From an uncultured SAR116 cluster alpha proteobacterium (lineage in GTDB: Bacteria > Pseudomonadota > Alphaproteobacteria > Puniceispirillales > Marisalimonadaceae), in NCBI GenBank assembly GCA_902616615.1, contig CACMTN010000004.1, positions 1 to 64,000 of the forward strand: a DNA stretch of 64,000 nucleotides, read 5' to 3'. The position numbers and the translations under genes were made by a program. The notes below the pieces were generated by a model. The model had not been told where the DNA came from, searched no databases, and saw nothing but the letters and a program-made list of their open reading frames with translations. Numbering within the stretch: position 1 is the first letter of the stretch; each line of letters begins with the position of its first letter. Below, one piece after another: positions 1 to 64,000 of this stretch.

Positions 1-1158
1 TATTTCAATGAGATTGAAAGAAAAGTTGGTAAGCACCCCAATGCTTTTTGGATATCAGACTTAAAGAAAAATGATGTAACTGTTTGGTGTTCAAATGATT
101 ATTTAGGAATGAGTCAAAATAAACTTGTCATAAATTCAATGATAAATTCAGTTAAGAGCATGGGAACAGGTTCAGGAGGAACACGCAATATATCTGGAAA
201 CAGTAATGCTATTGTACAATTAGAAACAGAACTGGCTGATCTTCATTCTAAAGAAAAAGCTGTAGTTTTTTCATCTGGATACGTTGCAAATGAGTCAACA
301 ATAAGTACTCTTCTTAATTTACTAGACGGCGTAGTTGTATTTTCTGACGAGAAGAATCATGCATCAATTATTTCAGGTATAAAAAAATCTAGAGCTGTAA
401 AAGAAATATTCAAACATAATGATTTAATTCATTTAGAAGCTCTAATTAAAAAATATCCTGAAAATAAACCTAAAGTTATAATTTTTGAATCTATTTACTC
501 TATGGATGGTGATTTTGGAGATATCAGTGGCATATCGAAAATAGCAAAAAAATATAATGCTTTGACTTATTTAGACGAAGTTCACGCTGTTGGTATGTAT
601 GGAAAAAAAGGATCGGGTGTAACTGAAGAATTAGGATTACAAAATTCTATTGATATAATTCAAGGAACATTAGGAAAAGCGTTTGGAACAATGGGTGGAT
701 ATATTGCATCTTCAAACATTATCTGCGATGCTATAAGAAGTTATGCCAGTGGATACATATTTACAACAGCCTTACCTCCTGCTCTAGCAAGTGCTGCATG
801 TTCCTCTATATGTTATTTAAAAAAATCTGATAAAGAAAGAAAACTACAACAAAAAAATACAATTTTACTTAAGAAATATCTATTAAAAGAAAACATAAAT
901 TTTATGGATAACAAAAGCCACATAATACCAATAATGGTAAATAACCCTCTAAGATGTAAAGAAATTAGTCATATTCTGTTAAATGAATTTAAACATTACA
1001 TACAACCAATTAATTATCCAACTGTTCCAGTAGGTACAGAAAGATTAAGAGTTACACCAGGCCCTTTACATACAGAAAAAATGATTTCTGATTTAACGAT
1101 TGCACTTAAATACGCCTTCAATATAACTAAAAAAAATAATTACTCGAAATTCGCTTAA
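1..1158 (+). CDS. hemA: 5-aminolevulinate synthase, 5' end cut by window edge
   Basis: Condenses glycine and succinyl-CoA to 5-aminolevulinate, the first step of haem synthesis by the C4 route of alphaproteobacteria; PLP-dependent, cytoplasmic. The frame is open from base 1, and bases 1-108 encode the family's N-terminal stretch ending in [12 protein letters not shown], so the ATG at 109 is internal and the true start lies before the window. The alpha-oxoamine synthase fold is clear: [10 protein letters not shown], the [11 protein letters not shown] segment, and the PLP lysine in [13 protein letters not shown] (codon 676-678). The end is intact. hemH follows after 19 bp on the same strand, so the two haem genes are probably co-transcribed. 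Confidence 0.96.
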
Positions 1159-1177
1159 TAATTTAAAAGATATTAAA

Positions 1178-2209
1178 TTGACTATTATAAAAAAACCTAA
1201 TGATCACCCCGTTTTTCCTGATAAAAATAAGATTGGTGTATTACTTGTAAATTTAGGTACACCTGATGGCACTGATTATTGGTCTATGAGAAGATATTTA
1301 AAACAATTTCTTATGGACAAAAGAGTCGTAGATCTTTTTAGACCTTTATGGTGGTTAATATTAAACGGTCCTATACTCACATTCAGGCCTTCAAAATCTG
1401 GAAAAGCTTACAAAAAAATTTGGGATGAAAAAAACCATGGATCACCATTAAGAGCGTTTACAATTGAACAAACAAAAAAAATTCAGAATTCTTTTAAAAA
1501 CAATCCTAATATTTTCATAGACTATGCAATGAGATATGGAAACCCAGGAATAGACAAAATTTTAAATAAAATGACAAAAAATGGATGTTCAAAAATTCTT
1601 TTGGCTCCACTTTATCCTCAGTATGCAGCTAGCACTACTGCAACTGTTAAAGACGAAGTTTTTAAATGGTTGTTAAAACAAAGATGGCAACCAGATATCC
1701 GAACAGTGCCTCCTTGGTTTGATAATAAAAATTACATAAAAGCTTTGGCTTTAACAGTTAAAAAACATTTAAAAGATATAGATAAAATAGACAAGTTAAT
1801 TATATCTTTCCATGGCATACCCAAGAGATATTTCATGGCTGGTGATCCGTATCATTGTCATTGTATTAAAACTGCCAGATTACTTAAAGAAGAATTGAAA
1901 TGGCCACAAAATAACATTTTAGTTACTTTTCAATCTAGATTCGGCCCTGAACCATGGCTTCAACCTTATACTGACGAAACAATTATAGAATTAGCTAAAC
2001 AAGGTTTTAAAAATATTGCTTTGATTGCTCCTGGTTTTATGTCTGATTGTCTTGAAACACTTGAAGAATTAAATGTTGAAGCAAGAGAATTATTTTTTGA
2101 GAATGGTGGAAAAACTTTTCAATATGTACCTTGTTTAAATGATAACGAATATTCAATTAAATTTTTAAATGAAATAGTTAAACAAAATTTATTAGGTTGG
2201 AATTATTAA
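1178..2209 (+). CDS. hemH: Ferrochelatase
   Basis: Inserts Fe(II) into protoporphyrin IX, the last step of haem synthesis. The 343-residue length fits the bacterial family. Diagnostic segments are GVLLVNLGTPDGT near the N-terminus, the catalytic-His motif SFHGIPKRY near residue 210, YHCHC soon after, and TFQSRFGPEPWLQPYT. The start is a TTG at 1178. No in-frame ATG lies before the conserved core, so the TTG is likely real, with only a weak purine-rich stretch upstream. It sits 19 bp behind hemA, a first-plus-last-step haem pair. Confidence 0.95.
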   Translation: MTIIKKPNDHPVFPDKNKIGVLLVNLGTPDGTDYWSMRRYLKQFLMDKRVVDLFRPLWWLILNGPILTFRPSKSGKAYKKIWDEKNHGSPLRAFTIEQTKKIQNSFKNNPNIFIDYAMRYGNPGIDKILNKMTKNGCSKILLAPLYPQYAASTTATVKDEVFKWLLKQRWQPDIRTVPPWFDNKNYIKALALTVKKHLKDIDKIDKLIISFHGIPKRYFMAGDPYHCHCIKTARLLKEELKWPQNNILVTFQSRFGPEPWLQPYTDETIIELAKQGFKNIALIAPGFMSDCLETLEELNVEARELFFENGGKTFQYVPCLNDNEYSIKFLNEIVKQNLLGWNY

Positions 2210-2292
2210 ATTTAATAAATTTTAGAACAAATTGAAAATTGATAAAGTTAGTATTTACATTTCAAATATTAACCCTTATAAAATAAAAAAAT

Positions 2293-2366
2293 GCGGGTAT
2301 TGTGTAGTGGTAAGACCTTAGCCTTCCAAGCTAATGACGCGAGTTCGATTCTCGCTACCCGCTCCA
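2293..2366 (+). tRNA. tRNA-Gly (anticodon TCC), CCA encoded
   Basis: Cloverleaf read by eye. The acceptor stem GCGGGTA pairs with TACCCGC (2356-2362), followed by discriminator T and an encoded CCA (2364-2366). The anticodon stem TTAGC/GCTAA encloses loop CTTCCAA, giving anticodon TCC at 2325-2327. The T arm contains GTTCGATTC. It stands alone between hemH and the convergent permease gene. Confidence 0.96.
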
Positions 2367-2425
2367 TGTAAAATAATTCTATCGCACTAAATACTTTATA
2401 AATAAGCTTTACTTTCAGTTAATAT

Positions 2426-3301
2426 TTAATTTTCTCCTCTGTTTTGCTGAAATAATAGAGTAAAAAAAACACTTAATAATATAACTAAACCTCCGAATAT
2501 GGTAATTAAAGATGGATTTTTTTCATACCATAAAATATTCAAAATAATAGAAATTGGTGGAATTAAATAAAGAAACAATGAAGCTTTGTTGGCTCCAAAA
2601 TAACCAACTGAATAGGTCCAAGTTAAGTAACCTAATGCAGAAGGAAACAATGCCAACCATAAATATGTTAATTTAATTTCATTAGTAGATTGGGAAATAA
2701 AATCATAAGTTTCTGGGAACCAAAATAACATTGGTATGGTCCCAAAAATTATTGTATATGCAGTAGAAGTTATTGCACCATATATTACTACTAAAGGTTT
2801 TACTATATGAAAATAGATTGCAGTCAAGATAGCAGCAAATAATATCAAGCTTGATCCACTTCCTACATTTAAGCCACCTTCTTGATCAAAAGATATTAAA
2901 CCAACTCCAAACATACAAATAGTTATTCCTAGCCAATGTATATATGAAACCTTTTGTTTCAAAATAAAAAAACCAATTAAAGCAGTAAATAATGGGTTAC
3001 AATTGACAATGAAGCTGCCTGCCCCAGCTGAAACACTCTCTTGTCCATGGTTAAGAAATAAATTATATAAAAAAATTCCAATAAACCCTGCAAAAATATA
3101 GCGTAATAAGTGGTTTAATTTTACCTCTTGTTTATAATTATATATGCACCAAATAACAGCTAGAAAAGCTGCCAAAGAAAACCTTCCTGCTGCCAAGATG
3201 AAAGGACTTGATGTTTCTAAAAGAAAAGACATTGCTGGAAATGAGGATCCCCAGAAAAAAACAGTACAAAATATAGCTAGCATTGGAACTATTTTTTTCA
3301 T
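2426..3301 (-). CDS. EamA/DMT-family membrane permease
   Basis: A 291-residue protein made almost entirely of hydrophobic segments, consistent with the ten-helix drug/metabolite transporter fold of two EamA repeats. Visible family features are the early FFWGSSFPA motif and a second-repeat start near residue 150 (SLILFAAILTAIYF). Family members export amino acids, nucleosides or other metabolites; the substrate cannot be read from sequence. It lies 22 bp downstream of the solute-binding-like gene on the same strand, so the two may be one transcript. The N-terminus is a normal uncleaved helix. Confidence 0.85.
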   Translation of the reverse strand: MKKIVPMLAIFCTVFFWGSSFPAMSFLLETSSPFILAAGRFSLAAFLAVIWCIYNYKQEVKLNHLLRYIFAGFIGIFLYNLFLNHGQESVSAGAGSFIVNCNPLFTALIGFFILKQKVSYIHWLGITICMFGVGLISFDQEGGLNVGSGSSLILFAAILTAIYFHIVKPLVVIYGAITSTAYTIIFGTIPMLFWFPETYDFISQSTNEIKLTYLWLALFPSALGYLTWTYSVGYFGANKASLFLYLIPPISIILNILWYEKNPSLITIFGGLVILLSVFFTLLFQQNRGEN

Positions 3302-3323
3302 TTATTGTACAATAAAAAATCTT

Positions 3324-4049
3324 CTAGTTTTTAGGGAGGGATAATTTGCCTAAGACACTGTACTTAGATAAGAGGTTTTTAACAAAGCCATTTTCTATAT
3401 TTTTTTTTACAAAATTATTTATAAAATTTTCAGCTTCTAAATTTCCAGGTTTGCTTCCAATACACTGATTTATATAAGTAAATGGCTCATTTAATATAAA
3501 GCAGTCAGTAGTTTTTTGTATATCATCACCTAATTTAGGTCTTAATCCAGCCAATACTTCGTATTTATTTTCTTGAAAAATTGCAAAAGATTCATCTATA
3601 GATTTTGCTCTTATTAAATCTGCATTTTTTATATTCTCCGTTAACCAAAGATCATATGCACTTCTTTCGGCAACGGCAATTTTAATTCCTTTTTTATCAA
3701 CATCTTTTAATGTTTTGATATTAAGTCCATTCCTGATGAGGAAAGTTGATTCAATAGAAGTGTATGGTAGACTAAATGTAATTGATTTGGCTCTTGCTGG
3801 TTCATTTGCAATATTTCCAATATCCCATACATCGTGCGAAATTGCATCTGCAAGTTCCCCAGGTCTATTAAAGGTAATTAATTTAACATCTACATTCAAT
3901 TCTTTAGCAAGCGCTCTTGCCATGTCTGGAGAAACTCCTTGCGGATCACCATTACTCTCTTTACCAGTAACTAATAAAAAGTTACTTAAATTTATAGCAG
4001 CTCTAAGGTATCCTTTCGGAGCTAATTGTTTTATTACATTTTCTATCAA
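3324..4049 (-). CDS. Solute-binding-protein-like (SBP_bac_3 fold) without signal peptide
   Basis: The 241 residues match the periplasmic amino-acid-binding fold: a start like GYLRAAINLSNFLLVTG, then GVSPDMARALAKEL, DVWDIGNIANEPARAKSITF and a second lobe with IKIAVAERSAYDLWL. The start is TTG (4047-4049) preceded by a GAGAG Shine-Dalgarno-like element. An in-frame stop lies a few codons upstream, so no signal peptide can be added: the product appears cytoplasmic. Signal-less members of this family exist in alphaproteobacteria; their role is not established. No ABC permease or ATPase is adjacent, only an EamA permease downstream, so a sensing or ligand-sequestering role is possible but speculative. 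Confidence 0.75.
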   Translation of the reverse strand: MIENVIKQLAPKGYLRAAINLSNFLLVTGKESNGDPQGVSPDMARALAKELNVDVKLITFNRPGELADAISHDVWDIGNIANEPARAKSITFSLPYTSIESTFLIRNGLNIKTLKDVDKKGIKIAVAERSAYDLWLTENIKNADLIRAKSIDESFAIFQENKYEVLAGLRPKLGDDIQKTTDCFILNEPFTYINQCIGSKPGNLEAENFINNFVKKNIENGFVKNLLSKYSVLGKLSLPKN

Positions 4050-4191
4050 AATAAACTCTCAAATTAATTGTTTATTATTTTTTATACACTCAAAAAATTT
4101 GATTATAAACTGAAATTTAATTAATTCATCACTTACAACAAAATATAATTGTCTAAAATTTAAGCAAATTTAATTTTATTTGAATATATTT

Positions 4192-4249
4192 TATACATTT
4201 TTTGTATTTTAGGGAAAAATTTATTTAATTGAATTTATTAAATAGGGGG
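4192..4249 (+). promoter_or_regulatory. Probable promoter and ribosome-binding site of amtB-glnK
   Basis: The 205 bp gap between the divergent genes holds a -10-like TATACAT at 4192-4198 and a strong Shine-Dalgarno AGGGGG at 4244-4249, which fixes the amtB ATG at 4255. I see no sigma-54 (GG-N10-GC) signature and no convincing NtrC site. The -35 region is only a poor TTTAAT, so the promoter call is weak; the RBS call is strong. Confidence 0.4.
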
Positions 4250-4254
4250 ATGAT

Positions 4255-5559
4255 ATGGATTTTTTTACTTCCAGAAAAAAATTTAAGTTTTTTAGTGTTT
4301 TTTCAACTTTGTTCTTGACGATGATTTCTTTTCCAGCTTTTGCTGAAATTAATAGTGGTGATACAGCCTGGATTTTGACCTCAACTGCTCTAGTATTATT
4401 TATGACTTTACCAGGTTTAGCTCTATTCTATGCAGGATTGGTGCACTCAAAAAATGTTGTATCAGTATTAATGCAACACTTCTCCCTTGCTTGTATGATA
4501 TCTATTATTTGGGTGGTTGTAGGTTATAGTTTAGCGTTTTCTGAGGGAAATGAATGGATTGGTGGGTTTGGTAATATGTTTATGAATTCGCTTGAATTAG
4601 AAACACCATCTGGGAGCATACCTGAAAGCCTTTTTGCAACATTCCAAATGACTTTTGCAATCATTACCCCTGCTCTTATGATAGGTGCGTTTGTAGAAAG
4701 GATTAAGTTTTCAGCAATGTTAATTTTTTTAAGTCTCTGGGTTTTAATTGTATATGCTCCTGTAACGCATTGGGTTTGGGGCGGTGGTATTTTGTCATCA
4801 TGGGGAACAATGGACTTTGCTGGAGGCATCGTTGTGCATGCAACTGCTGGCACAGCTGCTTTAGTTACAGCCTTAACACTTGGTAAAAGAAGAGGTTTTC
4901 CAAAATCTATTACACCACCACATAGTCCAATATTGACTATGATAGGAGCTTCAATGTTATGGATTGGATGGTTTGGTTTCAATGCTGGTTCAGCTTTAGG
5001 TGCTAATGGAGGTGCAGGAATGGCTATGTTAGTCACACATATATCTGCTGCGACTGCCTCATTAGTTTGGATGTTTATTGAATGGAAAAGATTTGGCAAA
5101 CCATCTTTAATTGGCATAGTTACTGGAATGGTGGCTGGACTTGCTACTGTTACACCTGCTTCAGGTTACATAGGTGTACCCGGAGGTCTGATTTTAGGAT
5201 TTTTAGGTGGCCTGCTATGTTACCTTGCAGTTGATTACATCAGAGGCAAACTTCAAATAGATGATAGCCTTGATGTTTTTGCAGTTCACGGTGTAGGTGG
5301 AATACTAGGCACACTACTCGTTGCATTTTTAGCTACCTCTTCATTTTCTGGATTAGGTCTTGCTGAGGGACAAACAGGAATTTCTCAATTTATAATACAG
5401 CTTAAAGCGGTTGTGCTTACCATAGTTTGGACGTCTTTCTTTACATATTTAATTTTAAAACTAACCTCTTTTATTGTGTCGTTAAGAGTAGACGAACAAG
5501 AAGAAATTGAAGGTTTAGACTTGCGTTCTCACGGAGAAAAAGGATATCATTCAGATTAG
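4255..5559 (+). CDS. amtB: Ammonium transporter
   Basis: Inner-membrane ammonia/ammonium channel. It has a cleavable N-terminal signal (about residues 1-30, ending PAFA) and eleven membrane segments. The twin pore histidines are present at H195 (GGIVVHATAG) and H345 (FAVHGVGG), 150 residues apart as in E. coli AmtB. FYAGLVHSKNV and THWVWGGG are typical. Its 434 residues fit the family. glnK follows after 11 bp, the standard arrangement in which the PII protein gates the channel. Confidence 0.97.
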   Translation: MDFFTSRKKFKFFSVFSTLFLTMISFPAFAEINSGDTAWILTSTALVLFMTLPGLALFYAGLVHSKNVVSVLMQHFSLACMISIIWVVVGYSLAFSEGNEWIGGFGNMFMNSLELETPSGSIPESLFATFQMTFAIITPALMIGAFVERIKFSAMLIFLSLWVLIVYAPVTHWVWGGGILSSWGTMDFAGGIVVHATAGTAALVTALTLGKRRGFPKSITPPHSPILTMIGASMLWIGWFGFNAGSALGANGGAGMAMLVTHISAATASLVWMFIEWKRFGKPSLIGIVTGMVAGLATVTPASGYIGVPGGLILGFLGGLLCYLAVDYIRGKLQIDDSLDVFAVHGVGGILGTLLVAFLATSSFSGLGLAEGQTGISQFIIQLKAVVLTIVWTSFFTYLILKLTSFIVSLRVDEQEEIEGLDLRSHGEKGYHSD

Positions 5560-5570
5560 GAGATTTCATC

Positions 5571-5909
5571 ATGAAATACTTTATTGCGATTATAAAACCT
5601 TTTAAACTTGATGATGTCAGGAATGCCTTAACTGAGATTGGAGTTGAAGGATTGACTGCATCAGAGGTTCGTGGATTTGGAAGACAAAGAGGGCAAACTG
5701 AAATTTATAGAGGAGCAGAATATAGTGTGTCATTTGTTCCCAAGCTTAAAATCGAAATAGCTGTCACTGATGATATGGAAGATGCTGTTCATGAGGCTCT
5801 ACTTCAAAGTGCTTGCACAGGACAAATTGGAGACGGTAAAATATTTGTTTTAGACCTTCATAGTGCAACTAGAATTAGAACAGGTGAAACTGAAAATAAC
5901 GCACTTTAA
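5571..5909 (+). CDS. glnK: PII nitrogen regulatory protein
   Basis: A 112-residue trimeric signal protein that senses 2-oxoglutarate and ATP/ADP and blocks AmtB when nitrogen is plentiful. The T-loop and its uridylylation tyrosine are present (YRGAEYSVSF, Tyr51), as are the C-terminal signature GDGKIFVLDL and the RIRTGE end. Linkage to amtB favours the name glnK over glnB. A clear RBS (AGGAG) precedes the ATG. Confidence 0.95.
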   Translation: MKYFIAIIKPFKLDDVRNALTEIGVEGLTASEVRGFGRQRGQTEIYRGAEYSVSFVPKLKIEIAVTDDMEDAVHEALLQSACTGQIGDGKIFVLDLHSATRIRTGETENNAL

Positions 5910-5914
5910 CTAAA

Positions 5915-7039
5915 TTAGACATACCATTCAGCTAACACATCTTTGTTTTTTTCAAAACTTAAATGTATTCTTTTTATATTTTTAAGGTTGTTTTTATTAA
6001 CTAATTGTTGAAGTGCCCATATAGCTGCACCTCTTATCAAAAAAGATTGATCATTTATTATTAAATTCTCTAAAATAGGTATTAATTCTTTATTTTTACT
6101 GTTACCTGCCGCAATACAACAATTCCTTATAAACCTATCCCTACCTATCCTTTTTATTGGTGATCCAGTAAATTTTTTTCTAAATTCTTGATTAGAAAGA
6201 TTCAATAATTCATTTAAATTAAAATTATATTTATTTTCTTTAAAATGAATTTCTTTTGTAATCTTTGCATATTTATTCCAGGGGCAAATCGCTAAACAAT
6301 CATCACACCCAAATATTCTATTTCCAATAGCTGTTCTAAATTTTTTTGGAATTGCGTTTCTGTGCTCAATGGTTAAATATGAAATGCACTTTGAAGCATC
6401 TAACTTATTTTCTTTATAAAATGCATCTGTTGGGCAAATATCAAGACATTTCGTACAAGAACCACAATAATTTTTTTCTTGTGAATCATATTCAAAAGAA
6501 TGATTTACAAGAATAACCCCTAAAAATAGCCATGATCCAAAATCTCTTGAAACTAAATTTGTATGCTTCCCTTGCCATCCTAAACCAGACTTTTCCGCTA
6601 GAGGCTTTTCCATTAAAGGAGCTGTGTCAACAAAAACTTTGATTTTTGTTTTTTTTGATTTTGGTAATTTAGAAATTAATTTACTTGAAAATAACTTAAG
6701 TCTTCCTTTGATTATTTTGTGATAATCCTTTCCTTGAGCATAAACAGATATGTTTCCTAAGTTTTTTTTATTTATTTTTTTTAAAGGATTATCTTTAGGT
6801 CCGTAATTTAAACCAAGTATAATTGCAGATTTTGCATCTTCCCATAAATTTAACGGTGATTTTCGTCTTTCGTAACTATTTGCAAGCCAGTTCATTTCTC
6901 CATGAAAGCCTAACTCTATAAATTCTTTTAGCCTTACGTCAGTATTTATTGGTAAATTAGAATCTGTAATCTTACAAACATCAAAATTAAATTCTTTGGC
7001 TAAATCTTGGATTATTTTTTTTTCATCAAATTTATACAT
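5915..7039 (-). CDS. queG: Epoxyqueuosine reductase
   Basis: Cobalamin- and Fe-S-dependent enzyme that reduces epoxyqueuosine to queuosine in tRNA, the last step of queuosine synthesis. The 374 residues show two ferredoxin-type 4Fe-4S motifs, CGSCTKCLDICP near residue 191 and GCDDCLAICPW near 243, plus the ADAKSAIILGLNYGP segment. The C-terminus carries the HEAT-like extension (AAIWALQQL). It lies just downstream of tgt (26 bp) and queA on the same strand, so three steps of one pathway sit together. The 3' end converges on glnK with a 5 bp gap. Confidence 0.95.
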   Translation of the reverse strand: MYKFDEKKIIQDLAKEFNFDVCKITDSNLPINTDVRLKEFIELGFHGEMNWLANSYERRKSPLNLWEDAKSAIILGLNYGPKDNPLKKINKKNLGNISVYAQGKDYHKIIKGRLKLFSSKLISKLPKSKKTKIKVFVDTAPLMEKPLAEKSGLGWQGKHTNLVSRDFGSWLFLGVILVNHSFEYDSQEKNYCGSCTKCLDICPTDAFYKENKLDASKCISYLTIEHRNAIPKKFRTAIGNRIFGCDDCLAICPWNKYAKITKEIHFKENKYNFNLNELLNLSNQEFRKKFTGSPIKRIGRDRFIRNCCIAAGNSKNKELIPILENLIINDQSFLIRGAAIWALQQLVNKNNLKNIKRIHLSFEKNKDVLAEWYV

Positions 7040-7065
7040 ATTATAAATAATAATTATTATTTAGA

Positions 7066-9239
<2,174 letters not shown>

Positions 9240-9243
9240 TCAT

Positions 9244-10191
9244 TTATTCAAAAATCTGAATAACACCTACAACTTCATTTATTAGATTTTTAACTATTAA
9301 ACACTGTACTTTTGCTTCTCTCATTCTCTTTTCTGCAACTTGCAAATTGTCACTCTCAAGTGCTGTTAATGGATTTGTATTCATTAAGTCTTTGGCTTCC
9401 AATTCAGCAAAGTTTTTATTATCAATTAAGGCTCTTCTAATATCTCCATCTGTAATCACACCCTTTAATTCTTCTTTAGTGCCAACCAGAGCAAGACCAA
9501 GACGACCTTCTGTCATTTTTACTAAAACGTCTTGTACTACGGAATTTTGATCAATAAATGGCAAATTATTTTGTTTCATCTCATCTTTAACACTTGATAA
9601 CAATCTTTTACCAAGAGATCCACCAGGATGAGTTAAGGCAAAATCTTCTTGCTTAAAGTTTTTTAATTCCATTAATGAAACAGCTAGGGCATCCCCTAAA
9701 ACCATCGTAATCATAGTTGATGTTGTAGGTGCTAAATTTAATGGACATGCCTCTCTATCAACTGAAGTATCCAAAACTATGTCAGATATGTTAGCTAAAG
9801 TTGAATTTTTAACTCCAGTCAAAGCTATTATATTAACATCAAGCCTTTTTAAAGCTGGAATTAAGGCAATTATTTCCCCTGTTTCTCCTGAATATGAGAT
9901 AAGTAAAACAACAGAATTTTTTTGTACCTTTCCTAAGTCTCCATGTATAGCTTCAGCTGGATGAAGAAAAATGCTAGGCGTTCCTGTAGATGCAAGTGTA
10001 GACGATATTTTTCTTCCAACAAGCCCTGATTTTCCCATCCCACAAATAATAATATGTGTAGACGAATTGTTCATAGATTCTACTGCTTTTACAAATTCAT
10101 TTCCAAGCATTTTTTCAAATCTCTCAATACCTAGCTTGTAGGCTTGAGTTAAACTTAATGCTGTTTCTATTGCTTTCATATAAATCACCAT
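9244..10191 (-). CDS. kdsD: Arabinose-5-phosphate isomerase
   Basis: Makes arabinose-5-phosphate from ribulose-5-phosphate for Kdo in lipopolysaccharide. An N-terminal SIS sugar-isomerase domain (GMGKSGLVGRKISSTLASTG, then HPAEAIHGDLG and SYSGETGE) is followed by two CBS domains from about residue 200 to the end. The Met at residue 5 (start 10179) has a better-placed GGTGA Shine-Dalgarno than the first Met, so the protein may be 311 residues. The gene is divergent from nadK. The Kdo role fits an outer-membrane organism that also has lptD here. Confidence 0.92.
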   Translation of the reverse strand: MVIYMKAIETALSLTQAYKLGIERFEKMLGNEFVKAVESMNNSSTHIIICGMGKSGLVGRKISSTLASTGTPSIFLHPAEAIHGDLGKVQKNSVVLLISYSGETGEIIALIPALKRLDVNIIALTGVKNSTLANISDIVLDTSVDREACPLNLAPTTSTMITMVLGDALAVSLMELKNFKQEDFALTHPGGSLGKRLLSSVKDEMKQNNLPFIDQNSVVQDVLVKMTEGRLGLALVGTKEELKGVITDGDIRRALIDNKNFAELEAKDLMNTNPLTALESDNLQVAEKRMREAKVQCLIVKNLINEVVGVIQIFE

Positions 10192-10212
10192 TTAATATGA
10201 CTATGTTTTAAC

Positions 10213-11013
10213 TTGAAATTATTTAAAATACCACAAAAAGGGCAAAAAATTTTGAAGATTCACTTTAGTATTGCTAAAAATAAAAAAGCCAAATTAGTTT
10301 CTAATAATTTACTTAACTTATATGGACAAGAGGAAGTTTCAAAGGCTGAGGTTATAGTAGCCGTTGGTGGAGATGGAGCCATGTTAGCTGCCATGCGTGA
10401 AAGTATCTTATATGACATTCCAGTTTTTGGATTGAATAGGGGAAACATAGGGTTCTTGATGAACGAATATAATAATTCAAATCTAATTGACAGATTAAAA
10501 GAAGCTAACGAGATTATAGTTCACCCTCTTGAAATGATAGCTTTAGACACCAAAAATCAAAAACATATTGAACTTGCTATTAATGAAGTAGCTATTTTTA
10601 GAAGAACCCACCAAAGTGCCATAATCTCAATAAAAATTGATGATACAGAAAGATTAAATGAATTAACGTGTGACGGCGTTATGGTTGCAACACCAGTTGG
10701 GTCGACTGCTTATAATTTATCTGCTCATGGTCCTATATTACCAATTGGATCAGAACTTTTAGCACTCACACCAATAAGTCCTTTCAGACCAAGAAGATGG
10801 AGAGGGGCGTTAATCAAAAATAATTCTATAATAGAGTTTAATGTTATTAATCCTAAAATGAGACCTGTAAGTGCAAGTGCCGATGCCTTTGAAGTAAAAA
10901 ATATATCAAAAGTCTTTATCTCTCAAAAAAATGACATAAATCTTCGAATTCTTTATGACAAGACAAACAGTATGGAGGATAAATATCTGAAAGAGCAATT
11001 TTCTATTGGTTGA
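10213..11013 (+). CDS. nadK: NAD kinase
   Basis: ATP-dependent phosphorylation of NAD to NADP. Contains the GGDGAML motif, NRGNIGFLMNE, and DGVMVATPVGSTAYNLSAHGPILP. The 266-residue length fits the short alphaproteobacterial form. The start is TTG (10213). It is a lone gene on the plus strand whose end nearly touches the end of the convergent ABC exporter. Confidence 0.95.
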   Translation: MKLFKIPQKGQKILKIHFSIAKNKKAKLVSNNLLNLYGQEEVSKAEVIVAVGGDGAMLAAMRESILYDIPVFGLNRGNIGFLMNEYNNSNLIDRLKEANEIIVHPLEMIALDTKNQKHIELAINEVAIFRRTHQSAIISIKIDDTERLNELTCDGVMVATPVGSTAYNLSAHGPILPIGSELLALTPISPFRPRRWRGALIKNNSIIEFNVINPKMRPVSASADAFEVKNISKVFISQKNDINLRILYDKTNSMEDKYLKEQFSIG

Positions 11014-11015
11014 TT

Positions 11016-12812
11016 TTAATTGATGTTTTCTTGCTGCCTGATCCACATTTCAGCATATAGCCCGTTCTTTTTTATAAGATCTTGATGACTGCCTATTTCA
11101 ATGATTGTGCCATTATCTAGTACGATAATTTTGTCTGCATCAATGATTGTTGACAATCTATGGGCAATTATAAGTGTGGTGTTTTTATTGGATAATTTTT
11201 TAAGAGATTTTTCAATTGATTTCTCAGTTTTTGTATCTAGTGCAGATGTTGCTTCATCAAAAACAAATATCTGAGGATTTTTTAGAAGGGCCCTAGCAAT
11301 AGCAACTCTTTGTTTTTCACCTCCTGATAGTTTTAATCCTCTCTCCCCTACTACAGTTTCGTATCCTGCTTCAAGATTTGAAATAAACTTGTCTATAGAA
11401 GATAATTTAGCTGCATTAACAATTTCTTTCATAGAAGAATTAGGTTTTGAATAAGCAATATTATATTTAATTGTATCATTAAAAAGCACTGTATCTTGAG
11501 GAACCACCCCTATATTTGATCTTAAAGTATTTTGAGTTACTTCAGATATACATTGACCATCAATATAAATTTTACCTGAAGACGGATCATAGAATCTAAA
11601 TAAAAGCTTTGATATAGTAGATTTACCAGCACCAGTTGGTCCTACAATAGCAACTTTTTCTCCTGAATTTATAGTGAAAGTTAAGTTCTTTAAAATTTTG
11701 CGTCTGCCAAATGAGAAATTTACATTAATAAATTCAATTTTGCCTTTTTTAACTATTAATTCATTAGCATTTTCTTGATCAATTATATCAGGTTTTTCAT
11801 CAACAAGAGCAAACATTCTACCCATATCTAATAATGACTGTCTGATTTCTCTATAAACAAAACCTAAAAAGTTTAATGGTAAATATAATTGTAATAAAAA
11901 AGTATTAACAACCACAAAATCTCCAACAGACATATTCCCATTTGCTATATCTTCTCCAGCCATACCCATAACTAAAAAAAGACCTAAGGCTATTATTCCA
12001 CCTTGACCTATGTTTACTATTGATAAAGATGCCCTAGCTTTGACAGCAGAATCTTCATAAGTTTTCATAGCTTTGTTAAATCTATCTGCCTCCATAATTT
12101 CAGCATTAAAGTATTTTACAGTTTCATAATTTAATAAACTATCTACAGCTTTAGTAGATGCGTTTTCATCGGCTATGTTCATTTTTTTTCTGATGGCGAT
12201 CCTCCATTCAGTTACTTTAATTGTGAAAACTATATAAATTATAACTGTTAATATTGTGATAGCCGAGTATCTAAATCCAAAGGTTACCCATAAAACTATT
12301 CCGACTGTAATCAACTCAACTAAAACTGGGAGTATTTCAAAAACTGTAAATCTTAATAAAAATTCAATACCTTTTGCGCCTCGGTCAATAGCTCTGGTTA
12401 ATCCACCAGTTTGTCTATTTAAGTGAAAAGTAAGAGATAAATTATGCATGTGTTTAAAAGCTTTTAAAGCAGCTCCCCTTACAGCTCTTTGGGCAACTCT
12501 TGCAAAAACAAACTCTTTAGCTTCATCAAAAAAGACTTGTCCCAACCTAGCTAAAGCATATGATCCAATAACAAACCAAAGTAAACTTAAGTTTATTGAG
12601 TTTTTATCAGAAACTAAATCAACTGCTTTACCATATAAGAATGGTGTATATACACTGACAAGTGTTGCTAATATCAAAAATATTAAAGCTAAGGTTATTC
12701 TAATCGGCATTTCTTTATTGCCTTTTGGAATAACAAATCTTAACAATTCTTTAAGTGTTCTAAATGGCGTTAAAATTTTATCATTTGAAGAAAATGCTTC
12801 TGCACTTTTCAT
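11016..12812 (-). CDS. ATM1/HMT-type ABC exporter (fused permease-ATPase)
   Basis: A half-transporter of 598 residues with an N-terminal six-helix membrane domain (about 35-330) and a C-terminal ATPase. Walker A is GPTGAGKST near residue 390, the signature is LSGGEKQR, and Walker B/H-loop is FVFDEATSALD...AHR. The LNRQTGGLTRAIDRGAKGIEFLLRF segment is characteristic of the ATM1 group, which exports glutathione-type sulfur or metal compounds in mitochondria and alphaproteobacteria. It lies just downstream of sufA in the SUF locus, which supports an Fe-S or thiol-related role. The exact substrate is inferred only. Confidence 0.88.
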   Translation of the reverse strand: MKSAEAFSSNDKILTPFRTLKELLRFVIPKGNKEMPIRITLALIFLILATLVSVYTPFLYGKAVDLVSDKNSINLSLLWFVIGSYALARLGQVFFDEAKEFVFARVAQRAVRGAALKAFKHMHNLSLTFHLNRQTGGLTRAIDRGAKGIEFLLRFTVFEILPVLVELITVGIVLWVTFGFRYSAITILTVIIYIVFTIKVTEWRIAIRKKMNIADENASTKAVDSLLNYETVKYFNAEIMEADRFNKAMKTYEDSAVKARASLSIVNIGQGGIIALGLFLVMGMAGEDIANGNMSVGDFVVVNTFLLQLYLPLNFLGFVYREIRQSLLDMGRMFALVDEKPDIIDQENANELIVKKGKIEFINVNFSFGRRKILKNLTFTINSGEKVAIVGPTGAGKSTISKLLFRFYDPSSGKIYIDGQCISEVTQNTLRSNIGVVPQDTVLFNDTIKYNIAYSKPNSSMKEIVNAAKLSSIDKFISNLEAGYETVVGERGLKLSGGEKQRVAIARALLKNPQIFVFDEATSALDTKTEKSIEKSLKKLSNKNTTLIIAHRLSTIIDADKIIVLDNGTIIEIGSHQDLIKKNGLYAEMWIRQQENIN

Positions 12813-12838
12813 AATTTATTCCTAAATATTTAGAATTT

Positions 12839-13198
12839 TTATGCTACAGTGAAACTTTCACCACATCCACAGCGTGCAATTTCATTTGGATTATTAAATT
12901 CAAAACCTGAGCTAAATTTTTGCTCTTTATAATCCATCTCAGATCCTATCAAGAACATTATTGCAGCAGGATCAATACAGATAGTAATATCTTTTGATAT
13001 AATTTTCTCTTCGAACGGTTTAATTTCCTTTGCGTATTCCACATTATATTTCATCCCAGAACAACCTGCTGTCTTTATCCCAATTCTGAGACCAATAACT
13101 TCTGAGTCAGCTTTACTCATTAAGTCTTTAACTCTATTAGCAGCTGCATCTGTTAAAGTTAATAGAGGTTTTTTTTCATTTTTCATTAAAGGCTCCAT
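12839..13198 (-). CDS. sufA: A-type Fe-S carrier of the SUF system
   Basis: HesB/IscA-family carrier of 119 residues that passes nascent Fe-S clusters to client enzymes. The three conserved cysteines are visible: one in TAGCSGMKY and two in CGCGESF near the C-terminus. It is the last SUF gene before the ATM1-like exporter, 5 bp behind sufT. The downstream Met (MKNEKKP) is an alternative start. Confidence 0.93.
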   Translation of the reverse strand: MEPLMKNEKKPLLTLTDAAANRVKDLMSKADSEVIGLRIGIKTAGCSGMKYNVEYAKEIKPFEEKIISKDITICIDPAAIMFLIGSEMDYKEQKFSSGFEFNNPNEIARCGCGESFTVA

Positions 13199-13203
13199 GA
13201 AAA

Positions 13204-13632
13204 TTAATAAATATCAAGTGCCAACTTTGCATCTTCACTCATTCTATCCTTAGTCCATGCAGGTTCCCAAACAAGCTCTACCTCAATTAAGCCAATATTG
13301 GGTATTTTTGCAAGTATATTCGCAACTTGTCCAGGCATTTCCCCAGCTACAGGACAACCAGGAGCTGTAAGGGACATTTTAATTTTTAAATCATTTTTAT
13401 CAATTAATTTAATATCGTATATAAGTCCTAAATCATAAATATTTACCGGTAATTCAGGATCATGGATAGTTTTAAGGGTCTCGATTATTTCACTTTTATC
13501 GATAAATCTACTAGATCTATTATTTTTTTTACCTGCTGTTGCAATAAAAGGCGCATGAGGATCTAAGGAATGGTGATTAGGCATAAAAGCTGATAATGGA
13601 AGTTTGTCATCGCTATTCATACTAAACACCAA
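13204..13632 (-). CDS. sufT: SUF-associated MIP18/DUF59 protein
   Basis: A 142-residue protein whose C-terminal hundred residues form the MIP18 (DUF59) domain: TIHDPELPVNIYDLGLIYD, then LTAPGCPVAGEMP with the conserved Cys, and VELVWEPAWTKDRMS. These proteins assist Fe-S cluster maturation; the mechanism is unsettled. The first 40 residues are a low-complexity extension common in alphaproteobacterial versions. It overlaps the sufS 3' end by 11 bp, so it is clearly in the operon. Confidence 0.9.
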   Translation of the reverse strand: MVFSMNSDDKLPLSAFMPNHHSLDPHAPFIATAGKKNNRSSRFIDKSEIIETLKTIHDPELPVNIYDLGLIYDIKLIDKNDLKIKMSLTAPGCPVAGEMPGQVANILAKIPNIGLIEVELVWEPAWTKDRMSEDAKLALDIY

Positions 13633-14845
13633 ATATTTTTTTTACTTTTGTAAGTGAATTTGCTAAATCATCAAAATCTTCTTTTGTGGAATAGGCACCC
13701 ACCGATGCTCTGGTAGTTGAAACTAATTTAAAAGCATCCATCAAAGGCTGTGCACAATGATGCCCAGCTCTTACCGCAATTCCTTCTCTGTCAATAATTG
13801 TGGCTATGTCATGTGGATGAGCACAATCCATTGTAAAAGAAACAACACCTGTTTTATTAGGAGCTTTACCAAATACAGATACACCATCAATTGAATCTAA
13901 TAAAGAAGTACCATAGTCGATAATATTTTTTTCATGACGCCCAATTTCTTCAATTCCAATTTCATTAACCCAATCAATTGCTTCTCCTAAGGCAATTGCT
14001 TCAACAATTGGTGGTGTTCCAGCTTCAAATCTTAATGGAGGATCAGCATATGTAGATTTTTGGATTTTTACAATATCGATCATGTCACCACCACCTAAGA
14101 ATGGTGGCATCTTATCTAACAAGTTATATCTTCCAAATAAGATTCCTATACCAGTAGGACCATATAATTTGTGTCCTGAAAAACAGTAAAAATCACAACC
14201 CAGATCAATTACATCAACTTTTTCATGGATAACACCCTGACAACCATCAACCACACTTATTGCTGCACATTCTTTAGCTATTTTGCATATTTCTTTAACA
14301 GGAAAAGTAGTTCCTAAAACATTAGAAACATGAGGAAAAGAAATAATTTTTGTTTTATCAGTGACTAAATCTCTAATTATATCTGGATTAAATTCAGAGT
14401 TTGGATCTACATGTGCAGCTTTTATCTTTACATTTTTTTGTTCTGCGACAATTTGCCATGGGACTATATTGGCATGATGTTCAGCGATAGTAATAATTAT
14501 TTCGTCGCCGGCAGATAAATTTTTCATTCCCCAACTATATGCTACAAGATTTAATGCTGCTGTAGCACCAGATGTAAAAATTACTTCATTTTCAGAACAA
14601 TTTATAAATTTAGCTACTTTTACTCTTGAGCCTTCGTATTTAGCAGTTGCTTCTTCAGACAACTTGTGAAGACCTCTGTGAACATTAGAATAATTAAAGG
14701 AATAATTTTTGCTTATAGCATCTAATACTCTTTTTGGTTTGTGCATAGATGCGGCGGAGTCAAGATAAACTAGTTTTTTATCCCAAACTTTCCTTTGAAG
14801 AGCTGGAAATTGATCTTTAATAAAATTTGTATCATATACTTTCAT
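13622..14845 (-). CDS. sufS: Cysteine desulfurase SufS
   Basis: PLP enzyme that removes sulfur from cysteine for cluster assembly. Type II (SufS) features are YLDSAASMHKP, the PLP lysine in FSGHKLYGPTGIG near residue 224, and the persulfide cysteine in RAGHHCAQPLMD near residue 364. Length is 407. No sufE or sufU lies next to it, so the sulfur acceptor must be encoded elsewhere. It sits 4 bp downstream of sufD. Confidence 0.96.
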   Translation of the reverse strand: MKVYDTNFIKDQFPALQRKVWDKKLVYLDSAASMHKPKRVLDAISKNYSFNYSNVHRGLHKLSEEATAKYEGSRVKVAKFINCSENEVIFTSGATAALNLVAYSWGMKNLSAGDEIIITIAEHHANIVPWQIVAEQKNVKIKAAHVDPNSEFNPDIIRDLVTDKTKIISFPHVSNVLGTTFPVKEICKIAKECAAISVVDGCQGVIHEKVDVIDLGCDFYCFSGHKLYGPTGIGILFGRYNLLDKMPPFLGGGDMIDIVKIQKSTYADPPLRFEAGTPPIVEAIALGEAIDWVNEIGIEEIGRHEKNIIDYGTSLLDSIDGVSVFGKAPNKTGVVSFTMDCAHPHDIATIIDREGIAVRAGHHCAQPLMDAFKLVSTTRASVGAYSTKEDFDDLANSLTKVKKIFGV

Positions 14846-14849
14846 GTAA

Positions 14850-16109
14850 TTATATTTCTTTACTAATAATTTCTGACAAAGCTAGTTCAGCCTCTTCAAA
14901 TACAAAGTTTTGCATAGATTCTGTAACTGACTCATTAATTATATCTTTAAGAAAAGCGGTTATAAGTATTTGTTTTGCTTTTTTTTCTGAAATGCCTCTA
15001 CTTTTAAGATAAAACAGTTGATCATCTTCTATCTCTCCAACAGTTGCACCATGTGCACAAATTACATCATCTGCATAAATTTCTAGCTCTGGCTTTGCAT
15101 TTGCAATTGCATTTTCTGATAATAAAATAGCCTTACTCATCTGTTGTCCATCGGTTTTCTGTGCATCTGGAGCCACCCTAACTTTACCTTGAAAAACGCC
15201 TGTAGATTTGCCACCTAATACACCTCTAACAATTTGTTTTGAAGTACAGTTGGGTACATCATGATAGATAGCTGTTGTTAGGTCATGGTGTTGATTTTTA
15301 GAAGACAAATATACACCATTAAGATTTAGATTACAGTTTTCTCCTTTTAAATAAGCATGAGTTTCAGAGCGTGTAAACAACCCACCTTTAATTAGCGAAA
15401 AAGAGTTATAATTAGATTTTTCTGATAAAAAAGTACAATTGGCTGACAAATTGTAAGAGTGTTGATTATCATTAAAAATTTTCAATGAATTAATTGACGC
15501 ATTTTTTTTTAGTTCAACTAATTGTAAAGGCATTATAAGAGAACTTAAATGGTTGAATCTTTCAATTATTGTTATACTACTTTTGTCTTTTAACTCTATA
15601 TACAAAGCAGGATGAACAGATGAGTCGTCATCACCACCTTCATAAATTATTTCAAAAAGATCTCTTATCTTTACATCTTTTTCAATTGTTAATTTTACTA
15701 TGGAAGGGGTACATGAAAATGAAACATTTGTAGAAGGATGATCTTTCAAGTTACTATCTTTAAATTTATGAAAACATCTAAGGGAGTCCTCTTCTCCCAA
15801 AATATTCAAAGATGAACCCGGTGGTAATTTTGATGATAAATCTTCTCGAAAAGCACCATCTACAAATCTTATTATTTTAGAACCGTTGAACTTTGATACA
15901 GAGGAAATTTGTTTTTTGAAATTAGGTGTTATTGGGGTTATCTCTTTCCTAGATAAAACACCTAACCTACTTAATCTCCAAGTTTCTTCTCTAGGACTTG
16001 GCCAACTTTTGAAATCATTCGATGCTAATTTTCTAAAACTTTTTTCTTCAAATTGACTAACGTGATCTTTTACGGAAATGATATAATTATCTCTAACATT
16101 ATGCAGCAT
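14850..16109 (-). CDS. sufD: SUF scaffold component SufD
   Basis: Partner of SufB in the SufBC2D scaffold. The divergent N-terminal half is followed by the beta-helix core (VYLSSKNQHHDLTTAIYHDVPNCTSKQIVRG, GVFQGKVRVAPDAQKTDGQQ) and the conserved end with CAHGATVGEIEDDQLFYLKSRG. It overlaps sufC by 11 bp, indicating coupled translation. Length of 419 is normal. Confidence 0.95.
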   Translation of the reverse strand: MLHNVRDNYIISVKDHVSQFEEKSFRKLASNDFKSWPSPREETWRLSRLGVLSRKEITPITPNFKKQISSVSKFNGSKIIRFVDGAFREDLSSKLPPGSSLNILGEEDSLRCFHKFKDSNLKDHPSTNVSFSCTPSIVKLTIEKDVKIRDLFEIIYEGGDDDSSVHPALYIELKDKSSITIIERFNHLSSLIMPLQLVELKKNASINSLKIFNDNQHSYNLSANCTFLSEKSNYNSFSLIKGGLFTRSETHAYLKGENCNLNLNGVYLSSKNQHHDLTTAIYHDVPNCTSKQIVRGVLGGKSTGVFQGKVRVAPDAQKTDGQQMSKAILLSENAIANAKPELEIYADDVICAHGATVGEIEDDQLFYLKSRGISEKKAKQILITAFLKDIINESVTESMQNFVFEEAELALSEIISKEI

Positions 16110-16851
16110 TAATCAAACCTACATAACCATTTTTTTCAACTTCCAATGCTAGTTCAGGGCCTCCAGATTTTATAATATTACCATCAGATAAAATATGAAC
16201 AAAATCTGGAACTATATAATCTAATAGTCTTTGATAATGCGTTATTACAACTATAGCATTTTCTTCATTTCTTTGCTCATTTACTCCATCCGAAACTATT
16301 TTCAACGCATCAACATCTAAACCTGAATCAGTTTCGTCTAAAATTGAAACTTTTGGCATAAGCATTGCCATTTGTAATATTTCAAAACGTTTTTTTTCTC
16401 CACCAGAAAAACCAACATTTACAGCTCTCTTTAACATCTCATCTTTAACAAACATTTTTGAAGCAACTTTTCTAGCTTCTTTAACAAATGCTAAATGATC
16501 TAGTTCTTCCTCCCCTAGAAACTTTCTTCTAGAATTAACGGCTTCTCTTAAAAAACTCATCCCACCTACACCTGGCAATTCAACAGGATATTGAAAAGCT
16601 AAAAATAAGCCAGACCTAGCTCTCTTATCAGCTTCCATGTCCGACAAAGACTGTCCCTCTAAAAAAACTTCTCCACTTTCTAATTCATAACCATCTCTTC
16701 CAGCTAACATGTATGATAAAGTACTTTTTCCTGAGCCATTAGGTCCCATAATAGCGTGAACTTCACCACTATTTACTGATAAAGATAAACCTTTAAGAAT
16801 ATCTTTATCATCAAGTTTTAATTTAGCATTTTTAATTTCAAGTAGTGGCAT
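16099..16851 (-). CDS. sufC: SUF ATPase SufC
   Basis: ABC-type ATPase of the SufBC2D scaffold. Walker A is GPNGSGKST, the signature FSGGEKKR, and Walker B ILDETDSGLD. I place the start at the Met of MPLLEIKNAKL because a GGAAG Shine-Dalgarno sits just before it and the family begins there. The frame stays open upstream to 16914, overlapping sufB, but those 21 extra residues are not homologous. With this start the protein has 250 residues and a 31 bp gap to sufB. Confidence 0.96.
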   Translation of the reverse strand: MPLLEIKNAKLKLDDKDILKGLSLSVNSGEVHAIMGPNGSGKSTLSYMLAGRDGYELESGEVFLEGQSLSDMEADKRARSGLFLAFQYPVELPGVGGMSFLREAVNSRRKFLGEEELDHLAFVKEARKVASKMFVKDEMLKRAVNVGFSGGEKKRFEILQMAMLMPKVSILDETDSGLDVDALKIVSDGVNEQRNEENAIVVITHYQRLLDYIVPDFVHILSDGNIIKSGGPELALEVEKNGYVGLINAA

Positions 16852-16882
16852 CTTTCTTCCAATATTAGTTAAGTAATTTAAA

Positions 16883-18334
16883 TTACCCGACTGAACCTTC
16901 CAAACTAATTCCAATCAGTTTTTGTGCTTCAACTGCAAATTCCATGGGTAATTCTTTCATAACTTCTTTACAAAAACCATTTACGATTAGTGATGTAGCT
17001 TGTTCTGTATCAAGACCTCTTTGTAAACAATAAAAAAGTTGATCTTCAGATATTTTTGAAGTAGTTGCTTCATGTTCAACCCGAGCGTGGGGTGTGAATT
17101 GATTAATATATGGAACAGTATGTGCCCCACATTTATCACCAATTAGTAAGGAGTCGCATTGAGTAAAATTTCTTGAACCTTTTGCATTTTTTTGTATTTG
17201 AACTTGACCTCTATAAGTGTTTTGGGCTTTACCAGCTGAAATTCCTTTAGAAATAATGGTTGATTTTGTATTTTTTCCGATGTGAATCATTTTTGTACCA
17301 GTATCAGCCTGTTGTGCGTTATTAGCAACAGCAACTGAGTAAAATTCACCAACAGAATCATCCCCTTTAAGTACGCATGACGGATATTTCCATGTTATGG
17401 CAGAACCAGTTTCTACTTGTGTCCATGAAATTTTAGATTTTTTTCCAAGACAATTTCCTCTTTTAGTAACAAAATTGTAAATACCACCTCTACCATCTTT
17501 ATCACCTGGATACCAGTTCTGAACTGTTGAATACTTTATTTCTGCATTATTCATAGCAACTAATTCTACAACTGCCGCGTGAAGTTGATTTTCATCTCTT
17601 TGTGGGGCAGTACATCCTTCTAGATAAGATACATATGTATTGTCTTCTGCAATAATAAGTGTCCTTTCAAACTGTCCAGAATTTTGTTCATTAATTCGGA
17701 AGTAGGTTGATAACTCCATAGGGCACTTAACGCCTTTTGGAATATAGACAAAAGACCCATCTGTAAAAACAGCAGAGTTTAAAGCAGCATAATAATTATC
17801 ACTAATTGGTATAACTGATCCAATATATTTTTTTACGAGATCAGGATGAGATTGGACTGCTTCCGAAATAGGACAAAAAATTATACCTTCTTCAGCTAAT
17901 TTTTCTCTAAACGTGGTTGCTACTGAGACAGAATCAAATACATAGTCTACAGCAACGCCCGCTAAAACTTCTTGTTCTTTAATTGGTATACCTAATTTTT
18001 CATAAGTCCTTAATAATTCTGGATCAACCTCATCAAGACTATTTAATTTTGGTTTGGTTTTAGGAGCTGAATAATAATAAATATCTTGAAAATTAATTTT
18101 AGGAAAATCAACCATAGCCCAATTAGGTGCTTCCATTGAAAGCCATTTTTTATATGCTTTTAGTCTCCATTCTAATAACCATTTAGGTTCTTTTTTCTTA
18201 TGTGAAATAAATTTTACAATATCTTCACTGAGACCAAGTGGGGCTTTTTCAGCTTCAAGGTCAGTAACAAAACCATATTTGTAAGTACTTGAAACTTCCT
18301 TTACTTTGTCAATTGTTTCTTGAGTAGCAACCAT
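16883..18334 (-). CDS. sufB: SUF scaffold component SufB
   Basis: Main scaffold on which the cluster is built. A 483-residue protein with [17 protein letters not shown] near the start, then [14 protein letters not shown] and the highly conserved core [41 protein letters not shown] and [12 protein letters not shown]. It follows the Rrf2 regulator by 11 bp, so it is the first structural gene of the SUF operon. Confidence 0.97.
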
Positions 18335-18345
18335 ATAATTCCCTT

Positions 18346-18807
18346 TTAATTTATTCTATCAATCAATGCATCTTTATTATCATCTAATAAAAATGGAGTT
18401 TCATAACTCAAAAGCTCTTGTAAAGATATATCATTAAGAGATTTTCTAATAATCTCATTAATTTTGTTCCATTTTCCACCTAAAAAACAAATATCGCTGG
18501 CTTCACAAAAACTTTCAGATTTGTCAACACAAGATGTTAAAGTTATAGGCCCATCAAGTGCTTCTATAATCTCAACAACTGAAATTTCTGAGGAATTTTT
18601 GTTTAACATATAACCACCAAGTGCTCCACGATTAGCCTTAATAAAATTACTTTTTGAAACTAGTAATTTTAGTAGCTTTTGAACTGTATATAATGCCAGT
18701 CCAGTTTCTTTTGATAATTCAGTTGCCGACATCGAGGACCCTGGTCTTCGAGCTAGAGTACCAAGGCAGACAACAGCGTAATCTGTCATTTTACTAAGTT
18801 TTATCAT
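18346..18807 (-). CDS. Rrf2-family regulator of the SUF operon
   Basis: A winged-helix regulator whose N-terminal domain ([19 protein letters not shown], then [17 protein letters not shown]) and C-rich segment ([19 protein letters not shown], three cysteines) fit Rrf2/IscR-type Fe-S sensors. It resembles the SUF-linked Rrf2 subgroup more than IscR itself. An open frame begins at a GTG at 18825, but the family start is the Met at 18807. It leads the operon, implying autoregulation by Fe-S status; an inverted repeat lies directly upstream. Confidence 0.88.
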
Positions 18808-18811
18808 AGGC

Positions 18812-18836
18812 ATTATATAGTACACTTCTAGTACTA
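18812..18836 (-). promoter_or_regulatory. Candidate promoter and operator of the SUF operon
   Basis: On the minus strand a perfect TATAAT (18817-18812) follows, with no gap, the inverted repeat TAGTAC-N7-GTACTA (18836-18818). The repeat fills the 17 bp spacer upstream of the -10 box, the position expected for an Rrf2-type repressor site. The -35 region is poor, as is common at such promoters. If this -10 is used, transcription would start at or next to the regulator's Met codon at 18807, giving a leaderless or near-leaderless message. The role is inferred from position only. Confidence 0.45.
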
Positions 18837-18855
18837 ATTAAAGATTAAAGTTGAA

Positions 18856-19257
18856 TTAATTTCTAACTTCGTTTCTTAAGTGATATTTACCTTTTTTCAT
18901 ACCACTGAAAATTTCATCCAAATCTGGGTGTTCAAGTGGACCATTTTCTCCATCATCTACTAAATTTTGTTGGGAAACATAAGCTGTGTAAAAAGTTTCA
19001 GTATTTTCAGCCATAAGATGATAATAAGGTTGGTTTCGTGAAGGTCTAATTTCTGCCGGTATAGATTGATACCACTCTTCAGTATTTGCAAATTCAGGAT
19101 CAACATCGACAATAACACCTCTAAAAGGATAAATACGATGTTTTACAATATCCCCTATATTGAATAAAGGATCTTTGTAGACTTTTATATTGTTCAAGTT
19201 TTTTGTTTCAGAAATAGAACTATCTATTTTATAATCATCTTTTTTTTTGCTAGACAT
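18856..19257 (-). CDS. hspQ: HspQ / YccV-like hemimethylated-DNA-binding family protein
   Basis: A 133-residue protein with the YccV domain: NIGDIVKHRIYPFRGVIVDVDPEFANTEEW, then PYYHLMAENTETFYTAYVSQQNL and a C-terminal HPDLDEIFSGMKKGKY. In E. coli HspQ is a heat-shock factor that acts as a Lon specificity enhancer and was first described as binding hemimethylated DNA. The polar N-terminal 25 residues are an unconserved extension. It is followed by no SUF gene and is probably its own unit, upstream of which lies rpmF. Confidence 0.9.
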   Translation of the reverse strand: MSSKKKDDYKIDSSISETKNLNNIKVYKDPLFNIGDIVKHRIYPFRGVIVDVDPEFANTEEWYQSIPAEIRPSRNQPYYHLMAENTETFYTAYVSQQNLVDDGENGPLEHPDLDEIFSGMKKGKYHLRNEVRN

Positions 19258-19294
19258 TTTTTTACCTTAAATATTTTTTTAAGATTTTATAAAT

Positions 19295-19480
19295 TTAGGA
19301 TTTGGACTTGATATTTAATACTTGTCTACCTTTGTACATGCCCGTTTTAAGGTCAATATGGTGAGGTCTATGTAATTCACCAGTATCTTTGCTTTCAACA
19401 TAGGCATCAGAGATTAAGGAATCATGGGAACGTCTCATGCCTCTTCTGGATCTAGTAATTTTACTTTTTGGTACAGCCAT
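19295..19480 (-). CDS. rpmF: Ribosomal protein bL32
   Basis: A 61-residue basic protein beginning [20 protein letters not shown], the bL32 signature. The zinc-binding cysteines found in some lineages are absent, as is usual in alphaproteobacteria. It has a good AAGGTGAG Shine-Dalgarno. In many bacteria it precedes plsX-fabH; here its neighbours are tRNA-Ala and hspQ. Confidence 0.96.
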
Positions 19481-19508
19481 TCATTCTCACCTTTTAAAAT
19501 ATATAATA

Positions 19509-19584
19509 TGGTGGAGCTGGACGGGATCGAACCGACGACCTCCTGCTTGCAAAGCAGGCGCTCTCCCAATTGAGCTACAGCCCC
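19509..19584 (-). tRNA. tRNA-Ala (anticodon TGC), CCA encoded
   Basis: Read on the minus strand: acceptor GGGGCTG pairs with CAGCTCC and contains the G3:U70 wobble that is the alanine identity element, followed by A and an encoded CCA. The anticodon loop TTTGCAA gives TGC (plus-strand 19549-19551). D arm GCTCAATTGGGAGAGC and T arm GTTCGATCC are standard. It is a lone gene, not in an rRNA operon. Confidence 0.97.
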
Positions 19585-19719
19585 ATAAACTTATATTTGT
19601 TTAGATATCTCTAGAAAGCAATATCGTCAAGATTTTTTATATGTAAAAGTCAAATTATTTAACATTTATATTGATATATTATATGTTATTAAGCTATTAA
19701 ATTATCAATAAGGAATAAA

Positions 19720-20712
19720 ATGTTTTTTGGTGAAGTGAAAACTGAATCATCTTTAGGTGGAATTCTATCATCCTCCATAGAAATTTATAAAAATAAAAAT
19801 AAAATAAAAATCTCAAAAGGAACAGTTATTAACAAAAATATACTGGATCTTTTATTGTTAAATAATATCAAACACATAAAATGTGCTAAGTTGGATAACG
19901 ATGAAATTGATGAAAACTCAGCTGTTCATAAGATATCAAAAAAGATTATTACTTCAAAAAAATCAAATATTAAAATTCAAGGTCCCCAAAATGGAAGATG
20001 TAACTTAGTATCCAGTGTTGATGGATTAATAATATTTCAACCAGACCAAATGTTTTCTATTAATTCAGTGACAAATGACATTGGAATAGCTTCTTTAAAA
20101 GCGTTTTCAAAGGTCAAAAAAAATCAGATAGTTGCCTCAATTAAAGCTATTCCTTTTGGAATTAAAAAAAATAACCTTCAAGATATAATCAATATTTGTA
20201 AAGATTGTTTTAGAATTTTACCTTTCCAAAAAAAAAATGTTCATTTAATTCAAACAACAAATCATAATACTCGTTCAAAAATATTAGAAAAAACTTATGA
20301 AGTTACAAAGAATAGATTATCATCTTGTGGAATTAATAAGATTGTAGAAAAAAAATGTTTTCATGAAACTAAATCTATATGTAAACAATTAAATAAAAGT
20401 GTAAATGAAGATGCAGATATAATTTTAATATTTGGGATATCTGCTATATCTGACATTAACGACATGATACCTCAGTCAATAATTGATATTAATGGTAAAA
20501 TTTTACGTTTGGGCATGCCAGTTGAACCTGGAAATTTAATTCTGCTAGCTGAGATTAAAGTTTCAAAAAAACATATTTCAATAATTGGCATGCCTGGATG
20601 TGCTAGATCTAAAAAAGAAAATGGAGTTGATTGGATTTTATGGAGGAAATTATGCGACTTAAAAATTTCTTCAGACGACATAAATCATATGGGTAATGGG
20701 GGGTTGTTATGA
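19720..20712 (+). CDS. Molybdopterin-binding (MoCF/MoaB-like) protein without the usual MobA domain
   Basis: A 330-residue protein. The N-terminus (MFFGEVKTESSLGGILSSSI, then ISKGTVINKNILDLLLLNNI) and the later VSSVDGLIIFQPDQMFSIN and MPVEPGNLILLA segments resemble alphaproteobacterial proteins that join a molybdopterin-binding domain to a C-terminal MobA nucleotidyltransferase. Here the protein stops before any MobA domain. It may bind molybdopterin or a substrate intermediate, but no other molybdenum-cofactor gene is in the window. Lysine- and asparagine-rich composition makes homology harder to judge. It overlaps arsC by four bases (ATGA). Confidence 0.65.
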   Translation: MFFGEVKTESSLGGILSSSIEIYKNKNKIKISKGTVINKNILDLLLLNNIKHIKCAKLDNDEIDENSAVHKISKKIITSKKSNIKIQGPQNGRCNLVSSVDGLIIFQPDQMFSINSVTNDIGIASLKAFSKVKKNQIVASIKAIPFGIKKNNLQDIINICKDCFRILPFQKKNVHLIQTTNHNTRSKILEKTYEVTKNRLSSCGINKIVEKKCFHETKSICKQLNKSVNEDADIILIFGISAISDINDMIPQSIIDINGKILRLGMPVEPGNLILLAEIKVSKKHISIIGMPGCARSKKENGVDWILWRKLCDLKISSDDINHMGNGGLL

Positions 20713-21083
20713 CAAAGATTAGTTTTAATATTTATCATAATCCAAGATGTTCAAAATCCAGAGAAGCACTAGAAATTCTTAGTTCCAAAACCATAGATTT
20801 TAAAATAATAAAATACCTAGACGATGAAATAGATATTATTGAACTCAAATCTATACTTGATTTAAATAATATATCTAAAGACGAAATAATAAGAACAAAT
20901 GAAAATCCATACAAAGAATTAAAATTAACAAAAAAAGATTTCTCTAAAGATACAATAATAAATTTAATTTATAAATTTCCAATTTTATTACAAAGGCCAA
21001 TAATTTGTAAATATCAAAATAATAAGTTAGTCCAATCAGTTATTGGAAGGCCTCCAAAAACAGTTCTAAGTCTGTTTGACTAA
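20709..21083 (+). CDS. arsC: ArsC-family arsenate reductase
   Basis: A 124-residue thioredoxin-fold protein with the catalytic cysteine in YHNPRCSKSREALEIL and the arginine-bearing end PILLQRPIICKY and VIGRPPKTVLSLF. It is the glutaredoxin-dependent ArsC type rather than Spx or YffB, judged by the NPRCSKSR motif. Its start overlaps the preceding stop (ATGA), so the two genes are translationally coupled, although no functional link is obvious. Confidence 0.88.
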   Translation: MTKISFNIYHNPRCSKSREALEILSSKTIDFKIIKYLDDEIDIIELKSILDLNNISKDEIIRTNENPYKELKLTKKDFSKDTIINLIYKFPILLQRPIICKYQNNKLVQSVIGRPPKTVLSLFD

Positions 21084-21085
21084 AT

Positions 21086-22075
21086 TTAAGTTTTAACTTG
21101 ACCAATGTGCAATTGATTTTTTTTTCTAGAAAGTTCAATTTGTTTTTGACGTTCTTTAAATCTCTTTTTTTGTTTGTTATTTGAAGATTTATAACAATGA
21201 TGGCAACTCTCTCCTTGGACAAAGTGCTTATGCTTTTTATCATTTTGACTTATAGGCATTCTACAAGCAAAGCACATTTCATAATGACCTAGTTCTAAGT
21301 TGTGATCGACAGAAACTCTATAATCAAAAACAAAACAACTACCATTCCATCTACTTTCTTTTTTTGGAATCTTTTCAAGATATTTTAAAATTCCACCCTC
21401 TAAATGATATACTTCTTCAAAACCAAGAGACCTTAAATAAGATGTAGATTTTTCACATCTAATACCACCAGTACAAAACATAGCAATTTTTTTATTTTTA
21501 ATTTCAGAATCTTTATTTACTAGATTTTTATTAACCCAATCTGGGAATTCTCTAAAATTTTTTATATTTGGATTTATAGCATTTTCGAAAGAGCCTATTG
21601 ATACTTCATAACTATTTCTTGTATCTATTAACAACAAATTTTTATCTGATATTAAATCATTCCAATTTTCTGGCTTAACATAATCTCCAACAAACTTTTT
21701 GGGTGAGATTTCTGGTAATCCAATTGTAACAATCTCTTTCTTTAGTCTTATCTTCATTCTGAAGAAAGGATTTTTATAGGCAAACGAGTATTTAGGCTCT
21801 AAATCAATTAAAAAATCTAAACACCAAAGTTTTTCTAATGCTACTGTAATCTCATTTTTTGTTCCTGCTATTGTTCCATTAACACCCTCTTTTGCTATTA
21901 AAATTGTACCTTTAATTTCAGTCTTATTGAAAATTGATTTTAATGAATTTTGCAATGCAACGGTATCTGAAACTTCAAAAAATTTGTAAAAAGCAGTTAC
22001 AATTTTAACATCAGGTGTATTTAGTTTTTTTTCATTTAGTTTTAAAAAATTAAGATAATTTGATTTAGGTGACAT
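21086..22075 (-). CDS. trhO: tRNA U34 hydroxylase (rhodanese-like)
   Basis: Oxygen-dependent hydroxylation of uridine-34 to ho5U in tRNA (TrhO, formerly YceA). N-terminal acylphosphatase-like region (TILIAKEGVNGTIAGT) followed by a rhodanese domain with the active cysteine in MFCTGGIRCEKSTSYL. A C-terminal cysteine cluster (CFACRMPI and CHHC) is typical of the long form. The 329-residue length fits. It converges on arsC with a 2 bp gap. Confidence 0.93.
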   Translation of the reverse strand: MSPKSNYLNFLKLNEKKLNTPDVKIVTAFYKFFEVSDTVALQNSLKSIFNKTEIKGTILIAKEGVNGTIAGTKNEITVALEKLWCLDFLIDLEPKYSFAYKNPFFRMKIRLKKEIVTIGLPEISPKKFVGDYVKPENWNDLISDKNLLLIDTRNSYEVSIGSFENAINPNIKNFREFPDWVNKNLVNKDSEIKNKKIAMFCTGGIRCEKSTSYLRSLGFEEVYHLEGGILKYLEKIPKKESRWNGSCFVFDYRVSVDHNLELGHYEMCFACRMPISQNDKKHKHFVQGESCHHCYKSSNNKQKKRFKERQKQIELSRKKNQLHIGQVKT

Positions 22076-22181
22076 TTTGTTTTATTTAAAATTAAAATAT
22101 AGAAGGTTTAAGTTTAATAGCATAAACAAGTACATAAGTTAAAAAAAATTTAAAATTTATAAACTAATATGGAGAATTTAT

Positions 22182-22628
22182 ATGTCAGAGATAATTATTG
22201 AACACATTACCCTAGAAAAAGCAAATTTGATAATCCAAAACTCTATTAAAAAAGCAAGAGAAATTAATATTAATCCTATAATGGTTGTAGTTTTAGATCA
22301 TCGTGGTGCAATCAAAGCATGTTTAGGAGAAGATGGAATAAGTAGTTTACGTTTTAAGATTGCACATGGTAAAGCAAATGGAGCTTTCCAAATGGGAATG
22401 GGATCAAGAGCATTATTTAATAGAGCAGAACAACAAGCTTATTTCATTAATGCTATAAATGCACTAACAAATGGCGAATTAGTTCCAGTACCTGGAGGTG
22501 TTTTAATAAGAGACAAAAATAATAACATTATAGGTTCTGTAGGTATATCAGGAGATACATCCGATAATGATGAAATTGCTGCTATTTCTGGTATTGAAGC
22601 AGCTGGATTTAAACCTGATGTTGGATAA
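22182..22628 (+). CDS. GlcG/HbpS-family (DUF336) protein
   Basis: A 148-residue domain of the GlcG/HbpS family: MVVVLDHRGAIKAC, then KIAHGKANGAFQMGMGSRAL, PGGVLIRDKNNNIIGSVGISG and DEIAAISGIEAAGF. Members bind haem or small molecules, and others sit next to glycolate or diol enzymes; the ligand here is unknown. There is no signal peptide. It ends 1 bp before the convergent cytochrome b gene. Confidence 0.85.
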   Translation: MSEIIIEHITLEKANLIIQNSIKKAREININPIMVVVLDHRGAIKACLGEDGISSLRFKIAHGKANGAFQMGMGSRALFNRAEQQAYFINAINALTNGELVPVPGGVLIRDKNNNIIGSVGISGDTSDNDEIAAISGIEAAGFKPDVG

Positions 22629-22629
22629 G

Positions 22630-23280
22630 TTAATTAAAATATAGTAAAATTAAAATTGGTGAAAATGTCAAAATTAATAATAAAAAAATACCAATTAATG
22701 GTTTTTCATTGATTGAAACAATGTTTATTTTTTCAATTCTTGAATAACCATCCAGAACTCTTTCTATAATTTTCATTTTTTTTACAATTTGATAATACAA
22801 AATAGCTAAGACATGAATTCCAATTAATATATATAAAAAATAATGAAGAATATTATGAATATAGGTCCAATCACTTGTAAGATTTGGTGTTAAAAACGAA
22901 AGTGGTGCGTCATAAAGAATATCATCACTCGAAAACAACCCTGACACAGATATTGATAATAAAACCATCATAATTATTATAGTAGAATAACATCCTATTG
23001 GTGTCCTAATTGATGTAATGTTATTAGTTTTTGAAAATTGGGATAATGCATCTACAATTGAAAGATTAAAGCTTCTGAATCTCGAATAATAAGTGCCAAA
23101 AAATCCCCACAAAATTCTAAAAAAAACCAAACCTAATAGTGCCACACCAAAATACTGATGAAGATCTAACATATTCATTTTTGCTGATGATATAGAACCT
23201 ATGACAAGAAGAATTAAACTTATATGAAATAGTCTTAAAGGGAGATCCCATATTTTTTTATTTCTTATATTTTCTTTCAA
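22630..23280 (-). CDS. Cytochrome b561/hydrogenase-type cytochrome b
   Basis: A membrane di-haem cytochrome of 216 residues with four to five hydrophobic helices. The N-terminal WDLPLRLFHISL motif, the LHQYFG segment and HNILHYFLYILIGIHVLAILYY supply the haem-ligand histidines. Such proteins pass electrons between quinone and a partner such as a soluble cytochrome or oxidoreductase. No partner gene is adjacent. The extra C-terminal hydrophobic segment (about 195-216) is a small elaboration. Confidence 0.82.
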   Translation of the reverse strand: MKENIRNKKIWDLPLRLFHISLILLVIGSISSAKMNMLDLHQYFGVALLGLVFFRILWGFFGTYYSRFRSFNLSIVDALSQFSKTNNITSIRTPIGCYSTIIIMMVLLSISVSGLFSSDDILYDAPLSFLTPNLTSDWTYIHNILHYFLYILIGIHVLAILYYQIVKKMKIIERVLDGYSRIEKINIVSINEKPLIGIFLLLILTFSPILILLYFN

Positions 23281-23331
23281 AATAACTCATCTTTATGTTA
23301 ATTGTAATTTTTAATTGTAAAATTACTAGAT

Positions 23332-23961
23332 ATGAATTTAAATTGGAATAGTAAAATGCTAACTGCATTTTACGAGATCACAAAAACAGATAAAAACTTC
23401 AAAAAAATATTTGACGAGTTTGGATTACCAGAAAATCGTGCTATTAAAAAAAATTTTGAAAGCATTGTGAAAATAATAATAGGACAACAAATTTCAACAA
23501 ATGTTGCAAAAAAAATATATGAAAAACTTTCTCAAAATAATATGTTAGGCGAAGAGATTTTATCGAAGGCCAGTGTTGAAGAACTAAGGCACTTTGGGCT
23601 ATCTACACAAAAATCATTTTATATTAAGAATTTAGCTACATTGTCATTAAACAAACAATTAGACATAAGTTCCCTAGATAAACTATCAAGTGAAAAGGTA
23701 ACCGATGTGCTACTTCCAATCAAAGGGATTGGAGAGTGGACGATTAACAACTTTAAAATCTTTGCCTTACAAGATGTAAATGCTTGGCCGTCAGCTGACT
23801 TGGCACTTCAAGAAGCAGTAAAGATATTGCAGAATTTAATTAAAAGACCTAATCAAATTGAAATGGAAAATTTAGGAAAAAATTGGGAACCTTACAGAGG
23901 TGCAGCGGCTTTGTTCCTATGGCATTTCTATAATAAAGTTAAGATAAAAACTAAAAAATAA
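23332..23961 (+). CDS. DNA-3-methyladenine glycosylase, AlkA-like (HhH-GPD)
   Basis: Base-excision repair glycosylase of 209 residues lacking the AlkA N-terminal domain. The helix-hairpin-helix is PIKGIGEWTINNF near residue 132, and the catalytic aspartate is in NAWPSADLALQEA near residue 155. EPYRGAAALFLWHFY is the usual C-terminal segment. Its stop overlaps the start of the CysQ-Sua5 fusion gene by one base. Confidence 0.9.
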   Translation: MNLNWNSKMLTAFYEITKTDKNFKKIFDEFGLPENRAIKKNFESIVKIIIGQQISTNVAKKIYEKLSQNNMLGEEILSKASVEELRHFGLSTQKSFYIKNLATLSLNKQLDISSLDKLSSEKVTDVLLPIKGIGEWTINNFKIFALQDVNAWPSADLALQEAVKILQNLIKRPNQIEMENLGKNWEPYRGAAALFLWHFYNKVKIKTKK

Positions 23962-25742
23962 TGATCACTAAAAATAAAATAGTTAAAATTATAGAATTAG
24001 CAAAAAAATGTAATGAATGTGCTCTTCATCATTTCAAAAACTTTGATACAAAATCGGTAGATTACAAAGATGATAATTCGCCATTAACAAAAGCTGATGT
24101 TGAAGTTAATAATATTGCTGTTTATGGATTACAAAAGTTATTCCCAAATATAGAAATCATTAGTGAAGAGCTTTATAATTCCAAACATATTTTTAAAAAC
24201 AACAAATATTTTTGGCTAATTGATCCTATAGATGGAACAAAAGAATTTATAAACAAAAGCCCAAATTTTACTGTTAATTTTGCTCTTGTAAAACACAACT
24301 TACCAATTTTTGGTTTAATTGCTCAACCAACAACAGGAACAATTTGGTACAATTTTAATAATAAGGCATGGAAATTATATAAAGATCAAGAATTTAAGAG
24401 ATCTCAAAATATACAATGTAAAGAAATAAATTATAAAAAACTTAGAACTCTTAGCAGTTTCAATCATAGATCAAAAGAATTAGAGGACTGGATCTCTTTT
24501 GTTAAACCACTCTCAGATCAAGACATGGGATCTAGTATTAAATTTTGTTATTTAGCTGAAGGCAAGGTAGATCTTTATCCAAGAACGTCACCTACTATGG
24601 AATGGGATATTGCAGCAGGACATAGTATTTTAAAATCTGCTGGTGGCAACATAATTTCTGGTTCTGGTATTGAAATTAAATATGGAAAAATGAAATTTCT
24701 GAATGATATTTTTCTTGCTCATGGTAAAACAAAAAATATACCCAATACATTTTTAATAAAGTTAAAAAGTCAAAAATTTAATAATTATGATGAAGATTTG
24801 CAAGAAAGCATTAGTGAATTAAAAAAAGAAAATTTGGTAGTATTTCCAACTGAAACTGTTTATGGACTTGGAGCTATAGGTAATAGTGAAAAAGCAATTA
24901 AAAGTATATATAATGCAAAAAAAAGGCCATCAAATAATCCTTTAATTGTTCATACTTTTGATAAAAAAGAAGCAGAAAAATATGCTGAATTTACTAGTAC
25001 TGCAGATGTCTTAACAGAAAGATATTGGCCTGGTCCATTAACTGTCATTTTACAGACAAAACAAAATAATTTAGCAAAAACATTATCCCAAGGTAAAAGT
25101 ACAATAGCAATTAGAGTGCCGTCTCATCCTGTTGCTAGAGATCTTTTAAAACAGTTAAAAATACCTATCTTAGCTCCAAGTGCAAATAAATCTGGTGGCG
25201 TGAGTCCAACTGAAATCAATCACGTGAAAGATGATTTTGGACCTGAATTTAGAGGAAAAGATTGGAAACTGTCTAAAATAATTGATTATGGATCATGTGA
25301 AGTTGGAATAGAATCAACAGTAGTCGATTGTAGAGGTGATCTTCCAATTATACTCAGACATGGTTACATAACTTCAGAAATGATTTCTGATATATTTAAT
25401 TCTGACATTTTAAGGTCGCAAGATTTTGACGAATTAATTTCACCTGGGCAAATGAAAAGTCATTATTCTCCAAAAGCCAATGTCTATATAAATCAAAAGT
25501 CAAATATTATTGATAGTGCTTGGCTAACTTTTGGAAATCTACCAAAAACATTGCAGAAAGAAAAAATTATGTTTAACTTAAGCCCAAGTGGAAATTTATT
25601 TCAAGCTTGTAACTTGCTATATTCTGGTCTGCGATATTTAGATTCATTTGGGGTTAAAATTATACAAGTTATGCCTATTCCCATGAAGGGTGTTGGTATT
25701 GCAATAAATGATAGATTAAAAAGAGCATCTTTTAAGAATTAG
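23961..25742 (+). CDS. Fusion: CysQ-type nucleotidase plus Sua5 threonylcarbamoyl-AMP synthase
   Basis: One uninterrupted 593-residue frame. Residues about 1-260 match the inositol-phosphatase superfamily CysQ branch (SPLTKADVEVN, EIISEE, DPIDGTKEFI near residue 88, MEWDIAAGH), which hydrolyses 3'-phosphoadenosine 5'-phosphate. Residues about 275-590 match Sua5/TsaC, which makes threonylcarbamoyl-AMP for the t6A tRNA modification (FPTETVYGLG near 296, KKRPSNNPLIVH, APSANKSGG, ending with the Sua5 C-terminal domain SPGQMKSHYSP). The linker is short. Neither half looks damaged, so both activities may be retained. The two functions are unrelated in known pathways. Confidence 0.88.
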   Translation: MITKNKIVKIIELAKKCNECALHHFKNFDTKSVDYKDDNSPLTKADVEVNNIAVYGLQKLFPNIEIISEELYNSKHIFKNNKYFWLIDPIDGTKEFINKSPNFTVNFALVKHNLPIFGLIAQPTTGTIWYNFNNKAWKLYKDQEFKRSQNIQCKEINYKKLRTLSSFNHRSKELEDWISFVKPLSDQDMGSSIKFCYLAEGKVDLYPRTSPTMEWDIAAGHSILKSAGGNIISGSGIEIKYGKMKFLNDIFLAHGKTKNIPNTFLIKLKSQKFNNYDEDLQESISELKKENLVVFPTETVYGLGAIGNSEKAIKSIYNAKKRPSNNPLIVHTFDKKEAEKYAEFTSTADVLTERYWPGPLTVILQTKQNNLAKTLSQGKSTIAIRVPSHPVARDLLKQLKIPILAPSANKSGGVSPTEINHVKDDFGPEFRGKDWKLSKIIDYGSCEVGIESTVVDCRGDLPIILRHGYITSEMISDIFNSDILRSQDFDELISPGQMKSHYSPKANVYINQKSNIIDSAWLTFGNLPKTLQKEKIMFNLSPSGNLFQACNLLYSGLRYLDSFGVKIIQVMPIPMKGVGIAINDRLKRASFKN

Positions 25743-25747
25743 AGAAA

Positions 25748-27205
25748 ATGGACATTACTGCTTTAGAAATAAAACTTAAGTCACTAAATTTAAAATATAA
25801 TCCAATTTTCACAAAAAATGATCATATCAAATATGTTCAAGATTGGAGAGGCCAATATAAAGGAGATGCTGCTGCAATATTAAAACCAATAAACACAATA
25901 GAAGTTTCAGCTATTATGAAATTTGCAAATGAAAATAAAATTGGTGTGGTGCCTCAAGGCGGAAATACAAGTCTTTGTGGAGCAGCAACACCAGATAATA
26001 GTGGTAAGTCAATTGTGATTTCATTTGAAAAAATGAATAAGGTTCGACAATTTAATAAAGAATCTCAAACAATAATAGTGGAATCCGGCGTTATTTTAAG
26101 TCAGATACATGACGTTGTAGAAAAGGAAAATTTGTTTTTCCCGCTAAGTTTAGGGGCTCAAGGTTCATGCATGATTGGTGGCAATTTATCTACTAATGCA
26201 GGTGGTGTAAATGTTTTAAAATATGGAAACACAAGAGAACTCTGCCTTGGTCTAGAGGTTGTTTTGCCAAGTGGTAAAATTATGAACTTAATTTCAGAAC
26301 TTAAAAAAGATAATACGGGTTATGATTTAAAGAACCTTTTTATAGGAGCTGAAGGAACACTTGGAATAATTACTGCTGCCACCTTAAAGCTTTTTCAATT
26401 ACCTAAAATGATTACCACCTTATTTGTTGAGGCTAATGAAATTTCTAATGCAGTAAAGTTATTAAACACTTTTAAATCTCACTTCCCAGACAGAATTGAA
26501 TCTTTTGAACTTATGCCAAAAAGTTTTTGGGAAGTTGCAAAAAATAACATTGATAATATTGTAATGCCCCTTGGAAAAATGCCTGAAATGGGTGTTTTAA
26601 TAGATGTTTCTAGCTTTTCAAATAATGAAATTACTCCTAATCAAAATGGAGAAGTACAAATTATTAAATCAATTGAAAATGTATTAGAAGAATGTTTTGA
26701 TTTTAATCTAATATCTGACGCCACAATTTGCACAAATGAAAATCAAAAAAGAGCACTATGGTCTATAAGAGAAGCTGCTGCTGAGTCAGAAAAAAAAGAG
26801 CTTGAAAATTCCAATCTCATAAAGTGTCTTAAACATGATATATCTTTACCAGTTGAATCAATCGATAATTTTCATAAAGATGCACAAGTTATGATTACTA
26901 ATTTTTTACCTAATCTTAAAACGATTTATTTTGGTCATTTGGGTGATGGTAATCTTCATTATAATGTTTTTGGAAACGGATCTTTCCCTGACGGGTTTGA
27001 AGGAAAGAGTTTAGAATTAACAAAGAAACTCTACAAAATTGTCCATAATTATAATGGATCATTTTCTGCTGAACATGGGATCGGTCAATTAAAAAAAGAT
27101 AGTTTAAAAACTCACAAAGATGAAGTAGCATATTCAATTATGGGGTTAATAAAAAAACAATTAGATCCAAAAGGAATAATGAATCCAGGAAAAGTTCTGT
27201 TTTAA
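25748..27205 (+). CDS. FAD-linked oxidase, D-2-hydroxyacid dehydrogenase type
   Basis: A 485-residue member of the GlcD/D-2-hydroxyglutarate dehydrogenase group. The FAD-binding PCMH domain holds VPQGGNTSLCGAATPD and GGNLSTNAGGVNVLKYG. The C-terminal oxidase domain has HLGDGNLHYNVFG with the metal/substrate histidines and SAEHGIG, and ends DPKGIMNPGKVL. Probable substrates are D-2-hydroxy acids; which one is not readable. It begins 5 bp after the CysQ-Sua5 gene and is probably in the same transcript. Confidence 0.9.
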   Translation: MDITALEIKLKSLNLKYNPIFTKNDHIKYVQDWRGQYKGDAAAILKPINTIEVSAIMKFANENKIGVVPQGGNTSLCGAATPDNSGKSIVISFEKMNKVRQFNKESQTIIVESGVILSQIHDVVEKENLFFPLSLGAQGSCMIGGNLSTNAGGVNVLKYGNTRELCLGLEVVLPSGKIMNLISELKKDNTGYDLKNLFIGAEGTLGIITAATLKLFQLPKMITTLFVEANEISNAVKLLNTFKSHFPDRIESFELMPKSFWEVAKNNIDNIVMPLGKMPEMGVLIDVSSFSNNEITPNQNGEVQIIKSIENVLEECFDFNLISDATICTNENQKRALWSIREAAAESEKKELENSNLIKCLKHDISLPVESIDNFHKDAQVMITNFLPNLKTIYFGHLGDGNLHYNVFGNGSFPDGFEGKSLELTKKLYKIVHNYNGSFSAEHGIGQLKKDSLKTHKDEVAYSIMGLIKKQLDPKGIMNPGKVLF

Positions 27206-27260
27206 ATTTTAACGAATTATTCTAAATTAATTTAAACTTAAATAATTGAAATTAGTAAAA

Positions 27261-29477
27261 ATGAAAATCTTAAGTATATTTTTTATGTTAATTATAATTA
27301 TTTCCAGTAATACTTATGGGGAAACCAATAAAAATGCCTCAATAGCTAATGATGTTGAATTCTCTAGTGATAGCATAGAGGTAAATGAAAAAAAAAATTT
27401 AGTAACAGCAATTGGAAATGTTCTTATAATCAATAAAAATAGAAAAATCCGTGCTGATAAAATTATTTACAATCAAAATTTAGACGAAGCGATTGCAACT
27501 GGTAAAGTAATAATAACAGAAATAGATGGTTCTATTTATGAAACAAATAAAGCTATTTTAACAAATGAATTCAAATCTATTGTTGCAATTCCACTATTTG
27601 GGAAGTTAATTGATAAGTCCAATATTAGCGCAAAAAGTTTCAAAAAAAACGATATTGGAGAAAGTTATATCAAAGAGGGAGTGTATACTGCTTGTGATTG
27701 TGATCTAAAAAAAGATGAAACACCTATTTGGCGGTTAGAGTCAAAACAAATTAAACACAACCCGAAAACAAAAACTATATACCTTAAACATCCAATAATG
27801 AAAATATTTTCTTTACCTATATATTATCTACCTTATTTAAGTTTTCCAGATTGGACTGTTAAAAGGAGATCGGGATTTCTTGTACCATTATATGGATATA
27901 GCAAAAGAAACCGATTAAATATCAAAATTCCATATTATTACGCACCTGAAAACGATCCTACATGGGATCTTACTTTTACTACCCATCAAACTGGAAAAAC
28001 AGGACATGCTGATCAATTAAATATTAGAAAAGAATATGAGAATACGTCGTTGTCAACAGATATTTACAAGGGGAATTTAGATACAAATAAATCTGATGGT
28101 GATAATGTATTCGCAATGAATGTAATGGCTAAATCGAAACTTCAAGATAAATGGAAAGTCTCTCTTGTAGGTAAATATGCTGATCAAGAAACTTTTATGA
28201 GAAGATATGGATTTGACGAAGAAACGAGTTACAAAAGTTTTGTTGAATTAGAAAAAATAAATAAAAATTCTGTTACTAATATTGAAATCTATAACATACA
28301 AAATCTTGATGAAATTAGTAGTAATAATGAACCAGTTTTAGCTCCATCGATATATCATAATATATTTAATAGTAGTAAAGATTTTAATTATGATATCGAA
28401 CTAAGTGCCCATTCAATTTATAATGACGAAAGTTATGATATTAAACGGTGGTCAGGAGTTGGAAAAGTTAACAAATCCCTATATTTTGATAAATTTTTGG
28501 TTGAAGCTGATGCTAACATAGGGCTAGATTTATATTCCATACAAGGTAGACCATCAACAGATACAAATGAGAATAAATATATAGATAGAATCTCATCAGG
28601 CTTTTCTATTGCTGCAAGTGAGACTTACAGTTTTGTATCAAATAAACTAAGTTATATTATTGAACCCAAAATTCAATATAGTTCAATTTTTTCAACAGAT
28701 AGGACAGATGAAGTTCCTAATAGAGATTCTTCAGAATTTATTTTGGATGAAGCTAATTTGTTTATGAATAATCAATATCAAGGCAGAGATAATTTACAAA
28801 ACATTGATAGAGTAAATTTAGGTATCACATCTTATGTTACAAATGAAAAGTTTGGAGATTTTAAATTTTTCATTGGGCAAAGTCAAAAATTTGGTGGAAC
28901 TCAAAAAAATGTTGTTATATCAAATAAAAACAGACAATCACACATCATAAACACAATTGATTGGAGTCCAAATACAACACATACTTTATCATGGTTTTCT
29001 CTCTATAATCATCATAACTTTGAGTCAGATATTTCTGATTTTAGGTTTACTGGTAATACCAATAACTGGACATATTATGTAAGTCATAAATCTTTAGATA
29101 AAGGTTTTATGTCTGACAACAAGGATAGAGAAGAATTAGTATTATCGGTATCTAAAAATTTTTCTAATTTCAATACAAATTATTCTAGGACATATGACTT
29201 AAATAATAATAGGGAAGAGATTTTATCAGAAACATTTGGTATAGAATATAATGATAAAGGATATATGTTTGGAAATTGTTTAACTATTATGTTCGAATAT
29301 AAAAGTAACGGAGGAGTTGTTGATAGAGATTTATTTCCAGACGATTCTGTTCAAATAAATTTTGTGTTTAGAAATTTAGGTGAATATAACTGGAAACCAA
29401 TGGGTCTATATTATAAACTAGAGGAGGAATATGAAAAAAAGTTTAAAAACAAAAGAAAAGAAAATATAAGAAATTAA
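27261..29477 (+). CDS. lptD: LPS-assembly outer-membrane protein LptD
   Basis: Outer-membrane translocon that inserts lipopolysaccharide into the outer leaflet. A signal peptide (MKILSIFFMLIIIISSNTYG) is followed by the OstA/LptA-like periplasmic domain (about 30-140, ADKIIYNQNLDEAIATGKV) and a C-terminal beta-barrel rich in alternating aromatic and polar residues. The cysteine pair at TACDCDLKK and the late GNCL cysteine fit the disulfide pattern. I start at the ATG 27261 because it opens a clean signal peptide; a TTG five codons upstream is also open. The usual downstream surA-pdxA-rsmA genes are missing; the accessory region starts here. Confidence 0.92.
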   Translation: MKILSIFFMLIIIISSNTYGETNKNASIANDVEFSSDSIEVNEKKNLVTAIGNVLIINKNRKIRADKIIYNQNLDEAIATGKVIITEIDGSIYETNKAILTNEFKSIVAIPLFGKLIDKSNISAKSFKKNDIGESYIKEGVYTACDCDLKKDETPIWRLESKQIKHNPKTKTIYLKHPIMKIFSLPIYYLPYLSFPDWTVKRRSGFLVPLYGYSKRNRLNIKIPYYYAPENDPTWDLTFTTHQTGKTGHADQLNIRKEYENTSLSTDIYKGNLDTNKSDGDNVFAMNVMAKSKLQDKWKVSLVGKYADQETFMRRYGFDEETSYKSFVELEKINKNSVTNIEIYNIQNLDEISSNNEPVLAPSIYHNIFNSSKDFNYDIELSAHSIYNDESYDIKRWSGVGKVNKSLYFDKFLVEADANIGLDLYSIQGRPSTDTNENKYIDRISSGFSIAASETYSFVSNKLSYIIEPKIQYSSIFSTDRTDEVPNRDSSEFILDEANLFMNNQYQGRDNLQNIDRVNLGITSYVTNEKFGDFKFFIGQSQKFGGTQKNVVISNKNRQSHIINTIDWSPNTTHTLSWFSLYNHHNFESDISDFRFTGNTNNWTYYVSHKSLDKGFMSDNKDREELVLSVSKNFSNFNTNYSRTYDLNNNREEILSETFGIEYNDKGYMFGNCLTIMFEYKSNGGVVDRDLFPDDSVQINFVFRNLGEYNWKPMGLYYKLEEEYEKKFKNKRKENIRN

Positions 29478-29715
29478 CAAAATCATTAATTACTTAACCA
29501 AGGTATTGATTAAATTTTCATATATTATTTATCAAAGTCTCTTATGATAGCAAAAATTTTAAACCAAAATAAGCGAATTTTTCCTAAAATAGATTTGTTC
29601 TGCTTTAGTTTATTATATTTATCAATACCACATTTTGTTTTAATTTTTAAAATGTTAATTACCAACATAACTATTAACTAATTCATTTTATTAACACATA
29701 TATATTTATTTGCTA

Positions 29716-30350
29716 TTATTTTTTATTAAATAACACAATATTTTTTGATGGGAAAAAAACTTCCCAATTTCTTTGTAAAGCTATGATTTCAAATGTTTTT
29801 TCTTTATAAAAAACTACGTGTGTTGGATCTTTTCTATAATACCAATCCTCAAACATTATATTAGGGGGTAAAAAAGATGTCATGATTCCAAGCCACGAAT
29901 TAATATCCATCAAATTATCAATTATTTTAAATTCCTCAAAAGGATAAAAAAAATGTTCAACCACTTCTGAACAAGTAATAAAATTAAATTTTCTTAAAAA
30001 AACAGTTTTATCAGGGAAAAAAAAAGGATCATATAATTCTATTTTATAACCATCTTTTTTTAATAAGTTAGCTAATGCAGGAGAATATCCACATCCATAA
30101 TCTAAACCAATTTGGTTGATAGAAATTTTTTTTTTAACGGTTCAACTAATTTTGATAGAAACTTTATGTAATTATAGTCATTTATTGAATTGTTATGTTT
30201 TATATAATGTTTTTTCTCATTATTAGAATTGATAAAATTTCGAGGATCTAAAAAAATTGTCTCGCAAAAATTGCACAACCAATAGTGTAAATTATTTTTT
30301 GATAAAAATAATTCTATTTTTTCACTTTTGCAAACCCTACAAAATTCCAT
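29716..30350 (-). pseudogene. SAM-dependent methyltransferase split by a frameshift in an A10 run
   Basis: Two open frames (30102-30350 and 29716-29964) are halves of one gene. The first encodes a zinc-ribbon-like N-terminus (CRVCKSEKIELF, then CNFCETIFLDP). The second frame is open upstream of its first start codon to the A10 run and encodes the SAM-binding motif GLDYGCGYSPALANLL, YDPFFFP, TCSEVVEHFFYPFEEF and RKDPTHVVFY, the typical order of a class I methyltransferase. The break falls in ten consecutive T on the plus strand (30126-30135). One extra A in the message would restore a protein of about 211 residues. It may be a true pseudogene, a gene rescued by polymerase slippage, or an assembly error. 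Confidence 0.8.
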
Positions 30351-30421
30351 TATAAAATAATTCTAAAAATATAAAAAATAATTAATATACTATCATTAAC
30401 AAAAAATTTATCTATTTAATA

Positions 30422-30910
30422 ATGAACATTAAAAAAATTTTAAAAAAGTTCAATACTTTAAATATTTCTAAAAAATTAATGATAATTTTAGGTGTTTTTG
30501 GTTTAATTCCTTTCTTCATTGGAATCATTGATATTTGGATTAACAAACAAAATTTTTATTTTTTTATAAATATTCCTAAATATTATGGAGCTATTATTCT
30601 AACTTTTTTGGGTGGGATTTATTGGGGTGTAGCTTTAAATTTATCAAATACGAAGATTATTAATAATAAATTGACACTTTTTTTAATTTCTTGGTCTATA
30701 ATACCTTCAATATTTAGTTTTTACGCACTATATACTGAACAAATTGTTTCTGTTTTAATACTTAGTCTAGGTTTTATATTAGCTTTATTGATTGATGAGA
30801 TTTTGAATAATTATTTAAATTTTTCCAAATGGTATTTATATCTAAGACGTTTCTTATCAATAATAGTAATTATTGTTTTAGTTTCTTCTTATTTAATATT
30901 AAGTGAATAA
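30422..30910 (+). CDS. DUF3429-family membrane protein
   Basis: A 162-residue protein with about five membrane helices. The segment LGVFGLIPFFIGIIDIWIN, then YYGAIILTFLGGIYWGVAL is diagnostic of DUF3429, whose function is unknown. Two bases separate its stop from the photolyase-like gene, so both are probably co-transcribed; DUF3429 proteins occur near photolyase-related genes elsewhere as far as I recall, but I cannot verify that here. Confidence 0.8.
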   Translation: MNIKKILKKFNTLNISKKLMIILGVFGLIPFFIGIIDIWINKQNFYFFINIPKYYGAIILTFLGGIYWGVALNLSNTKIINNKLTLFLISWSIIPSIFSFYALYTEQIVSVLILSLGFILALLIDEILNNYLNFSKWYLYLRRFLSIIVIIVLVSSYLILSE

Positions 30911-30912
30911 AT

Positions 30913-32061
30913 ATGTTTACTACATCAAAAGAAAAATTAATCCAAAATTTGAATGAGTTCAGTAAAAATGAGCTGGTAAATTACTCTTTTGAAAGAAATT
31001 TTGATTATGGTCCACCTCATAATAATGTTTCTAAAATCTCTCCGTATTTAAATAAAAAATTTATTACTGAAGAGGAAGTTGTTGACATAATAACAAAATA
31101 TAACTCAATAAAAACGTTAAATAAATTTATAGAAGAAATTTTTTGGGGGACATACTGGAGAGGTTGGCTTGAGGCACATCCTTGGATTTATGATCATTAT
31201 ATTAAGTCTAGAGATGATCAAAAAAATTTAAAAAAAACTGGTATAAAATGCTTTGACTATTGGAAAGAAGAATTATTCGAAACTGGATATCTTCATAACC
31301 ATTCTAGAATGTGGTTTGCTAGTATATGGATTTTTACATTAGGTTATAGTTGGCAATCAGGAGCCAAATTATTTGAAGACAATTTGTTAGATTATTGCCC
31401 TGCTTCAAACACATTAAGTTGGAGATGGGTAGCAGGATTACAAACTAAAAATAAACCATATATTGCTAGAGCTGATAACATAAAATTTTATACAAAAAAC
31501 AGATTTAATCCAAAAGATCAAATTAATGAAAACATTTTTTCAAGTTTTGATTTTGATGAAACTCATAACCCATTAGAATGTAAATTTTCTGATTATAATG
31601 ATTTAAAACAAAAAAATGATCTTTGTGTTATTTTAAATAATAATGATTTATCTTTAAACAAAGTTTTAGAAGAAATTAAGCTTGATTATCGCTGCGTTTT
31701 ATTTAAAAGTCCTCAAAAAAACAAATTAAAAAATAAGTTTCAATCACAAATTTATAATGATATTTGTAGTAGAAATAGGGAAATAATTATTATAGAAAGT
31801 TTTCAACAAATGCTTGAATGGCTTAGAATAAATAAAATTAAAAATATATTATTTCCATACGAAACAGTTGGAAAAAAGTTGTTTAATGATCCTCAATTTT
31901 TAAATCAACTAAAAAGTTTGAAAATAAGTTATTTATTTTACTTAAGAAAATGGGATCGCAATGCATTTCCTTTTGCAACAAAAAATTTTTTTAAATTCAA
32001 AAAACATATACCTGATCTTTTAAAAATTGCTAATATTAGAGACAAAAATTTAGAGAATTAA
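30913..32061 (+). CDS. Photolyase/cryptochrome-like flavoprotein with FAD domain at the N-terminus
   Basis: The first 200 residues match the FAD-binding domain of photolyases: FWGTYWRGWLEAHPWIY, NHSRMWFASIWIF and the hallmark SNTLSWRWVAGLQTKNK with ARADNI near residues 164-190. In ordinary photolyases this domain is C-terminal and preceded by an alpha/beta antenna domain. Here nothing precedes it. Instead residues about 230-382 form an alpha/beta-looking region (LCVILNNNDLSL, NREIIIIESFQQMLEWL, KIKNILFPYETVG, NAFPFATKNFFKFKK) that resembles the antenna fold. Light-driven repair or a blue-light sensing role is possible; the chromophore contacts cannot be judged by eye. Confidence 0.72.
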   Translation: MFTTSKEKLIQNLNEFSKNELVNYSFERNFDYGPPHNNVSKISPYLNKKFITEEEVVDIITKYNSIKTLNKFIEEIFWGTYWRGWLEAHPWIYDHYIKSRDDQKNLKKTGIKCFDYWKEELFETGYLHNHSRMWFASIWIFTLGYSWQSGAKLFEDNLLDYCPASNTLSWRWVAGLQTKNKPYIARADNIKFYTKNRFNPKDQINENIFSSFDFDETHNPLECKFSDYNDLKQKNDLCVILNNNDLSLNKVLEEIKLDYRCVLFKSPQKNKLKNKFQSQIYNDICSRNREIIIIESFQQMLEWLRINKIKNILFPYETVGKKLFNDPQFLNQLKSLKISYLFYLRKWDRNAFPFATKNFFKFKKHIPDLLKIANIRDKNLEN

Positions 32062-32184
32062 ACTAAATTATTTTGCTATGATTTAAAAAAATTTAAATTT
32101 TTTTAAATAATTATGTAAATAAAAATATTTAACAGTAAATGTAATTTTATAAATATTAAAATTATTTTAATAAAAAAAGCAAAA

Positions 32185-32769
32185 TTATATTAAAACATTT
32201 TGAAAAGACGATATAATTTCACAATTTATATTTTTTTTTGATTTCTGAGTTACTTGAAAAAGCGCTTGCCTTCCACAAGTATCAATAACAGGCAAAAATT
32301 CCTCTGCGACATGATATAATGGTCTTGTCGCATAATCATCAAATAAAATTTTTGTTCCTATTGGTGCGTTTTTAACAGTTGTCAAAAAACAAGATATTCT
32401 AAATCTACCATCAATAAGGACCAAGTCTGGAGAATAATTTTTTTTCCAAAACCAATTAGTATAAAAAACAAAATTTTTTCTTAAGATAAATGATTTAGGA
32501 TACCCCCAATCTTCAACCTCACCAACATTAATCCACTTTAGATTTAACCTAGAATTTTTGTTGCAAAATTTACTGATGTTTTGAACCCATTGCCTATTAG
32601 TGTCAACAGCGTATATATTAGAATTCGTATAATTATGTATATATTTTGTACTTTTACCAACTCCATATTCAAAATATATTGTTAAATTTTTAGCTAAACT
32701 TTTGAATAGCTCGTCGTCTCCATCAAATAATACTTCTGCATTAAAATTATAATTAGTTTTCGTATTCAT
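32185..32769 (-). CDS. Methyltransferase-like protein of unknown substrate
   Basis: A 194-residue protein. IYFEYGVGKSTKYIH resembles a glycine-rich nucleotide or SAM-binding turn, followed by NIYAVDTNRQWVQNI, DLVLIDGRFRISCFL and GTKILFDDYATRPLYH, the strand order of Rossmann methyltransferases seen in polysaccharide loci. Substrate unknown. It is an isolated minus-strand gene with AT-rich flanks in the accessory region. The 3' flank to the photolyase-like gene (123 bp) shows nothing recognisable. Confidence 0.6.
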   Translation of the reverse strand: MNTKTNYNFNAEVLFDGDDELFKSLAKNLTIYFEYGVGKSTKYIHNYTNSNIYAVDTNRQWVQNISKFCNKNSRLNLKWINVGEVEDWGYPKSFILRKNFVFYTNWFWKKNYSPDLVLIDGRFRISCFLTTVKNAPIGTKILFDDYATRPLYHVAEEFLPVIDTCGRQALFQVTQKSKKNINCEIISSFQNVLI

Positions 32770-32958
32770 AGTCTAATATCCAATGAGTTAGATAAATTAA
32801 TAATAACATTATCCAACATAAAAAAAATTAAAATAAACTTACAAATTTAATTAACATTTTTTTTTTACTAATTTTAAGCACTAATTTTGAAAAGAAAATT
32901 ATTTGATAAAATAAATTATAAAATTGACAATACATAAAAATACATATAATGTATTTAT

Positions 32959-33369
32959 ATGAATAATTTTTATAAATCAAATTATCCACTTGAAGAAAAA
33001 AGAGTTCAATTTGGATACACACAAAAAGAAATATCAAAATTTCTTGGTATTACTCAATCTCAATATTCAAGAGTTGAGAAAGGAAAAACAAATCCAAAAA
33101 AACATTTAAAAAAACTATCTGAAATTTTTAATTGTGAACCTAATGAAGTTTTTAAAGAAAATTTATTTAGAGAAAAAAATATTGATTTTTTAAAAGAAGA
33201 GCGAAATCTTTTTAGTAGGACTTTTCATGATAAAAAAAATGGTTTTGTTTACTTAAAGGTGGATGGTTGGTTTACAAAAAAACAAATTATTAACAACTAT
33301 GAGATGCTATTGAATGAACTAAGTAAATGGAATGTAAATGAAAATGGTATTAGGTGGAAATATAAATAA
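32959..33369 (+). CDS. XRE-family helix-turn-helix regulator
   Basis: A 136-residue protein whose N-terminal 60 residues form a Cro/CI-type HTH (RVQFGYTQKEISKFLGITQSQYSRVEKGKTNP, LKKLSEIFNCEPNEVF; segments read separately). The C-terminal 75 residues are unfamiliar, with aromatic-rich KNGFVYLKVDGWFTKKQI. No toxin or phage gene flanks it, so it is either an orphan regulator or a remnant of a lost mobile element. A spaced ATTATA/TATAAT-rich region precedes it. Confidence 0.8.
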   Translation: MNNFYKSNYPLEEKRVQFGYTQKEISKFLGITQSQYSRVEKGKTNPKKHLKKLSEIFNCEPNEVFKENLFREKNIDFLKEERNLFSRTFHDKKNGFVYLKVDGWFTKKQIINNYEMLLNELSKWNVNENGIRWKYK

Positions 33370-33471
33370 TTAATAATATCACAAAAATATTTACTTATAC
33401 CAACTATCTTCTAGGATCAAATATCCATATGATTCTTAGTTAACAAAGAACTTTGAAGAGAATAAATTGAA

Positions 33472-33636
33472 TTACTTATTTAAATTTAATGTATTCATCA
33501 AGCATTCTTTACATATACAACTTCGTAACTTATCGTTTATATTTTTTGGTGGTATTTGAAAACACTAACAATTTTTTATATCTATTGAATTACAAAAAAA
33601 TTTTTTTTTACAAATTTCACAAATAATTTTTTTCAT
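33472..33636 (-). pseudogene. Cys-rich CWC-family protein with a stop codon at the signature Trp
   Basis: This short gene fills much of the 404 bp gap between the XRE gene and the next protein. The frame encodes ICEICKKKFFCNS, then N-C-stop-C-F, then SCICKECLMN, which is the Cys_rich_CWC layout (CxxC...FxC...CWC...CxCxxC) with every cysteine kept. Only the central Trp codon is replaced by TAG (plus-strand 33565-33567), one base from TGG. The product would be 54 residues. The rest of the gap shows nothing. It may be recent nonsense decay or a sequence error. Confidence 0.7.
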
Positions 33637-33773
33637 AATAAAATACAATTGATATAAGAGTAAGAGAAAATTATTTTAAACCCTGTGATAATTAATATTT
33701 TGCTTAGAATATCTTGTTTAATCAAAAAAACTGATAATAGACTTATAAAATATATTTTAGCATTATTTTGCAT

Positions 33774-34277
33774 CTAAATCTTATTCTTTTTAGAAATATT
33801 ATTATAATCATTTTGATAGTTGTTAGATAAATCATTCATTTTTTTAAAAAAATCAATTTCATTAAAGGCTTCACATTTTCTTATATTGTGTGTTTCAGTT
33901 CTGGTAATATTTTTTTTACTTAGAATTAATGTTTTTCTGTCTAACGAATAATAATAAATGTTTAAACTATCTTTATAAGTCCAATTAATTTTCTCATTGT
34001 TGAGAATAAATCTTTTTTTTTTACGCAAAGTTGTTTGAATGTTTTCACTCACTTTGATTTTATCACCTATCTTACTTATGTAATAGATAGCTACTTTATT
34101 TATTTTAAAATGGAACCCGATTTCTGTAGGTTTTTCGTTGATTATCAAAGATGAAGGATCTAAATGATTTAATTTACATTCTATACACTTACAGACAATA
34201 CCTTTGCTATCCACGCTCCCAAATGATGGAAATGATTGGGAAAAAACCAATATTATTGTAAGGAATATTTTCTTCAT
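33774..34277 (-). CDS. Secreted protein of unknown function
   Basis: A 167-residue protein with a clear signal peptide (MKKIFLTIILVFSQSFPSFG). Mature region begins with a cysteine cluster (IVCKCIECKLN), followed by lysine- and tyrosine-rich beta-looking sequence (KINKVAIYYISKIGDKIKV, WTYKDSLNIYYYSLDRKTL) and a further Cys near residue 138. I do not recognise the family. The pattern of short repeated strands with a final Cys resembles the small secreted proteins found near 37.8 kb, but sequence similarity is not obvious. Confidence 0.6.
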   Translation of the reverse strand: MKKIFLTIILVFSQSFPSFGSVDSKGIVCKCIECKLNHLDPSSLIINEKPTEIGFHFKINKVAIYYISKIGDKIKVSENIQTTLRKKKRFILNNEKINWTYKDSLNIYYYSLDRKTLILSKKNITRTETHNIRKCEAFNEIDFFKKMNDLSNNYQNDYNNISKKNKI

Positions 34278-34359
34278 ATATTAAACATAACTAAAAAGAA
34301 TAAAAAATGAAACAATTGTTAATTCAAACATTATCAAAAACTTTTTTATTAATCACCAA

Positions 34360-35055
34360 CTACTTATTTATAAAATAAATATGTGGATTAATATTACTAT
34401 ACACGCTATCTGCACCACCTTTAAAAACGAATTCAATCTCTTGCCTACGTTTTAAAGTAGCAATTTTTGATAAAAATGGTTTTTTTGAAACCCATACAGA
34501 ATAAGCGCCAACTTTTTTTTCTTTTTTGCTATCACTAACAACTCTAATTTTTGTCTCTTGAGCAGGAAATTTCAATTGCAACAATGGGTTTATATTAAAA
34601 AGTTTTTTATTCAAAGATTTGGCAAAAGACTTTTGAAAAACAAGTTCAATTTTGTCAGATCCTCTTTGTGTAAATTTTGGATGATAATAAAGTGAGACTA
34701 TACGCATATTATTTTTAAAATACGATTTTATAATTTTATTATCTGCTTTAATCATAGGGACATAGGTTTCAACAACAAAATCTTGAGTATATTGACCTTT
34801 GGTAATATAAAATTTTGAATCTGGATGTAAAAAATCAATGGCAATATTTTTTGATTTCTCCAATGAATTATCAGTATCTTCTCCTAACATTTGAAAAGAC
34901 AATTTCATAGGTACTTCAATAATTTCACCATTTTTAACTTCTTCAACATCAGAAGTATAAATCGTTGTTTCAGAGGTGTTAGGATTACATGCGTTTAAAA
35001 AAATAAATGAAGATAAAAGAAAAAATAAAATTTCTATATTTTTTTTACATTTCAT
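34360..35055 (-). CDS. Putative lipoprotein of unknown function
   Basis: A 231-residue protein with a lipoprotein signal (FLLSSFIFLNAC, lipobox LNAC, acylated Cys at residue 23). The mature part is beta-rich and polar: EVPMKLSFQML, KFYITKGQYTQDFVVETYVPMIK, RGSDKIELVFQKSF, GAYSVWVSKKPFL. It does not match any family I know, though the layout recalls phage- or plasmid-linked membrane-anchored proteins. It is the last gene before the tail-cassette array; the 207 bp beyond it holds no gene I can see. Confidence 0.65.
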   Translation of the reverse strand: MKCKKNIEILFFLLSSFIFLNACNPNTSETTIYTSDVEEVKNGEIIEVPMKLSFQMLGEDTDNSLEKSKNIAIDFLHPDSKFYITKGQYTQDFVVETYVPMIKADNKIIKSYFKNNMRIVSLYYHPKFTQRGSDKIELVFQKSFAKSLNKKLFNINPLLQLKFPAQETKIRVVSDSKKEKKVGAYSVWVSKKPFLSKIATLKRRQEIEFVFKGGADSVYSNINPHIYFINK

Positions 35056-35262
35056 AGTTAATAATTAGAACATATATGGTACTTTAATTCAATATTAGTG
35101 ATTATGTACGAATTTATTTCTTAAGTTTGTAATTATAAGTTTAGACATATTATATAATCTTTCATCAGAGATCTTGTGATTAACGTGAATATTTTATTTT
35201 CTTAAGATGAGATGCAGTAATCTTAACTGTAAATGAAATAAAAACTTGAATATTGGGGTTTT

Positions 35263-35655
35263 ATGAATACCACATTACCCCTTCATTCAACCGTAGATAG
35301 TGGTAGTTGTACGTACGCAAGATTAAACACCGACTTTTTCTTTTGCTTTACTATCACTCAGAGAACTCCCCACTTGAATGTTCCTCAGTATTCACAATAC
35401 CAATTTTTCCTTTATGAGACAATCATTGAACAAAAAGAAAAAGGAAAGACCTTTGAGCAGATTGCAGAATGGTTTAATAAAAAAGGTTATCTATCCGTTC
35501 GTGAAAAAAAGTTCAAAGGTAATCATGTTCATTCAATTATGAAGAAGAAAAGACTTAAAGATGAAAAGTTAGAAAAAGAGTATCCAGAGGTTCGTTCTGA
35601 TTTTTACTTGGATATTTTTGATAAGACTTTGGTAAATATGTTTGAAGGGTTTTAG
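35263..35655 (+). CDS. Small recombinase-like protein at the outer end of cassette E1
   Basis: The conserved part starts at a TTG (35374, giving NVPQYSQYQFFLYETII) and contains EKGKTFEQIAEWFNKKGY and KGNHVHSIMKKKRLKDEK. This is the layout of the linker/HTH part of serine-recombinase 'Recombinase' domains (IAxxLNxxGxxT...V..I) without the catalytic resolvase domain. The frame is open back to ATG 35263, but those 37 residues read antisense through the glmS-tail copy S1 and are probably not native. It may be an accessory factor of cassette movement or a domesticated remnant. Confidence 0.6.
   Translation: MNTTLPLHSTVDSGSCTYARLNTDFFFCFTITQRTPHLNVPQYSQYQFFLYETIIEQKEKGKTFEQIAEWFNKKGYLSVREKKFKGNHVHSIMKKKRLKDEKLEKEYPEVRSDFYLDIFDKTLVNMFEGF
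35283..35297 (-). repeat. glmS-tail copy S1 (encodes S-T-V-E-stop)
   Basis: Minus strand reads tct acg gtt gaa tga, the last codons of glmS minus one Val codon, in the same orientation as glmS but 6.6 kb away. It is the outermost and most degenerate of the five extra tails. The sequence on its lptD side has no matching inverted partner that I could find, so the array's outer limit may be here. Confidence 0.6.
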
Positions 35656-35748
35656 ATTTTATTCGTTTTAAAACAGAGTTTTACTATCTTAGTCTGATCT
35701 ATTTAGTAGAGGTAAGAAGTTATTGGCAGTAAGATCTAAAAAGTTAAT

Positions 35749-36303
35749 TCATATGGGTAATTCTCCATAACATAGTTTGCAAATAGGATGAAAAATTTGT
35801 TTTTGCTTTATTTGCCTATCGGAAAGTAAATTTTCTTTACCGCATAGTGTGCAAGTAACTTTTGTTTGATTTTCTGTTTTTTGATGTTGGTTATTTTTTG
35901 AAACATTTTGGTTGAGATCATCTGCTCTTCCTTTTAATTCTTTTGGATTTGAAAAGTTCTCTTTCTCTAATATATGATTGTATTTAGACAAAAGACTAAG
36001 GAACTGTTGATCAACATAACCTTGTAAAAAAATGTTTGTTGAATACCAAGATGGTTCAAATTCAGAAGCACCTAAAGCATCCATTTGTTCTAATACTATT
36101 GTTTTTTCTTTTTCATCCATAGAAAAATACTTTGATGAAATTCGACTTCCATCTTTCAGGAATGCAAATTGATAGTCCGTATAATAATCCTTATCAGTTA
36201 TATTCTTCTTAAGAAGTTTAAAAGAAAGATATGCTGGTCCATCCGTTCTGTGATATTTACCGGATTGGATCCAATCATATGAGGTCAATTTTTTTTCCTT
36301 CAT
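35749..36303 (-). CDS. C-terminal part of a W..GK.HR..GPA repeat protein with zinc ribbon
   Basis: A 184-residue frame starting MKEKKLTSYDWIQSGKYHRTDGPAY, a copy of the W..G(K)..HR..GPA repeat known from many AT-rich bacterial and phage proteins. It ends in a zinc-ribbon: CTLCGKENLL with CKLCYGEL. It overlaps the preceding gene by 29 bp in another frame. Reading across the overlap, an eight-A run (plus-strand T at 36289-36296) joins EYEGKK to LTSYDW, giving two consecutive repeats in one protein. So this may be the 3' half of a frameshifted gene instead of a separate protein. Confidence 0.55.
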   Translation of the reverse strand: MKEKKLTSYDWIQSGKYHRTDGPAYLSFKLLKKNITDKDYYTDYQFAFLKDGSRISSKYFSMDEKEKTIVLEQMDALGASEFEPSWYSTNIFLQGYVDQQFLSLLSKYNHILEKENFSNPKELKGRADDLNQNVSKNNQHQKTENQTKVTCTLCGKENLLSDRQIKQKQIFHPICKLCYGELPI

Positions 36304-37183
36304 ATTCTGTTATTGTTTCTTTTTGTGGTCCATTAACCCGATGTTTGCCACCAAATACCCAGTACTCAGTCTCCCAAACTTGATATAGTTGATCTTCCGA
36401 TTTGAAATTCCGTTTGACTGCTGGTCCCGTTAGATTGTGTCGTAAAAATTCTTCTCGCCTATTTTCGCTAGACCAAATCCAAATACCTTTTTCATAAGAT
36501 CCTGGATCGCCAGTATTCAAAGTTCGTTTCTCTGGATTAATGTTGATCCAGTCGACTTGATCTAAGGTTGGATATTTATTTTTGTTCGGAGGTGTTAAGT
36601 TCTTAAAAAACATAGATTTTTCTAAATATTCTATTTCACTATTCAAATCATTTTTATTAAGTTCTAAATCCCTTTTCCTCAGCAGTTTTAATGCATGTTT
36701 TAATGTAAGAAGATCAGATGAATATGAAATTTCTGGATTATCTAGTGGAAAAAATAGATTTGATAACGAATGATATTTATCAATAAAAGGTGAGAAAAAA
36801 ACTAACCAATTTTTAATTATTCTTTTGCGTTGCTCATGCACTTCTAGAGAGTTTTTCAGTCTATTGGGATGGAAAATTAATTGTTCTTTCAGTATGTTTC
36901 TGTACTTTATTTTTTTGATAAATGATGTCCCTTTAATACATTTTTTATAGCAATCTTCGTAGGTTGAGTTGAAATCTAGAAAAGCAAATCCTTTTTTATT
37001 TATTAACTCTAGAAATTCTTGTTCTGGGATAAAAATTTTTTCTTTTTTGTTTGATATTTTCCCAAATTTAACAAAGTCATATGCATCAGCATCCATGTAA
37101 CCATAGACTTCAATTAGACTACGGAAGAAAATCAAGAGGTTTGCTTCTACAATGTGCTTATAAAAAAATTTTTTTTCGTACAT
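36275..37183 (-). CDS. N-terminal part of a W..GK.HR..GPA repeat protein
   Basis: A 302-residue frame. The first 200 residues are unrecognised, helical and lysine-rich. The end carries the repeat segment REEFLRHNLTGPAV and then YWVFGGKHRVNGPQKETI. It stops right after EGKKIDLI, where an A8 run puts the next repeat in the +1 frame. Function unknown; repeat proteins of this type are often cassette- or phage-borne. Start is an ATG about 55 bp inside the E1 inverted repeat. Confidence 0.55.
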   Translation of the reverse strand: MYEKKFFYKHIVEANLLIFFRSLIEVYGYMDADAYDFVKFGKISNKKEKIFIPEQEFLELINKKGFAFLDFNSTYEDCYKKCIKGTSFIKKIKYRNILKEQLIFHPNRLKNSLEVHEQRKRIIKNWLVFFSPFIDKYHSLSNLFFPLDNPEISYSSDLLTLKHALKLLRKRDLELNKNDLNSEIEYLEKSMFFKNLTPPNKNKYPTLDQVDWININPEKRTLNTGDPGSYEKGIWIWSSENRREEFLRHNLTGPAVKRNFKSEDQLYQVWETEYWVFGGKHRVNGPQKETITEYEGKKIDLI

Positions 37184-37259
37184 TTAATTAAATTCAGTTG
37201 TAAACTATCGTTAGTTTTTCACTAAAAAATTGAAATTACAATCTTGCGTACCCACAGCG

Positions 37260-37277
37260 TTATTCCACAGTGAACGA
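37260..37277 (-). repeat. glmS-tail copy S2 (encodes S-F-T-V-E-stop)
   Basis: Minus strand reads tcg ttc act gtg gaa taa, preceded by H-K codons (cac aaa), compared with A-K before the tail in glmS itself. One amino acid differs (Val to Phe). It lies exactly between the inner repeat of E1 and the outer repeat of E2. Confidence 0.75.
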
Positions 37278-37685
37278 TTTGTGGGGTTGTGTGGGTTTTT
37301 CTTAGTACGGAATTCCCTCATCAACTCTCCTCATTTTTATTTGATTCTCATCAAGGTTTAACTTTTTCACTACAGGGTGTTTTTCATCAACAACCCTCCA
37401 GTAAGGAAAATTTTCATCATCTTTATGCTGTTCAATTGCCATTCTTAGAAATATCCCAGTTGTTACTGGACAAGTATTATCTGCCCCCGCTTTTAATGCT
37501 AGTCCACGCCTAAGTTCTTTAATACTTAGATGAGAACCCTTGGGTATCGTAAAAATAAACTCTGAAATTTTCTCTGGCGAAGAAATAAGCATTTTCTCGC
37601 CAGCAGAAATATCGGAAAACCCTTTATCTAGAATTTTTACAATATTTCTACTCAATGATTATCTCCTAAAATCCACACAACCCCA
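37278..37685. mobile_element. Cassette E2, single-gene cassette between S2 and S3
   Basis: The smallest unit, about 0.4 kb. Terminal inverted repeats are TGGGGTTGTGTGGGTTTTT at 37282-37300 and the complement of TGGGGTTGTGTGGATTTTA at 37667-37685 (17 of 19 identical). One gene fills the interior: its stop codon is 1 bp from the left repeat and its start is 12 bp from the right one. This gene-cassette economy, with nothing but one CDS and the two ends, is the best argument that the array is made of discrete mobile units. Confidence 0.7.
37302..37655 (-). CDS. MGMT-like DNA-binding domain protein
   Basis: A 117-residue protein resembling the 'MGMT family protein' group: FIFTIPKGSHLSIKELRRGLALKAG, then NTCPVTTGIFLRMAIEQ and PYWRVVDEKHPVVKKL. 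These proteins share the DNA-binding fold of O6-alkylguanine-DNA alkyltransferases but the alkyl-acceptor PCHR motif is absent. The TCPVTTGIF cysteine is the family's own feature and may or may not be reactive. It is the only gene of cassette E2. Role unknown; DNA lesion recognition is a guess. Confidence 0.7.
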   Translation of the reverse strand: MSRNIVKILDKGFSDISAGEKMLISSPEKISEFIFTIPKGSHLSIKELRRGLALKAGADNTCPVTTGIFLRMAIEQHKDDENFPYWRVVDEKHPVVKKLNLDENQIKMRRVDEGIPY

Positions 37686-37703
37686 TCATTCGACTGTAAC
37701 GGA
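37686..37703 (-). repeat. glmS-tail copy S3 (encodes S-V-T-V-E-stop)
   Basis: Minus strand reads tcc gtt aca gtc gaa tga, preceded by I-Q codons. The amino acids are those of GlmS; four of five sense codons use a third base different from the resident tail. The left repeat of E2 ends and the right-hand E3 repeat begins within two bases of its edges. Confidence 0.78.
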
Positions 37704-37809
37704 CTGAATTTAAAGTAACATAATAGAAAAAAATGAAACCCAAAATAGAGTTTCAACACTTATTACTTTGTAAAATAATTTTAGTTCTTTCCTCATAATT
37801 CTACAGATT

Positions 37810-38313
37810 TCATTTTTTAATATACTTCTTTAAATCTTTAGTTATTTCTTTTATTGAAGACAAATAACTACATTTATATTCTTTTCTACCTTTAGTATGT
37901 ATTAAAATTAAATTATCTTTGTAAACAGTACCAATATATCTTATTTCAATATAAGATTTTTTTTCATTATAATTTACATTTCTACTTTTTATTTGTTTGT
38001 TTGATAAAAAATAACTATTCAATATTTTTGAATTTTCAAAGTAAAAGTAAAATGGATAACCTCTCATAGTAGGTTCTTTTTTTTCACATTTTATTGATTT
38101 TCCTAAAAATTCATTTCCGTCACTACAATTCAAAAACAATTCAACTGATGTTTCATTAATGTACTCTTCACATTTTTTGAATGAATTTAGTAGAAGTTTT
38201 TTTTCAATGAGTTTTTCTTTATGTTCTTCATAATTGAATTTTTTTTCCTCAGAATATGTTGTTTTGAAGAAAAGAAAACAAATCAGAAAATTAATAAAAA
38301 TTATTTTTTTCAT
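37810..38313 (-). CDS. Small secreted protein of unknown function
   Basis: A 167-residue protein with a signal peptide (MKKIIFINFLICFLFFKTTYS). The mature part is charged and has several cysteines (SFKKCEEY, LFLNCSDG, SIKCEKKE, EYKCSYL) and beta-rich stretches (SYIEIRYIGTVYKDNLILIH). No family recognised. It is cargo of cassette E3 and divergent from the adhesin-E-like gene, so the 112 bp between them probably carries both promoters. Confidence 0.6.
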   Translation of the reverse strand: MKKIIFINFLICFLFFKTTYSEEKKFNYEEHKEKLIEKKLLLNSFKKCEEYINETSVELFLNCSDGNEFLGKSIKCEKKEPTMRGYPFYFYFENSKILNSYFLSNKQIKSRNVNYNEKKSYIEIRYIGTVYKDNLILIHTKGRKEYKCSYLSSIKEITKDLKKYIKK

Positions 38314-38425
38314 TAATAGATTATAACTAAAATATGAAAATTTAAAAATGATTGTTAACCCAAATATTATTAAATAACTTTTTATAAACCTCCTACTTTT
38401 TAACTTTTTATAGTAGGATAGTTAA

Positions 38426-38809
38426 ATGTTAAAAACTTTAATAACATTTATTATTTTCATTTTTCCTTCGGTTTGTTTTGGTGATTTTGAATGGAAACTA
38501 ATAACAAAAACAAAAAAAGGAGACTTCTATGTAGATATGAAGTCTTTAACAATTAAAGATAATAAAAGATTTTACTTAAGATTGAGAGATTATAAAAAAA
38601 TTGATAAATATGGTGAAAGATCAAATATAATTCACTTTGAAACAAACTGTCTTAATTTAAAAAGTAGATTTTTAAAAGATATTTATTTTGAGGACCATAT
38701 GGGTAAAGGGAAATTTAAGGTTCAAAATGAAGTAAGTGATTGGATTGTTTTTAAAAAAGGATCAGTAGGAAATTATTTTATTAATCAAATTTGTTCTTTT
38801 AAAAAATAG
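38426..38809 (+). CDS. Surface-adhesin protein E-like secreted protein
   Basis: A 127-residue protein with a signal peptide (MLKTLITFIIFIFPSVCFG). The rest follows the adhesin-E pattern: FEWKLITKTKKGDFYVDMKSL, RFYLRLRDYK, SNIIHFETNC, LKDIYFEDHMGKGKF, and a final NQICSF cysteine that could pair with the earlier one. The family name comes from a Haemophilus surface protein; adhesion is not proven for this one. Cargo of cassette E3. Confidence 0.65.
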   Translation: MLKTLITFIIFIFPSVCFGDFEWKLITKTKKGDFYVDMKSLTIKDNKRFYLRLRDYKKIDKYGERSNIIHFETNCLNLKSRFLKDIYFEDHMGKGKFKVQNEVSDWIVFKKGSVGNYFINQICSFKK

Positions 38810-38826
38810 ATCTATCAAATATCAAA

Positions 38827-39210
38827 TTAAAATTCTCTCCAAAGTTCCCAATCCCTTACTTTGAATCGAGTGTTATGTTTTCTTTGTTCTCTTTTCTTTA
38901 ATTTACTAATACAAACCCAAACATCTTTCATTGTATAGTCATCTTTCTTATTTCTTCTTTGAATTTTATTTAAGTTTAAGAAAGAAACTATCTCCTTATT
39001 TGACCAACCTTTATTGTGTAATTTCATAATTAGATTTAGACGATATTGATTTGTCGGATTGATATAATTGATAGATAGAGATTGAGTTTCAATGTCTAAA
39101 GTATTAGTGAAGAAATAACCATTATTGGGATGAAAATTTGGAAGTTGTCTTCGTATTACTTTAAATTCACTCCACTGTGACTGATTGTTTCGGCAAGTGG
39201 GTAGTTCCAA
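38827..39210 (-). CDS. Small recombinase-like protein ending at tail S4
   Basis: Conserved core: NQYRLNLIMKLHNKGWSNKEIVSFLNLNK and YTMKDVWVCISKLKKREQ, the same general layout (aliphatic helix, KGxxxxEI...LN, V..I..KK) as the recombinase-like protein at the outer end of E1. No in-frame ATG precedes the core except distant alternative codons; the open frame runs into S4 and the E4 repeat, where a TTG at 39210 is the only marked start. The N-terminus is therefore either truncated at the cassette edge or uses a rare codon. Confidence 0.5.
   Translation of the reverse strand: MELPTCRNNQSQWSEFKVIRRQLPNFHPNNGYFFTNTLDIETQSLSINYINPTNQYRLNLIMKLHNKGWSNKEIVSFLNLNKIQRRNKKDDYTMKDVWVCISKLKKREQRKHNTRFKVRDWELWREF
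39167..39184 (-). repeat. glmS-tail copy S4 (encodes S-V-T-V-E-stop)
   Basis: Minus strand reads tca gtc aca gtg gag tga, preceded by K-Q (aaa caa). The extra Gln codon relative to glmS (A-K-S) is shared with S5 and partly with S3, suggesting those cassettes come from related donors. Confidence 0.8.
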
Positions 39211-39290
39211 AAAATAGATCCTGTCATATAGTTGATTTTGATCTTTTGGAGATAATTTTAGATTTAAGAAAAAAATATAAGATTAATTGA
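39177..39290 (+). CDS. Short conserved cassette-end ORF (E4)
   Basis: GTG start lying inside tail S4 (antisense), 37 codons: VTDCFGKWVV... then VDFDLLEIILDLRKKY. A clear homologue occupies the same position in E5 (39811). Conservation of the second half across two otherwise different cassettes argues for a real, if tiny, product or a conserved end structure. Function unknown. It lies opposite in strand to the recombinase-like gene of E3, overlapping its 5' end. Confidence 0.35.
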   Translation: MTDCFGKWVVPKNRSCHIVDFDLLEIILDLRKKYKIN

Positions 39291-39800
39291 TACTTCTTAA
39301 ATTATTAACTGCATTATTTTTTTATAAAAGATTTTAAGTGAATAATAAATTTTCAATACGATATTTTTGAAAATATTCTAAAATTATTGAGTTTCTAAAA
39401 TTACTAACCTATAATTTTAAAATGGAAAGTAAAGATGATATATTAAATAAAATCAGTGAGCATGAAATAGAATATTTTGATGATATTCCTGAAGAATTTC
39501 GCAATAATGAATAAATTATTTATGCCCTCATAGATGAGAATGATGGTGAACCACTTTGTTCATTTCCTGAGAACTCCGCGTGGAAAAAAGACAAGAAATT
39601 AGTAATGCATGCAATTGAAATTTATTTGAATATTTATAGGAATGATTTACTAGAAGATGATAGTCTTCATATTATGTATGATTACGCTCATGAGGATTTA
39701 CATAAAGATGAAGATATAATTACTCTGATTGGGGTAGAACCAGAATAAAATCAGTAGAATTTTTGTCAAATATGTAGATATTAAATACCCACTTACCAAA
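39185..39800. mobile_element. Cassette E4 between S4 and S5
   Basis: About 0.6 kb. Inverted repeats GGCAAGTGGGTAGTT (39192-39206) and the complement of GGTAAGTGGGTATTT (39783-39797) match at 13 of 15 bases. Contains a short ORF at the S4 end and one decayed gene. Its repeat is related to that of E5 (GGCAAGGGGGTA), and both cassettes begin with homologous short ORFs, so E4 and E5 look like the same element family. Confidence 0.65.
39422..39748 (+). pseudogene. Acidic protein gene interrupted by an in-frame stop (cargo of E4)
   Basis: One frame from ATG 39422 encodes MESKDDILNKISEHEIEYFD ... RNNE, meets TAA at 39512-39514, and goes on in the same frame as IIYALIDENDGEPLCSFPEN ... HEDLHKDEDIITLIGVEPE to a TAA at 39746. 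The downstream part is clearly protein-like, acidic and with normal codon use. The whole would be 108 residues. Not recognised as a family. Either a nonsense-decayed gene, or only the downstream part is translated from an internal start (ATG in LVMHAIEIY). Confidence 0.5.
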
Positions 39801-39818
39801 CTACTCAACAGTGACTGA
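39801..39818 (-). repeat. glmS-tail copy S5 (encodes S-V-T-V-E-stop)
   Basis: Minus strand reads tca gtc act gtt gag tag, preceded by L-L-K-Q. The 34 bp from 39786 align without gaps to 41904-41937 at the resident glmS end with 26 identities, and most mismatches inside the tail are at third codon positions. It is the copy nearest to glmS. Confidence 0.82.
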
Positions 39819-39939
39819 TTGTTTCAGTAAGGGGGTAAATAAAAAAAACAAAAAAGTCTATCCTCCTGATTTTGATCTCATAGAAATCATTAAAAAATTG
39901 AAAGAAAAATATCAAAAAAAATTGCCTAAATACAACTAG
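39811..39939 (+). CDS. Short conserved cassette-end ORF (E5)
   Basis: GTG start inside tail S5, 42 codons: VTDCFSKGVNKKNKKVYPPD then FDLIEIIKKLKEKYQKK. It is homologous to the ORF at the same end of E4 (FDLLEIILDLRKKY). It converges on the GIY-YIG gene with a 4 bp overlap. No known family. Confidence 0.35.
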   Translation: MTDCFSKGVNKKNKKVYPPDFDLIEIIKKLKEKYQKKLPKYN

Positions 39940-40622
39940 TTATTTTGAAAACTAACCCACATATCTAGATGCCAAATTTTAATAGGTTTTTTTCCAATTT
40001 GTACCTCTGAGTTTAACGTGAAAATATCTTTATTATATGTCTTCATAAAATAAAATATTAAAGATTCAAATTCAGATAATCTTTCATCAATATTTTCAGA
40101 AATTAGAAAATTATCAAATGATGATAATTCAAAAAAAGAAATATAAATATCCTTCAAATTTATGCTATCTTTTCCAAAAGTTTTGTAACGAAATTTTGCA
40201 TATTCTTGCCACTTTTGAGGATGGTCATGTTTTTTATTATTAGTTGCAGTTAATTTTGTAATATGTGCATGAAATCTTTGCTCTATTTTCTTATCCGTTT
40301 TACCTACATAAAAGAATGTTTCATTTTTTAATAAATATATACCAAGAGATTCTTTTGAAATGCCTAATATATTATCGAGACGAATATTTAATTGAAGATT
40401 ACTTTCATTTCTTTCTGGTTGCGTGAGCGATCTTCCCGCACCATAGAATATTTTTCTATATTTCTGATTCCATTCAAAAAAAGTTGGTTGTGAATAGTCA
40501 AATATCCTTAATATTGGATAAAAATGAGAAACATATGTTTTTTTAATCAACTCGTATATTATTTTTTTGTTGTTTAGAACATTGTTTTTAAAAGATTGAT
40601 ATTTTAGATTATCAACATTCAT
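39936..40622 (-). CDS. GIY-YIG nuclease-like protein
   Basis: The 228-residue protein starts at MNVDNLKYQ, 11 bp inside the end of the PD-(D/E)XK gene; the frame is open further upstream but overlaps that gene heavily. The GIY-YIG fold is seen at LGIYLLKNETFFYVGKTDKK (about residues 90-110) with the following RFHAHI arginine and histidine, and the catalytic-glutamate region may be DERLSEFESLIFYFM. The N-terminal 90 residues may bind DNA or partner. Translational coupling to the other nuclease suggests joint action. Confidence 0.7.
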   Translation of the reverse strand: MNVDNLKYQSFKNNVLNNKKIIYELIKKTYVSHFYPILRIFDYSQPTFFEWNQKYRKIFYGAGRSLTQPERNESNLQLNIRLDNILGISKESLGIYLLKNETFFYVGKTDKKIEQRFHAHITKLTATNNKKHDHPQKWQEYAKFRYKTFGKDSINLKDIYISFFELSSFDNFLISENIDERLSEFESLIFYFMKTYNKDIFTLNSEVQIGKKPIKIWHLDMWVSFQNN

Positions 40623-41439
40623 TATTTGAGTTCTTCTCATACAAATTTGCTTGTTTAGTATATGCACAATTTTTACAACTTGAATTTGCCTTTGGTGCTT
40701 TTTTGTCATTCAACAGTTTTATCATTTGAACAATTTGTTCTCTAATCCAATTAGATTTCCATAGATATGGAATTAAAACTTCTTGAAAATTCATTTTACC
40801 ATAAAATCCATCGGCATCTCTGTCAGCATTACAAACAAGAAAAAAAGCAGTATCTTCAACATCAAAACCCATCTTTTGGAGAAGATAGGCGTAAAAATCT
40901 ATTTGAACTTTGTAACCATGCTTATAAACGTCGGAAAGGTATGTTTTTGGTTCTAAAGGCGCAGAATTTGCTTGGGATTTGTAATCTACAAGGATTAATT
41001 TTCCATTTTTGGTATTTTGCCAAATATCATCTACCCCACCTGTAAGAATAATATTAGTATCTTCAAACCTTGCTGTAAGACCATGGTGAAGAGAATCACG
41101 CCACTTATCCATATCAGGATGTTGATACGGAACAACATGCTCTAAACCGTTTTTCAAAAACAACCGATGAGGTGTTTGAGAATTACGACAATCATCAAAT
41201 TCTTTTTTTAGAAGATGATCAGTAGTATCGTTTAATGACCATCCTGGTGTACCAGGTGGATCTAAACCAACAACTCTATCTAAATAAAAACAACGAGGAC
41301 AGGTAAGAAAGTTAGAGAATTTACCTCTGCTAATTTTAAAATCTTCTGATTGATTAGATTTGTAAATAGAAGATGAACGAGATCTAATGCCAGTTGCTAA
41401 AACAAGTTCTTTTTTACTATTTCGTTTCAAATCAATCAT
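40612..41439 (-). CDS. PD-(D/E)XK nuclease with Cas4/AddB-like cysteines
   Basis: A 275-residue nuclease-fold protein. GGVDDIWQ then LILVDYKSQA supply the D...DxK metal site (near residues 134 and 150). An N-terminal cysteine pair (FLTCPRCFYLD) and C-terminal SSCKNCAYT recall the Fe-S cluster of Cas4- and AddB-like nucleases. PGTPGWSLNDTTDHLLKKEFD is typical of a PD-(D/E)XK group frequent in marine alphaproteobacteria. Helicase and CRISPR genes are absent. Possible roles: DNA processing in defence or in cassette movement. Confidence 0.75.
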   Translation of the reverse strand: MIDLKRNSKKELVLATGIRSRSSSIYKSNQSEDFKISRGKFSNFLTCPRCFYLDRVVGLDPPGTPGWSLNDTTDHLLKKEFDDCRNSQTPHRLFLKNGLEHVVPYQHPDMDKWRDSLHHGLTARFEDTNIILTGGVDDIWQNTKNGKLILVDYKSQANSAPLEPKTYLSDVYKHGYKVQIDFYAYLLQKMGFDVEDTAFFLVCNADRDADGFYGKMNFQEVLIPYLWKSNWIREQIVQMIKLLNDKKAPKANSSCKNCAYTKQANLYEKNSNNEC

Positions 41440-41501
41440 TTTTTAAGTATATTTGATTATAATAAAAAGTGAAAAAATAATTTAAAAAAAATGGAGGCGG
41501 A

Positions 41502-41900
41502 ATGAGTGATTATAATTTATTTCTTGAACCTGACGAAGATATAGAAACTTTTAGGGATATAATCACAGATAACGTATTTATAAAAGGTGAATTATTAAAA
41601 AAGGGTGAAAAAAAATCTTTTGGTAATATGTGTATTCTTGAAGGTGTAAATAATAGTAAAGAAGGTGATGACAAAGTTAGATCAAATTTTTTACTTCATA
41701 CACAAGCAGAAGATAATATTAAAATTCAAATTTTGTGGGACTACGCTCCAGTTGGAGACCAACCATCTGAATATGATTATGAGACTTATTCTGAATTTTT
41801 TTTTGAAGATACAGGAAAAGGACCTTTTGATGAAGGTCCAAATATAGACCCACGTAATAATAGTAACTGGGAAGAAATCTTAACAGATATGAATTCTTAA
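41502..41900 (+). CDS. Acidic protein of unknown function
   Basis: A 132-residue, strongly acidic protein (FLEPDEDIETFRDIITD, YDYETYSEFFFEDTGKGPFD). Start ATG 41502 has a strong GGAGG Shine-Dalgarno 9 bp upstream. No signal peptide or family recognised. It diverges from the nuclease pair of the same cassette. Acidic partners of nucleases are sometimes inhibitors or DNA mimics, so an immunity or antitoxin function is conceivable, but this is only inference from charge and position. Confidence 0.6.
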   Translation: MSDYNLFLEPDEDIETFRDIITDNVFIKGELLKKGEKKSFGNMCILEGVNNSKEGDDKVRSNFLLHTQAEDNIKIQILWDYAPVGDQPSEYDYETYSEFFFEDTGKGPFDEGPNIDPRNNSNWEEILTDMNS

Positions 41901-41918
41901 AAGTACCCCCTTGCCGAA

Positions 41919-41936
41919 CTATTCCACCGTTACCGA
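41919..41936 (-). repeat. Resident glmS tail S6 (S-V-T-V-E-stop)
   Basis: The functional 3' end of glmS: tcg gta acg gtg gaa tag. Listed because five relatives lie downstream (S1-S5). The E5 inverted repeat begins 3 bp beyond the stop codon. The C-terminal residues of GlmS are highly conserved because they form part of the active site, which makes this a stable target for site-specific elements; Tn7 uses the same gene end. Confidence 0.85.
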
Positions 41937-43766
41937 TTTTGCTAAATTTCTTGGTTGATCTACGTCAGTGCCTCTTTCATTGGCTACATGATATGCAAGT
42001 AATTGTGCTGGAATAGCCATTAACAACGGAGATAATAGTGATTTAAAATCAGTTTCAAAATTTGGAATTTCTATTTTTAAATGGGCAAAGGACGCCTTTT
42101 CAATACATTTTCTATCACCAATCAAAATAACCTTAGCACCTCGTGAGTATGCTTCCTGTAAATTACTTATTGCTTTATCTTCATTACCGTCTGAAACTAA
42201 AAACATTATCACAGGCACGTTATCTTCTATTAAAGCAATTGGCCCATGTTTCATTTCTCCAGCAGCAAATCCCTCAGCATGTATATAGCTGATTTCTTTT
42301 AATTTCAAAGCACCCTCAAGTGCTATTGGATACAATAGCCCCCTACCTAGAAAAATTATACTTTTAGAATTTTTTATGTTTTGTGCTACTAGTTTAATTT
42401 TATCTTCTATCTTTAGCATTTGTGCAATAGCATTTGGCAACTTATTTACATAATTACAAAATCTATGTATTTTCTTTGATTGTAATTTATTAAATTTTTC
42501 TCCTAAAGCAATTGAAATCACAAATAAAATAATCAACTGTGACGTAAAAGATTTTGTGCTGGCCACCCCTATTTCTGCACCTACTCTAGTATATAAGCTA
42601 TATTCAGCTTCTCTGTCTATCGTACTACCTTCAACATTTACAATTGAATTAGTACTAAGACCAAGTTTTTTGGCATACCTCAAAGCCATAAGTGTATCTA
42701 AACTCTCACCTGATTGTGAAATAACGATCATAGAGGTTTGACCAAATATAGATGGCTTTCTATATCTATATTCTGAAGCTAAATCAACAATTACAGGTAA
42801 ATCAGCAATATGCTCAATCCAATATTTACCAACCATTGCTGCATAGTAACTTGTACCAGCTGCGGTAATAAGCAAAGCACTTTTAGTTTCTATTCCTAAT
42901 CTTCTTAAATTTATATTTATTTCAGAATTATTTTTAATTAAGTTAGAAATTGTTTGGGGTATAACTGAGGGTTGTTCAAATATTTCTTTTTCCATGAAAT
43001 GTCTATAACCACCCTTTGTTATCAAACCAATTTCTGCTTTTATATTTATAATCTTTCTATTTATCTTATTTTTATTCTTATCAAAAATTTCTATACCATC
43101 TAAATTTACCAATGCATGATCACCATCCTCTAAATAAATAATTCTTTGGGTCAAATGATCAATCGATTTAGCATCTGATCCAACAAAATTTGATTTTTCT
43201 CCCAAACCAATTGCCAAAGGTGATGAATTTCTTGATACAAATAATTGGTTTGGAAAATCTAAACTCATTGCTACAAAAGCAAATGCACCTTTTATATCTT
43301 GTAAAACAAGTCTTCCTGCCTTTAGAAAATCATTTCCTAGCTTTATATATTTCATAAATAAATGTGGCAAAACTTCAGTATCAGTTTGGCTCTTAAACAC
43401 AAATCCTTCTGAGATGAGATCTTCTTTTAAAATTTCATAATTTTCTATAATCCCATTGTGGACAACTGCTATTCTGTTTTCACTAGTAAGTGGATGAGCA
43501 TTATCAACATTTACATTTCCGTGCGTAGCCCACCTTGTATGACCTAAAGCTATTGAGGAATCAAAATATTTTTTTTCATTTGATAGCCTGCTTATCTTAT
43601 CAACTAATTTAAAAAGTTTACCCTCAGACTTAACTATTTGAAGCAACCCATTAGCTTCGGATGCAATGCCTGCAGAGTCATATCCTCTATATTCAAGTTT
43701 TTTTAAACCCTCAATTACGAGTTGACTTGCATTTTCTTTTCCTATAACAGCGACAACACCGCACAT
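41919..43766 (-). CDS. glmS: Glutamine-fructose-6-phosphate aminotransferase
   Basis: Makes glucosamine-6-phosphate, the entry to UDP-GlcNAc for peptidoglycan and LPS. The 615 residues comprise an N-terminal glutaminase domain with catalytic Cys2 (MCGVVAVIG) and two SIS sugar-isomerase domains (AAGTSYYAAMVGKYWIEH, SQSGESLDTLMALR, GRGLLYPIALEGALKLKEISY). The C-terminus is DQPRNLAKSVTVE. The gene is intact, although mobile cassettes have accumulated directly behind it. Divergent from glmU across 82 bp. Confidence 0.98.
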   Translation of the reverse strand: MCGVVAVIGKENASQLVIEGLKKLEYRGYDSAGIASEANGLLQIVKSEGKLFKLVDKISRLSNEKKYFDSSIALGHTRWATHGNVNVDNAHPLTSENRIAVVHNGIIENYEILKEDLISEGFVFKSQTDTEVLPHLFMKYIKLGNDFLKAGRLVLQDIKGAFAFVAMSLDFPNQLFVSRNSSPLAIGLGEKSNFVGSDAKSIDHLTQRIIYLEDGDHALVNLDGIEIFDKNKNKINRKIINIKAEIGLITKGGYRHFMEKEIFEQPSVIPQTISNLIKNNSEININLRRLGIETKSALLITAAGTSYYAAMVGKYWIEHIADLPVIVDLASEYRYRKPSIFGQTSMIVISQSGESLDTLMALRYAKKLGLSTNSIVNVEGSTIDREAEYSLYTRVGAEIGVASTKSFTSQLIILFVISIALGEKFNKLQSKKIHRFCNYVNKLPNAIAQMLKIEDKIKLVAQNIKNSKSIIFLGRGLLYPIALEGALKLKEISYIHAEGFAAGEMKHGPIALIEDNVPVIMFLVSDGNEDKAISNLQEAYSRGAKVILIGDRKCIEKASFAHLKIEIPNFETDFKSLLSPLLMAIPAQLLAYHVANERGTDVDQPRNLAKSVTVE

Positions 43767-43848
43767 CTTGAACCCCTTTAAACAAATTTAATAGTAGACC
43801 TATATTTTAAAGCTTTATATTTATAAACTTAAGAGATATAACACTTTT

Positions 43849-45141
43849 ATGGAAGTTTGTTCAATTATATTAAGTGCTGGAAAAGGAAGTAGGTTATTAT
43901 CTAGTATACCTAAACCTTTACATTTAATTTCTGGCAAAACAATGCTTCAATGGGTTATTGATGCCAATAAATCTGCAGGAATAAAAAAAACAATATTAGT
44001 AGTCTCCCAAGAATTTAGTGAATTAGATACAAAAAACCAGAATTTGCCTAAGGTTATTCAAAAAAAGCCTTTAGGTACTGGAGACGCGGTTAGAATAGCA
44101 ATTCCTTCGCTTAATAACTTTGAAGGTATTGTGCTTATCTGTTTTGCTGATACTCCGTTTATAACCCCAAATACACTTAAAAAAATAGTAAAATCCTTTA
44201 AAAATGACACAAAACTTGTAATAACTGGTTTTAAAAAGTTTGAAAATAATAAATATGGTAAAATCATTTTTGATACTCATAAACGGCCTATTGAAATTAT
44301 AGAAGAAAAAGACGCAAAAAGAGAAAAAGTAAACTCAAATATTTGTAATGGAGGGATTATGGCTATTCATAATTCTGCTCTAAAATATCTAAATAAAATT
44401 AAAAAAAACCCACTTTCAAAAGAATATTACTTAACTGATATTGTAAAAATTTTAAGTAAAGAAAATATAAAAACATCATACATAGAAATTAATGAAGAAG
44501 AAATACTAGGAATAAACACTCAACTTGACTTGTCTATAGCAGAAGGTATAGCTCAAAATTTGATTAGAAAAAAAGCCATGATAAATGGTGTTAAATTAAT
44601 AGATCCAAATTCTATATTCATTAATCATGATACTAAATTCGGAAAAGACGTAATAGTGCATCCAAATGTTGTTTTTGGGGAAAATGTAATTGTAGATTCA
44701 TTTGTAGAGATAAAGTCTTTTTCACACTTAGAACAATGTGAAATTAAAAAAGATTCGATTATTGGACCTTTTGCAAGAATTAGAGGCGGATCTATTATTG
44801 GTAAAAAAGCTAAAATAGGCAACTTTGTTGAAATAAAAAAAAGTGATATATCCGAAAAAGTTAAAATTAATCATTTATCATATATTGGCGACACAGAAAT
44901 TGGATTTTCAACCAATATTGGTGCTGGTACAATTACATGTAATTTCGATGGCAAAAATAAAAATAAAACAAAAATAGGTAAAAATTCTTTTGTCGGTTCT
45001 AATTCAACGATTATTGCACCAATAAGAATAGGCGACAACGTGACAATGGGTGCAGGGAGTGTTTTTAACAAAGATGTACCTAACAACAATCTTTCAATTG
45101 GCAGAGCTTATCAAATAAATAAAAAAACAAAAAAAGATTAA
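43849..45141 (+). CDS. glmU: Bifunctional GlcNAc-1-P uridyltransferase / glucosamine-1-P acetyltransferase
   Basis: Last two steps to UDP-GlcNAc. N-terminal pyrophosphorylase domain: SAGKGSRLLSSIPKPL, GTGDAVRIA. C-terminal left-handed beta-helix: VIVHPNVVFGENVIV, GPFARIRGG, GNFVEIKKS and the acetyltransferase TNIGAGTITCNFDGKNK. Length of 430 is slightly short but no domain is missing. Its 3' end overlaps the convergent glycosyltransferase gene by 4 bp. Glm pair divergent, so one intergenic region serves both. Confidence 0.96.
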   Translation: MEVCSIILSAGKGSRLLSSIPKPLHLISGKTMLQWVIDANKSAGIKKTILVVSQEFSELDTKNQNLPKVIQKKPLGTGDAVRIAIPSLNNFEGIVLICFADTPFITPNTLKKIVKSFKNDTKLVITGFKKFENNKYGKIIFDTHKRPIEIIEEKDAKREKVNSNICNGGIMAIHNSALKYLNKIKKNPLSKEYYLTDIVKILSKENIKTSYIEINEEEILGINTQLDLSIAEGIAQNLIRKKAMINGVKLIDPNSIFINHDTKFGKDVIVHPNVVFGENVIVDSFVEIKSFSHLEQCEIKKDSIIGPFARIRGGSIIGKKAKIGNFVEIKKSDISEKVKINHLSYIGDTEIGFSTNIGAGTITCNFDGKNKNKTKIGKNSFVGSNSTIIAPIRIGDNVTMGAGSVFNKDVPNNNLSIGRAYQINKKTKKD

Positions 45142-45938
45142 TAACCTCTATGTGATAAACGATTATGCTTAAATAATCCTGGAGTAATTAGTATTTTAAA
45201 TTCATTTTTTCGCCACCAAGAATTATTCAACTCAATTTCTATATTTTTAAAACCATTAATGTGTTTTTTGGATTTAGTTTGTTCTGCTCTATTTATTATT
45301 GTTTTTAAATAAACATCTCGGTCTACTAAAATTGCTAAGTTAGCCCAAGTCAAAACAGAGCTGGGTACTAAATAAAATCCTTTATAAATTTTTTTTATTA
45401 TATGAGGATGCATTTTTTCGGGTTCATCAAAATAGTAAGTAGATGTCCCAATTAGTTTTCGAGCTTTAAATGGTCTTAAGTGCCTTTTAATTTTTGAAAT
45501 TAAATTATCTGACCAATATTTTTTATACTTACTTAATCCAACAAATGGCTCCCCTGGATCTTTTCTACTTCTTAACCTGACTTGGATTAGTCTATGTTCA
45601 TTCAATAAATTGATTGATTTTTGTAATTGTGAATATATTTCTTTTTTATTTTCTACCAATTCTAAATCATTTTCCAACAATAAAATTGGGCCTTTAGGCA
45701 TTTCTTCTGCAAGTTTTTTAAAACCACCAAGAATTCCTAAATTTTCTTTAACTAATATTGGTTTGTAATTATACTTATTAACAATACTGATACCTTCATC
45801 TGTGTATTCTGGTAAACAAACAAATTTATGATCAGTCATATTTGAAAGACCATTTTCTTTATAAGAATTTAACACATTTTCAAGACTATCATAACCTTTC
45901 CAGCTTAAGACACCAATTGCAAAAGATAATTTATTCAT
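45138..45938 (-). CDS. Putative glycosyltransferase
   Basis: A 266-residue protein with GT-A-like features: VLSWKGYDSLENVLNSYKENG at the N-terminus, then FVCLPEYTDEG, KENLGILGGFKKLAEEMPKG and the acidic ILLLENDLELVEN, which may play the DXD role. Later residues (WRKNEFKILITPGLFKHNRL) are typical of small GT2-related enzymes in cell-surface loci. Donor and acceptor unknown. It sits 15 bp downstream of the sbmA-like gene. Confidence 0.65.
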   Translation of the reverse strand: MNKLSFAIGVLSWKGYDSLENVLNSYKENGLSNMTDHKFVCLPEYTDEGISIVNKYNYKPILVKENLGILGGFKKLAEEMPKGPILLLENDLELVENKKEIYSQLQKSINLLNEHRLIQVRLRSRKDPGEPFVGLSKYKKYWSDNLISKIKRHLRPFKARKLIGTSTYYFDEPEKMHPHIIKKIYKGFYLVPSSVLTWANLAILVDRDVYLKTIINRAEQTKSKKHINGFKNIEIELNNSWWRKNEFKILITPGLFKHNRLSHRGY

Positions 45939-45953
45939 AAAAACAACTTTAAG

Positions 45954-46937
45954 TTAATTTTCTAAAATACGTTTTTCAAATTCTCTTAAACGTCTGTACA
46001 CACTCGCTAATTCTATAATTGTTGGCCATGCCCTCAACAAATATTGCATGGACCCTTCCACCCTTCCAAAAGCTCTTATTATTTGCTGCATAACACCAAG
46101 TGTAACTACTCCTGCAACTATAGCAGGTGCTAAAAAAACATACGCTGATAAGACATTGGCCTGCATGTACGCCATTCTACCAATGTTAAAATATAAATAT
46201 CTTATAAAGCTAAAAAAATGTATAGATCTGACATCATCAAATAATTCTTCTATGTTTTTGGGACGAACAGTATTATCATCTTCAGCAATAACTAATAATT
46301 TTCTGTATGCTGCTTCTTTTTTTTGTAGATCATATTCTACGCCAACTAATCTTAGAACCCAACCAAGACCTATTAAAAAAATTGTTCCTCCTATTGTCCA
46401 CAACAAAGCACCAGTAATTAGACCATATTCCCAATCTCCAAAAAAATATATAGGAATGCCTACTGACAATCCTAATAATATTGGTATAAATTGAATTAGT
46501 ACCATTATTGACTCAATTAAACTTGTACCCAAAGATTCCATAATTCGTGAGAATTTGATGGTGTCTTCTTGTACCCTCTGTGCTGCACCTTCAATTTTAC
46601 AGGCTTTGTCATATACAGAGTGGTACCACTCAACCATTGCAGTTCGCCATCTAAACAAATAATGTGCTGTAAAAAAAATCATTATAACATAAACTGAAAC
46701 ATACAGCCCTGCTAGAGAAATAAACGAAAACAGGCTATCCCAATATTCTTGCATTGTAATAGAATTAGGCTTAGATAAAGCTTTCTGTATCATATCATAG
46801 AATTTACCAAACCACTCATTGATCTTAACATCAATTTTTACTTGTACCCATAAAGAAGATAAAATTACGAATGAACCTAACCAAGACCATAAGAACCATT
46901 TTTTAATCGTAAAAAACCTAAACATAATTAACCTCAA
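45954..46937 (-). CDS. sbmA: SbmA/BacA-like transporter
   Basis: Inner-membrane peptide-uptake protein family (SbmA of E. coli, BacA of rhizobia). The 327 residues hold about six to seven helices. Family marks are NEWFGKFYDMIQKAL, LFRWRTAMVEWYH, GAAQRVQEDTIKF and SMQYLLRAWPTIIELASVYRRLREFE. Shorter than E. coli SbmA (about 400). These proteins import antimicrobial peptides and related molecules; in alphaproteobacteria BacA also affects lipid A. Starts 2 bp after rodA ends, so may be expressed with the cell-wall operon. Confidence 0.9.
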   Translation of the reverse strand: MRLIMFRFFTIKKWFLWSWLGSFVILSSLWVQVKIDVKINEWFGKFYDMIQKALSKPNSITMQEYWDSLFSFISLAGLYVSVYVIMIFFTAHYLFRWRTAMVEWYHSVYDKACKIEGAAQRVQEDTIKFSRIMESLGTSLIESIMVLIQFIPILLGLSVGIPIYFFGDWEYGLITGALLWTIGGTIFLIGLGWVLRLVGVEYDLQKKEAAYRKLLVIAEDDNTVRPKNIEELFDDVRSIHFFSFIRYLYFNIGRMAYMQANVLSAYVFLAPAIVAGVVTLGVMQQIIRAFGRVEGSMQYLLRAWPTIIELASVYRRLREFEKRILEN

Positions 46938-46939
46938 TA

Positions 46940-48067
46940 TTAATATGTAATTTTATCGTGAATATTAATGTTTAATACTATTCCTACACCAATAAGTACT
47001 GTTAATAAAGAGGTTCCTCCATAACTAATTAATGGAAGGGGAGCACCAACGACTGGAAGTAAACCACACACCATTCCAATATTTAAACTTAAATAAAGAA
47101 ATATTAAAAATCCAACTCCAAATGCAACTATTTTTGAAAAAAGAGAATTTACTTTAAAGGATATTTTCATAATAGAAAATACTAAAATACAAAATATCAA
47201 AATTATTGAAATTGACCCTAAAAAACCAAGTTCTTCAGAAATTAATGTAAAGATAAAATCTGTATGTTTTTCAGGTAAATAGTTTAATCTACTTTGGCTA
47301 CCTAATAAAAAACCTTTTCCAAAAATACCGCCTGAACCAATTGCAATTTTTGATTGTATTATTTGATAACCACTGCCTAAACTGTCCATTTCAGGATTTA
47401 AAAAAACCAAAATTCTATTTTTTTGATAGTCATAAAGTTGATTCCAAATTAATGGCACTGAAGAGGTAAAAAGTAAAAAAGAAAGAATTACAAATTTCAT
47501 TGAAATTCCTACATAAAATAGAATTGCAAATCCTAGTAATATAACAGACAAACCTGTTCCTAAATCTGGTTGAGATATAACTAAAAAACCTGGTATAAAA
47601 ATTAAAAATACAGGTATTAAATAAGTAATTAGGTTATCTAATTGAGTTCTTGAAATGTAATCAAAATACTTAGCTAAAGTTAATATTAGTGCTAACTTCA
47701 TAAATTCAGAAGGTTGAAAATTAAAACCGCTAATTGAAATCCATCTTTGAACATCTCCTGTACCAATAAATTTTACCAAAATTAGAGCAAATATTCCTAA
47801 AAAGAAAGAAATTACACTAAATTTAAAAAAAATGTTAAAAGGTAAAAAAGCTAAAATTATCATAAGAAATATACCAATAATAAGCCTAACTAAGTGGTTT
47901 TTAGCCCATGGTTCAAAATCTCCACCTGCTGCAGAATATAATGATGCTACTCCAACAAATCCTAGAACAATAATACAAATAATTATTAACCAATTGAGGT
48001 TTAATAATTTAAAAAATAAAATATTACCATAGGTTTCTTCAGAGAATTTATTTACTTTATAACTCAT
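46940..48067 (-). CDS. rodA: Rod-shape SEDS glycosyltransferase RodA
   Basis: Peptidoglycan polymerase of the elongasome. Ten-helix membrane protein of 375 residues with FQPSEFMKLALILTLAKY, SQPDLGTGLSVILLG, NYLPEKHTDFIFTLISEELGF and the conserved end GAPLPLISYGGTSLL. Partner of PBP2 encoded just upstream (13 bp gap). Last core gene of mreB-mreC-mreD-mrdA-rodA. Confidence 0.96.
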   Translation of the reverse strand: MSYKVNKFSEETYGNILFFKLLNLNWLIIICIIVLGFVGVASLYSAAGGDFEPWAKNHLVRLIIGIFLMIILAFLPFNIFFKFSVISFFLGIFALILVKFIGTGDVQRWISISGFNFQPSEFMKLALILTLAKYFDYISRTQLDNLITYLIPVFLIFIPGFLVISQPDLGTGLSVILLGFAILFYVGISMKFVILSFLLFTSSVPLIWNQLYDYQKNRILVFLNPEMDSLGSGYQIIQSKIAIGSGGIFGKGFLLGSQSRLNYLPEKHTDFIFTLISEELGFLGSISIILIFCILVFSIMKISFKVNSLFSKIVAFGVGFLIFLYLSLNIGMVCGLLPVVGAPLPLISYGGTSLLTVLIGVGIVLNINIHDKITY

Positions 48068-48080
48068 CTAATTGGCTAAT

Positions 48081-50012
48081 TTAAACTTTAAAAATATATT
48101 TAAAAACATCTCTTGCAATTGGAGCAGCCACAGATGAGCCACTTCCACCATGTTCAACTACGACGCTAATAGCATACTTAGGTTTTGAAATTGGAGCATA
48201 ACCTACAAATAAAGCATGATCCCTTTTGTTCCAAGGGCGATCTTCATTTTTTATAAGACCTTTTTCCCTTTCTGCTTCTGAAATTCTAACAACTTGTACA
48301 GTTCCTGTTTTTCCCGCCATTTTGATCTCTTTTGAACCAATTTGAGAATTTCTTGCAGTTCCCTTATTTCCATCAACAACTTTTTCCATAGAGTTCTTTA
48401 TAAAATCAATATATTGTTGATTAATGTTCAAGGGTTCGAACCTATCAGGATTTTTATTGAGTATTAAAGTTGGTGTTACAGAAAATTTACCATTCGCTAT
48501 TCTAGATACCATTGTTGCTAATTGAAGTGGAGTTGAAAGAATATATCCTTGACCAATAGATGCGTTTAATGTTTCACCGAGAGACCATTTTAATCCGTCT
48601 CGTTTGAGTTTCCATTCAATGTTTGGTACAACTCCTTTTGACTTGTCATCAATTTCTACATCAAAATATTGACCTAAGCCCAGTTTTTTTAACATTACTG
48701 CTATTTTATCAATTCCAACTTTCAAACCCAACTCATAAAAATATACGTCACATGACTGCTCAATTGCTTCCATCAAATTTATTTTACCATGACCATTTTT
48801 AGCCCAACAATGAAATGTGCTAGACCCTAATTCTTTTGATCCACTGCAAAAAAAATGGGTATTATAGTCAATTATACCACTTTCTAAAGCAGCTAATGCA
48901 ACAGCCATTTTTATTGTAGAACCAGGTGGATAGACTCCAGACATACTTCTATTTAAAAGAGGAGCCGTTACATCATTTTTTAGATTATTCCAAATATTAG
49001 TTTCTAAACCATCTGAAAAAATATTAGGATCATAACCTGGAGAAGAAATACAACATAAAATTTCTCCATTTTCTATGTCCATTACAATTAATGACCCAGA
49101 TTGTGGATTTACAATTTTATTTTTTTTATCTTTATAATAATGATTTTTATTTACATAAGAAAAGTTATTGATATTTTCTATTTTTTTATTTTTGATATTA
49201 TTTTTTAATGTAACTAAAGTATTGTTACCTCTTTCAAATCTTTCAATTGCAAATGCTTGAAGTCCCATATCTAAAGATATTTGTACATCATTTCCTGTTT
49301 CGGTATTTTCATAAATTTGTGATGCAATAATGTGTCCCCTTGAAGTAACCTCATTTCTTTTTCTACCAAATTTTCCTCGCAACTCTTTATCAAAATACTT
49401 TTCTATACCTGTTTTACCTACTTCAAGCCATAATGGGTATGGCTTTATATTAATTTTATTATCTTTTTCAGAATATGGTCCAGTATATCCAGTGATATGA
49501 CCTGCAATTATACCTTGAGGATAAACTCTTTTCTTAGTCATAGAAAAAAATATTTCTGGAAACTCAATACTTCTAACAGCTAATTTAGATACGTCTTTTT
49601 GAGATAATTTTTTTGTAATTAAGATTTCTTTTGGATCATTTTTTTTTCTAGATTTTATCTGATCATAAAAATTATTTAAATCTTTTTCATTTATATTTAT
49701 AACAGTCAAAATTTTTCTTATTGTTTTATCTATGTTTGTATTTTTATTGTATTTAAGTACTAATGAAAACCCATCCATATTCCCGGCTAGCAATCTCATT
49801 TTCCTATCTAAAATCCTTCCTCTTTCTGGTGCAATCATATCGTAATTAAATTGATTTTCATCAGAGAGTTTTTCATACTTTCTATTCTCTATCATTTGTA
49901 AATCAAAAAATCTCCAACCTATTGCACCAACAACAATACCTTTGAAAACAGATAATAAAAAGAATCTCTTTGTAATTTTTTTTTCAACATTTTTTTGACT
50001 TTTATTTTTCAT
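48081..50012 (-). CDS. mrdA: Penicillin-binding protein 2
   Basis: Elongasome transpeptidase. A 643-residue protein: N-terminal membrane anchor (about 15-35), pedestal domain, and transpeptidase with active serine in GVYPPGSTIKMAVAL near residue 366, SCDVYFYELG, and the KTG motif in MAGKTGTVQVV near 567. LPLQ-type SIGQGYILSTPLQLA is the usual PBP2 segment. Starts on the last base of the mreD stop region (1 bp overlap), so is translationally coupled. Confidence 0.96.
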   Translation of the reverse strand: MKNKSQKNVEKKITKRFFLLSVFKGIVVGAIGWRFFDLQMIENRKYEKLSDENQFNYDMIAPERGRILDRKMRLLAGNMDGFSLVLKYNKNTNIDKTIRKILTVININEKDLNNFYDQIKSRKKNDPKEILITKKLSQKDVSKLAVRSIEFPEIFFSMTKKRVYPQGIIAGHITGYTGPYSEKDNKINIKPYPLWLEVGKTGIEKYFDKELRGKFGRKRNEVTSRGHIIASQIYENTETGNDVQISLDMGLQAFAIERFERGNNTLVTLKNNIKNKKIENINNFSYVNKNHYYKDKKNKIVNPQSGSLIVMDIENGEILCCISSPGYDPNIFSDGLETNIWNNLKNDVTAPLLNRSMSGVYPPGSTIKMAVALAALESGIIDYNTHFFCSGSKELGSSTFHCWAKNGHGKINLMEAIEQSCDVYFYELGLKVGIDKIAVMLKKLGLGQYFDVEIDDKSKGVVPNIEWKLKRDGLKWSLGETLNASIGQGYILSTPLQLATMVSRIANGKFSVTPTLILNKNPDRFEPLNINQQYIDFIKNSMEKVVDGNKGTARNSQIGSKEIKMAGKTGTVQVVRISEAEREKGLIKNEDRPWNKRDHALFVGYAPISKPKYAISVVVEHGGSGSSVAAPIARDVFKYIFKV

Positions 50013-50539
50013 TAATTAATTTTTATTAATTCTGTTACATAATTAAAAAAACTTATACTAATATTTACGATTGGGTAAAGTATTAATGTAACACCTACAT
50101 GAAAGAAAATAGGACTTAGGTTAGGTACTGACATATTAATTATAATATTGAGAAAAAAAACAACGCTAAATGAAAAAACAAAAATCATGGTAAAAAATAT
50201 CCATTTATCTTGGTTATTTTTGTTAATTTTCTCTAATATCATTACTTGTGTTAAATATTTAAATAAGAGAAGATAGATTAAGGTGATACCTAAATTATTT
50301 CCAATCATAATATCATGAAGTAAGCCTAAAAAACATAAAATACTATTACTAGGAATTATATTTAACCTAACAATAAATACATATATGATTATTAAAATTA
50401 AATTTGGAGTTGATATTGCGAAAATTGGAAATAAACTTAATGATGTTTGGAAATTTATTAAATAAAACAAAAATATAAAAAAAATTATATTTTTTGAAAC
50501 TTTATATAAATTAAATAAAATATTATTATTTTTAATCAA
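50012..50539 (-). CDS. mreD: Rod-shape protein MreD
   Basis: A small, poorly conserved membrane protein of 175 residues with about five helices and a strongly hydrophobic profile. Assigned mainly by place: exactly between mreC (4 bp ATGA overlap) and mrdA. The YVFIVRLNIIPSNSILCFLGLLHDIMIGN segment (read in parts) resembles the MreD loop where PxxxxFxxGLxxD is common. Links MreC to the elongasome membrane complex. Confidence 0.88.
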   Translation of the reverse strand: MIKNNNILFNLYKVSKNIIFFIFLFYLINFQTSLSLFPIFAISTPNLILIIIYVFIVRLNIIPSNSILCFLGLLHDIMIGNNLGITLIYLLLFKYLTQVMILEKINKNNQDKWIFFTMIFVFSFSVVFFLNIIINMSVPNLSPIFFHVGVTLILYPIVNISISFFNYVTELIKIN

Positions 50540-51471
50540 TCTTTTGAACTTTCAATAATTCTTTTCCCTCTTGAATTTAAGCCTTTGAGATAAATTGATG
50601 TTTCAGGTTTTTGCAATGGTGCAAAACCCTGAAAAGTTTTTGAATAGTTAGGTTGAGTGTTTTTGTTTGTAACAACAGAAACATAAGTAAGTCTCTGAAA
50701 ATCAACAGTTGGCTTCACATAGAATTTACCAGAAAAACTTTTTACAATTTTACCAACATTTATCCCTGCAGGCAACCTACCTCCATGCCCAGATGTCTGG
50801 ACAACCTCACCTTCAATTGGTTTAGCTTTAGACGATAAAAATTTAATTTTTAACAAGTTTCCACTTTGTCCCTGTACAACTGCAGGCCAATTACTACTAG
50901 TTAAATATATCGGAATCATGGAGTTAATATCTATTATTAATAGAATTCTACTTGTTTTTAAACTAACATTTTGAACATATCCCACTAAACCAAGAGAAGA
51001 TATAGCTGGTTGTCCAATCTTTATACCATAGTCTTTTCCTGCGTTTATTAAAACAGTGTTAGCAAAAATTCCACCAGGAGCTGTTATTGCTCTTCCTGTA
51101 ACTATTTGACTTTTTTGTTTTGGCAAAACTTTGAGTAATTCTCTAAGTTCTAATAATTCAAGCTCTTGACTAGATGTTTTGCTATTAATGACTTTAAGCT
51201 TTCTAATTTCACTTTTTAGTCTAATGTTTTCTTCTCTCAAAGAACCAGCAGACTTTACATCCTCAAATACGCCAGCTATCTCTTTAACTGGTTTGTTTAA
51301 TACATAAGTAACTGGAGCTAAAAAATCAGAAAGAAAGGCTTTAATATTCCTTACTGCTATAAGATCTAATTTTCCTAAAAAAACTAACGTGAGACACATT
51401 AATATCAAAATGAAATTAAAATTTTTTCCAGTTTTAAATAATTTTATATTTGACGGTTTTCCTGAAACCAT
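50536..51471 (-). CDS. mreC: Rod-shape protein MreC
   Basis: Bitopic periplasmic scaffold of the elongasome. One membrane helix (about 15-35), a coiled coil (about 70-110, REENIRLKSEIRKLKVINSK), then the beta domain with TGRAITAPGGIFANTVLINAGKDYGIKIG and VGYVQNVSLKTSRILLI. Length of 311 fits. Coupled to mreD; 31 bp downstream of mreB. Confidence 0.94.
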   Translation of the reverse strand: MVSGKPSNIKLFKTGKNFNFILILMCLTLVFLGKLDLIAVRNIKAFLSDFLAPVTYVLNKPVKEIAGVFEDVKSAGSLREENIRLKSEIRKLKVINSKTSSQELELLELRELLKVLPKQKSQIVTGRAITAPGGIFANTVLINAGKDYGIKIGQPAISSLGLVGYVQNVSLKTSRILLIIDINSMIPIYLTSSNWPAVVQGQSGNLLKIKFLSSKAKPIEGEVVQTSGHGGRLPAGINVGKIVKSFSGKFYVKPTVDFQRLTYVSVVTNKNTQPNYSKTFQGFAPLQKPETSIYLKGLNSRGKRIIESSKD

Positions 51472-51502
51472 CTTATCTCACTCGTTATTATTTTTTTCAC
51501 TA

Positions 51503-52552
<1,050 letters not shown>

Positions 52553-52636
52553 CTAAAAGTCTTTGGTTCACCAACATCAGAAGATTTAGTTAAATCATAT
52601 TTGAAGTAGTAGCTTAAATCAAAGAATTAATAAATA

Positions 52637-53656
<1,020 letters not shown>

Positions 53657-53723
53657 TTAAAACTCCTTGTATTTATAATAATTTATTATCTTAATTTCAG
53701 GTATGAGTTTATTAACAGGAATT

Positions 53724-54275
53724 TTATATTTGATCTAGTAGTTTTGTTTCTGTTTTATGACCTCTTGAGATTGCAGACACACCAGTCCTTGATATTTCTG
53801 TATCTCCTAGTGATCGCATTAAATCAATAAAAGCATCTAATTTGCTAGGTTTTCCAGTAAGTTCAAAAACAAAACTATATAATGTAACATCAAGTGTTCT
53901 AGCTCTAAAAGTCTCAGCTATTCTTAACGCCTCAACTCTATTAGCACCTTTAACAACAAGTTTGACTAGTGCAAGCTCACTTTTTATAAATGGGCCTTCC
54001 AATGTAAGATCCCTAACTATATGCACTGGAACTATTCTTAATAATTGTGATTTTATTTGCTCAATCGTCATTGAATTCCCTCTTGTTACAAGAGATATTC
54101 TAGATAAATTTCGAATTTTATCTATTTCTGTGACGTTTAAGCTTTCTATATTATAACCCCTACCAGAGAAAAGTCCTATAACTCTAGCTAATGTACCTGG
54201 TTGATTATCAACAACTAAAGATAAAGTTCTTGAAGTTTCAACCTCTTTAACTTCATTTTTTTGATATACAGACAT
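53724..54275 (-). CDS. ilvH: Acetolactate synthase small (regulatory) subunit
   Basis: Feedback-sensing subunit, 183 residues. ACT domain at the N-terminus (TLSLVVDNQPGTLARVIGLFSGRGYNIESL) with a C-terminal ALS_ss domain (RVEALRIAETFRARTLD, FELTGKPSKLDAFIDLM). Binds valine to inhibit the large subunit. 10 bp downstream of ilvI. Confidence 0.96.
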   Translation of the reverse strand: MSVYQKNEVKEVETSRTLSLVVDNQPGTLARVIGLFSGRGYNIESLNVTEIDKIRNLSRISLVTRGNSMTIEQIKSQLLRIVPVHIVRDLTLEGPFIKSELALVKLVVKGANRVEALRIAETFRARTLDVTLYSFVFELTGKPSKLDAFIDLMRSLGDTEISRTGVSAISRGHKTETKLLDQI

Positions 54276-54285
54276 TCTAGCTAAC

Positions 54286-56064
54286 CTATACTAGAGCAAG
54301 ACCTTGATTAGAAGTGTCTTTATTATTATCGTCAGAACTTAAAATCATCTCATTGTGTGCTGCACCTGACGGTATCATAGGAAAACAATTTTCCTCTTTT
54401 TCAACCCTAATATCTGCAATTACCGGTCCCTCAATATTTATCATATCATCAATAGTGGTTTCTAAATTTTTAATATTATCCACTCTCAAACCAGTTATAC
54501 CAAAAGATTCAGCAAGTTTTACAAAGTCTGGCAATGACGCTGTATAGCTTTCGCTGTATCTTGATCCATGGTTTAACTCTTGCCATTGTCTAACCATACC
54601 CATCCACTCATTATTTAAAATAAATATTTTAACAGGGAGTTTATATTGAACTATTGTTGAAAGCTCTTGCATATTCATTAGAAAAGAAGCTTCTCCTGAA
54701 ATGTCTATTACTAATGACTTAGGATGAGCAATTTGTACCCCAACGGATGATGGTAATCCATAACCCATTGTGCCTAATCCACCAGAAGTCATCCAATGAT
54801 TAGGCTTAGAGAAACCAAAATACTGTGCAGCCCACATTTGGTGTTGACCAACTTCTGTTGTTATGTACGTATCAAAATTTTTTGTTTTTTCATATAAAGA
54901 TTTAATAGCTTGTTGTGGTTTTATATTTTTTCCAACTTGTTTGAAGCCAAGCGAATCTTTTTCTTTCCACTCATTTATTTGAGACCACCATTTTGTTTTA
55001 GATTTAATTTTATTTTGGTTGTGAAGATTTTTAACTTCTTGAACTAACGCTGATAATACTATTTTGCAATCACCAATAATACCATAATCAACAGAAACAA
55101 CTTTATTAATAGATGATTTATCAACATCAATATGAATTTTTTTAGAGTTAGGAGCGAAGGCATTTAATCTTCCTGTTACCCTATCATCAAAACGTGCACC
55201 TACATTTAGCATCACGTCACAATTATGCATTGCTAAGTTTGCTTCATATGTTCCATGCATACCTAACATTCCTAAAAAATTCTTGTTAGTATTTGGCACA
55301 CAACCTAATCCCATAAGAGTAAGGGTTACTGGGCAGTCTAATATATTTACTAATTCGGTTAATAGTTTGGAGGCTTCAGGCCCAGAATTAATTACACCTC
55401 CACCACCATAAATAATTGGGCGTTCTGCCTGCAATAATAATGTTGCAATTTTATTAATTAAATCTTTATCTATATTAAAGAAATTATCTTTATGATGTTT
55501 TTCTATTTTAGTAATTTTATTTATATATTCAACATTTGAAAGTTGTATATCTTTTGGAAGATCAACAAGAACTGGTCCAGGCCTTCCTGAAGAAGCAATA
55601 TCAAAAGATTTGTGAATAATCTCACATAATTTATTGGCATCTTTTACTAAGTAATTATGTTTTGTACATGGTCTTGAAATACCAGTAGTGTCAGCTTCTT
55701 GAAAAGCATCTGTACCAATTAAATGAGTGGGTACTTGTCCACTAAGACAGACTATGGGGATAGAGTCCATTAATGCATCTGTCAATCCAGTAATTGCGTT
55801 AGTTGCACCCGGGCCAGAAGTTACTAGTACACATCCGACTTTACCTGTTGATCTAGCATAACCTTCGGCTGCGTGAACGGCTGCTTGTTCATGTCTAACT
55901 AATATATGTTTAATTTTTTTATTCTCGAATAGAGCATCATAAAGAGGTAAAACAGCACCACCAGGATATCCAAATATTACTTCAACACCGTTTTCCACTA
56001 AGGCATTAATTACTGCTTCTGCTCCACTAATATTTTTAGCTTTCATTTTATTTATTACTTTCAA
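54286..56064 (-). CDS. ilvI: Acetolactate synthase large subunit
   Basis: ThDP-dependent first common step of branched-chain synthesis. 592 residues: GAEAVINALVENGVEVIFGYPGGAVLPLYDAL (in parts) and the catalytic glutamate in VRHEQAAVHAAEGYAR; FAD region RFDDRVTGR; ThDP-binding GEASFLMNMQELSTI followed by NNEWMGMVRQWQ. An internal Met at residue 7 (MKAKNISGAE) is an equally good start. Begins the ilvI-ilvH-ilvC unit; no leader peptide rich in Leu/Val/Ile is seen in the 83 bp upstream. Confidence 0.97.
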   Translation of the reverse strand: MKVINKMKAKNISGAEAVINALVENGVEVIFGYPGGAVLPLYDALFENKKIKHILVRHEQAAVHAAEGYARSTGKVGCVLVTSGPGATNAITGLTDALMDSIPIVCLSGQVPTHLIGTDAFQEADTTGISRPCTKHNYLVKDANKLCEIIHKSFDIASSGRPGPVLVDLPKDIQLSNVEYINKITKIEKHHKDNFFNIDKDLINKIATLLLQAERPIIYGGGGVINSGPEASKLLTELVNILDCPVTLTLMGLGCVPNTNKNFLGMLGMHGTYEANLAMHNCDVMLNVGARFDDRVTGRLNAFAPNSKKIHIDVDKSSINKVVSVDYGIIGDCKIVLSALVQEVKNLHNQNKIKSKTKWWSQINEWKEKDSLGFKQVGKNIKPQQAIKSLYEKTKNFDTYITTEVGQHQMWAAQYFGFSKPNHWMTSGGLGTMGYGLPSSVGVQIAHPKSLVIDISGEASFLMNMQELSTIVQYKLPVKIFILNNEWMGMVRQWQELNHGSRYSESYTASLPDFVKLAESFGITGLRVDNIKNLETTIDDMINIEGPVIADIRVEKEENCFPMIPSGAAHNEMILSSDDNNKDTSNQGLALV

Positions 56065-56147
56065 TTAAAAAATATTAGTTACCAACAAAATTTTTGATCG
56101 TCAACTTTTTAATATAAAATTATAAATATTTATCTTTTTGTGTAACT

Positions 56148-57074
56148 TTATTTCATATTTATGTATTTATACGGAATAAAATTATGTGAAAGCCATGTAA
56201 TTTGTCTTTTAACATATCTTCTTGTGTCTCTCTTGCTAAGCTTAACAGCTTCTTCAAAAGTAATTTTATTATCCAAATAACTTAACAACCACCTTACACC
56301 AAGGCTTTTTGCAATCGGTAGTGATCTATCAATATTATTAACATGTAATTTTTTAACCTCATTAATTGCTCCTTTTTCAAGCATATTATCAAACCTTAAG
56401 TCGCATCTTTTATAAATTAACTTTCTTTCTAAATTTACTAAAAAACTATAAATGTTTTTATTAACTGCACCCTCCCTAGGCTTTTTATGCCAATAAGTGA
56501 TATTTTTTTTAGTTTGAAGAAAAACAGCATATAATCTTAATAATCTTTGTTTATCTTGATTTTTAGCAACAAATTCAGGGTCAATATTGAAATTTATTTC
56601 TTTAAAGTTATTTATCCCATTTTTTTTTAACAATAATAAACTTTTATTTTTATTTTCTTCTGAAAGCGTTGGAATTGGTGCCAAACCATTAATAGCTGCA
56701 TTTAAATACAAACCTGATCCTCCTACTAGGATCGCTATTTTTTTTATTTTCTCAATTTTTTTTAATACTTTGTGTAATTGTTGCAACCAGTCAGCTACTG
56801 AATAGTTGATATGAGAATTAACATAGCCATATAATAAATGAGGAGCTTGATTCATATCTTCTACTGTTGGCCTAGCAGATAATAATTCTAGATCCTTGTA
56901 AACTTGGACAGAATCGGCGTTTATAAGTACTCCATCGATTTCTTTAGCTAATTTTATTGCTAGACTTGATTTGCCAACACAAGTAGGTCCTGCAATAATA
57001 ATTAAATCATTTTTATAGTCATACCGATTTTTTATAAGATCAAAATATGCTGTAATATTCAATGAACTAGACAT
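56148..57074 (-). CDS. miaA: tRNA dimethylallyltransferase
   Basis: Adds the isopentenyl group to A37 of UNN-reading tRNAs. P-loop IIIAGPTCVGKSSLAIKLA, then INADSVQVYKDLELLSARPT, and GGSGLYLNAAINGL. Start placed at MSSSLNITAYF (57074) because the open frame upstream is hydrophobic and would overlap the start of serB; 308 residues is usual. The frame itself begins at 57134. Divergent from serB by 29 bp. Confidence 0.94.
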   Translation of the reverse strand: MSSSLNITAYFDLIKNRYDYKNDLIIIAGPTCVGKSSLAIKLAKEIDGVLINADSVQVYKDLELLSARPTVEDMNQAPHLLYGYVNSHINYSVADWLQQLHKVLKKIEKIKKIAILVGGSGLYLNAAINGLAPIPTLSEENKNKSLLLLKKNGINNFKEINFNIDPEFVAKNQDKQRLLRLYAVFLQTKKNITYWHKKPREGAVNKNIYSFLVNLERKLIYKRCDLRFDNMLEKGAINEVKKLHVNNIDRSLPIAKSLGVRWLLSYLDNKITFEEAVKLSKRDTRRYVKRQITWLSHNFIPYKYINMK

Positions 57075-57103
57075 AATTAACACTATAATATAATTAAATT
57101 CAT

Positions 57104-58018
57104 ATGAAAGACTACTTATTAATATCGAACACAACAGAGGATAAAATTAAAGGAAACTTTCTTGATTTCATATCTTCACAAGTAGAAAATTATTTAAATA
57201 AAAAAATTAATTATAAAGAATTAAGTCCAGGTAAAGCATATGAGTGGGAATTAACTCCTAATAAATATAATGAAAAATTTAAAAATACAATTTTTGAATT
57301 AAAGAAAAATTATGATCTTGATTTTAACTTTATAAAATCATCTTCAAATAGAAAGAAAAAATTACTAGTTGCTGATATGGACAGTACTATTATAAAAGAG
57401 GAAAGTTTGGATGAACTTGCAAAACAAATTGGAAAAGAAAAAGAGATTAGCTTTATTACTAGTGAAGCCATGAATGGAAGAATAGAATTCAAAAAAGCTC
57501 TCATTGAAAGAGTGAATATTTTAAAAGGAAGACCTATAAGTATTTTAGAAACCTTAAAACAAAATGTAAGTATAAATGATGGAGCAAAAGAATTAGTTAA
57601 AACAATGAACATGAATGGATCAATAACTGTTCTTGTTTCTGGAGGCTTCACATTTTTAACTGAGTATTTAAAAGAATTACTCGAGTTTAAATATACTCAT
57701 GCTAATAGACTGCAAATTATTCAAAAAGAATTTCAAAAAAGCGAGATAACAGGCAAAATTGATGGTCCAATCTTGGATAAGAAAGCAAAACTTTATTACT
57801 TAAATAAATATATTAAGAAATATAAGCTAAATCATAACGATACAATAAGTGTTGGTGATGGGGCAAATGATATTGAAATGATACAAAAAGCTAATCTAGG
57901 TGTAGCTTTTAATGGCAAACCAGCTTTAAACAAAGTTGCAAACATACATTTTAATAACACTAATCTATTAGGTTTGTTATATGCACAAGGATATTCTGAT
58001 AAAGACATAATAAAATAA
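57104..58018 (+). CDS. serB: Phosphoserine phosphatase
   Basis: Last step of serine synthesis. HAD motifs: VADMDSTIIKEESLDELA near residue 90, VLVSGGFTFLTEYL and ISVGDGANDIEMI. The N-terminal 80 residues are the usual poorly conserved ACT-like extension. 304 residues. Position between miaA and degP is an alphaproteobacterial gene order. Confidence 0.95.
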   Translation: MKDYLLISNTTEDKIKGNFLDFISSQVENYLNKKINYKELSPGKAYEWELTPNKYNEKFKNTIFELKKNYDLDFNFIKSSSNRKKKLLVADMDSTIIKEESLDELAKQIGKEKEISFITSEAMNGRIEFKKALIERVNILKGRPISILETLKQNVSINDGAKELVKTMNMNGSITVLVSGGFTFLTEYLKELLEFKYTHANRLQIIQKEFQKSEITGKIDGPILDKKAKLYYLNKYIKKYKLNHNDTISVGDGANDIEMIQKANLGVAFNGKPALNKVANIHFNNTNLLGLLYAQGYSDKDIIK

Positions 58019-58025
58019 ATAAATA

Positions 58026-59465
58026 TTATTTTAATTCTAATGCAATGAACCTTGTACCATTATCAACTTTAACTAAAAGTAATAAAGCTTTTCTTTCCTG
58101 TTTAATAGCGTTTTTAATTGCTTCATCAATTACATCAAGGGAATTGACTTCTACTTGACCAACTCTAATAATAACCATACCTGGACTTAGACCAGCATTT
58201 TGAGCTGAGCTGTCATTTTTAACAGCTGTAATCAAGACGCCAGTGTTAATATTTTTAAGTTTAAATTTAGATTTATTTTCTTCAGACAGTTCTTCTGCCG
58301 AAAAACCTAGTTTATCATATTCTTTAGATTTCACATTCTTTTTAGAAGTTTTACCAATTAGGTTTTCTTTTTCTGCTAACTCAAGTTCACCCAGTGTTAC
58401 ATTTAATGTTATTTCTTTTCCATTTCTTAAAATTACAAGCGGAACAGATTTTCCAACCGGGGTTCCAGCAACTACTCTAGGAAGTTCTTTCATATTTTTT
58501 ATTTCAGTATTGTTAAATTTAATTATTACATCACCAGTTTTTACACCAGCTTTTTCAGCAGGGCCACCTTCTGTGGCAGACGAAACTAAGGCTCCTCTGG
58601 CAGTTTTCATACCTAAACCTTCGGCAATTTCTTCAGAAATTTCTTGAATTAGAACACCAAGCCAACCTCTTTTTGTTCTTCCATACTGTTTAAGTTGATC
58701 AGTAACTTGTTTAGCTAAATTTGATGAAACTGCAAATCCAATACCTACTGAACCACCAGACTGAGAAAATATAGCCGTATTTATCCCAACAACATTTCCT
58801 TTCATATCAAATAATGGTCCACCAGAATTACCTCTATTTATGGATGCATCGGTTTGAATATAATCGTCATATGATCCAGATAAATTTCTTCCTCTAGCAG
58901 AAACAATACCTGCCGTAACTGTTCCACCAAAGCCAAAAGGATTTCCGATTGCCATTACCCAGTCACCTACCCTAAGTTTATTAGAATTTCCAAATTTTAC
59001 AGCTTTCAGTTTTATTTTTTTTGGATCAATCTTCAAAAGTGCAACGTCAGTTTTTGGATCTTTACCTACTACCGTAGCTTCAAATGAAGTATCATCAAAT
59101 AAAATAACCATGATTTTTTCAGCATTGTCAATAACATGATTGTTAGTGATAATATAGCCTGTTTCGTCAATGATGAAACCTGAACCTAATGATTGTGCTC
59201 TTCTCTTTTTATTTCCAGGTTTGTCAAATTGTTTAAAAAAATCCTCAAAAGGAGATCCAGGCGGAAAAGAAGGCATTTCTCTTGATTTTTGTTCAATAAC
59301 TGTAGTTGTAGAGATATTGACAACGGAGGGACTTAATTTTTCAGCTAAATCAGCAAAGCTTTCTGGAACACCTTTTGCATTTGCAAGATCTATTGAACAA
59401 AACAAAATAAAAAAATTTAAAATAAAAGTGTGGTAATAAAAATTTCTAAGTTTCATATATGACAT
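58026..59465 (-). CDS. degP: Periplasmic serine protease DegP/Do
   Basis: Envelope quality-control protease. Signal peptide to about residue 31 (SIDLANA), trypsin-like domain with catalytic H (TNNHVID), D (TDVALLKI) and S (RGNSGGPLF) near residues 108, 140 and 212, then two PDZ domains (GWLGVLIQEISEEIAEGLGM; VLITAVKNDSSAQNAGL). 479 residues. Lies downstream of hflK-hflC on the same strand after a 94 bp gap, so both may serve membrane protein quality control. Confidence 0.96.
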   Translation of the reverse strand: MSYMKLRNFYYHTFILNFFILFCSIDLANAKGVPESFADLAEKLSPSVVNISTTTVIEQKSREMPSFPPGSPFEDFFKQFDKPGNKKRRAQSLGSGFIIDETGYIITNNHVIDNAEKIMVILFDDTSFEATVVGKDPKTDVALLKIDPKKIKLKAVKFGNSNKLRVGDWVMAIGNPFGFGGTVTAGIVSARGRNLSGSYDDYIQTDASINRGNSGGPLFDMKGNVVGINTAIFSQSGGSVGIGFAVSSNLAKQVTDQLKQYGRTKRGWLGVLIQEISEEIAEGLGMKTARGALVSSATEGGPAEKAGVKTGDVIIKFNNTEIKNMKELPRVVAGTPVGKSVPLVILRNGKEITLNVTLGELELAEKENLIGKTSKKNVKSKEYDKLGFSAEELSEENKSKFKLKNINTGVLITAVKNDSSAQNAGLSPGMVIIRVGQVEVNSLDVIDEAIKNAIKQERKALLLLVKVDNGTRFIALELK

Positions 59466-59559
59466 GTAATCACCATTAAATTTTGTTTAAAAAATGTACA
59501 AAATAAGCTAAATTAAGGTTAAATTAAGCAATTATTTTGTTAGTTTTGAGGCAATATAA

Positions 59560-60432
59560 TTATTTTTTTCCGTCCTGCTTACCAAAAAAACTAAAAAAAT
59601 CACTATCTGGGCTCAGTAACATTGTCGTTCCGTCATCTGCAAATGTATTTTCATAAGCTAACATAGACCTATAAAATTTGAAAAAATTTTCATCTTGCCC
59701 AAATGCATCAGAATAAATCTTAATTGCTTGGGCATCTCCATTACCCCTTAAAGCTTCTGCTTTCCTTTTACTCTCTGCGACAAGCACTACTTTTTGTTTT
59801 TCTGCATCTGCACGAATTTTTTGAGCCTCTTCCGCACCTTCGGCTCTGAATTCTTTAGCCTCTTGCTCTCTTTCAGTTTTCATTCTGTTAAAAATATTTT
59901 GGCTAGTTGCTTCTGGGTAATCCGCCCTTCTAATACGGACATCGACAATTTCCATACCTAATTTTTTGATAGTTGAATTAACCTCATCTCCAATATCTTC
60001 TACAATTTTTGTCCTAGAGTCTGACAGAATTGCAGTAAGTTCAAACTTTCCGAACACTCTTCTAACAGAAGAATCAATAATCGACTCCAAACGTTGGCGG
60101 GCACCAAATTCATTTCTTACTGTCTGATAAAATAATAAAGGATCAGTTATTCTAAATCTTGAATAAGTGTCAACCTCAAGTCTTTTTTGGTCTGCAAGTA
60201 TAACTTCTTCTGAGTCCTGGGAAACTAGAGATAGTACCCTTTTTTCAAAGTAAGTAACTTCTTGAATGAAAGGGATTTTAAAGTTCAAACCTGGTTTATT
60301 GACAAGTCTTTTAGGCTCACCAAATTGAAGAACTAGAGCTTGTTGAGTTTGATCAACGGTAAAAAAGGAACTTAAGATACCAAATAGAATTGCGAAAAAA
60401 CCTAATCCTAATATTATTTTAGATGAAGACAT
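59560..60432 (-). CDS. hflC: FtsH regulator HflC
   Basis: SPFH/band-7 membrane protein that with HflK surrounds FtsH. One N-terminal helix, then VDQTQQALVLQFGEPKRLVNKPGLNFKIPF (in parts), RRADYPEATSQNIFNRMKTER and the helical EAEEAQKIRADAEKQK-type region. 290 residues. Its start overlaps the hflK stop by one base (TAATG). Confidence 0.95.
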   Translation of the reverse strand: MSSSKIILGLGFFAILFGILSSFFTVDQTQQALVLQFGEPKRLVNKPGLNFKIPFIQEVTYFEKRVLSLVSQDSEEVILADQKRLEVDTYSRFRITDPLLFYQTVRNEFGARQRLESIIDSSVRRVFGKFELTAILSDSRTKIVEDIGDEVNSTIKKLGMEIVDVRIRRADYPEATSQNIFNRMKTEREQEAKEFRAEGAEEAQKIRADAEKQKVVLVAESKRKAEALRGNGDAQAIKIYSDAFGQDENFFKFYRSMLAYENTFADDGTTMLLSPDSDFFSFFGKQDGKK

Positions 60433-61529
60433 TACTGATTTCCTTTTTGTTTTAATTGATCTAATGGCAAATACGGAACTACGCCAGAAGAACTTGCAGA
60501 ATTATCCATTATAATTTTCTTTACTCTTGAAAATACCTTTTCCATTGTTTCAAGGTAAATTCTTGATTCTGTTACTTCAGGGTTAAGTTTATAACTTTCA
60601 TAGATTGAATTAAATCTATCAGCATCACCCTTAGCCCTATTAACAACCTCACTAGCATATGCTTCAGCTTCCGATATAAGTTGAGCTGCCTCACCTCTAG
60701 CTCTTGGCACAATATCATTCCTAAAAGCTTCAGCTTCGTTAATTAGAGTATCTCTGTCCTGTCTTGCTCTTTGAACATCGTTAAAAGCGTCAATAACCTC
60801 TGAAGGTGGATTAACAGACAGTAATTGAACATCTCTAATCTCAACTCCAGCTTCATACTCGTTCAATAGTTCTTGGAGCATATTCTTTGCTTTCAACTGT
60901 ATATCTTGTCGACCTCCAGTAAGAGCTGTTTGTATTTTTGTCTGTCCAATAATATCTCTCATAACTGATTGTGCAGCAACCTTAACTGTTTCTGGAGGAT
61001 CTTGAATATTGAACAAATATGCACCTGCATCTGAAATTTTCCAAAAAACAATGAAATCAATATCAATATTGTTTTCGTCACCTGTAATCATTTTAGATTC
61101 GTCAGGAACATCTCTTCTACTGGTAGCAGCACCACCAAAAGACCTATATCCAATTTCAATCCTGTTATCTCTAGTTACATCAGGTGTAAGAACTTTTTCT
61201 ATCGGAGTAGGTAAATGATAATGTAAGCCGGGTGGTGTAGTTCGTACCCATTCACCAAATCTCATAACTACGCCTTGTTGTTGAGGGTTAACTCTATAAA
61301 TTCCAGTTAGTAACCATATAGCTAATAAAACAAATAAAAGTATCGTAAAGCCTCTACCACCACCAAAGCCTGTTGGCATCATCTTTTTTAATTTATCTTT
61401 ACTTTCTTTAAGCATTTGATCAACATCAGGGGGTGTTCCGTTTGAATTTGGTCTTTTACCCCATGGATTTTGATCGTTACCACTACCCCAAGGGCCTGAA
61501 CCGTTATCGTTGATATTGTTAATTATCAT
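60432..61529 (-). CDS. hflK: FtsH regulator HflK
   Basis: Partner of HflC. The glycine/asparagine-rich N-terminus (GPWGSGNDQNPWGKRPN) is diagnostic. One helix (about 60-80), band-7 domain with VNPQQQGVVMRFGEWVRTTPPGLHYHLP (in parts), and the heptad-rich C-terminus. Start placed at MIINNINDNGSG (61529) supported by a CGGAG Shine-Dalgarno; the frame is open to 61619 but the extra 30 residues are not family-like. 365 residues. Confidence 0.94.
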   Translation of the reverse strand: MIINNINDNGSGPWGSGNDQNPWGKRPNSNGTPPDVDQMLKESKDKLKKMMPTGFGGGRGFTILLFVLLAIWLLTGIYRVNPQQQGVVMRFGEWVRTTPPGLHYHLPTPIEKVLTPDVTRDNRIEIGYRSFGGAATSRRDVPDESKMITGDENNIDIDFIVFWKISDAGAYLFNIQDPPETVKVAAQSVMRDIIGQTKIQTALTGGRQDIQLKAKNMLQELLNEYEAGVEIRDVQLLSVNPPSEVIDAFNDVQRARQDRDTLINEAEAFRNDIVPRARGEAAQLISEAEAYASEVVNRAKGDADRFNSIYESYKLNPEVTESRIYLETMEKVFSRVKKIIMDNSASSSGVVPYLPLDQLKQKGNQ

Positions 61530-61651
61530 TTGATACTCCGAATAAGAAAGATAATATAGATTTTGTAGATATTTTAATAAATTAATATATGATATTTGCA
61601 CTGTGATATTAAATTTCAACCTTTCATAGAAATTATTTATAGGCGTATGAA

Positions 61652-62716
61652 ATGAATAATAAAAATTTAGACGAGATAATTAAAATTTTGAAGTCTATTA
61701 CCTTACAAAATCAATCTCATAATATTTATGAAAGTAAAATGGTAAATGGTTTAAAATACGAAAATAACATAATTTCGTTTACTCTTGAGCTCCTCCCAGA
61801 ACAATTAAAACAATCCCATTCAATAAAAAAATTTATTCAAGAAAAATTAAATGTTGTTAATAATATTAAACAAGTAGAAATAATTTTAACTTCACATAAA
61901 TCAAAAAAAAATCCCACTATTAATGAAACATTAAAACCTGCTAAACATATTATTGCAGTCGCAAGTGGTAAAGGGGGTGTTGGAAAATCAACCACAGCAA
62001 TTAATTTAGCTTTGTCATTATCAAAATGGAATTATAATGTTGGAATTTTAGATGCTGACATCTATGGTCCCAGCTTGCCAAAATTAACTGGCATTAACAA
62101 TAAACCTCAAAGTAATGGAAAAAAAATTATTCCACATGTTGCATTTGGATTACAGGTAATGTCTATTGGTTATTTGGTACCAGAAGATGCTGCTACTATT
62201 TGGAGAGGGCCTATGGTTATGAGCGCAATTGAACAACTGCTCAAAGATGTAAATTGGTCTAATCTTGACTTTTTGGTAATTGATATGCCACCTGGAACTG
62301 GAGATGCTCAATTAACATTATCCCAAAGAGTTCAACTTTCTGGAGCAATTATTGTTTCAACCCCTCAAGACTTATCTCTTATAGATGCAAGAAAAGGTCT
62401 AAATATGTTCAAAAAAGTAAATGTTCCTATTTTAGGTATTATTGAAAATATGAGTTATTTTGAATGTTATAATTGCAATACAAGGCATGAAATTTTTGGT
62501 AATGGAGGAGCAAAAGCAGAAGCTGATAAATTAGGTGTAACATTTTTGGATGCAATTCCTTTAGATATTTCTCTTAGATCAACATCTGATGAAGGAAACC
62601 CTATTGTTCATAAAGAGCCGAATAGTGATATTGCTAAGAAATATTTGGAAATTGGATCTAAAATATTGAAAAAAATTGAAAATGACAAAAAACAAACCCC
62701 TCAAATTATTCAATGA
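61652..62716 (+). CDS. mrp: Mrp/ApbC-type Fe-S carrier ATPase
   Basis: P-loop ATPase that moves Fe-S clusters to targets. N-terminal MIP18-like region (about 1-85, weakly conserved here), deviant Walker A ASGKGGVGKSTTAINLA near residue 110, DADIYGPSLPKLTG, DFLVIDMPPGTGDAQLT, and the cluster-binding CxxC in FECYNCNTRHEIFG. 354 residues. Divergent from hflK and convergent with folA. Complements the SUF locus at 12-19 kb. Confidence 0.94.
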   Translation: MNNKNLDEIIKILKSITLQNQSHNIYESKMVNGLKYENNIISFTLELLPEQLKQSHSIKKFIQEKLNVVNNIKQVEIILTSHKSKKNPTINETLKPAKHIIAVASGKGGVGKSTTAINLALSLSKWNYNVGILDADIYGPSLPKLTGINNKPQSNGKKIIPHVAFGLQVMSIGYLVPEDAATIWRGPMVMSAIEQLLKDVNWSNLDFLVIDMPPGTGDAQLTLSQRVQLSGAIIVSTPQDLSLIDARKGLNMFKKVNVPILGIIENMSYFECYNCNTRHEIFGNGGAKAEADKLGVTFLDAIPLDISLRSTSDEGNPIVHKEPNSDIAKKYLEIGSKILKKIENDKKQTPQIIQ

Positions 62717-62720
62717 ACCA

Positions 62721-63266
62721 TTATTTTCTTCTATAGTGCCAATAACTATGTTCAGGGACATTTATTGTTGCTAAATGATGCTCAAGTTTAGTTTTTTTCC
62801 ACTCACTTTCATTTAATTCTGGGAACTTGATACCAATATCTGTATCAAATTTAACTTTTGTCATTTCTATATTGTCACAATATTCTAAACCTACTTTATA
62901 TATTTCGGCTCCACCAAATAAAAATATTTTTTTTTGGATTAAATTTTGATTATTTAAAATATTAAGATTGATCCATTCATCAGCTTTATTAATAGCATCT
63001 TCAAATGTATTAACTACTATAGCCCCATCAGCACTCCAAGAAACAGAATTTGTTAGTACAATATTCGCTCTTCCTGGTAAGGGCCTTCCAATTGAATCCC
63101 AAGTTTTTCTGCCCATTATCAATGGGCTACCCATAGTCAATTTTTTTACCCTTTTAAGATCCCCAGGTAAATACCAAAGTAAATTTTTCCCATCACCAAT
63201 AATTCTATTTTCATTCATAGCTACAATGCAAAATATCGGATTTTTTAAGTTTTCTTTTATTATCAT
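62721..63266 (-). CDS. folA: Dihydrofolate reductase
   Basis: Reduces dihydrofolate made by ThyA. FCIVAMNENRIIGDGKNLLWYLPGDL, then MGSPLIMGRKTWDSIGRPLPGR and FLFGGAEIY are the standard motifs; 181 residues. Immediately follows the thyA stop with no gap, the usual thyA-folA pair. Confidence 0.96.
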   Translation of the reverse strand: MIIKENLKNPIFCIVAMNENRIIGDGKNLLWYLPGDLKRVKKLTMGSPLIMGRKTWDSIGRPLPGRANIVLTNSVSWSADGAIVVNTFEDAINKADEWINLNILNNQNLIQKKIFLFGGAEIYKVGLEYCDNIEMTKVKFDTDIGIKFPELNESEWKKTKLEHHLATINVPEHSYWHYRRK

Positions 63267-64000
63267 TTAAACTGCTACTGGTGCGGGAATATTTGGATAT
63301 GGGTCATAATCAGTAATATCAAAATCTTCAAATTTAAAATCATTTATATCAGAATGTATTTTAGAAATTTTTAATTTTGGTAACTTTTTAGTTGATCTAC
63401 TCAATTGCAATTTAGCTTGTTCGATATGATTACTATATATATGCGCATCACCTAATGTATGTACAAAATCACCAACGCACAGACCAGTAACATTAGCTAT
63501 CATGTGTGTCAAAATTGAATAAGAAGCTATATTAAATGGTACTCCAAGAAATATATCCGCACTTCTTTGGTATAATTGACAGGATAACTTGTTGTCAGCT
63601 ACATAAAATTGAAACAAACAATGACATGGTGGTAGAGCCATACTGCCTACATCTGATGGATTCCAAGCAGAAACTATCATTCTTCTTGAGTTAGGGTTAT
63701 TTTTAATTTCATTTATAACGTTATTTAATTGATCAAGTTTTCTTCCATCTGCGGTGTCCCAACTCCTCCATTGTTTTCCATAAACAGGCCCAAGATCACC
63801 ATTCTCGTCTGCCCACTCATCCCAAATAGACACATCATTTGCTTTTAAGTAAGATATATTGGTCTCACCTCTAATAAACCATAATAACTCGTGAATGATT
63901 GACCTTATATGGAGTCTTTTTGTTGTTAACAATGGAAGGCCTTCATTTAAATCAAACCTCATCTGCCAACCAAAAATTGACCTTGTTCCCGTTCCAGTTC
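63267..64000 (-). CDS. thyA: Thymidylate synthase, 5' end cut by window edge
   Basis: Methylates dUMP to dTMP. The frame stays open to the right edge: bases 63963-64000 encode [12 protein letters not shown] just ahead of [16 protein letters not shown], so the first 20 or so residues are missing. Catalytic cysteine in [15 protein letters not shown], and [31 protein letters not shown] and HIYSNHIEQ are all present. Shares transcript with folA. Confidence 0.96.

What the first reader, a model, noticed from the sequence alone, without database searches (positions are those of the whole stretch)
35283..41936. Tandem array of five extra glmS 3' ends dividing the accessory region into discrete cassettes
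Besides the true glmS end at 41919-41936, five copies of the glmS tail are found at 35283, 37260, 37686, 39167 and 39801, all in glmS orientation. On the minus strand each encodes S-(V/F)-T-V-E-stop (S1 lacks one codon). Copy S5 aligns without gaps over 34 bp to the glmS end. The spacings are 2.0, 0.4, 1.5, 0.6 and 2.1 kb. This is the pattern left when small elements repeatedly insert at the glmS 3' end, each leaving the previous tail behind. Tn7 also targets glmS but does not copy the gene end and does not stack in arrays like this. I know of no described system with these properties.
Basis: partly seen in the sequence, partly recalled or inferred. Interest (0 to 1): 0.93.

Follow-up and report, generated by a model that had tools for sequence, protein, structure and literature searches.

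The report
Stacked serine-recombinase cassettes after glmS
Behind the gene glmS of a marine SAR116 bacterium lies a row of five small DNA cassettes, each bounded by copies of the glmS end and likely placed there by a serine recombinase whose own gene is predicted to be cut in two by the insertion, an arrangement that a 2021 review knew only from archaea.

Summary
Observation confirmed: five glmS tails (one a codon short) follow glmS in its orientation. (1) Each cassette ends in its own inverted repeats around a 22-bp core. (2) The tails are hybrids: sites sharing a right flank share the right core half, sites sharing a left flank the left half; the switch falls at the central AC, as in serine recombination. 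(3) In relatives, 5.9-13 kb elements at glmS carry a large serine recombinase (LSR) ending at the site; at their other end lies a ~120-aa domain (RDp), also in two window cassettes. Joined as a circle, LSR and RDp are one frame in one of four elements; nine database proteins are such fusions. So attP appears to lie inside the recombinase gene. Cassettes 92-99% identical sit in genomes whose glmS is 63-66% identical. The system also occurs in SAR86 and other Alphaproteobacteria. It works like SCC plus archaeal suicidal integrases and is a member of neither. Integration, excision and RDp function are inferred.

The parts
41919..43766 (-). glmS, the target gene; its last 22 bp (41919-41940) are the glmS-side core
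39823..41918 (.). Cassette 5 (2096 bp). Arms 39823-39837 and 41904-41918 (13 of 15 paired). Cargo: PD-(D/E)XK nuclease 40612-41439 (-), unassigned 257-aa ORF 39936-40709 (-), 132-aa ORF 41502-41900 (+)
39801..39822 (-). S5: 22-bp core (SVTVE*)
39189..39800 (.). Cassette 4 (612 bp). Arms 39189-39206 and 39783-39800 (15 of 18 paired); arms related to those of cassette 5
39167..39188 (-). S4: 22-bp core (SVTVE*)
37708..39166 (.). Cassette 3 (1459 bp). Arms 37708-37718 and 39156-39166 (11 of 11). Cargo: Adhesin_E-like ORF 38426-38809 (+) and 167-aa ORF 37810-38313 (-)
38827..39210 (-). RDp of cassette 3, at the glmS-proximal end reading inward; found with the family profile, not by Pfam; the listed ORF start lies beyond the site, in cassette 4
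37686..37707 (-). S3: 22-bp core (SVTVE*)
37282..37685 (.). Cassette 2 (404 bp). Arms 37282-37299 and 37668-37685 (17 of 18). One 117-aa ORF 37302-37655 (-). 93.6% and 94.1% identical to cassettes of two genomes of another family
37260..37281 (-). S2: 22-bp core (SFTVE*); its left half CAAATCGTTCA is found with cassette 2 in three genomes
35302..37259 (.). Cassette 1 (about 1.96 kb). Arms 35313-35324 and 37240-37251 (12 of 12, but 11 and 8 bp away from their cores, a 3-bp difference). Cargo: ORFs 36275-37183 (-) and 35749-36303 (-)
35263..35655 (+). RDp of cassette 1 (PF07508 Recombinase, E 8.4e-06), at the glmS-distal end reading inward from S1
35283..35301 (-). S1: shortened core (STVE*, one codon missing)
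35153..35299 (-). Weak RDp-like stretch with stops (E 1.1e-4), possibly the start of a sixth, decayed cassette; its far end was not found

Best explanation
The window shows a tandem array of five cassettes with terminal inverted repeats, each likely put behind glmS by conservative site-specific recombination at the central AC of a 22-bp site, catalysed by a large serine recombinase that the full-size elements of the family encode. Shown by sequence: 22-bp cores, paired arms in fixed register, hybrid cores switching between core positions 10 and 13, seven LSR frames without stops that end at such sites in relatives, and near-identical cassettes in distant genomes. Inferred: the element circle carries attP = arm, core, arm, and recombines with the glmS end (attB); the incoming right half-core completes glmS with the same amino acids, so GlmS stays intact. 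Read directly in one element and in nine database proteins, inferred for the rest: attP lies inside the recombinase gene, so integration would detach the C-terminal domain (RDp) and leave it at the other end of the element. No LSR was found in the window's genome, so its cassettes are likely non-autonomous; one relative's cassette (L066) keeps both the last ~36 LSR codons and an RDp, as an internal-deletion form would. Such cassettes would be moved in trans by the LSR of an incoming or resident full-size element.
For: Arms: all 5 neighbouring pairs in the window score 20-31 (random 30-mer pairs reach these scores with frequency 0.00005-0.0099). Of the other pairings only S4 with glmS (26) and S5 with itself (17) exceed 15, because cassettes 4 and 5 have related arms. 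Across 107 sequences, 37 of 78 adjacent site pairs score >=20, 36 of those 37 in exact register, against a mean of 3.0% (maximum 9.3%) for partners shuffled between loci. Crossover: with right flanks >=92% alike (20 pairs, 16 clusters), identity at core position 10 is 0.40 and at 13 is 0.85; with left flanks >=92% alike (10 pairs, 8 clusters) it is 0.90 and 0.20; background 0.29 and 0.27. At >=75% (103 and 30 pairs): 0.31 and 0.61, and 0.67 and 0.27. Enzyme: seven LSRs (frames of 558-602 aa) with their 3' ends 7-54 bp from a site; R-V-S invariant in all seven. Split gene: RDp sits at the opposite end in 4 of 4 elements with both ends seen, and one of four circle junctions is a single 706-aa frame. 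Nine of 120 listed LSR relatives carry RDp at the C terminus (676-727 aa, E 4e-20 to 9e-35); seven of the nine show the translated core motif 6 of 6 at the junction. All 7 LSR frames have an A9-A10 run in their last 180 nt, against 9 of 718 other frames >=200 aa. LSR 3' remnants: L066 (36 aa, 94%), L242 (37 aa, 89%), L247 (139 aa, 36%). Mobility; an identical 38-bp arm-only cassette in two genomes with different neighbours. Specificity: of the best-scoring RDp loci fetched outside the order, 9 of 9 alphaproteobacterial and 8 of 12 SAR86 loci have the glmS end DxDQPRNLAKSVTVE in the 1.5-kb flanks.
Against: No integration or excision was observed, and no closed circle was seen. 41 of 78 adjacent site pairs lack a clear arm match (score under 20; decay or missed sites). 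Only 26 of 78 loci with >=1 kb downstream have a further perfect core. No LSR match in the window's genome, which is 75% complete. In three of four circle junctions LSR and RDp are in different frames, so a fusion would need slippage or RDp is a separate gene; no start codon of RDp was identified. The crossover is bounded only to between positions 10 and 13, since positions 11-12 hardly vary; in the small left-flank set position 16 also lies above background (0.60 against 0.39). Two fused proteins (P0124, P0152) have a second 6-of-6 motif elsewhere, and P0151's junction was not located. The RDp model (mean pLDDT 85) had no PDB match below E 0.001.
Confidence: 0.86

Rival explanations
1. RDp is only a leftover piece of the recombinase gene, dragged along because it flanks the attachment site, with no role of its own in the small cassettes.
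For: RDp frames mostly start at or next to a site and RDp is the C-terminal end of nine fused proteins. One public entry (P0070) is named 'recombinase family protein, partial'. Several copies are interrupted by stops. No certain start codon.
Against: 98 intact RDp frames in 57 of 107 sequences; dN/dS median 0.142, maximum 0.463, over the 139 pairs kept (>=70% aa identity, 0.05<pS<0.70; pairs not independent). The constraint could have acted in full-length ancestors.
Confidence: 0.35
2. A tyrosine recombinase (Xer-like or integron-like) inserts the cassettes at a glmS core.
For: Tyrosine recombinase matches occur in 80 of 81 genomes searched, and one LSR element (L107) also carries a 210-aa tyrosine recombinase. 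Gene-end regeneration is common for such enzymes (recalled).
Against: Wobble positions 10 and 13, three bases apart, change parent sharply; a 6-8-bp overlap (recalled) would be expected to blur this. Seven LSRs end at the sites. Arms pair between the two ends of a cassette rather than within one site as in attC (S5 alone also pairs within itself).
Confidence: 0.06
3. DDE transposons with terminal inverted repeats and a 22-bp target-site duplication at glmS.
For: Terminal inverted repeats and flanking direct repeats are present.
Against: A target-site duplication is copied whole on both sides; here each core half follows its own neighbour. Arm sequences differ between cassettes. No DDE domain was reported for the ten window ORFs scanned; shorter ORFs were not scanned.
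Confidence: 0.03
4. Tn7-like elements using TnsD-type targeting of glmS.
For: glmS is the classical Tn7 target (recalled).
Against: Tn7 inserts downstream of the stop codon and does not copy the gene end (recalled). Here the crossover is inside the last codons, and serine recombinases end at the sites. No Tns protein was reported among ten window ORFs, but no dedicated Tns search was run.
Confidence: 0.02

Closest known systems
Staphylococcal / enterococcal cassette chromosome (SCC, ECC; CcrA/CcrB/CcrC)
   Same: Large serine recombinase; insertion in the 3' end of a conserved gene; direct repeats at both ends; inverted repeats giving dyad symmetry in the circle site (passages of PMC6222049). 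Tandem and recombinase-less forms are recalled for SCC.
   Different: Target is glmS, not rlmH. The L102 LSR scores 33.6 bits on the CcrA model against a cut-off of 700. Arms vary between cassettes. Cassettes down to 38 bp of arms only. attP apparently inside the recombinase gene. Marine Alpha- and Gammaproteobacteria.
Archaeal suicidal integrases (SSV1, pTN3, pT26-2 types)
   Same: The attachment site lies in the recombinase gene, so integration splits it; excision would need an intact enzyme from elsewhere (passages of PMC8371274).
   Different: Those are tyrosine recombinases, and that 2021 review calls self-disrupting recombinases exclusive to archaea. Here the enzyme is a serine recombinase in bacteria, the part with the catalytic domain stays whole, and the detached C-terminal domain is widespread as an intact frame.
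Integration-dependent immunity of mycobacteriophages
   Same: attP inside a coding gene whose 3' end is lost on integration (passages of PMC9262239).
   Different: There the split gene is the repressor and the enzymes are tyrosine integrases.
Integron gene cassettes
   Same: Small one- or few-gene cassettes stacked at one site, with varying inverted arms.
   Different: Sites lie between cassettes and arms pair across the cassette, not within attC; serine recombinase. All statements on integrons are recalled.

Membership tests
SCC/ECC | Recombinase of the CcrA/CcrB/CcrC families | tested here: not met
   L102 LSR: CcrA 33.6 bits, cut-off 700; L102 RDp: CcrB 18.7, cut-off 900; the other six LSRs were not scanned with NCBIfam
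SCC/ECC | Insertion at the rlmH 3' end | tested here: not met
   Sites follow glmS ends
SCC/ECC | Direct repeats plus inverted repeats around the crossover | tested here: met
   5 of 5 cassettes in the window, 37 of 78 adjacent pairs in the order
SCC/ECC | Excision as a circle | not testable with these tools
   No reads or strains; fused attP-bearing proteins in databases are indirect
Suicidal integrases (SSV type) | Tyrosine recombinase | tested here: not met
   PF00239 + PF07508 in the four LSRs scanned
Suicidal integrases (SSV type) | Attachment site within the recombinase gene | tested here: met
   One continuous 706-aa frame of four circle junctions; nine fused proteins, seven with the core motif exact; the other three junctions change frame
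Large serine recombinase integrative elements (general) | Resolvase and Recombinase domains, crossover near the centre of dyad half-sites | tested here: met
   Domains; crossover bounded to core positions 10-13. Met for the full-size elements; the window cassettes carry no LSR
Integron | attC: paired arms within one site | tested here: not met
   Arms pair across cassettes; of six window sites only S5 pairs within itself (17)
Integron | IntI integrase | not tested
   Not searched as such
Tn7 | TnsABCD proteins | not tested
   No dedicated search; none among Pfam hits of ten window ORFs
Tn7 | Insertion downstream of glmS without copying its end | tested here: not met
   Gene end copied and hybrid; the Tn7 rule is recalled

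The most novel reading that the evidence does not exclude
A cassette-capture system of marine Proteobacteria built on a self-splitting large serine recombinase: attP lies in the recombinase gene, every integration parts the catalytic body from its C-terminal module, and arrays keep a stock of detached modules with matching arms. A new circle, or slippage across a junction into the next cassette's module, can pair one catalytic body with another module, switching site affinity and moving non-autonomous cassettes in trans. It would be the first bacterial and first serine 'suicidal' recombinase and an integron-like library at an essential gene.
Probability: 0.45. Interest if true: 0.93.

Novelty: new variant of a known kind. 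Interest (0 to 1): 0.84.

Why it matters
SAR116 and SAR86 are abundant, mostly uncultured ocean bacteria (recalled), and this gives a defined insertion site and a likely enzyme for a variable region in them, with cargo that includes restriction-modification and nuclease genes. If confirmed, it extends gene-splitting integration, which a 2021 review held to be exclusively archaeal, to bacteria and to serine recombinases. It also offers a family of recombinases with a natural target in glmS that seems to tolerate wobble changes, and many natural att variants whose crossover point is already bounded to three bases.

Tried and rejected
Tn7, DDE transposition and tyrosine or integron mechanisms were set aside for the reasons in the rivals. 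Tandem duplication of glmS was rejected because only 18-22 bp of it recur and wobble bases differ. A general inverted-repeat search of the region showed only AT-rich pairs among the 25 longest of 1528; a site-anchored comparison was needed. The far end of a sixth cassette left of S1 was sought by its arm in window 20000-64000 and not found. An LSR in the own genome was sought and not found (genome 75% complete). RDp fold against the PDB: nothing below E 0.001. LSR relatives in viral contigs: 18 stretches matched a pattern, none encoded a relative. Papers: searches (glmS with recombinase, integrase or island terms; SAR116; suicidal integrase with serine recombinase) listed nothing that describes this system; one search listed one review and two papers (one on Tn7 target selectors), seen as listings only, and only the archaeal review. 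Searches were searches for comparators, seen as listings. PMC12884075 holds no 'glmS' in its main text. These searches cover one open-access library.
Full report
1. Observation. S[VFIL]TVE-stop in any codon spelling occurs five times on both strands of the 64 kb: glmS and S2-S5; S1 reads STVE-stop, and the shorter TVE-stop has one stray hit at 40706. A degenerate pattern with up to two mismatches finds 6 hits against 1.04 expected, and no shuffle of 100 reaches 6.

2. The missing half of the observation: inverted arms. In glmS orientation each cassette begins directly after a stop codon and ends 4 bp before the next SVTVE. The two ends are inverted repeats of each other: 12 of 12, 17 of 18, 11 of 11, 15 of 18 and 13 of 15 for cassettes 1 to 5. 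In cassette 1 the arms lie 11 and 8 bp from their cores. Non-neighbouring arms do not match, except that cassettes 4 and 5 have related arms: S4 pairs with glmS at 26, better than with its neighbour S5 at 21, and S5 with itself at 17. So between any two cassettes lies a 22-bp core: four bases plus the SVTVE-stop codons.

3. It is general in the order. Record titles of the closest named relatives say SAR116 cluster, several with SCGC or AG- names that I read as single-cell genomes. 107 sequences were examined: the window, loci downstream of glmS, and contigs chosen because they carry RDp or an LSR. 89 hold a complete glmS end; 78 of those have at least 1 kb downstream, and 26 of the 78 have at least one further perfect core within 15 kb. 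Downstream of glmS there are 45 perfect cores on the glmS strand and 0 on the other in 793,685 bp. Of 46 outgroup loci (other Alphaproteobacteria and SAR86, some with under 1 kb downstream), 45 were readable and one had a perfect further core. That one is an array in a complete SAR86 genome, with matching arms and an RDp. Adjacent sites (core 13 or 14 of 14) show arm pairing in 37 of 78 cases, 36 in exact register, against a mean of 3.0% and a maximum of 9.3% for partners shuffled between loci. The distance from glmS to the first conserved flanking gene rises with the number of sites (r = 0.71, n = 44; in L111, without a further site, lptD follows after 125 bp).

4. The cores are hybrids. I compared the 22 core positions of 178 sites between those whose right flanks are alike and left flanks are not, and the reverse; pairs with a glmS left flank were dropped from the left test. 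At >=92% flank identity, right-alike pairs (20 pairs, 16 clusters) agree at wobble position 13 in 0.85 and at position 10 in 0.40. Left-alike pairs (10 pairs, 8 clusters) agree at position 10 in 0.90 and at position 13 in 0.20. Background is 0.29 at position 10 and 0.27 at position 13. At >=75%, right-alike pairs (103) agree at position 13 in 0.61 and at 10 in 0.31, left-alike pairs (30) at position 10 in 0.67 and at 13 in 0.27 (first seen). Sites were selected on non-wobble positions, which leaves the wobble columns free; the left set is small and its position 16 (0.60) also lies above background (0.39). The parent switches between positions 10 and 13, around the central AC. The 404-bp cassette 2 shows it by eye: in three genomes its downstream core begins CAAATCGTTCA and then differs, and its upstream core ends GAATGA after differing starts.

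5. The enzyme. PF00239 was found in 30 of 81 genomes. Seven large serine recombinases, with open frames of 558-602 aa, have their 3' ends 7-54 bp from a site. Four of them lie in elements with both ends seen (5.9, 8.4, 9.6 and 13.0 kb). Those four have Resolvase and Recombinase domains, and the R-V-S of the catalytic serine is invariant in all seven. Two further PF00239 frames over 300 aa (463 aa in G055, 323 aa in G064) had no site in the stretch fetched, and L108 holds a 177-aa N-terminal LSR fragment 2.7 kb from glmS. The window's genome gave one 234-aa frame and no LSR (75% complete).

6. RDp and the split gene. A small protein of about 115-135 aa with the Recombinase helix-turn-helix lies at the sites. 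Searches started from either window copy converge on the same 95 frames in 61 sequences. RDp occurs in 69 of 136 genomes of the order. In 4 of 4 LSR elements with both ends, RDp is at the opposite end from the LSR, so in a circle the LSR runs towards RDp across attP. In L102 this is one frame of 706 aa. In L107 and L069 RDp is in the -1 frame and in L088 in the other frame. All seven LSR frames have an A9-A10 run in the last 180 nt, against 9 of 718 other long frames, which suggests slippage; this is untested. Of 186 LSR relatives found, 120 were listed, and nine of these, 676-727 aa long, carry an RDp domain at their C terminus. Seven of the nine show the glmS core translated in another frame, 6 of 6 residues, at residues 576-595 (two of the seven have a second such motif elsewhere); P0145 scores 5 of 6 there; P0151's junction was not located by the script. 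Flanking residues of the other eight are compatible with matched arms at 15-18 of 18 positions, against a mean of 13.6 for mismatched pairs with a maximum of 17; this last test is weak because codons are degenerate. Hence attP appears to lie in the recombinase gene.

7. Non-autonomous cassettes. A cassette in L066 keeps 36 codons of an LSR 3' end (94% identical) 49 bp before its distal site and an RDp at its other end. L242 keeps 37 such codons (89%) and L247 139 codons at 36%. An identical 38-bp cassette of arms alone occurs in two genomes with different neighbours. RDp shows dN/dS of 0.142 (median of the 139 pairs kept), so it is or was constrained.

8. Mobility. Cassette 2 of the window is 93.6% and 94.1% identical to those of L094 and L099, where glmS is 63.0% and 62.8% identical at DNA level. 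L064 and L238 share a 2-kb cassette at 92.2% (glmS 66.4%). L066 and L242 share 1093 bp of cassettes 1713 and 2546 bp long at 98.7% (glmS 64.9%). L121 and L255 share 922 bp at 99.7%, without a glmS comparison. The other matching pairs listed were 74-90% alike, or lay in close relatives (L094 and L099, 99.5%, glmS 93.1%).

9. Range. RDp matches were found in 24 of 203 genomes of the order of the SAR86 genome, 20 of them at E below 1e-10, and in 35 of 385 Alphaproteobacteria drawn evenly, 10 of them outside the window's order at E below 1e-10. Many of the weaker ones lie in frames of 500-600 aa, as expected for the Recombinase domain of ordinary LSRs. Of the 24 best loci fetched (L277-L300), 23 have a core site in the stretch fetched and 18 of these show the glmS end DxDQPRNLAKSVTVE: 9 of 9 alphaproteobacterial loci outside the order, 8 of 12 SAR86 loci, and L291 of the own order. 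Three SAR86 loci have another sequence before the site; in two of these the translation upstream reads like type I restriction genes, by eye.

10. Comparison. It works like SCC/ECC, but the one LSR tested fails the Ccr models and the target differs. It splits its gene like archaeal suicidal integrases, which a 2021 review calls exclusive to archaea and which are tyrosine enzymes. Statements on Tn7, integrons and recombinase-less SCC are recalled. What is shown is architecture and inheritance of sequence; integration, excision, trans mobilisation and RDp function are inferred.

Noticed in passing
L071:1831-1891 and L077 (glmS orientation) 5884-5944: Smallest cassette: an identical 38 bp made only of the two arms, between cores, with different neighbours in the two genomes.
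   Followed up: partly
L233:11807-14612 (CP097973, SAR86, complete genome): The same array with an RDp behind glmS in a gammaproteobacterium.
   Followed up: yes
3' ends of the seven LSR frames (L069, L088, L102, L107, L143, L144, L145): A9-A10 run in the last 180 nt of 7 of 7 LSR frames against 9 of 718 other frames >=200 aa; possible slippage site.
   Followed up: partly
L079, element 1582-6976 in glmS orientation: The element carries a type I restriction-modification set (HsdR-like 835 aa, methylase plus specificity 783 aa).
   Followed up: partly
L102, L107, L143, L145: Recurrent 205-244-aa proteins ending in GKFP or GRFP on LSR-bearing loci; two scanned with Pfam and three with NCBIfam gave no match.
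   Followed up: no
L102:8096-8671, and beside the LSR in L069, L088 and L145: A second, small resolvase-type serine recombinase (191-205 aa) next to the LSR.
   Followed up: no
L278-L280: In three SAR86 genomes the site follows a short NPLCRIKSVTVE tail, not an ordinary glmS end; in two of them the upstream translation looks like type I restriction genes.
   Followed up: partly
window 40612-41439: PD-(D/E)XK nuclease resembling Cas4-type exonucleases (Pfam, PHROG and PADLOC Cas4 hits) as cargo; no CRISPR context was looked for.
   Followed up: no
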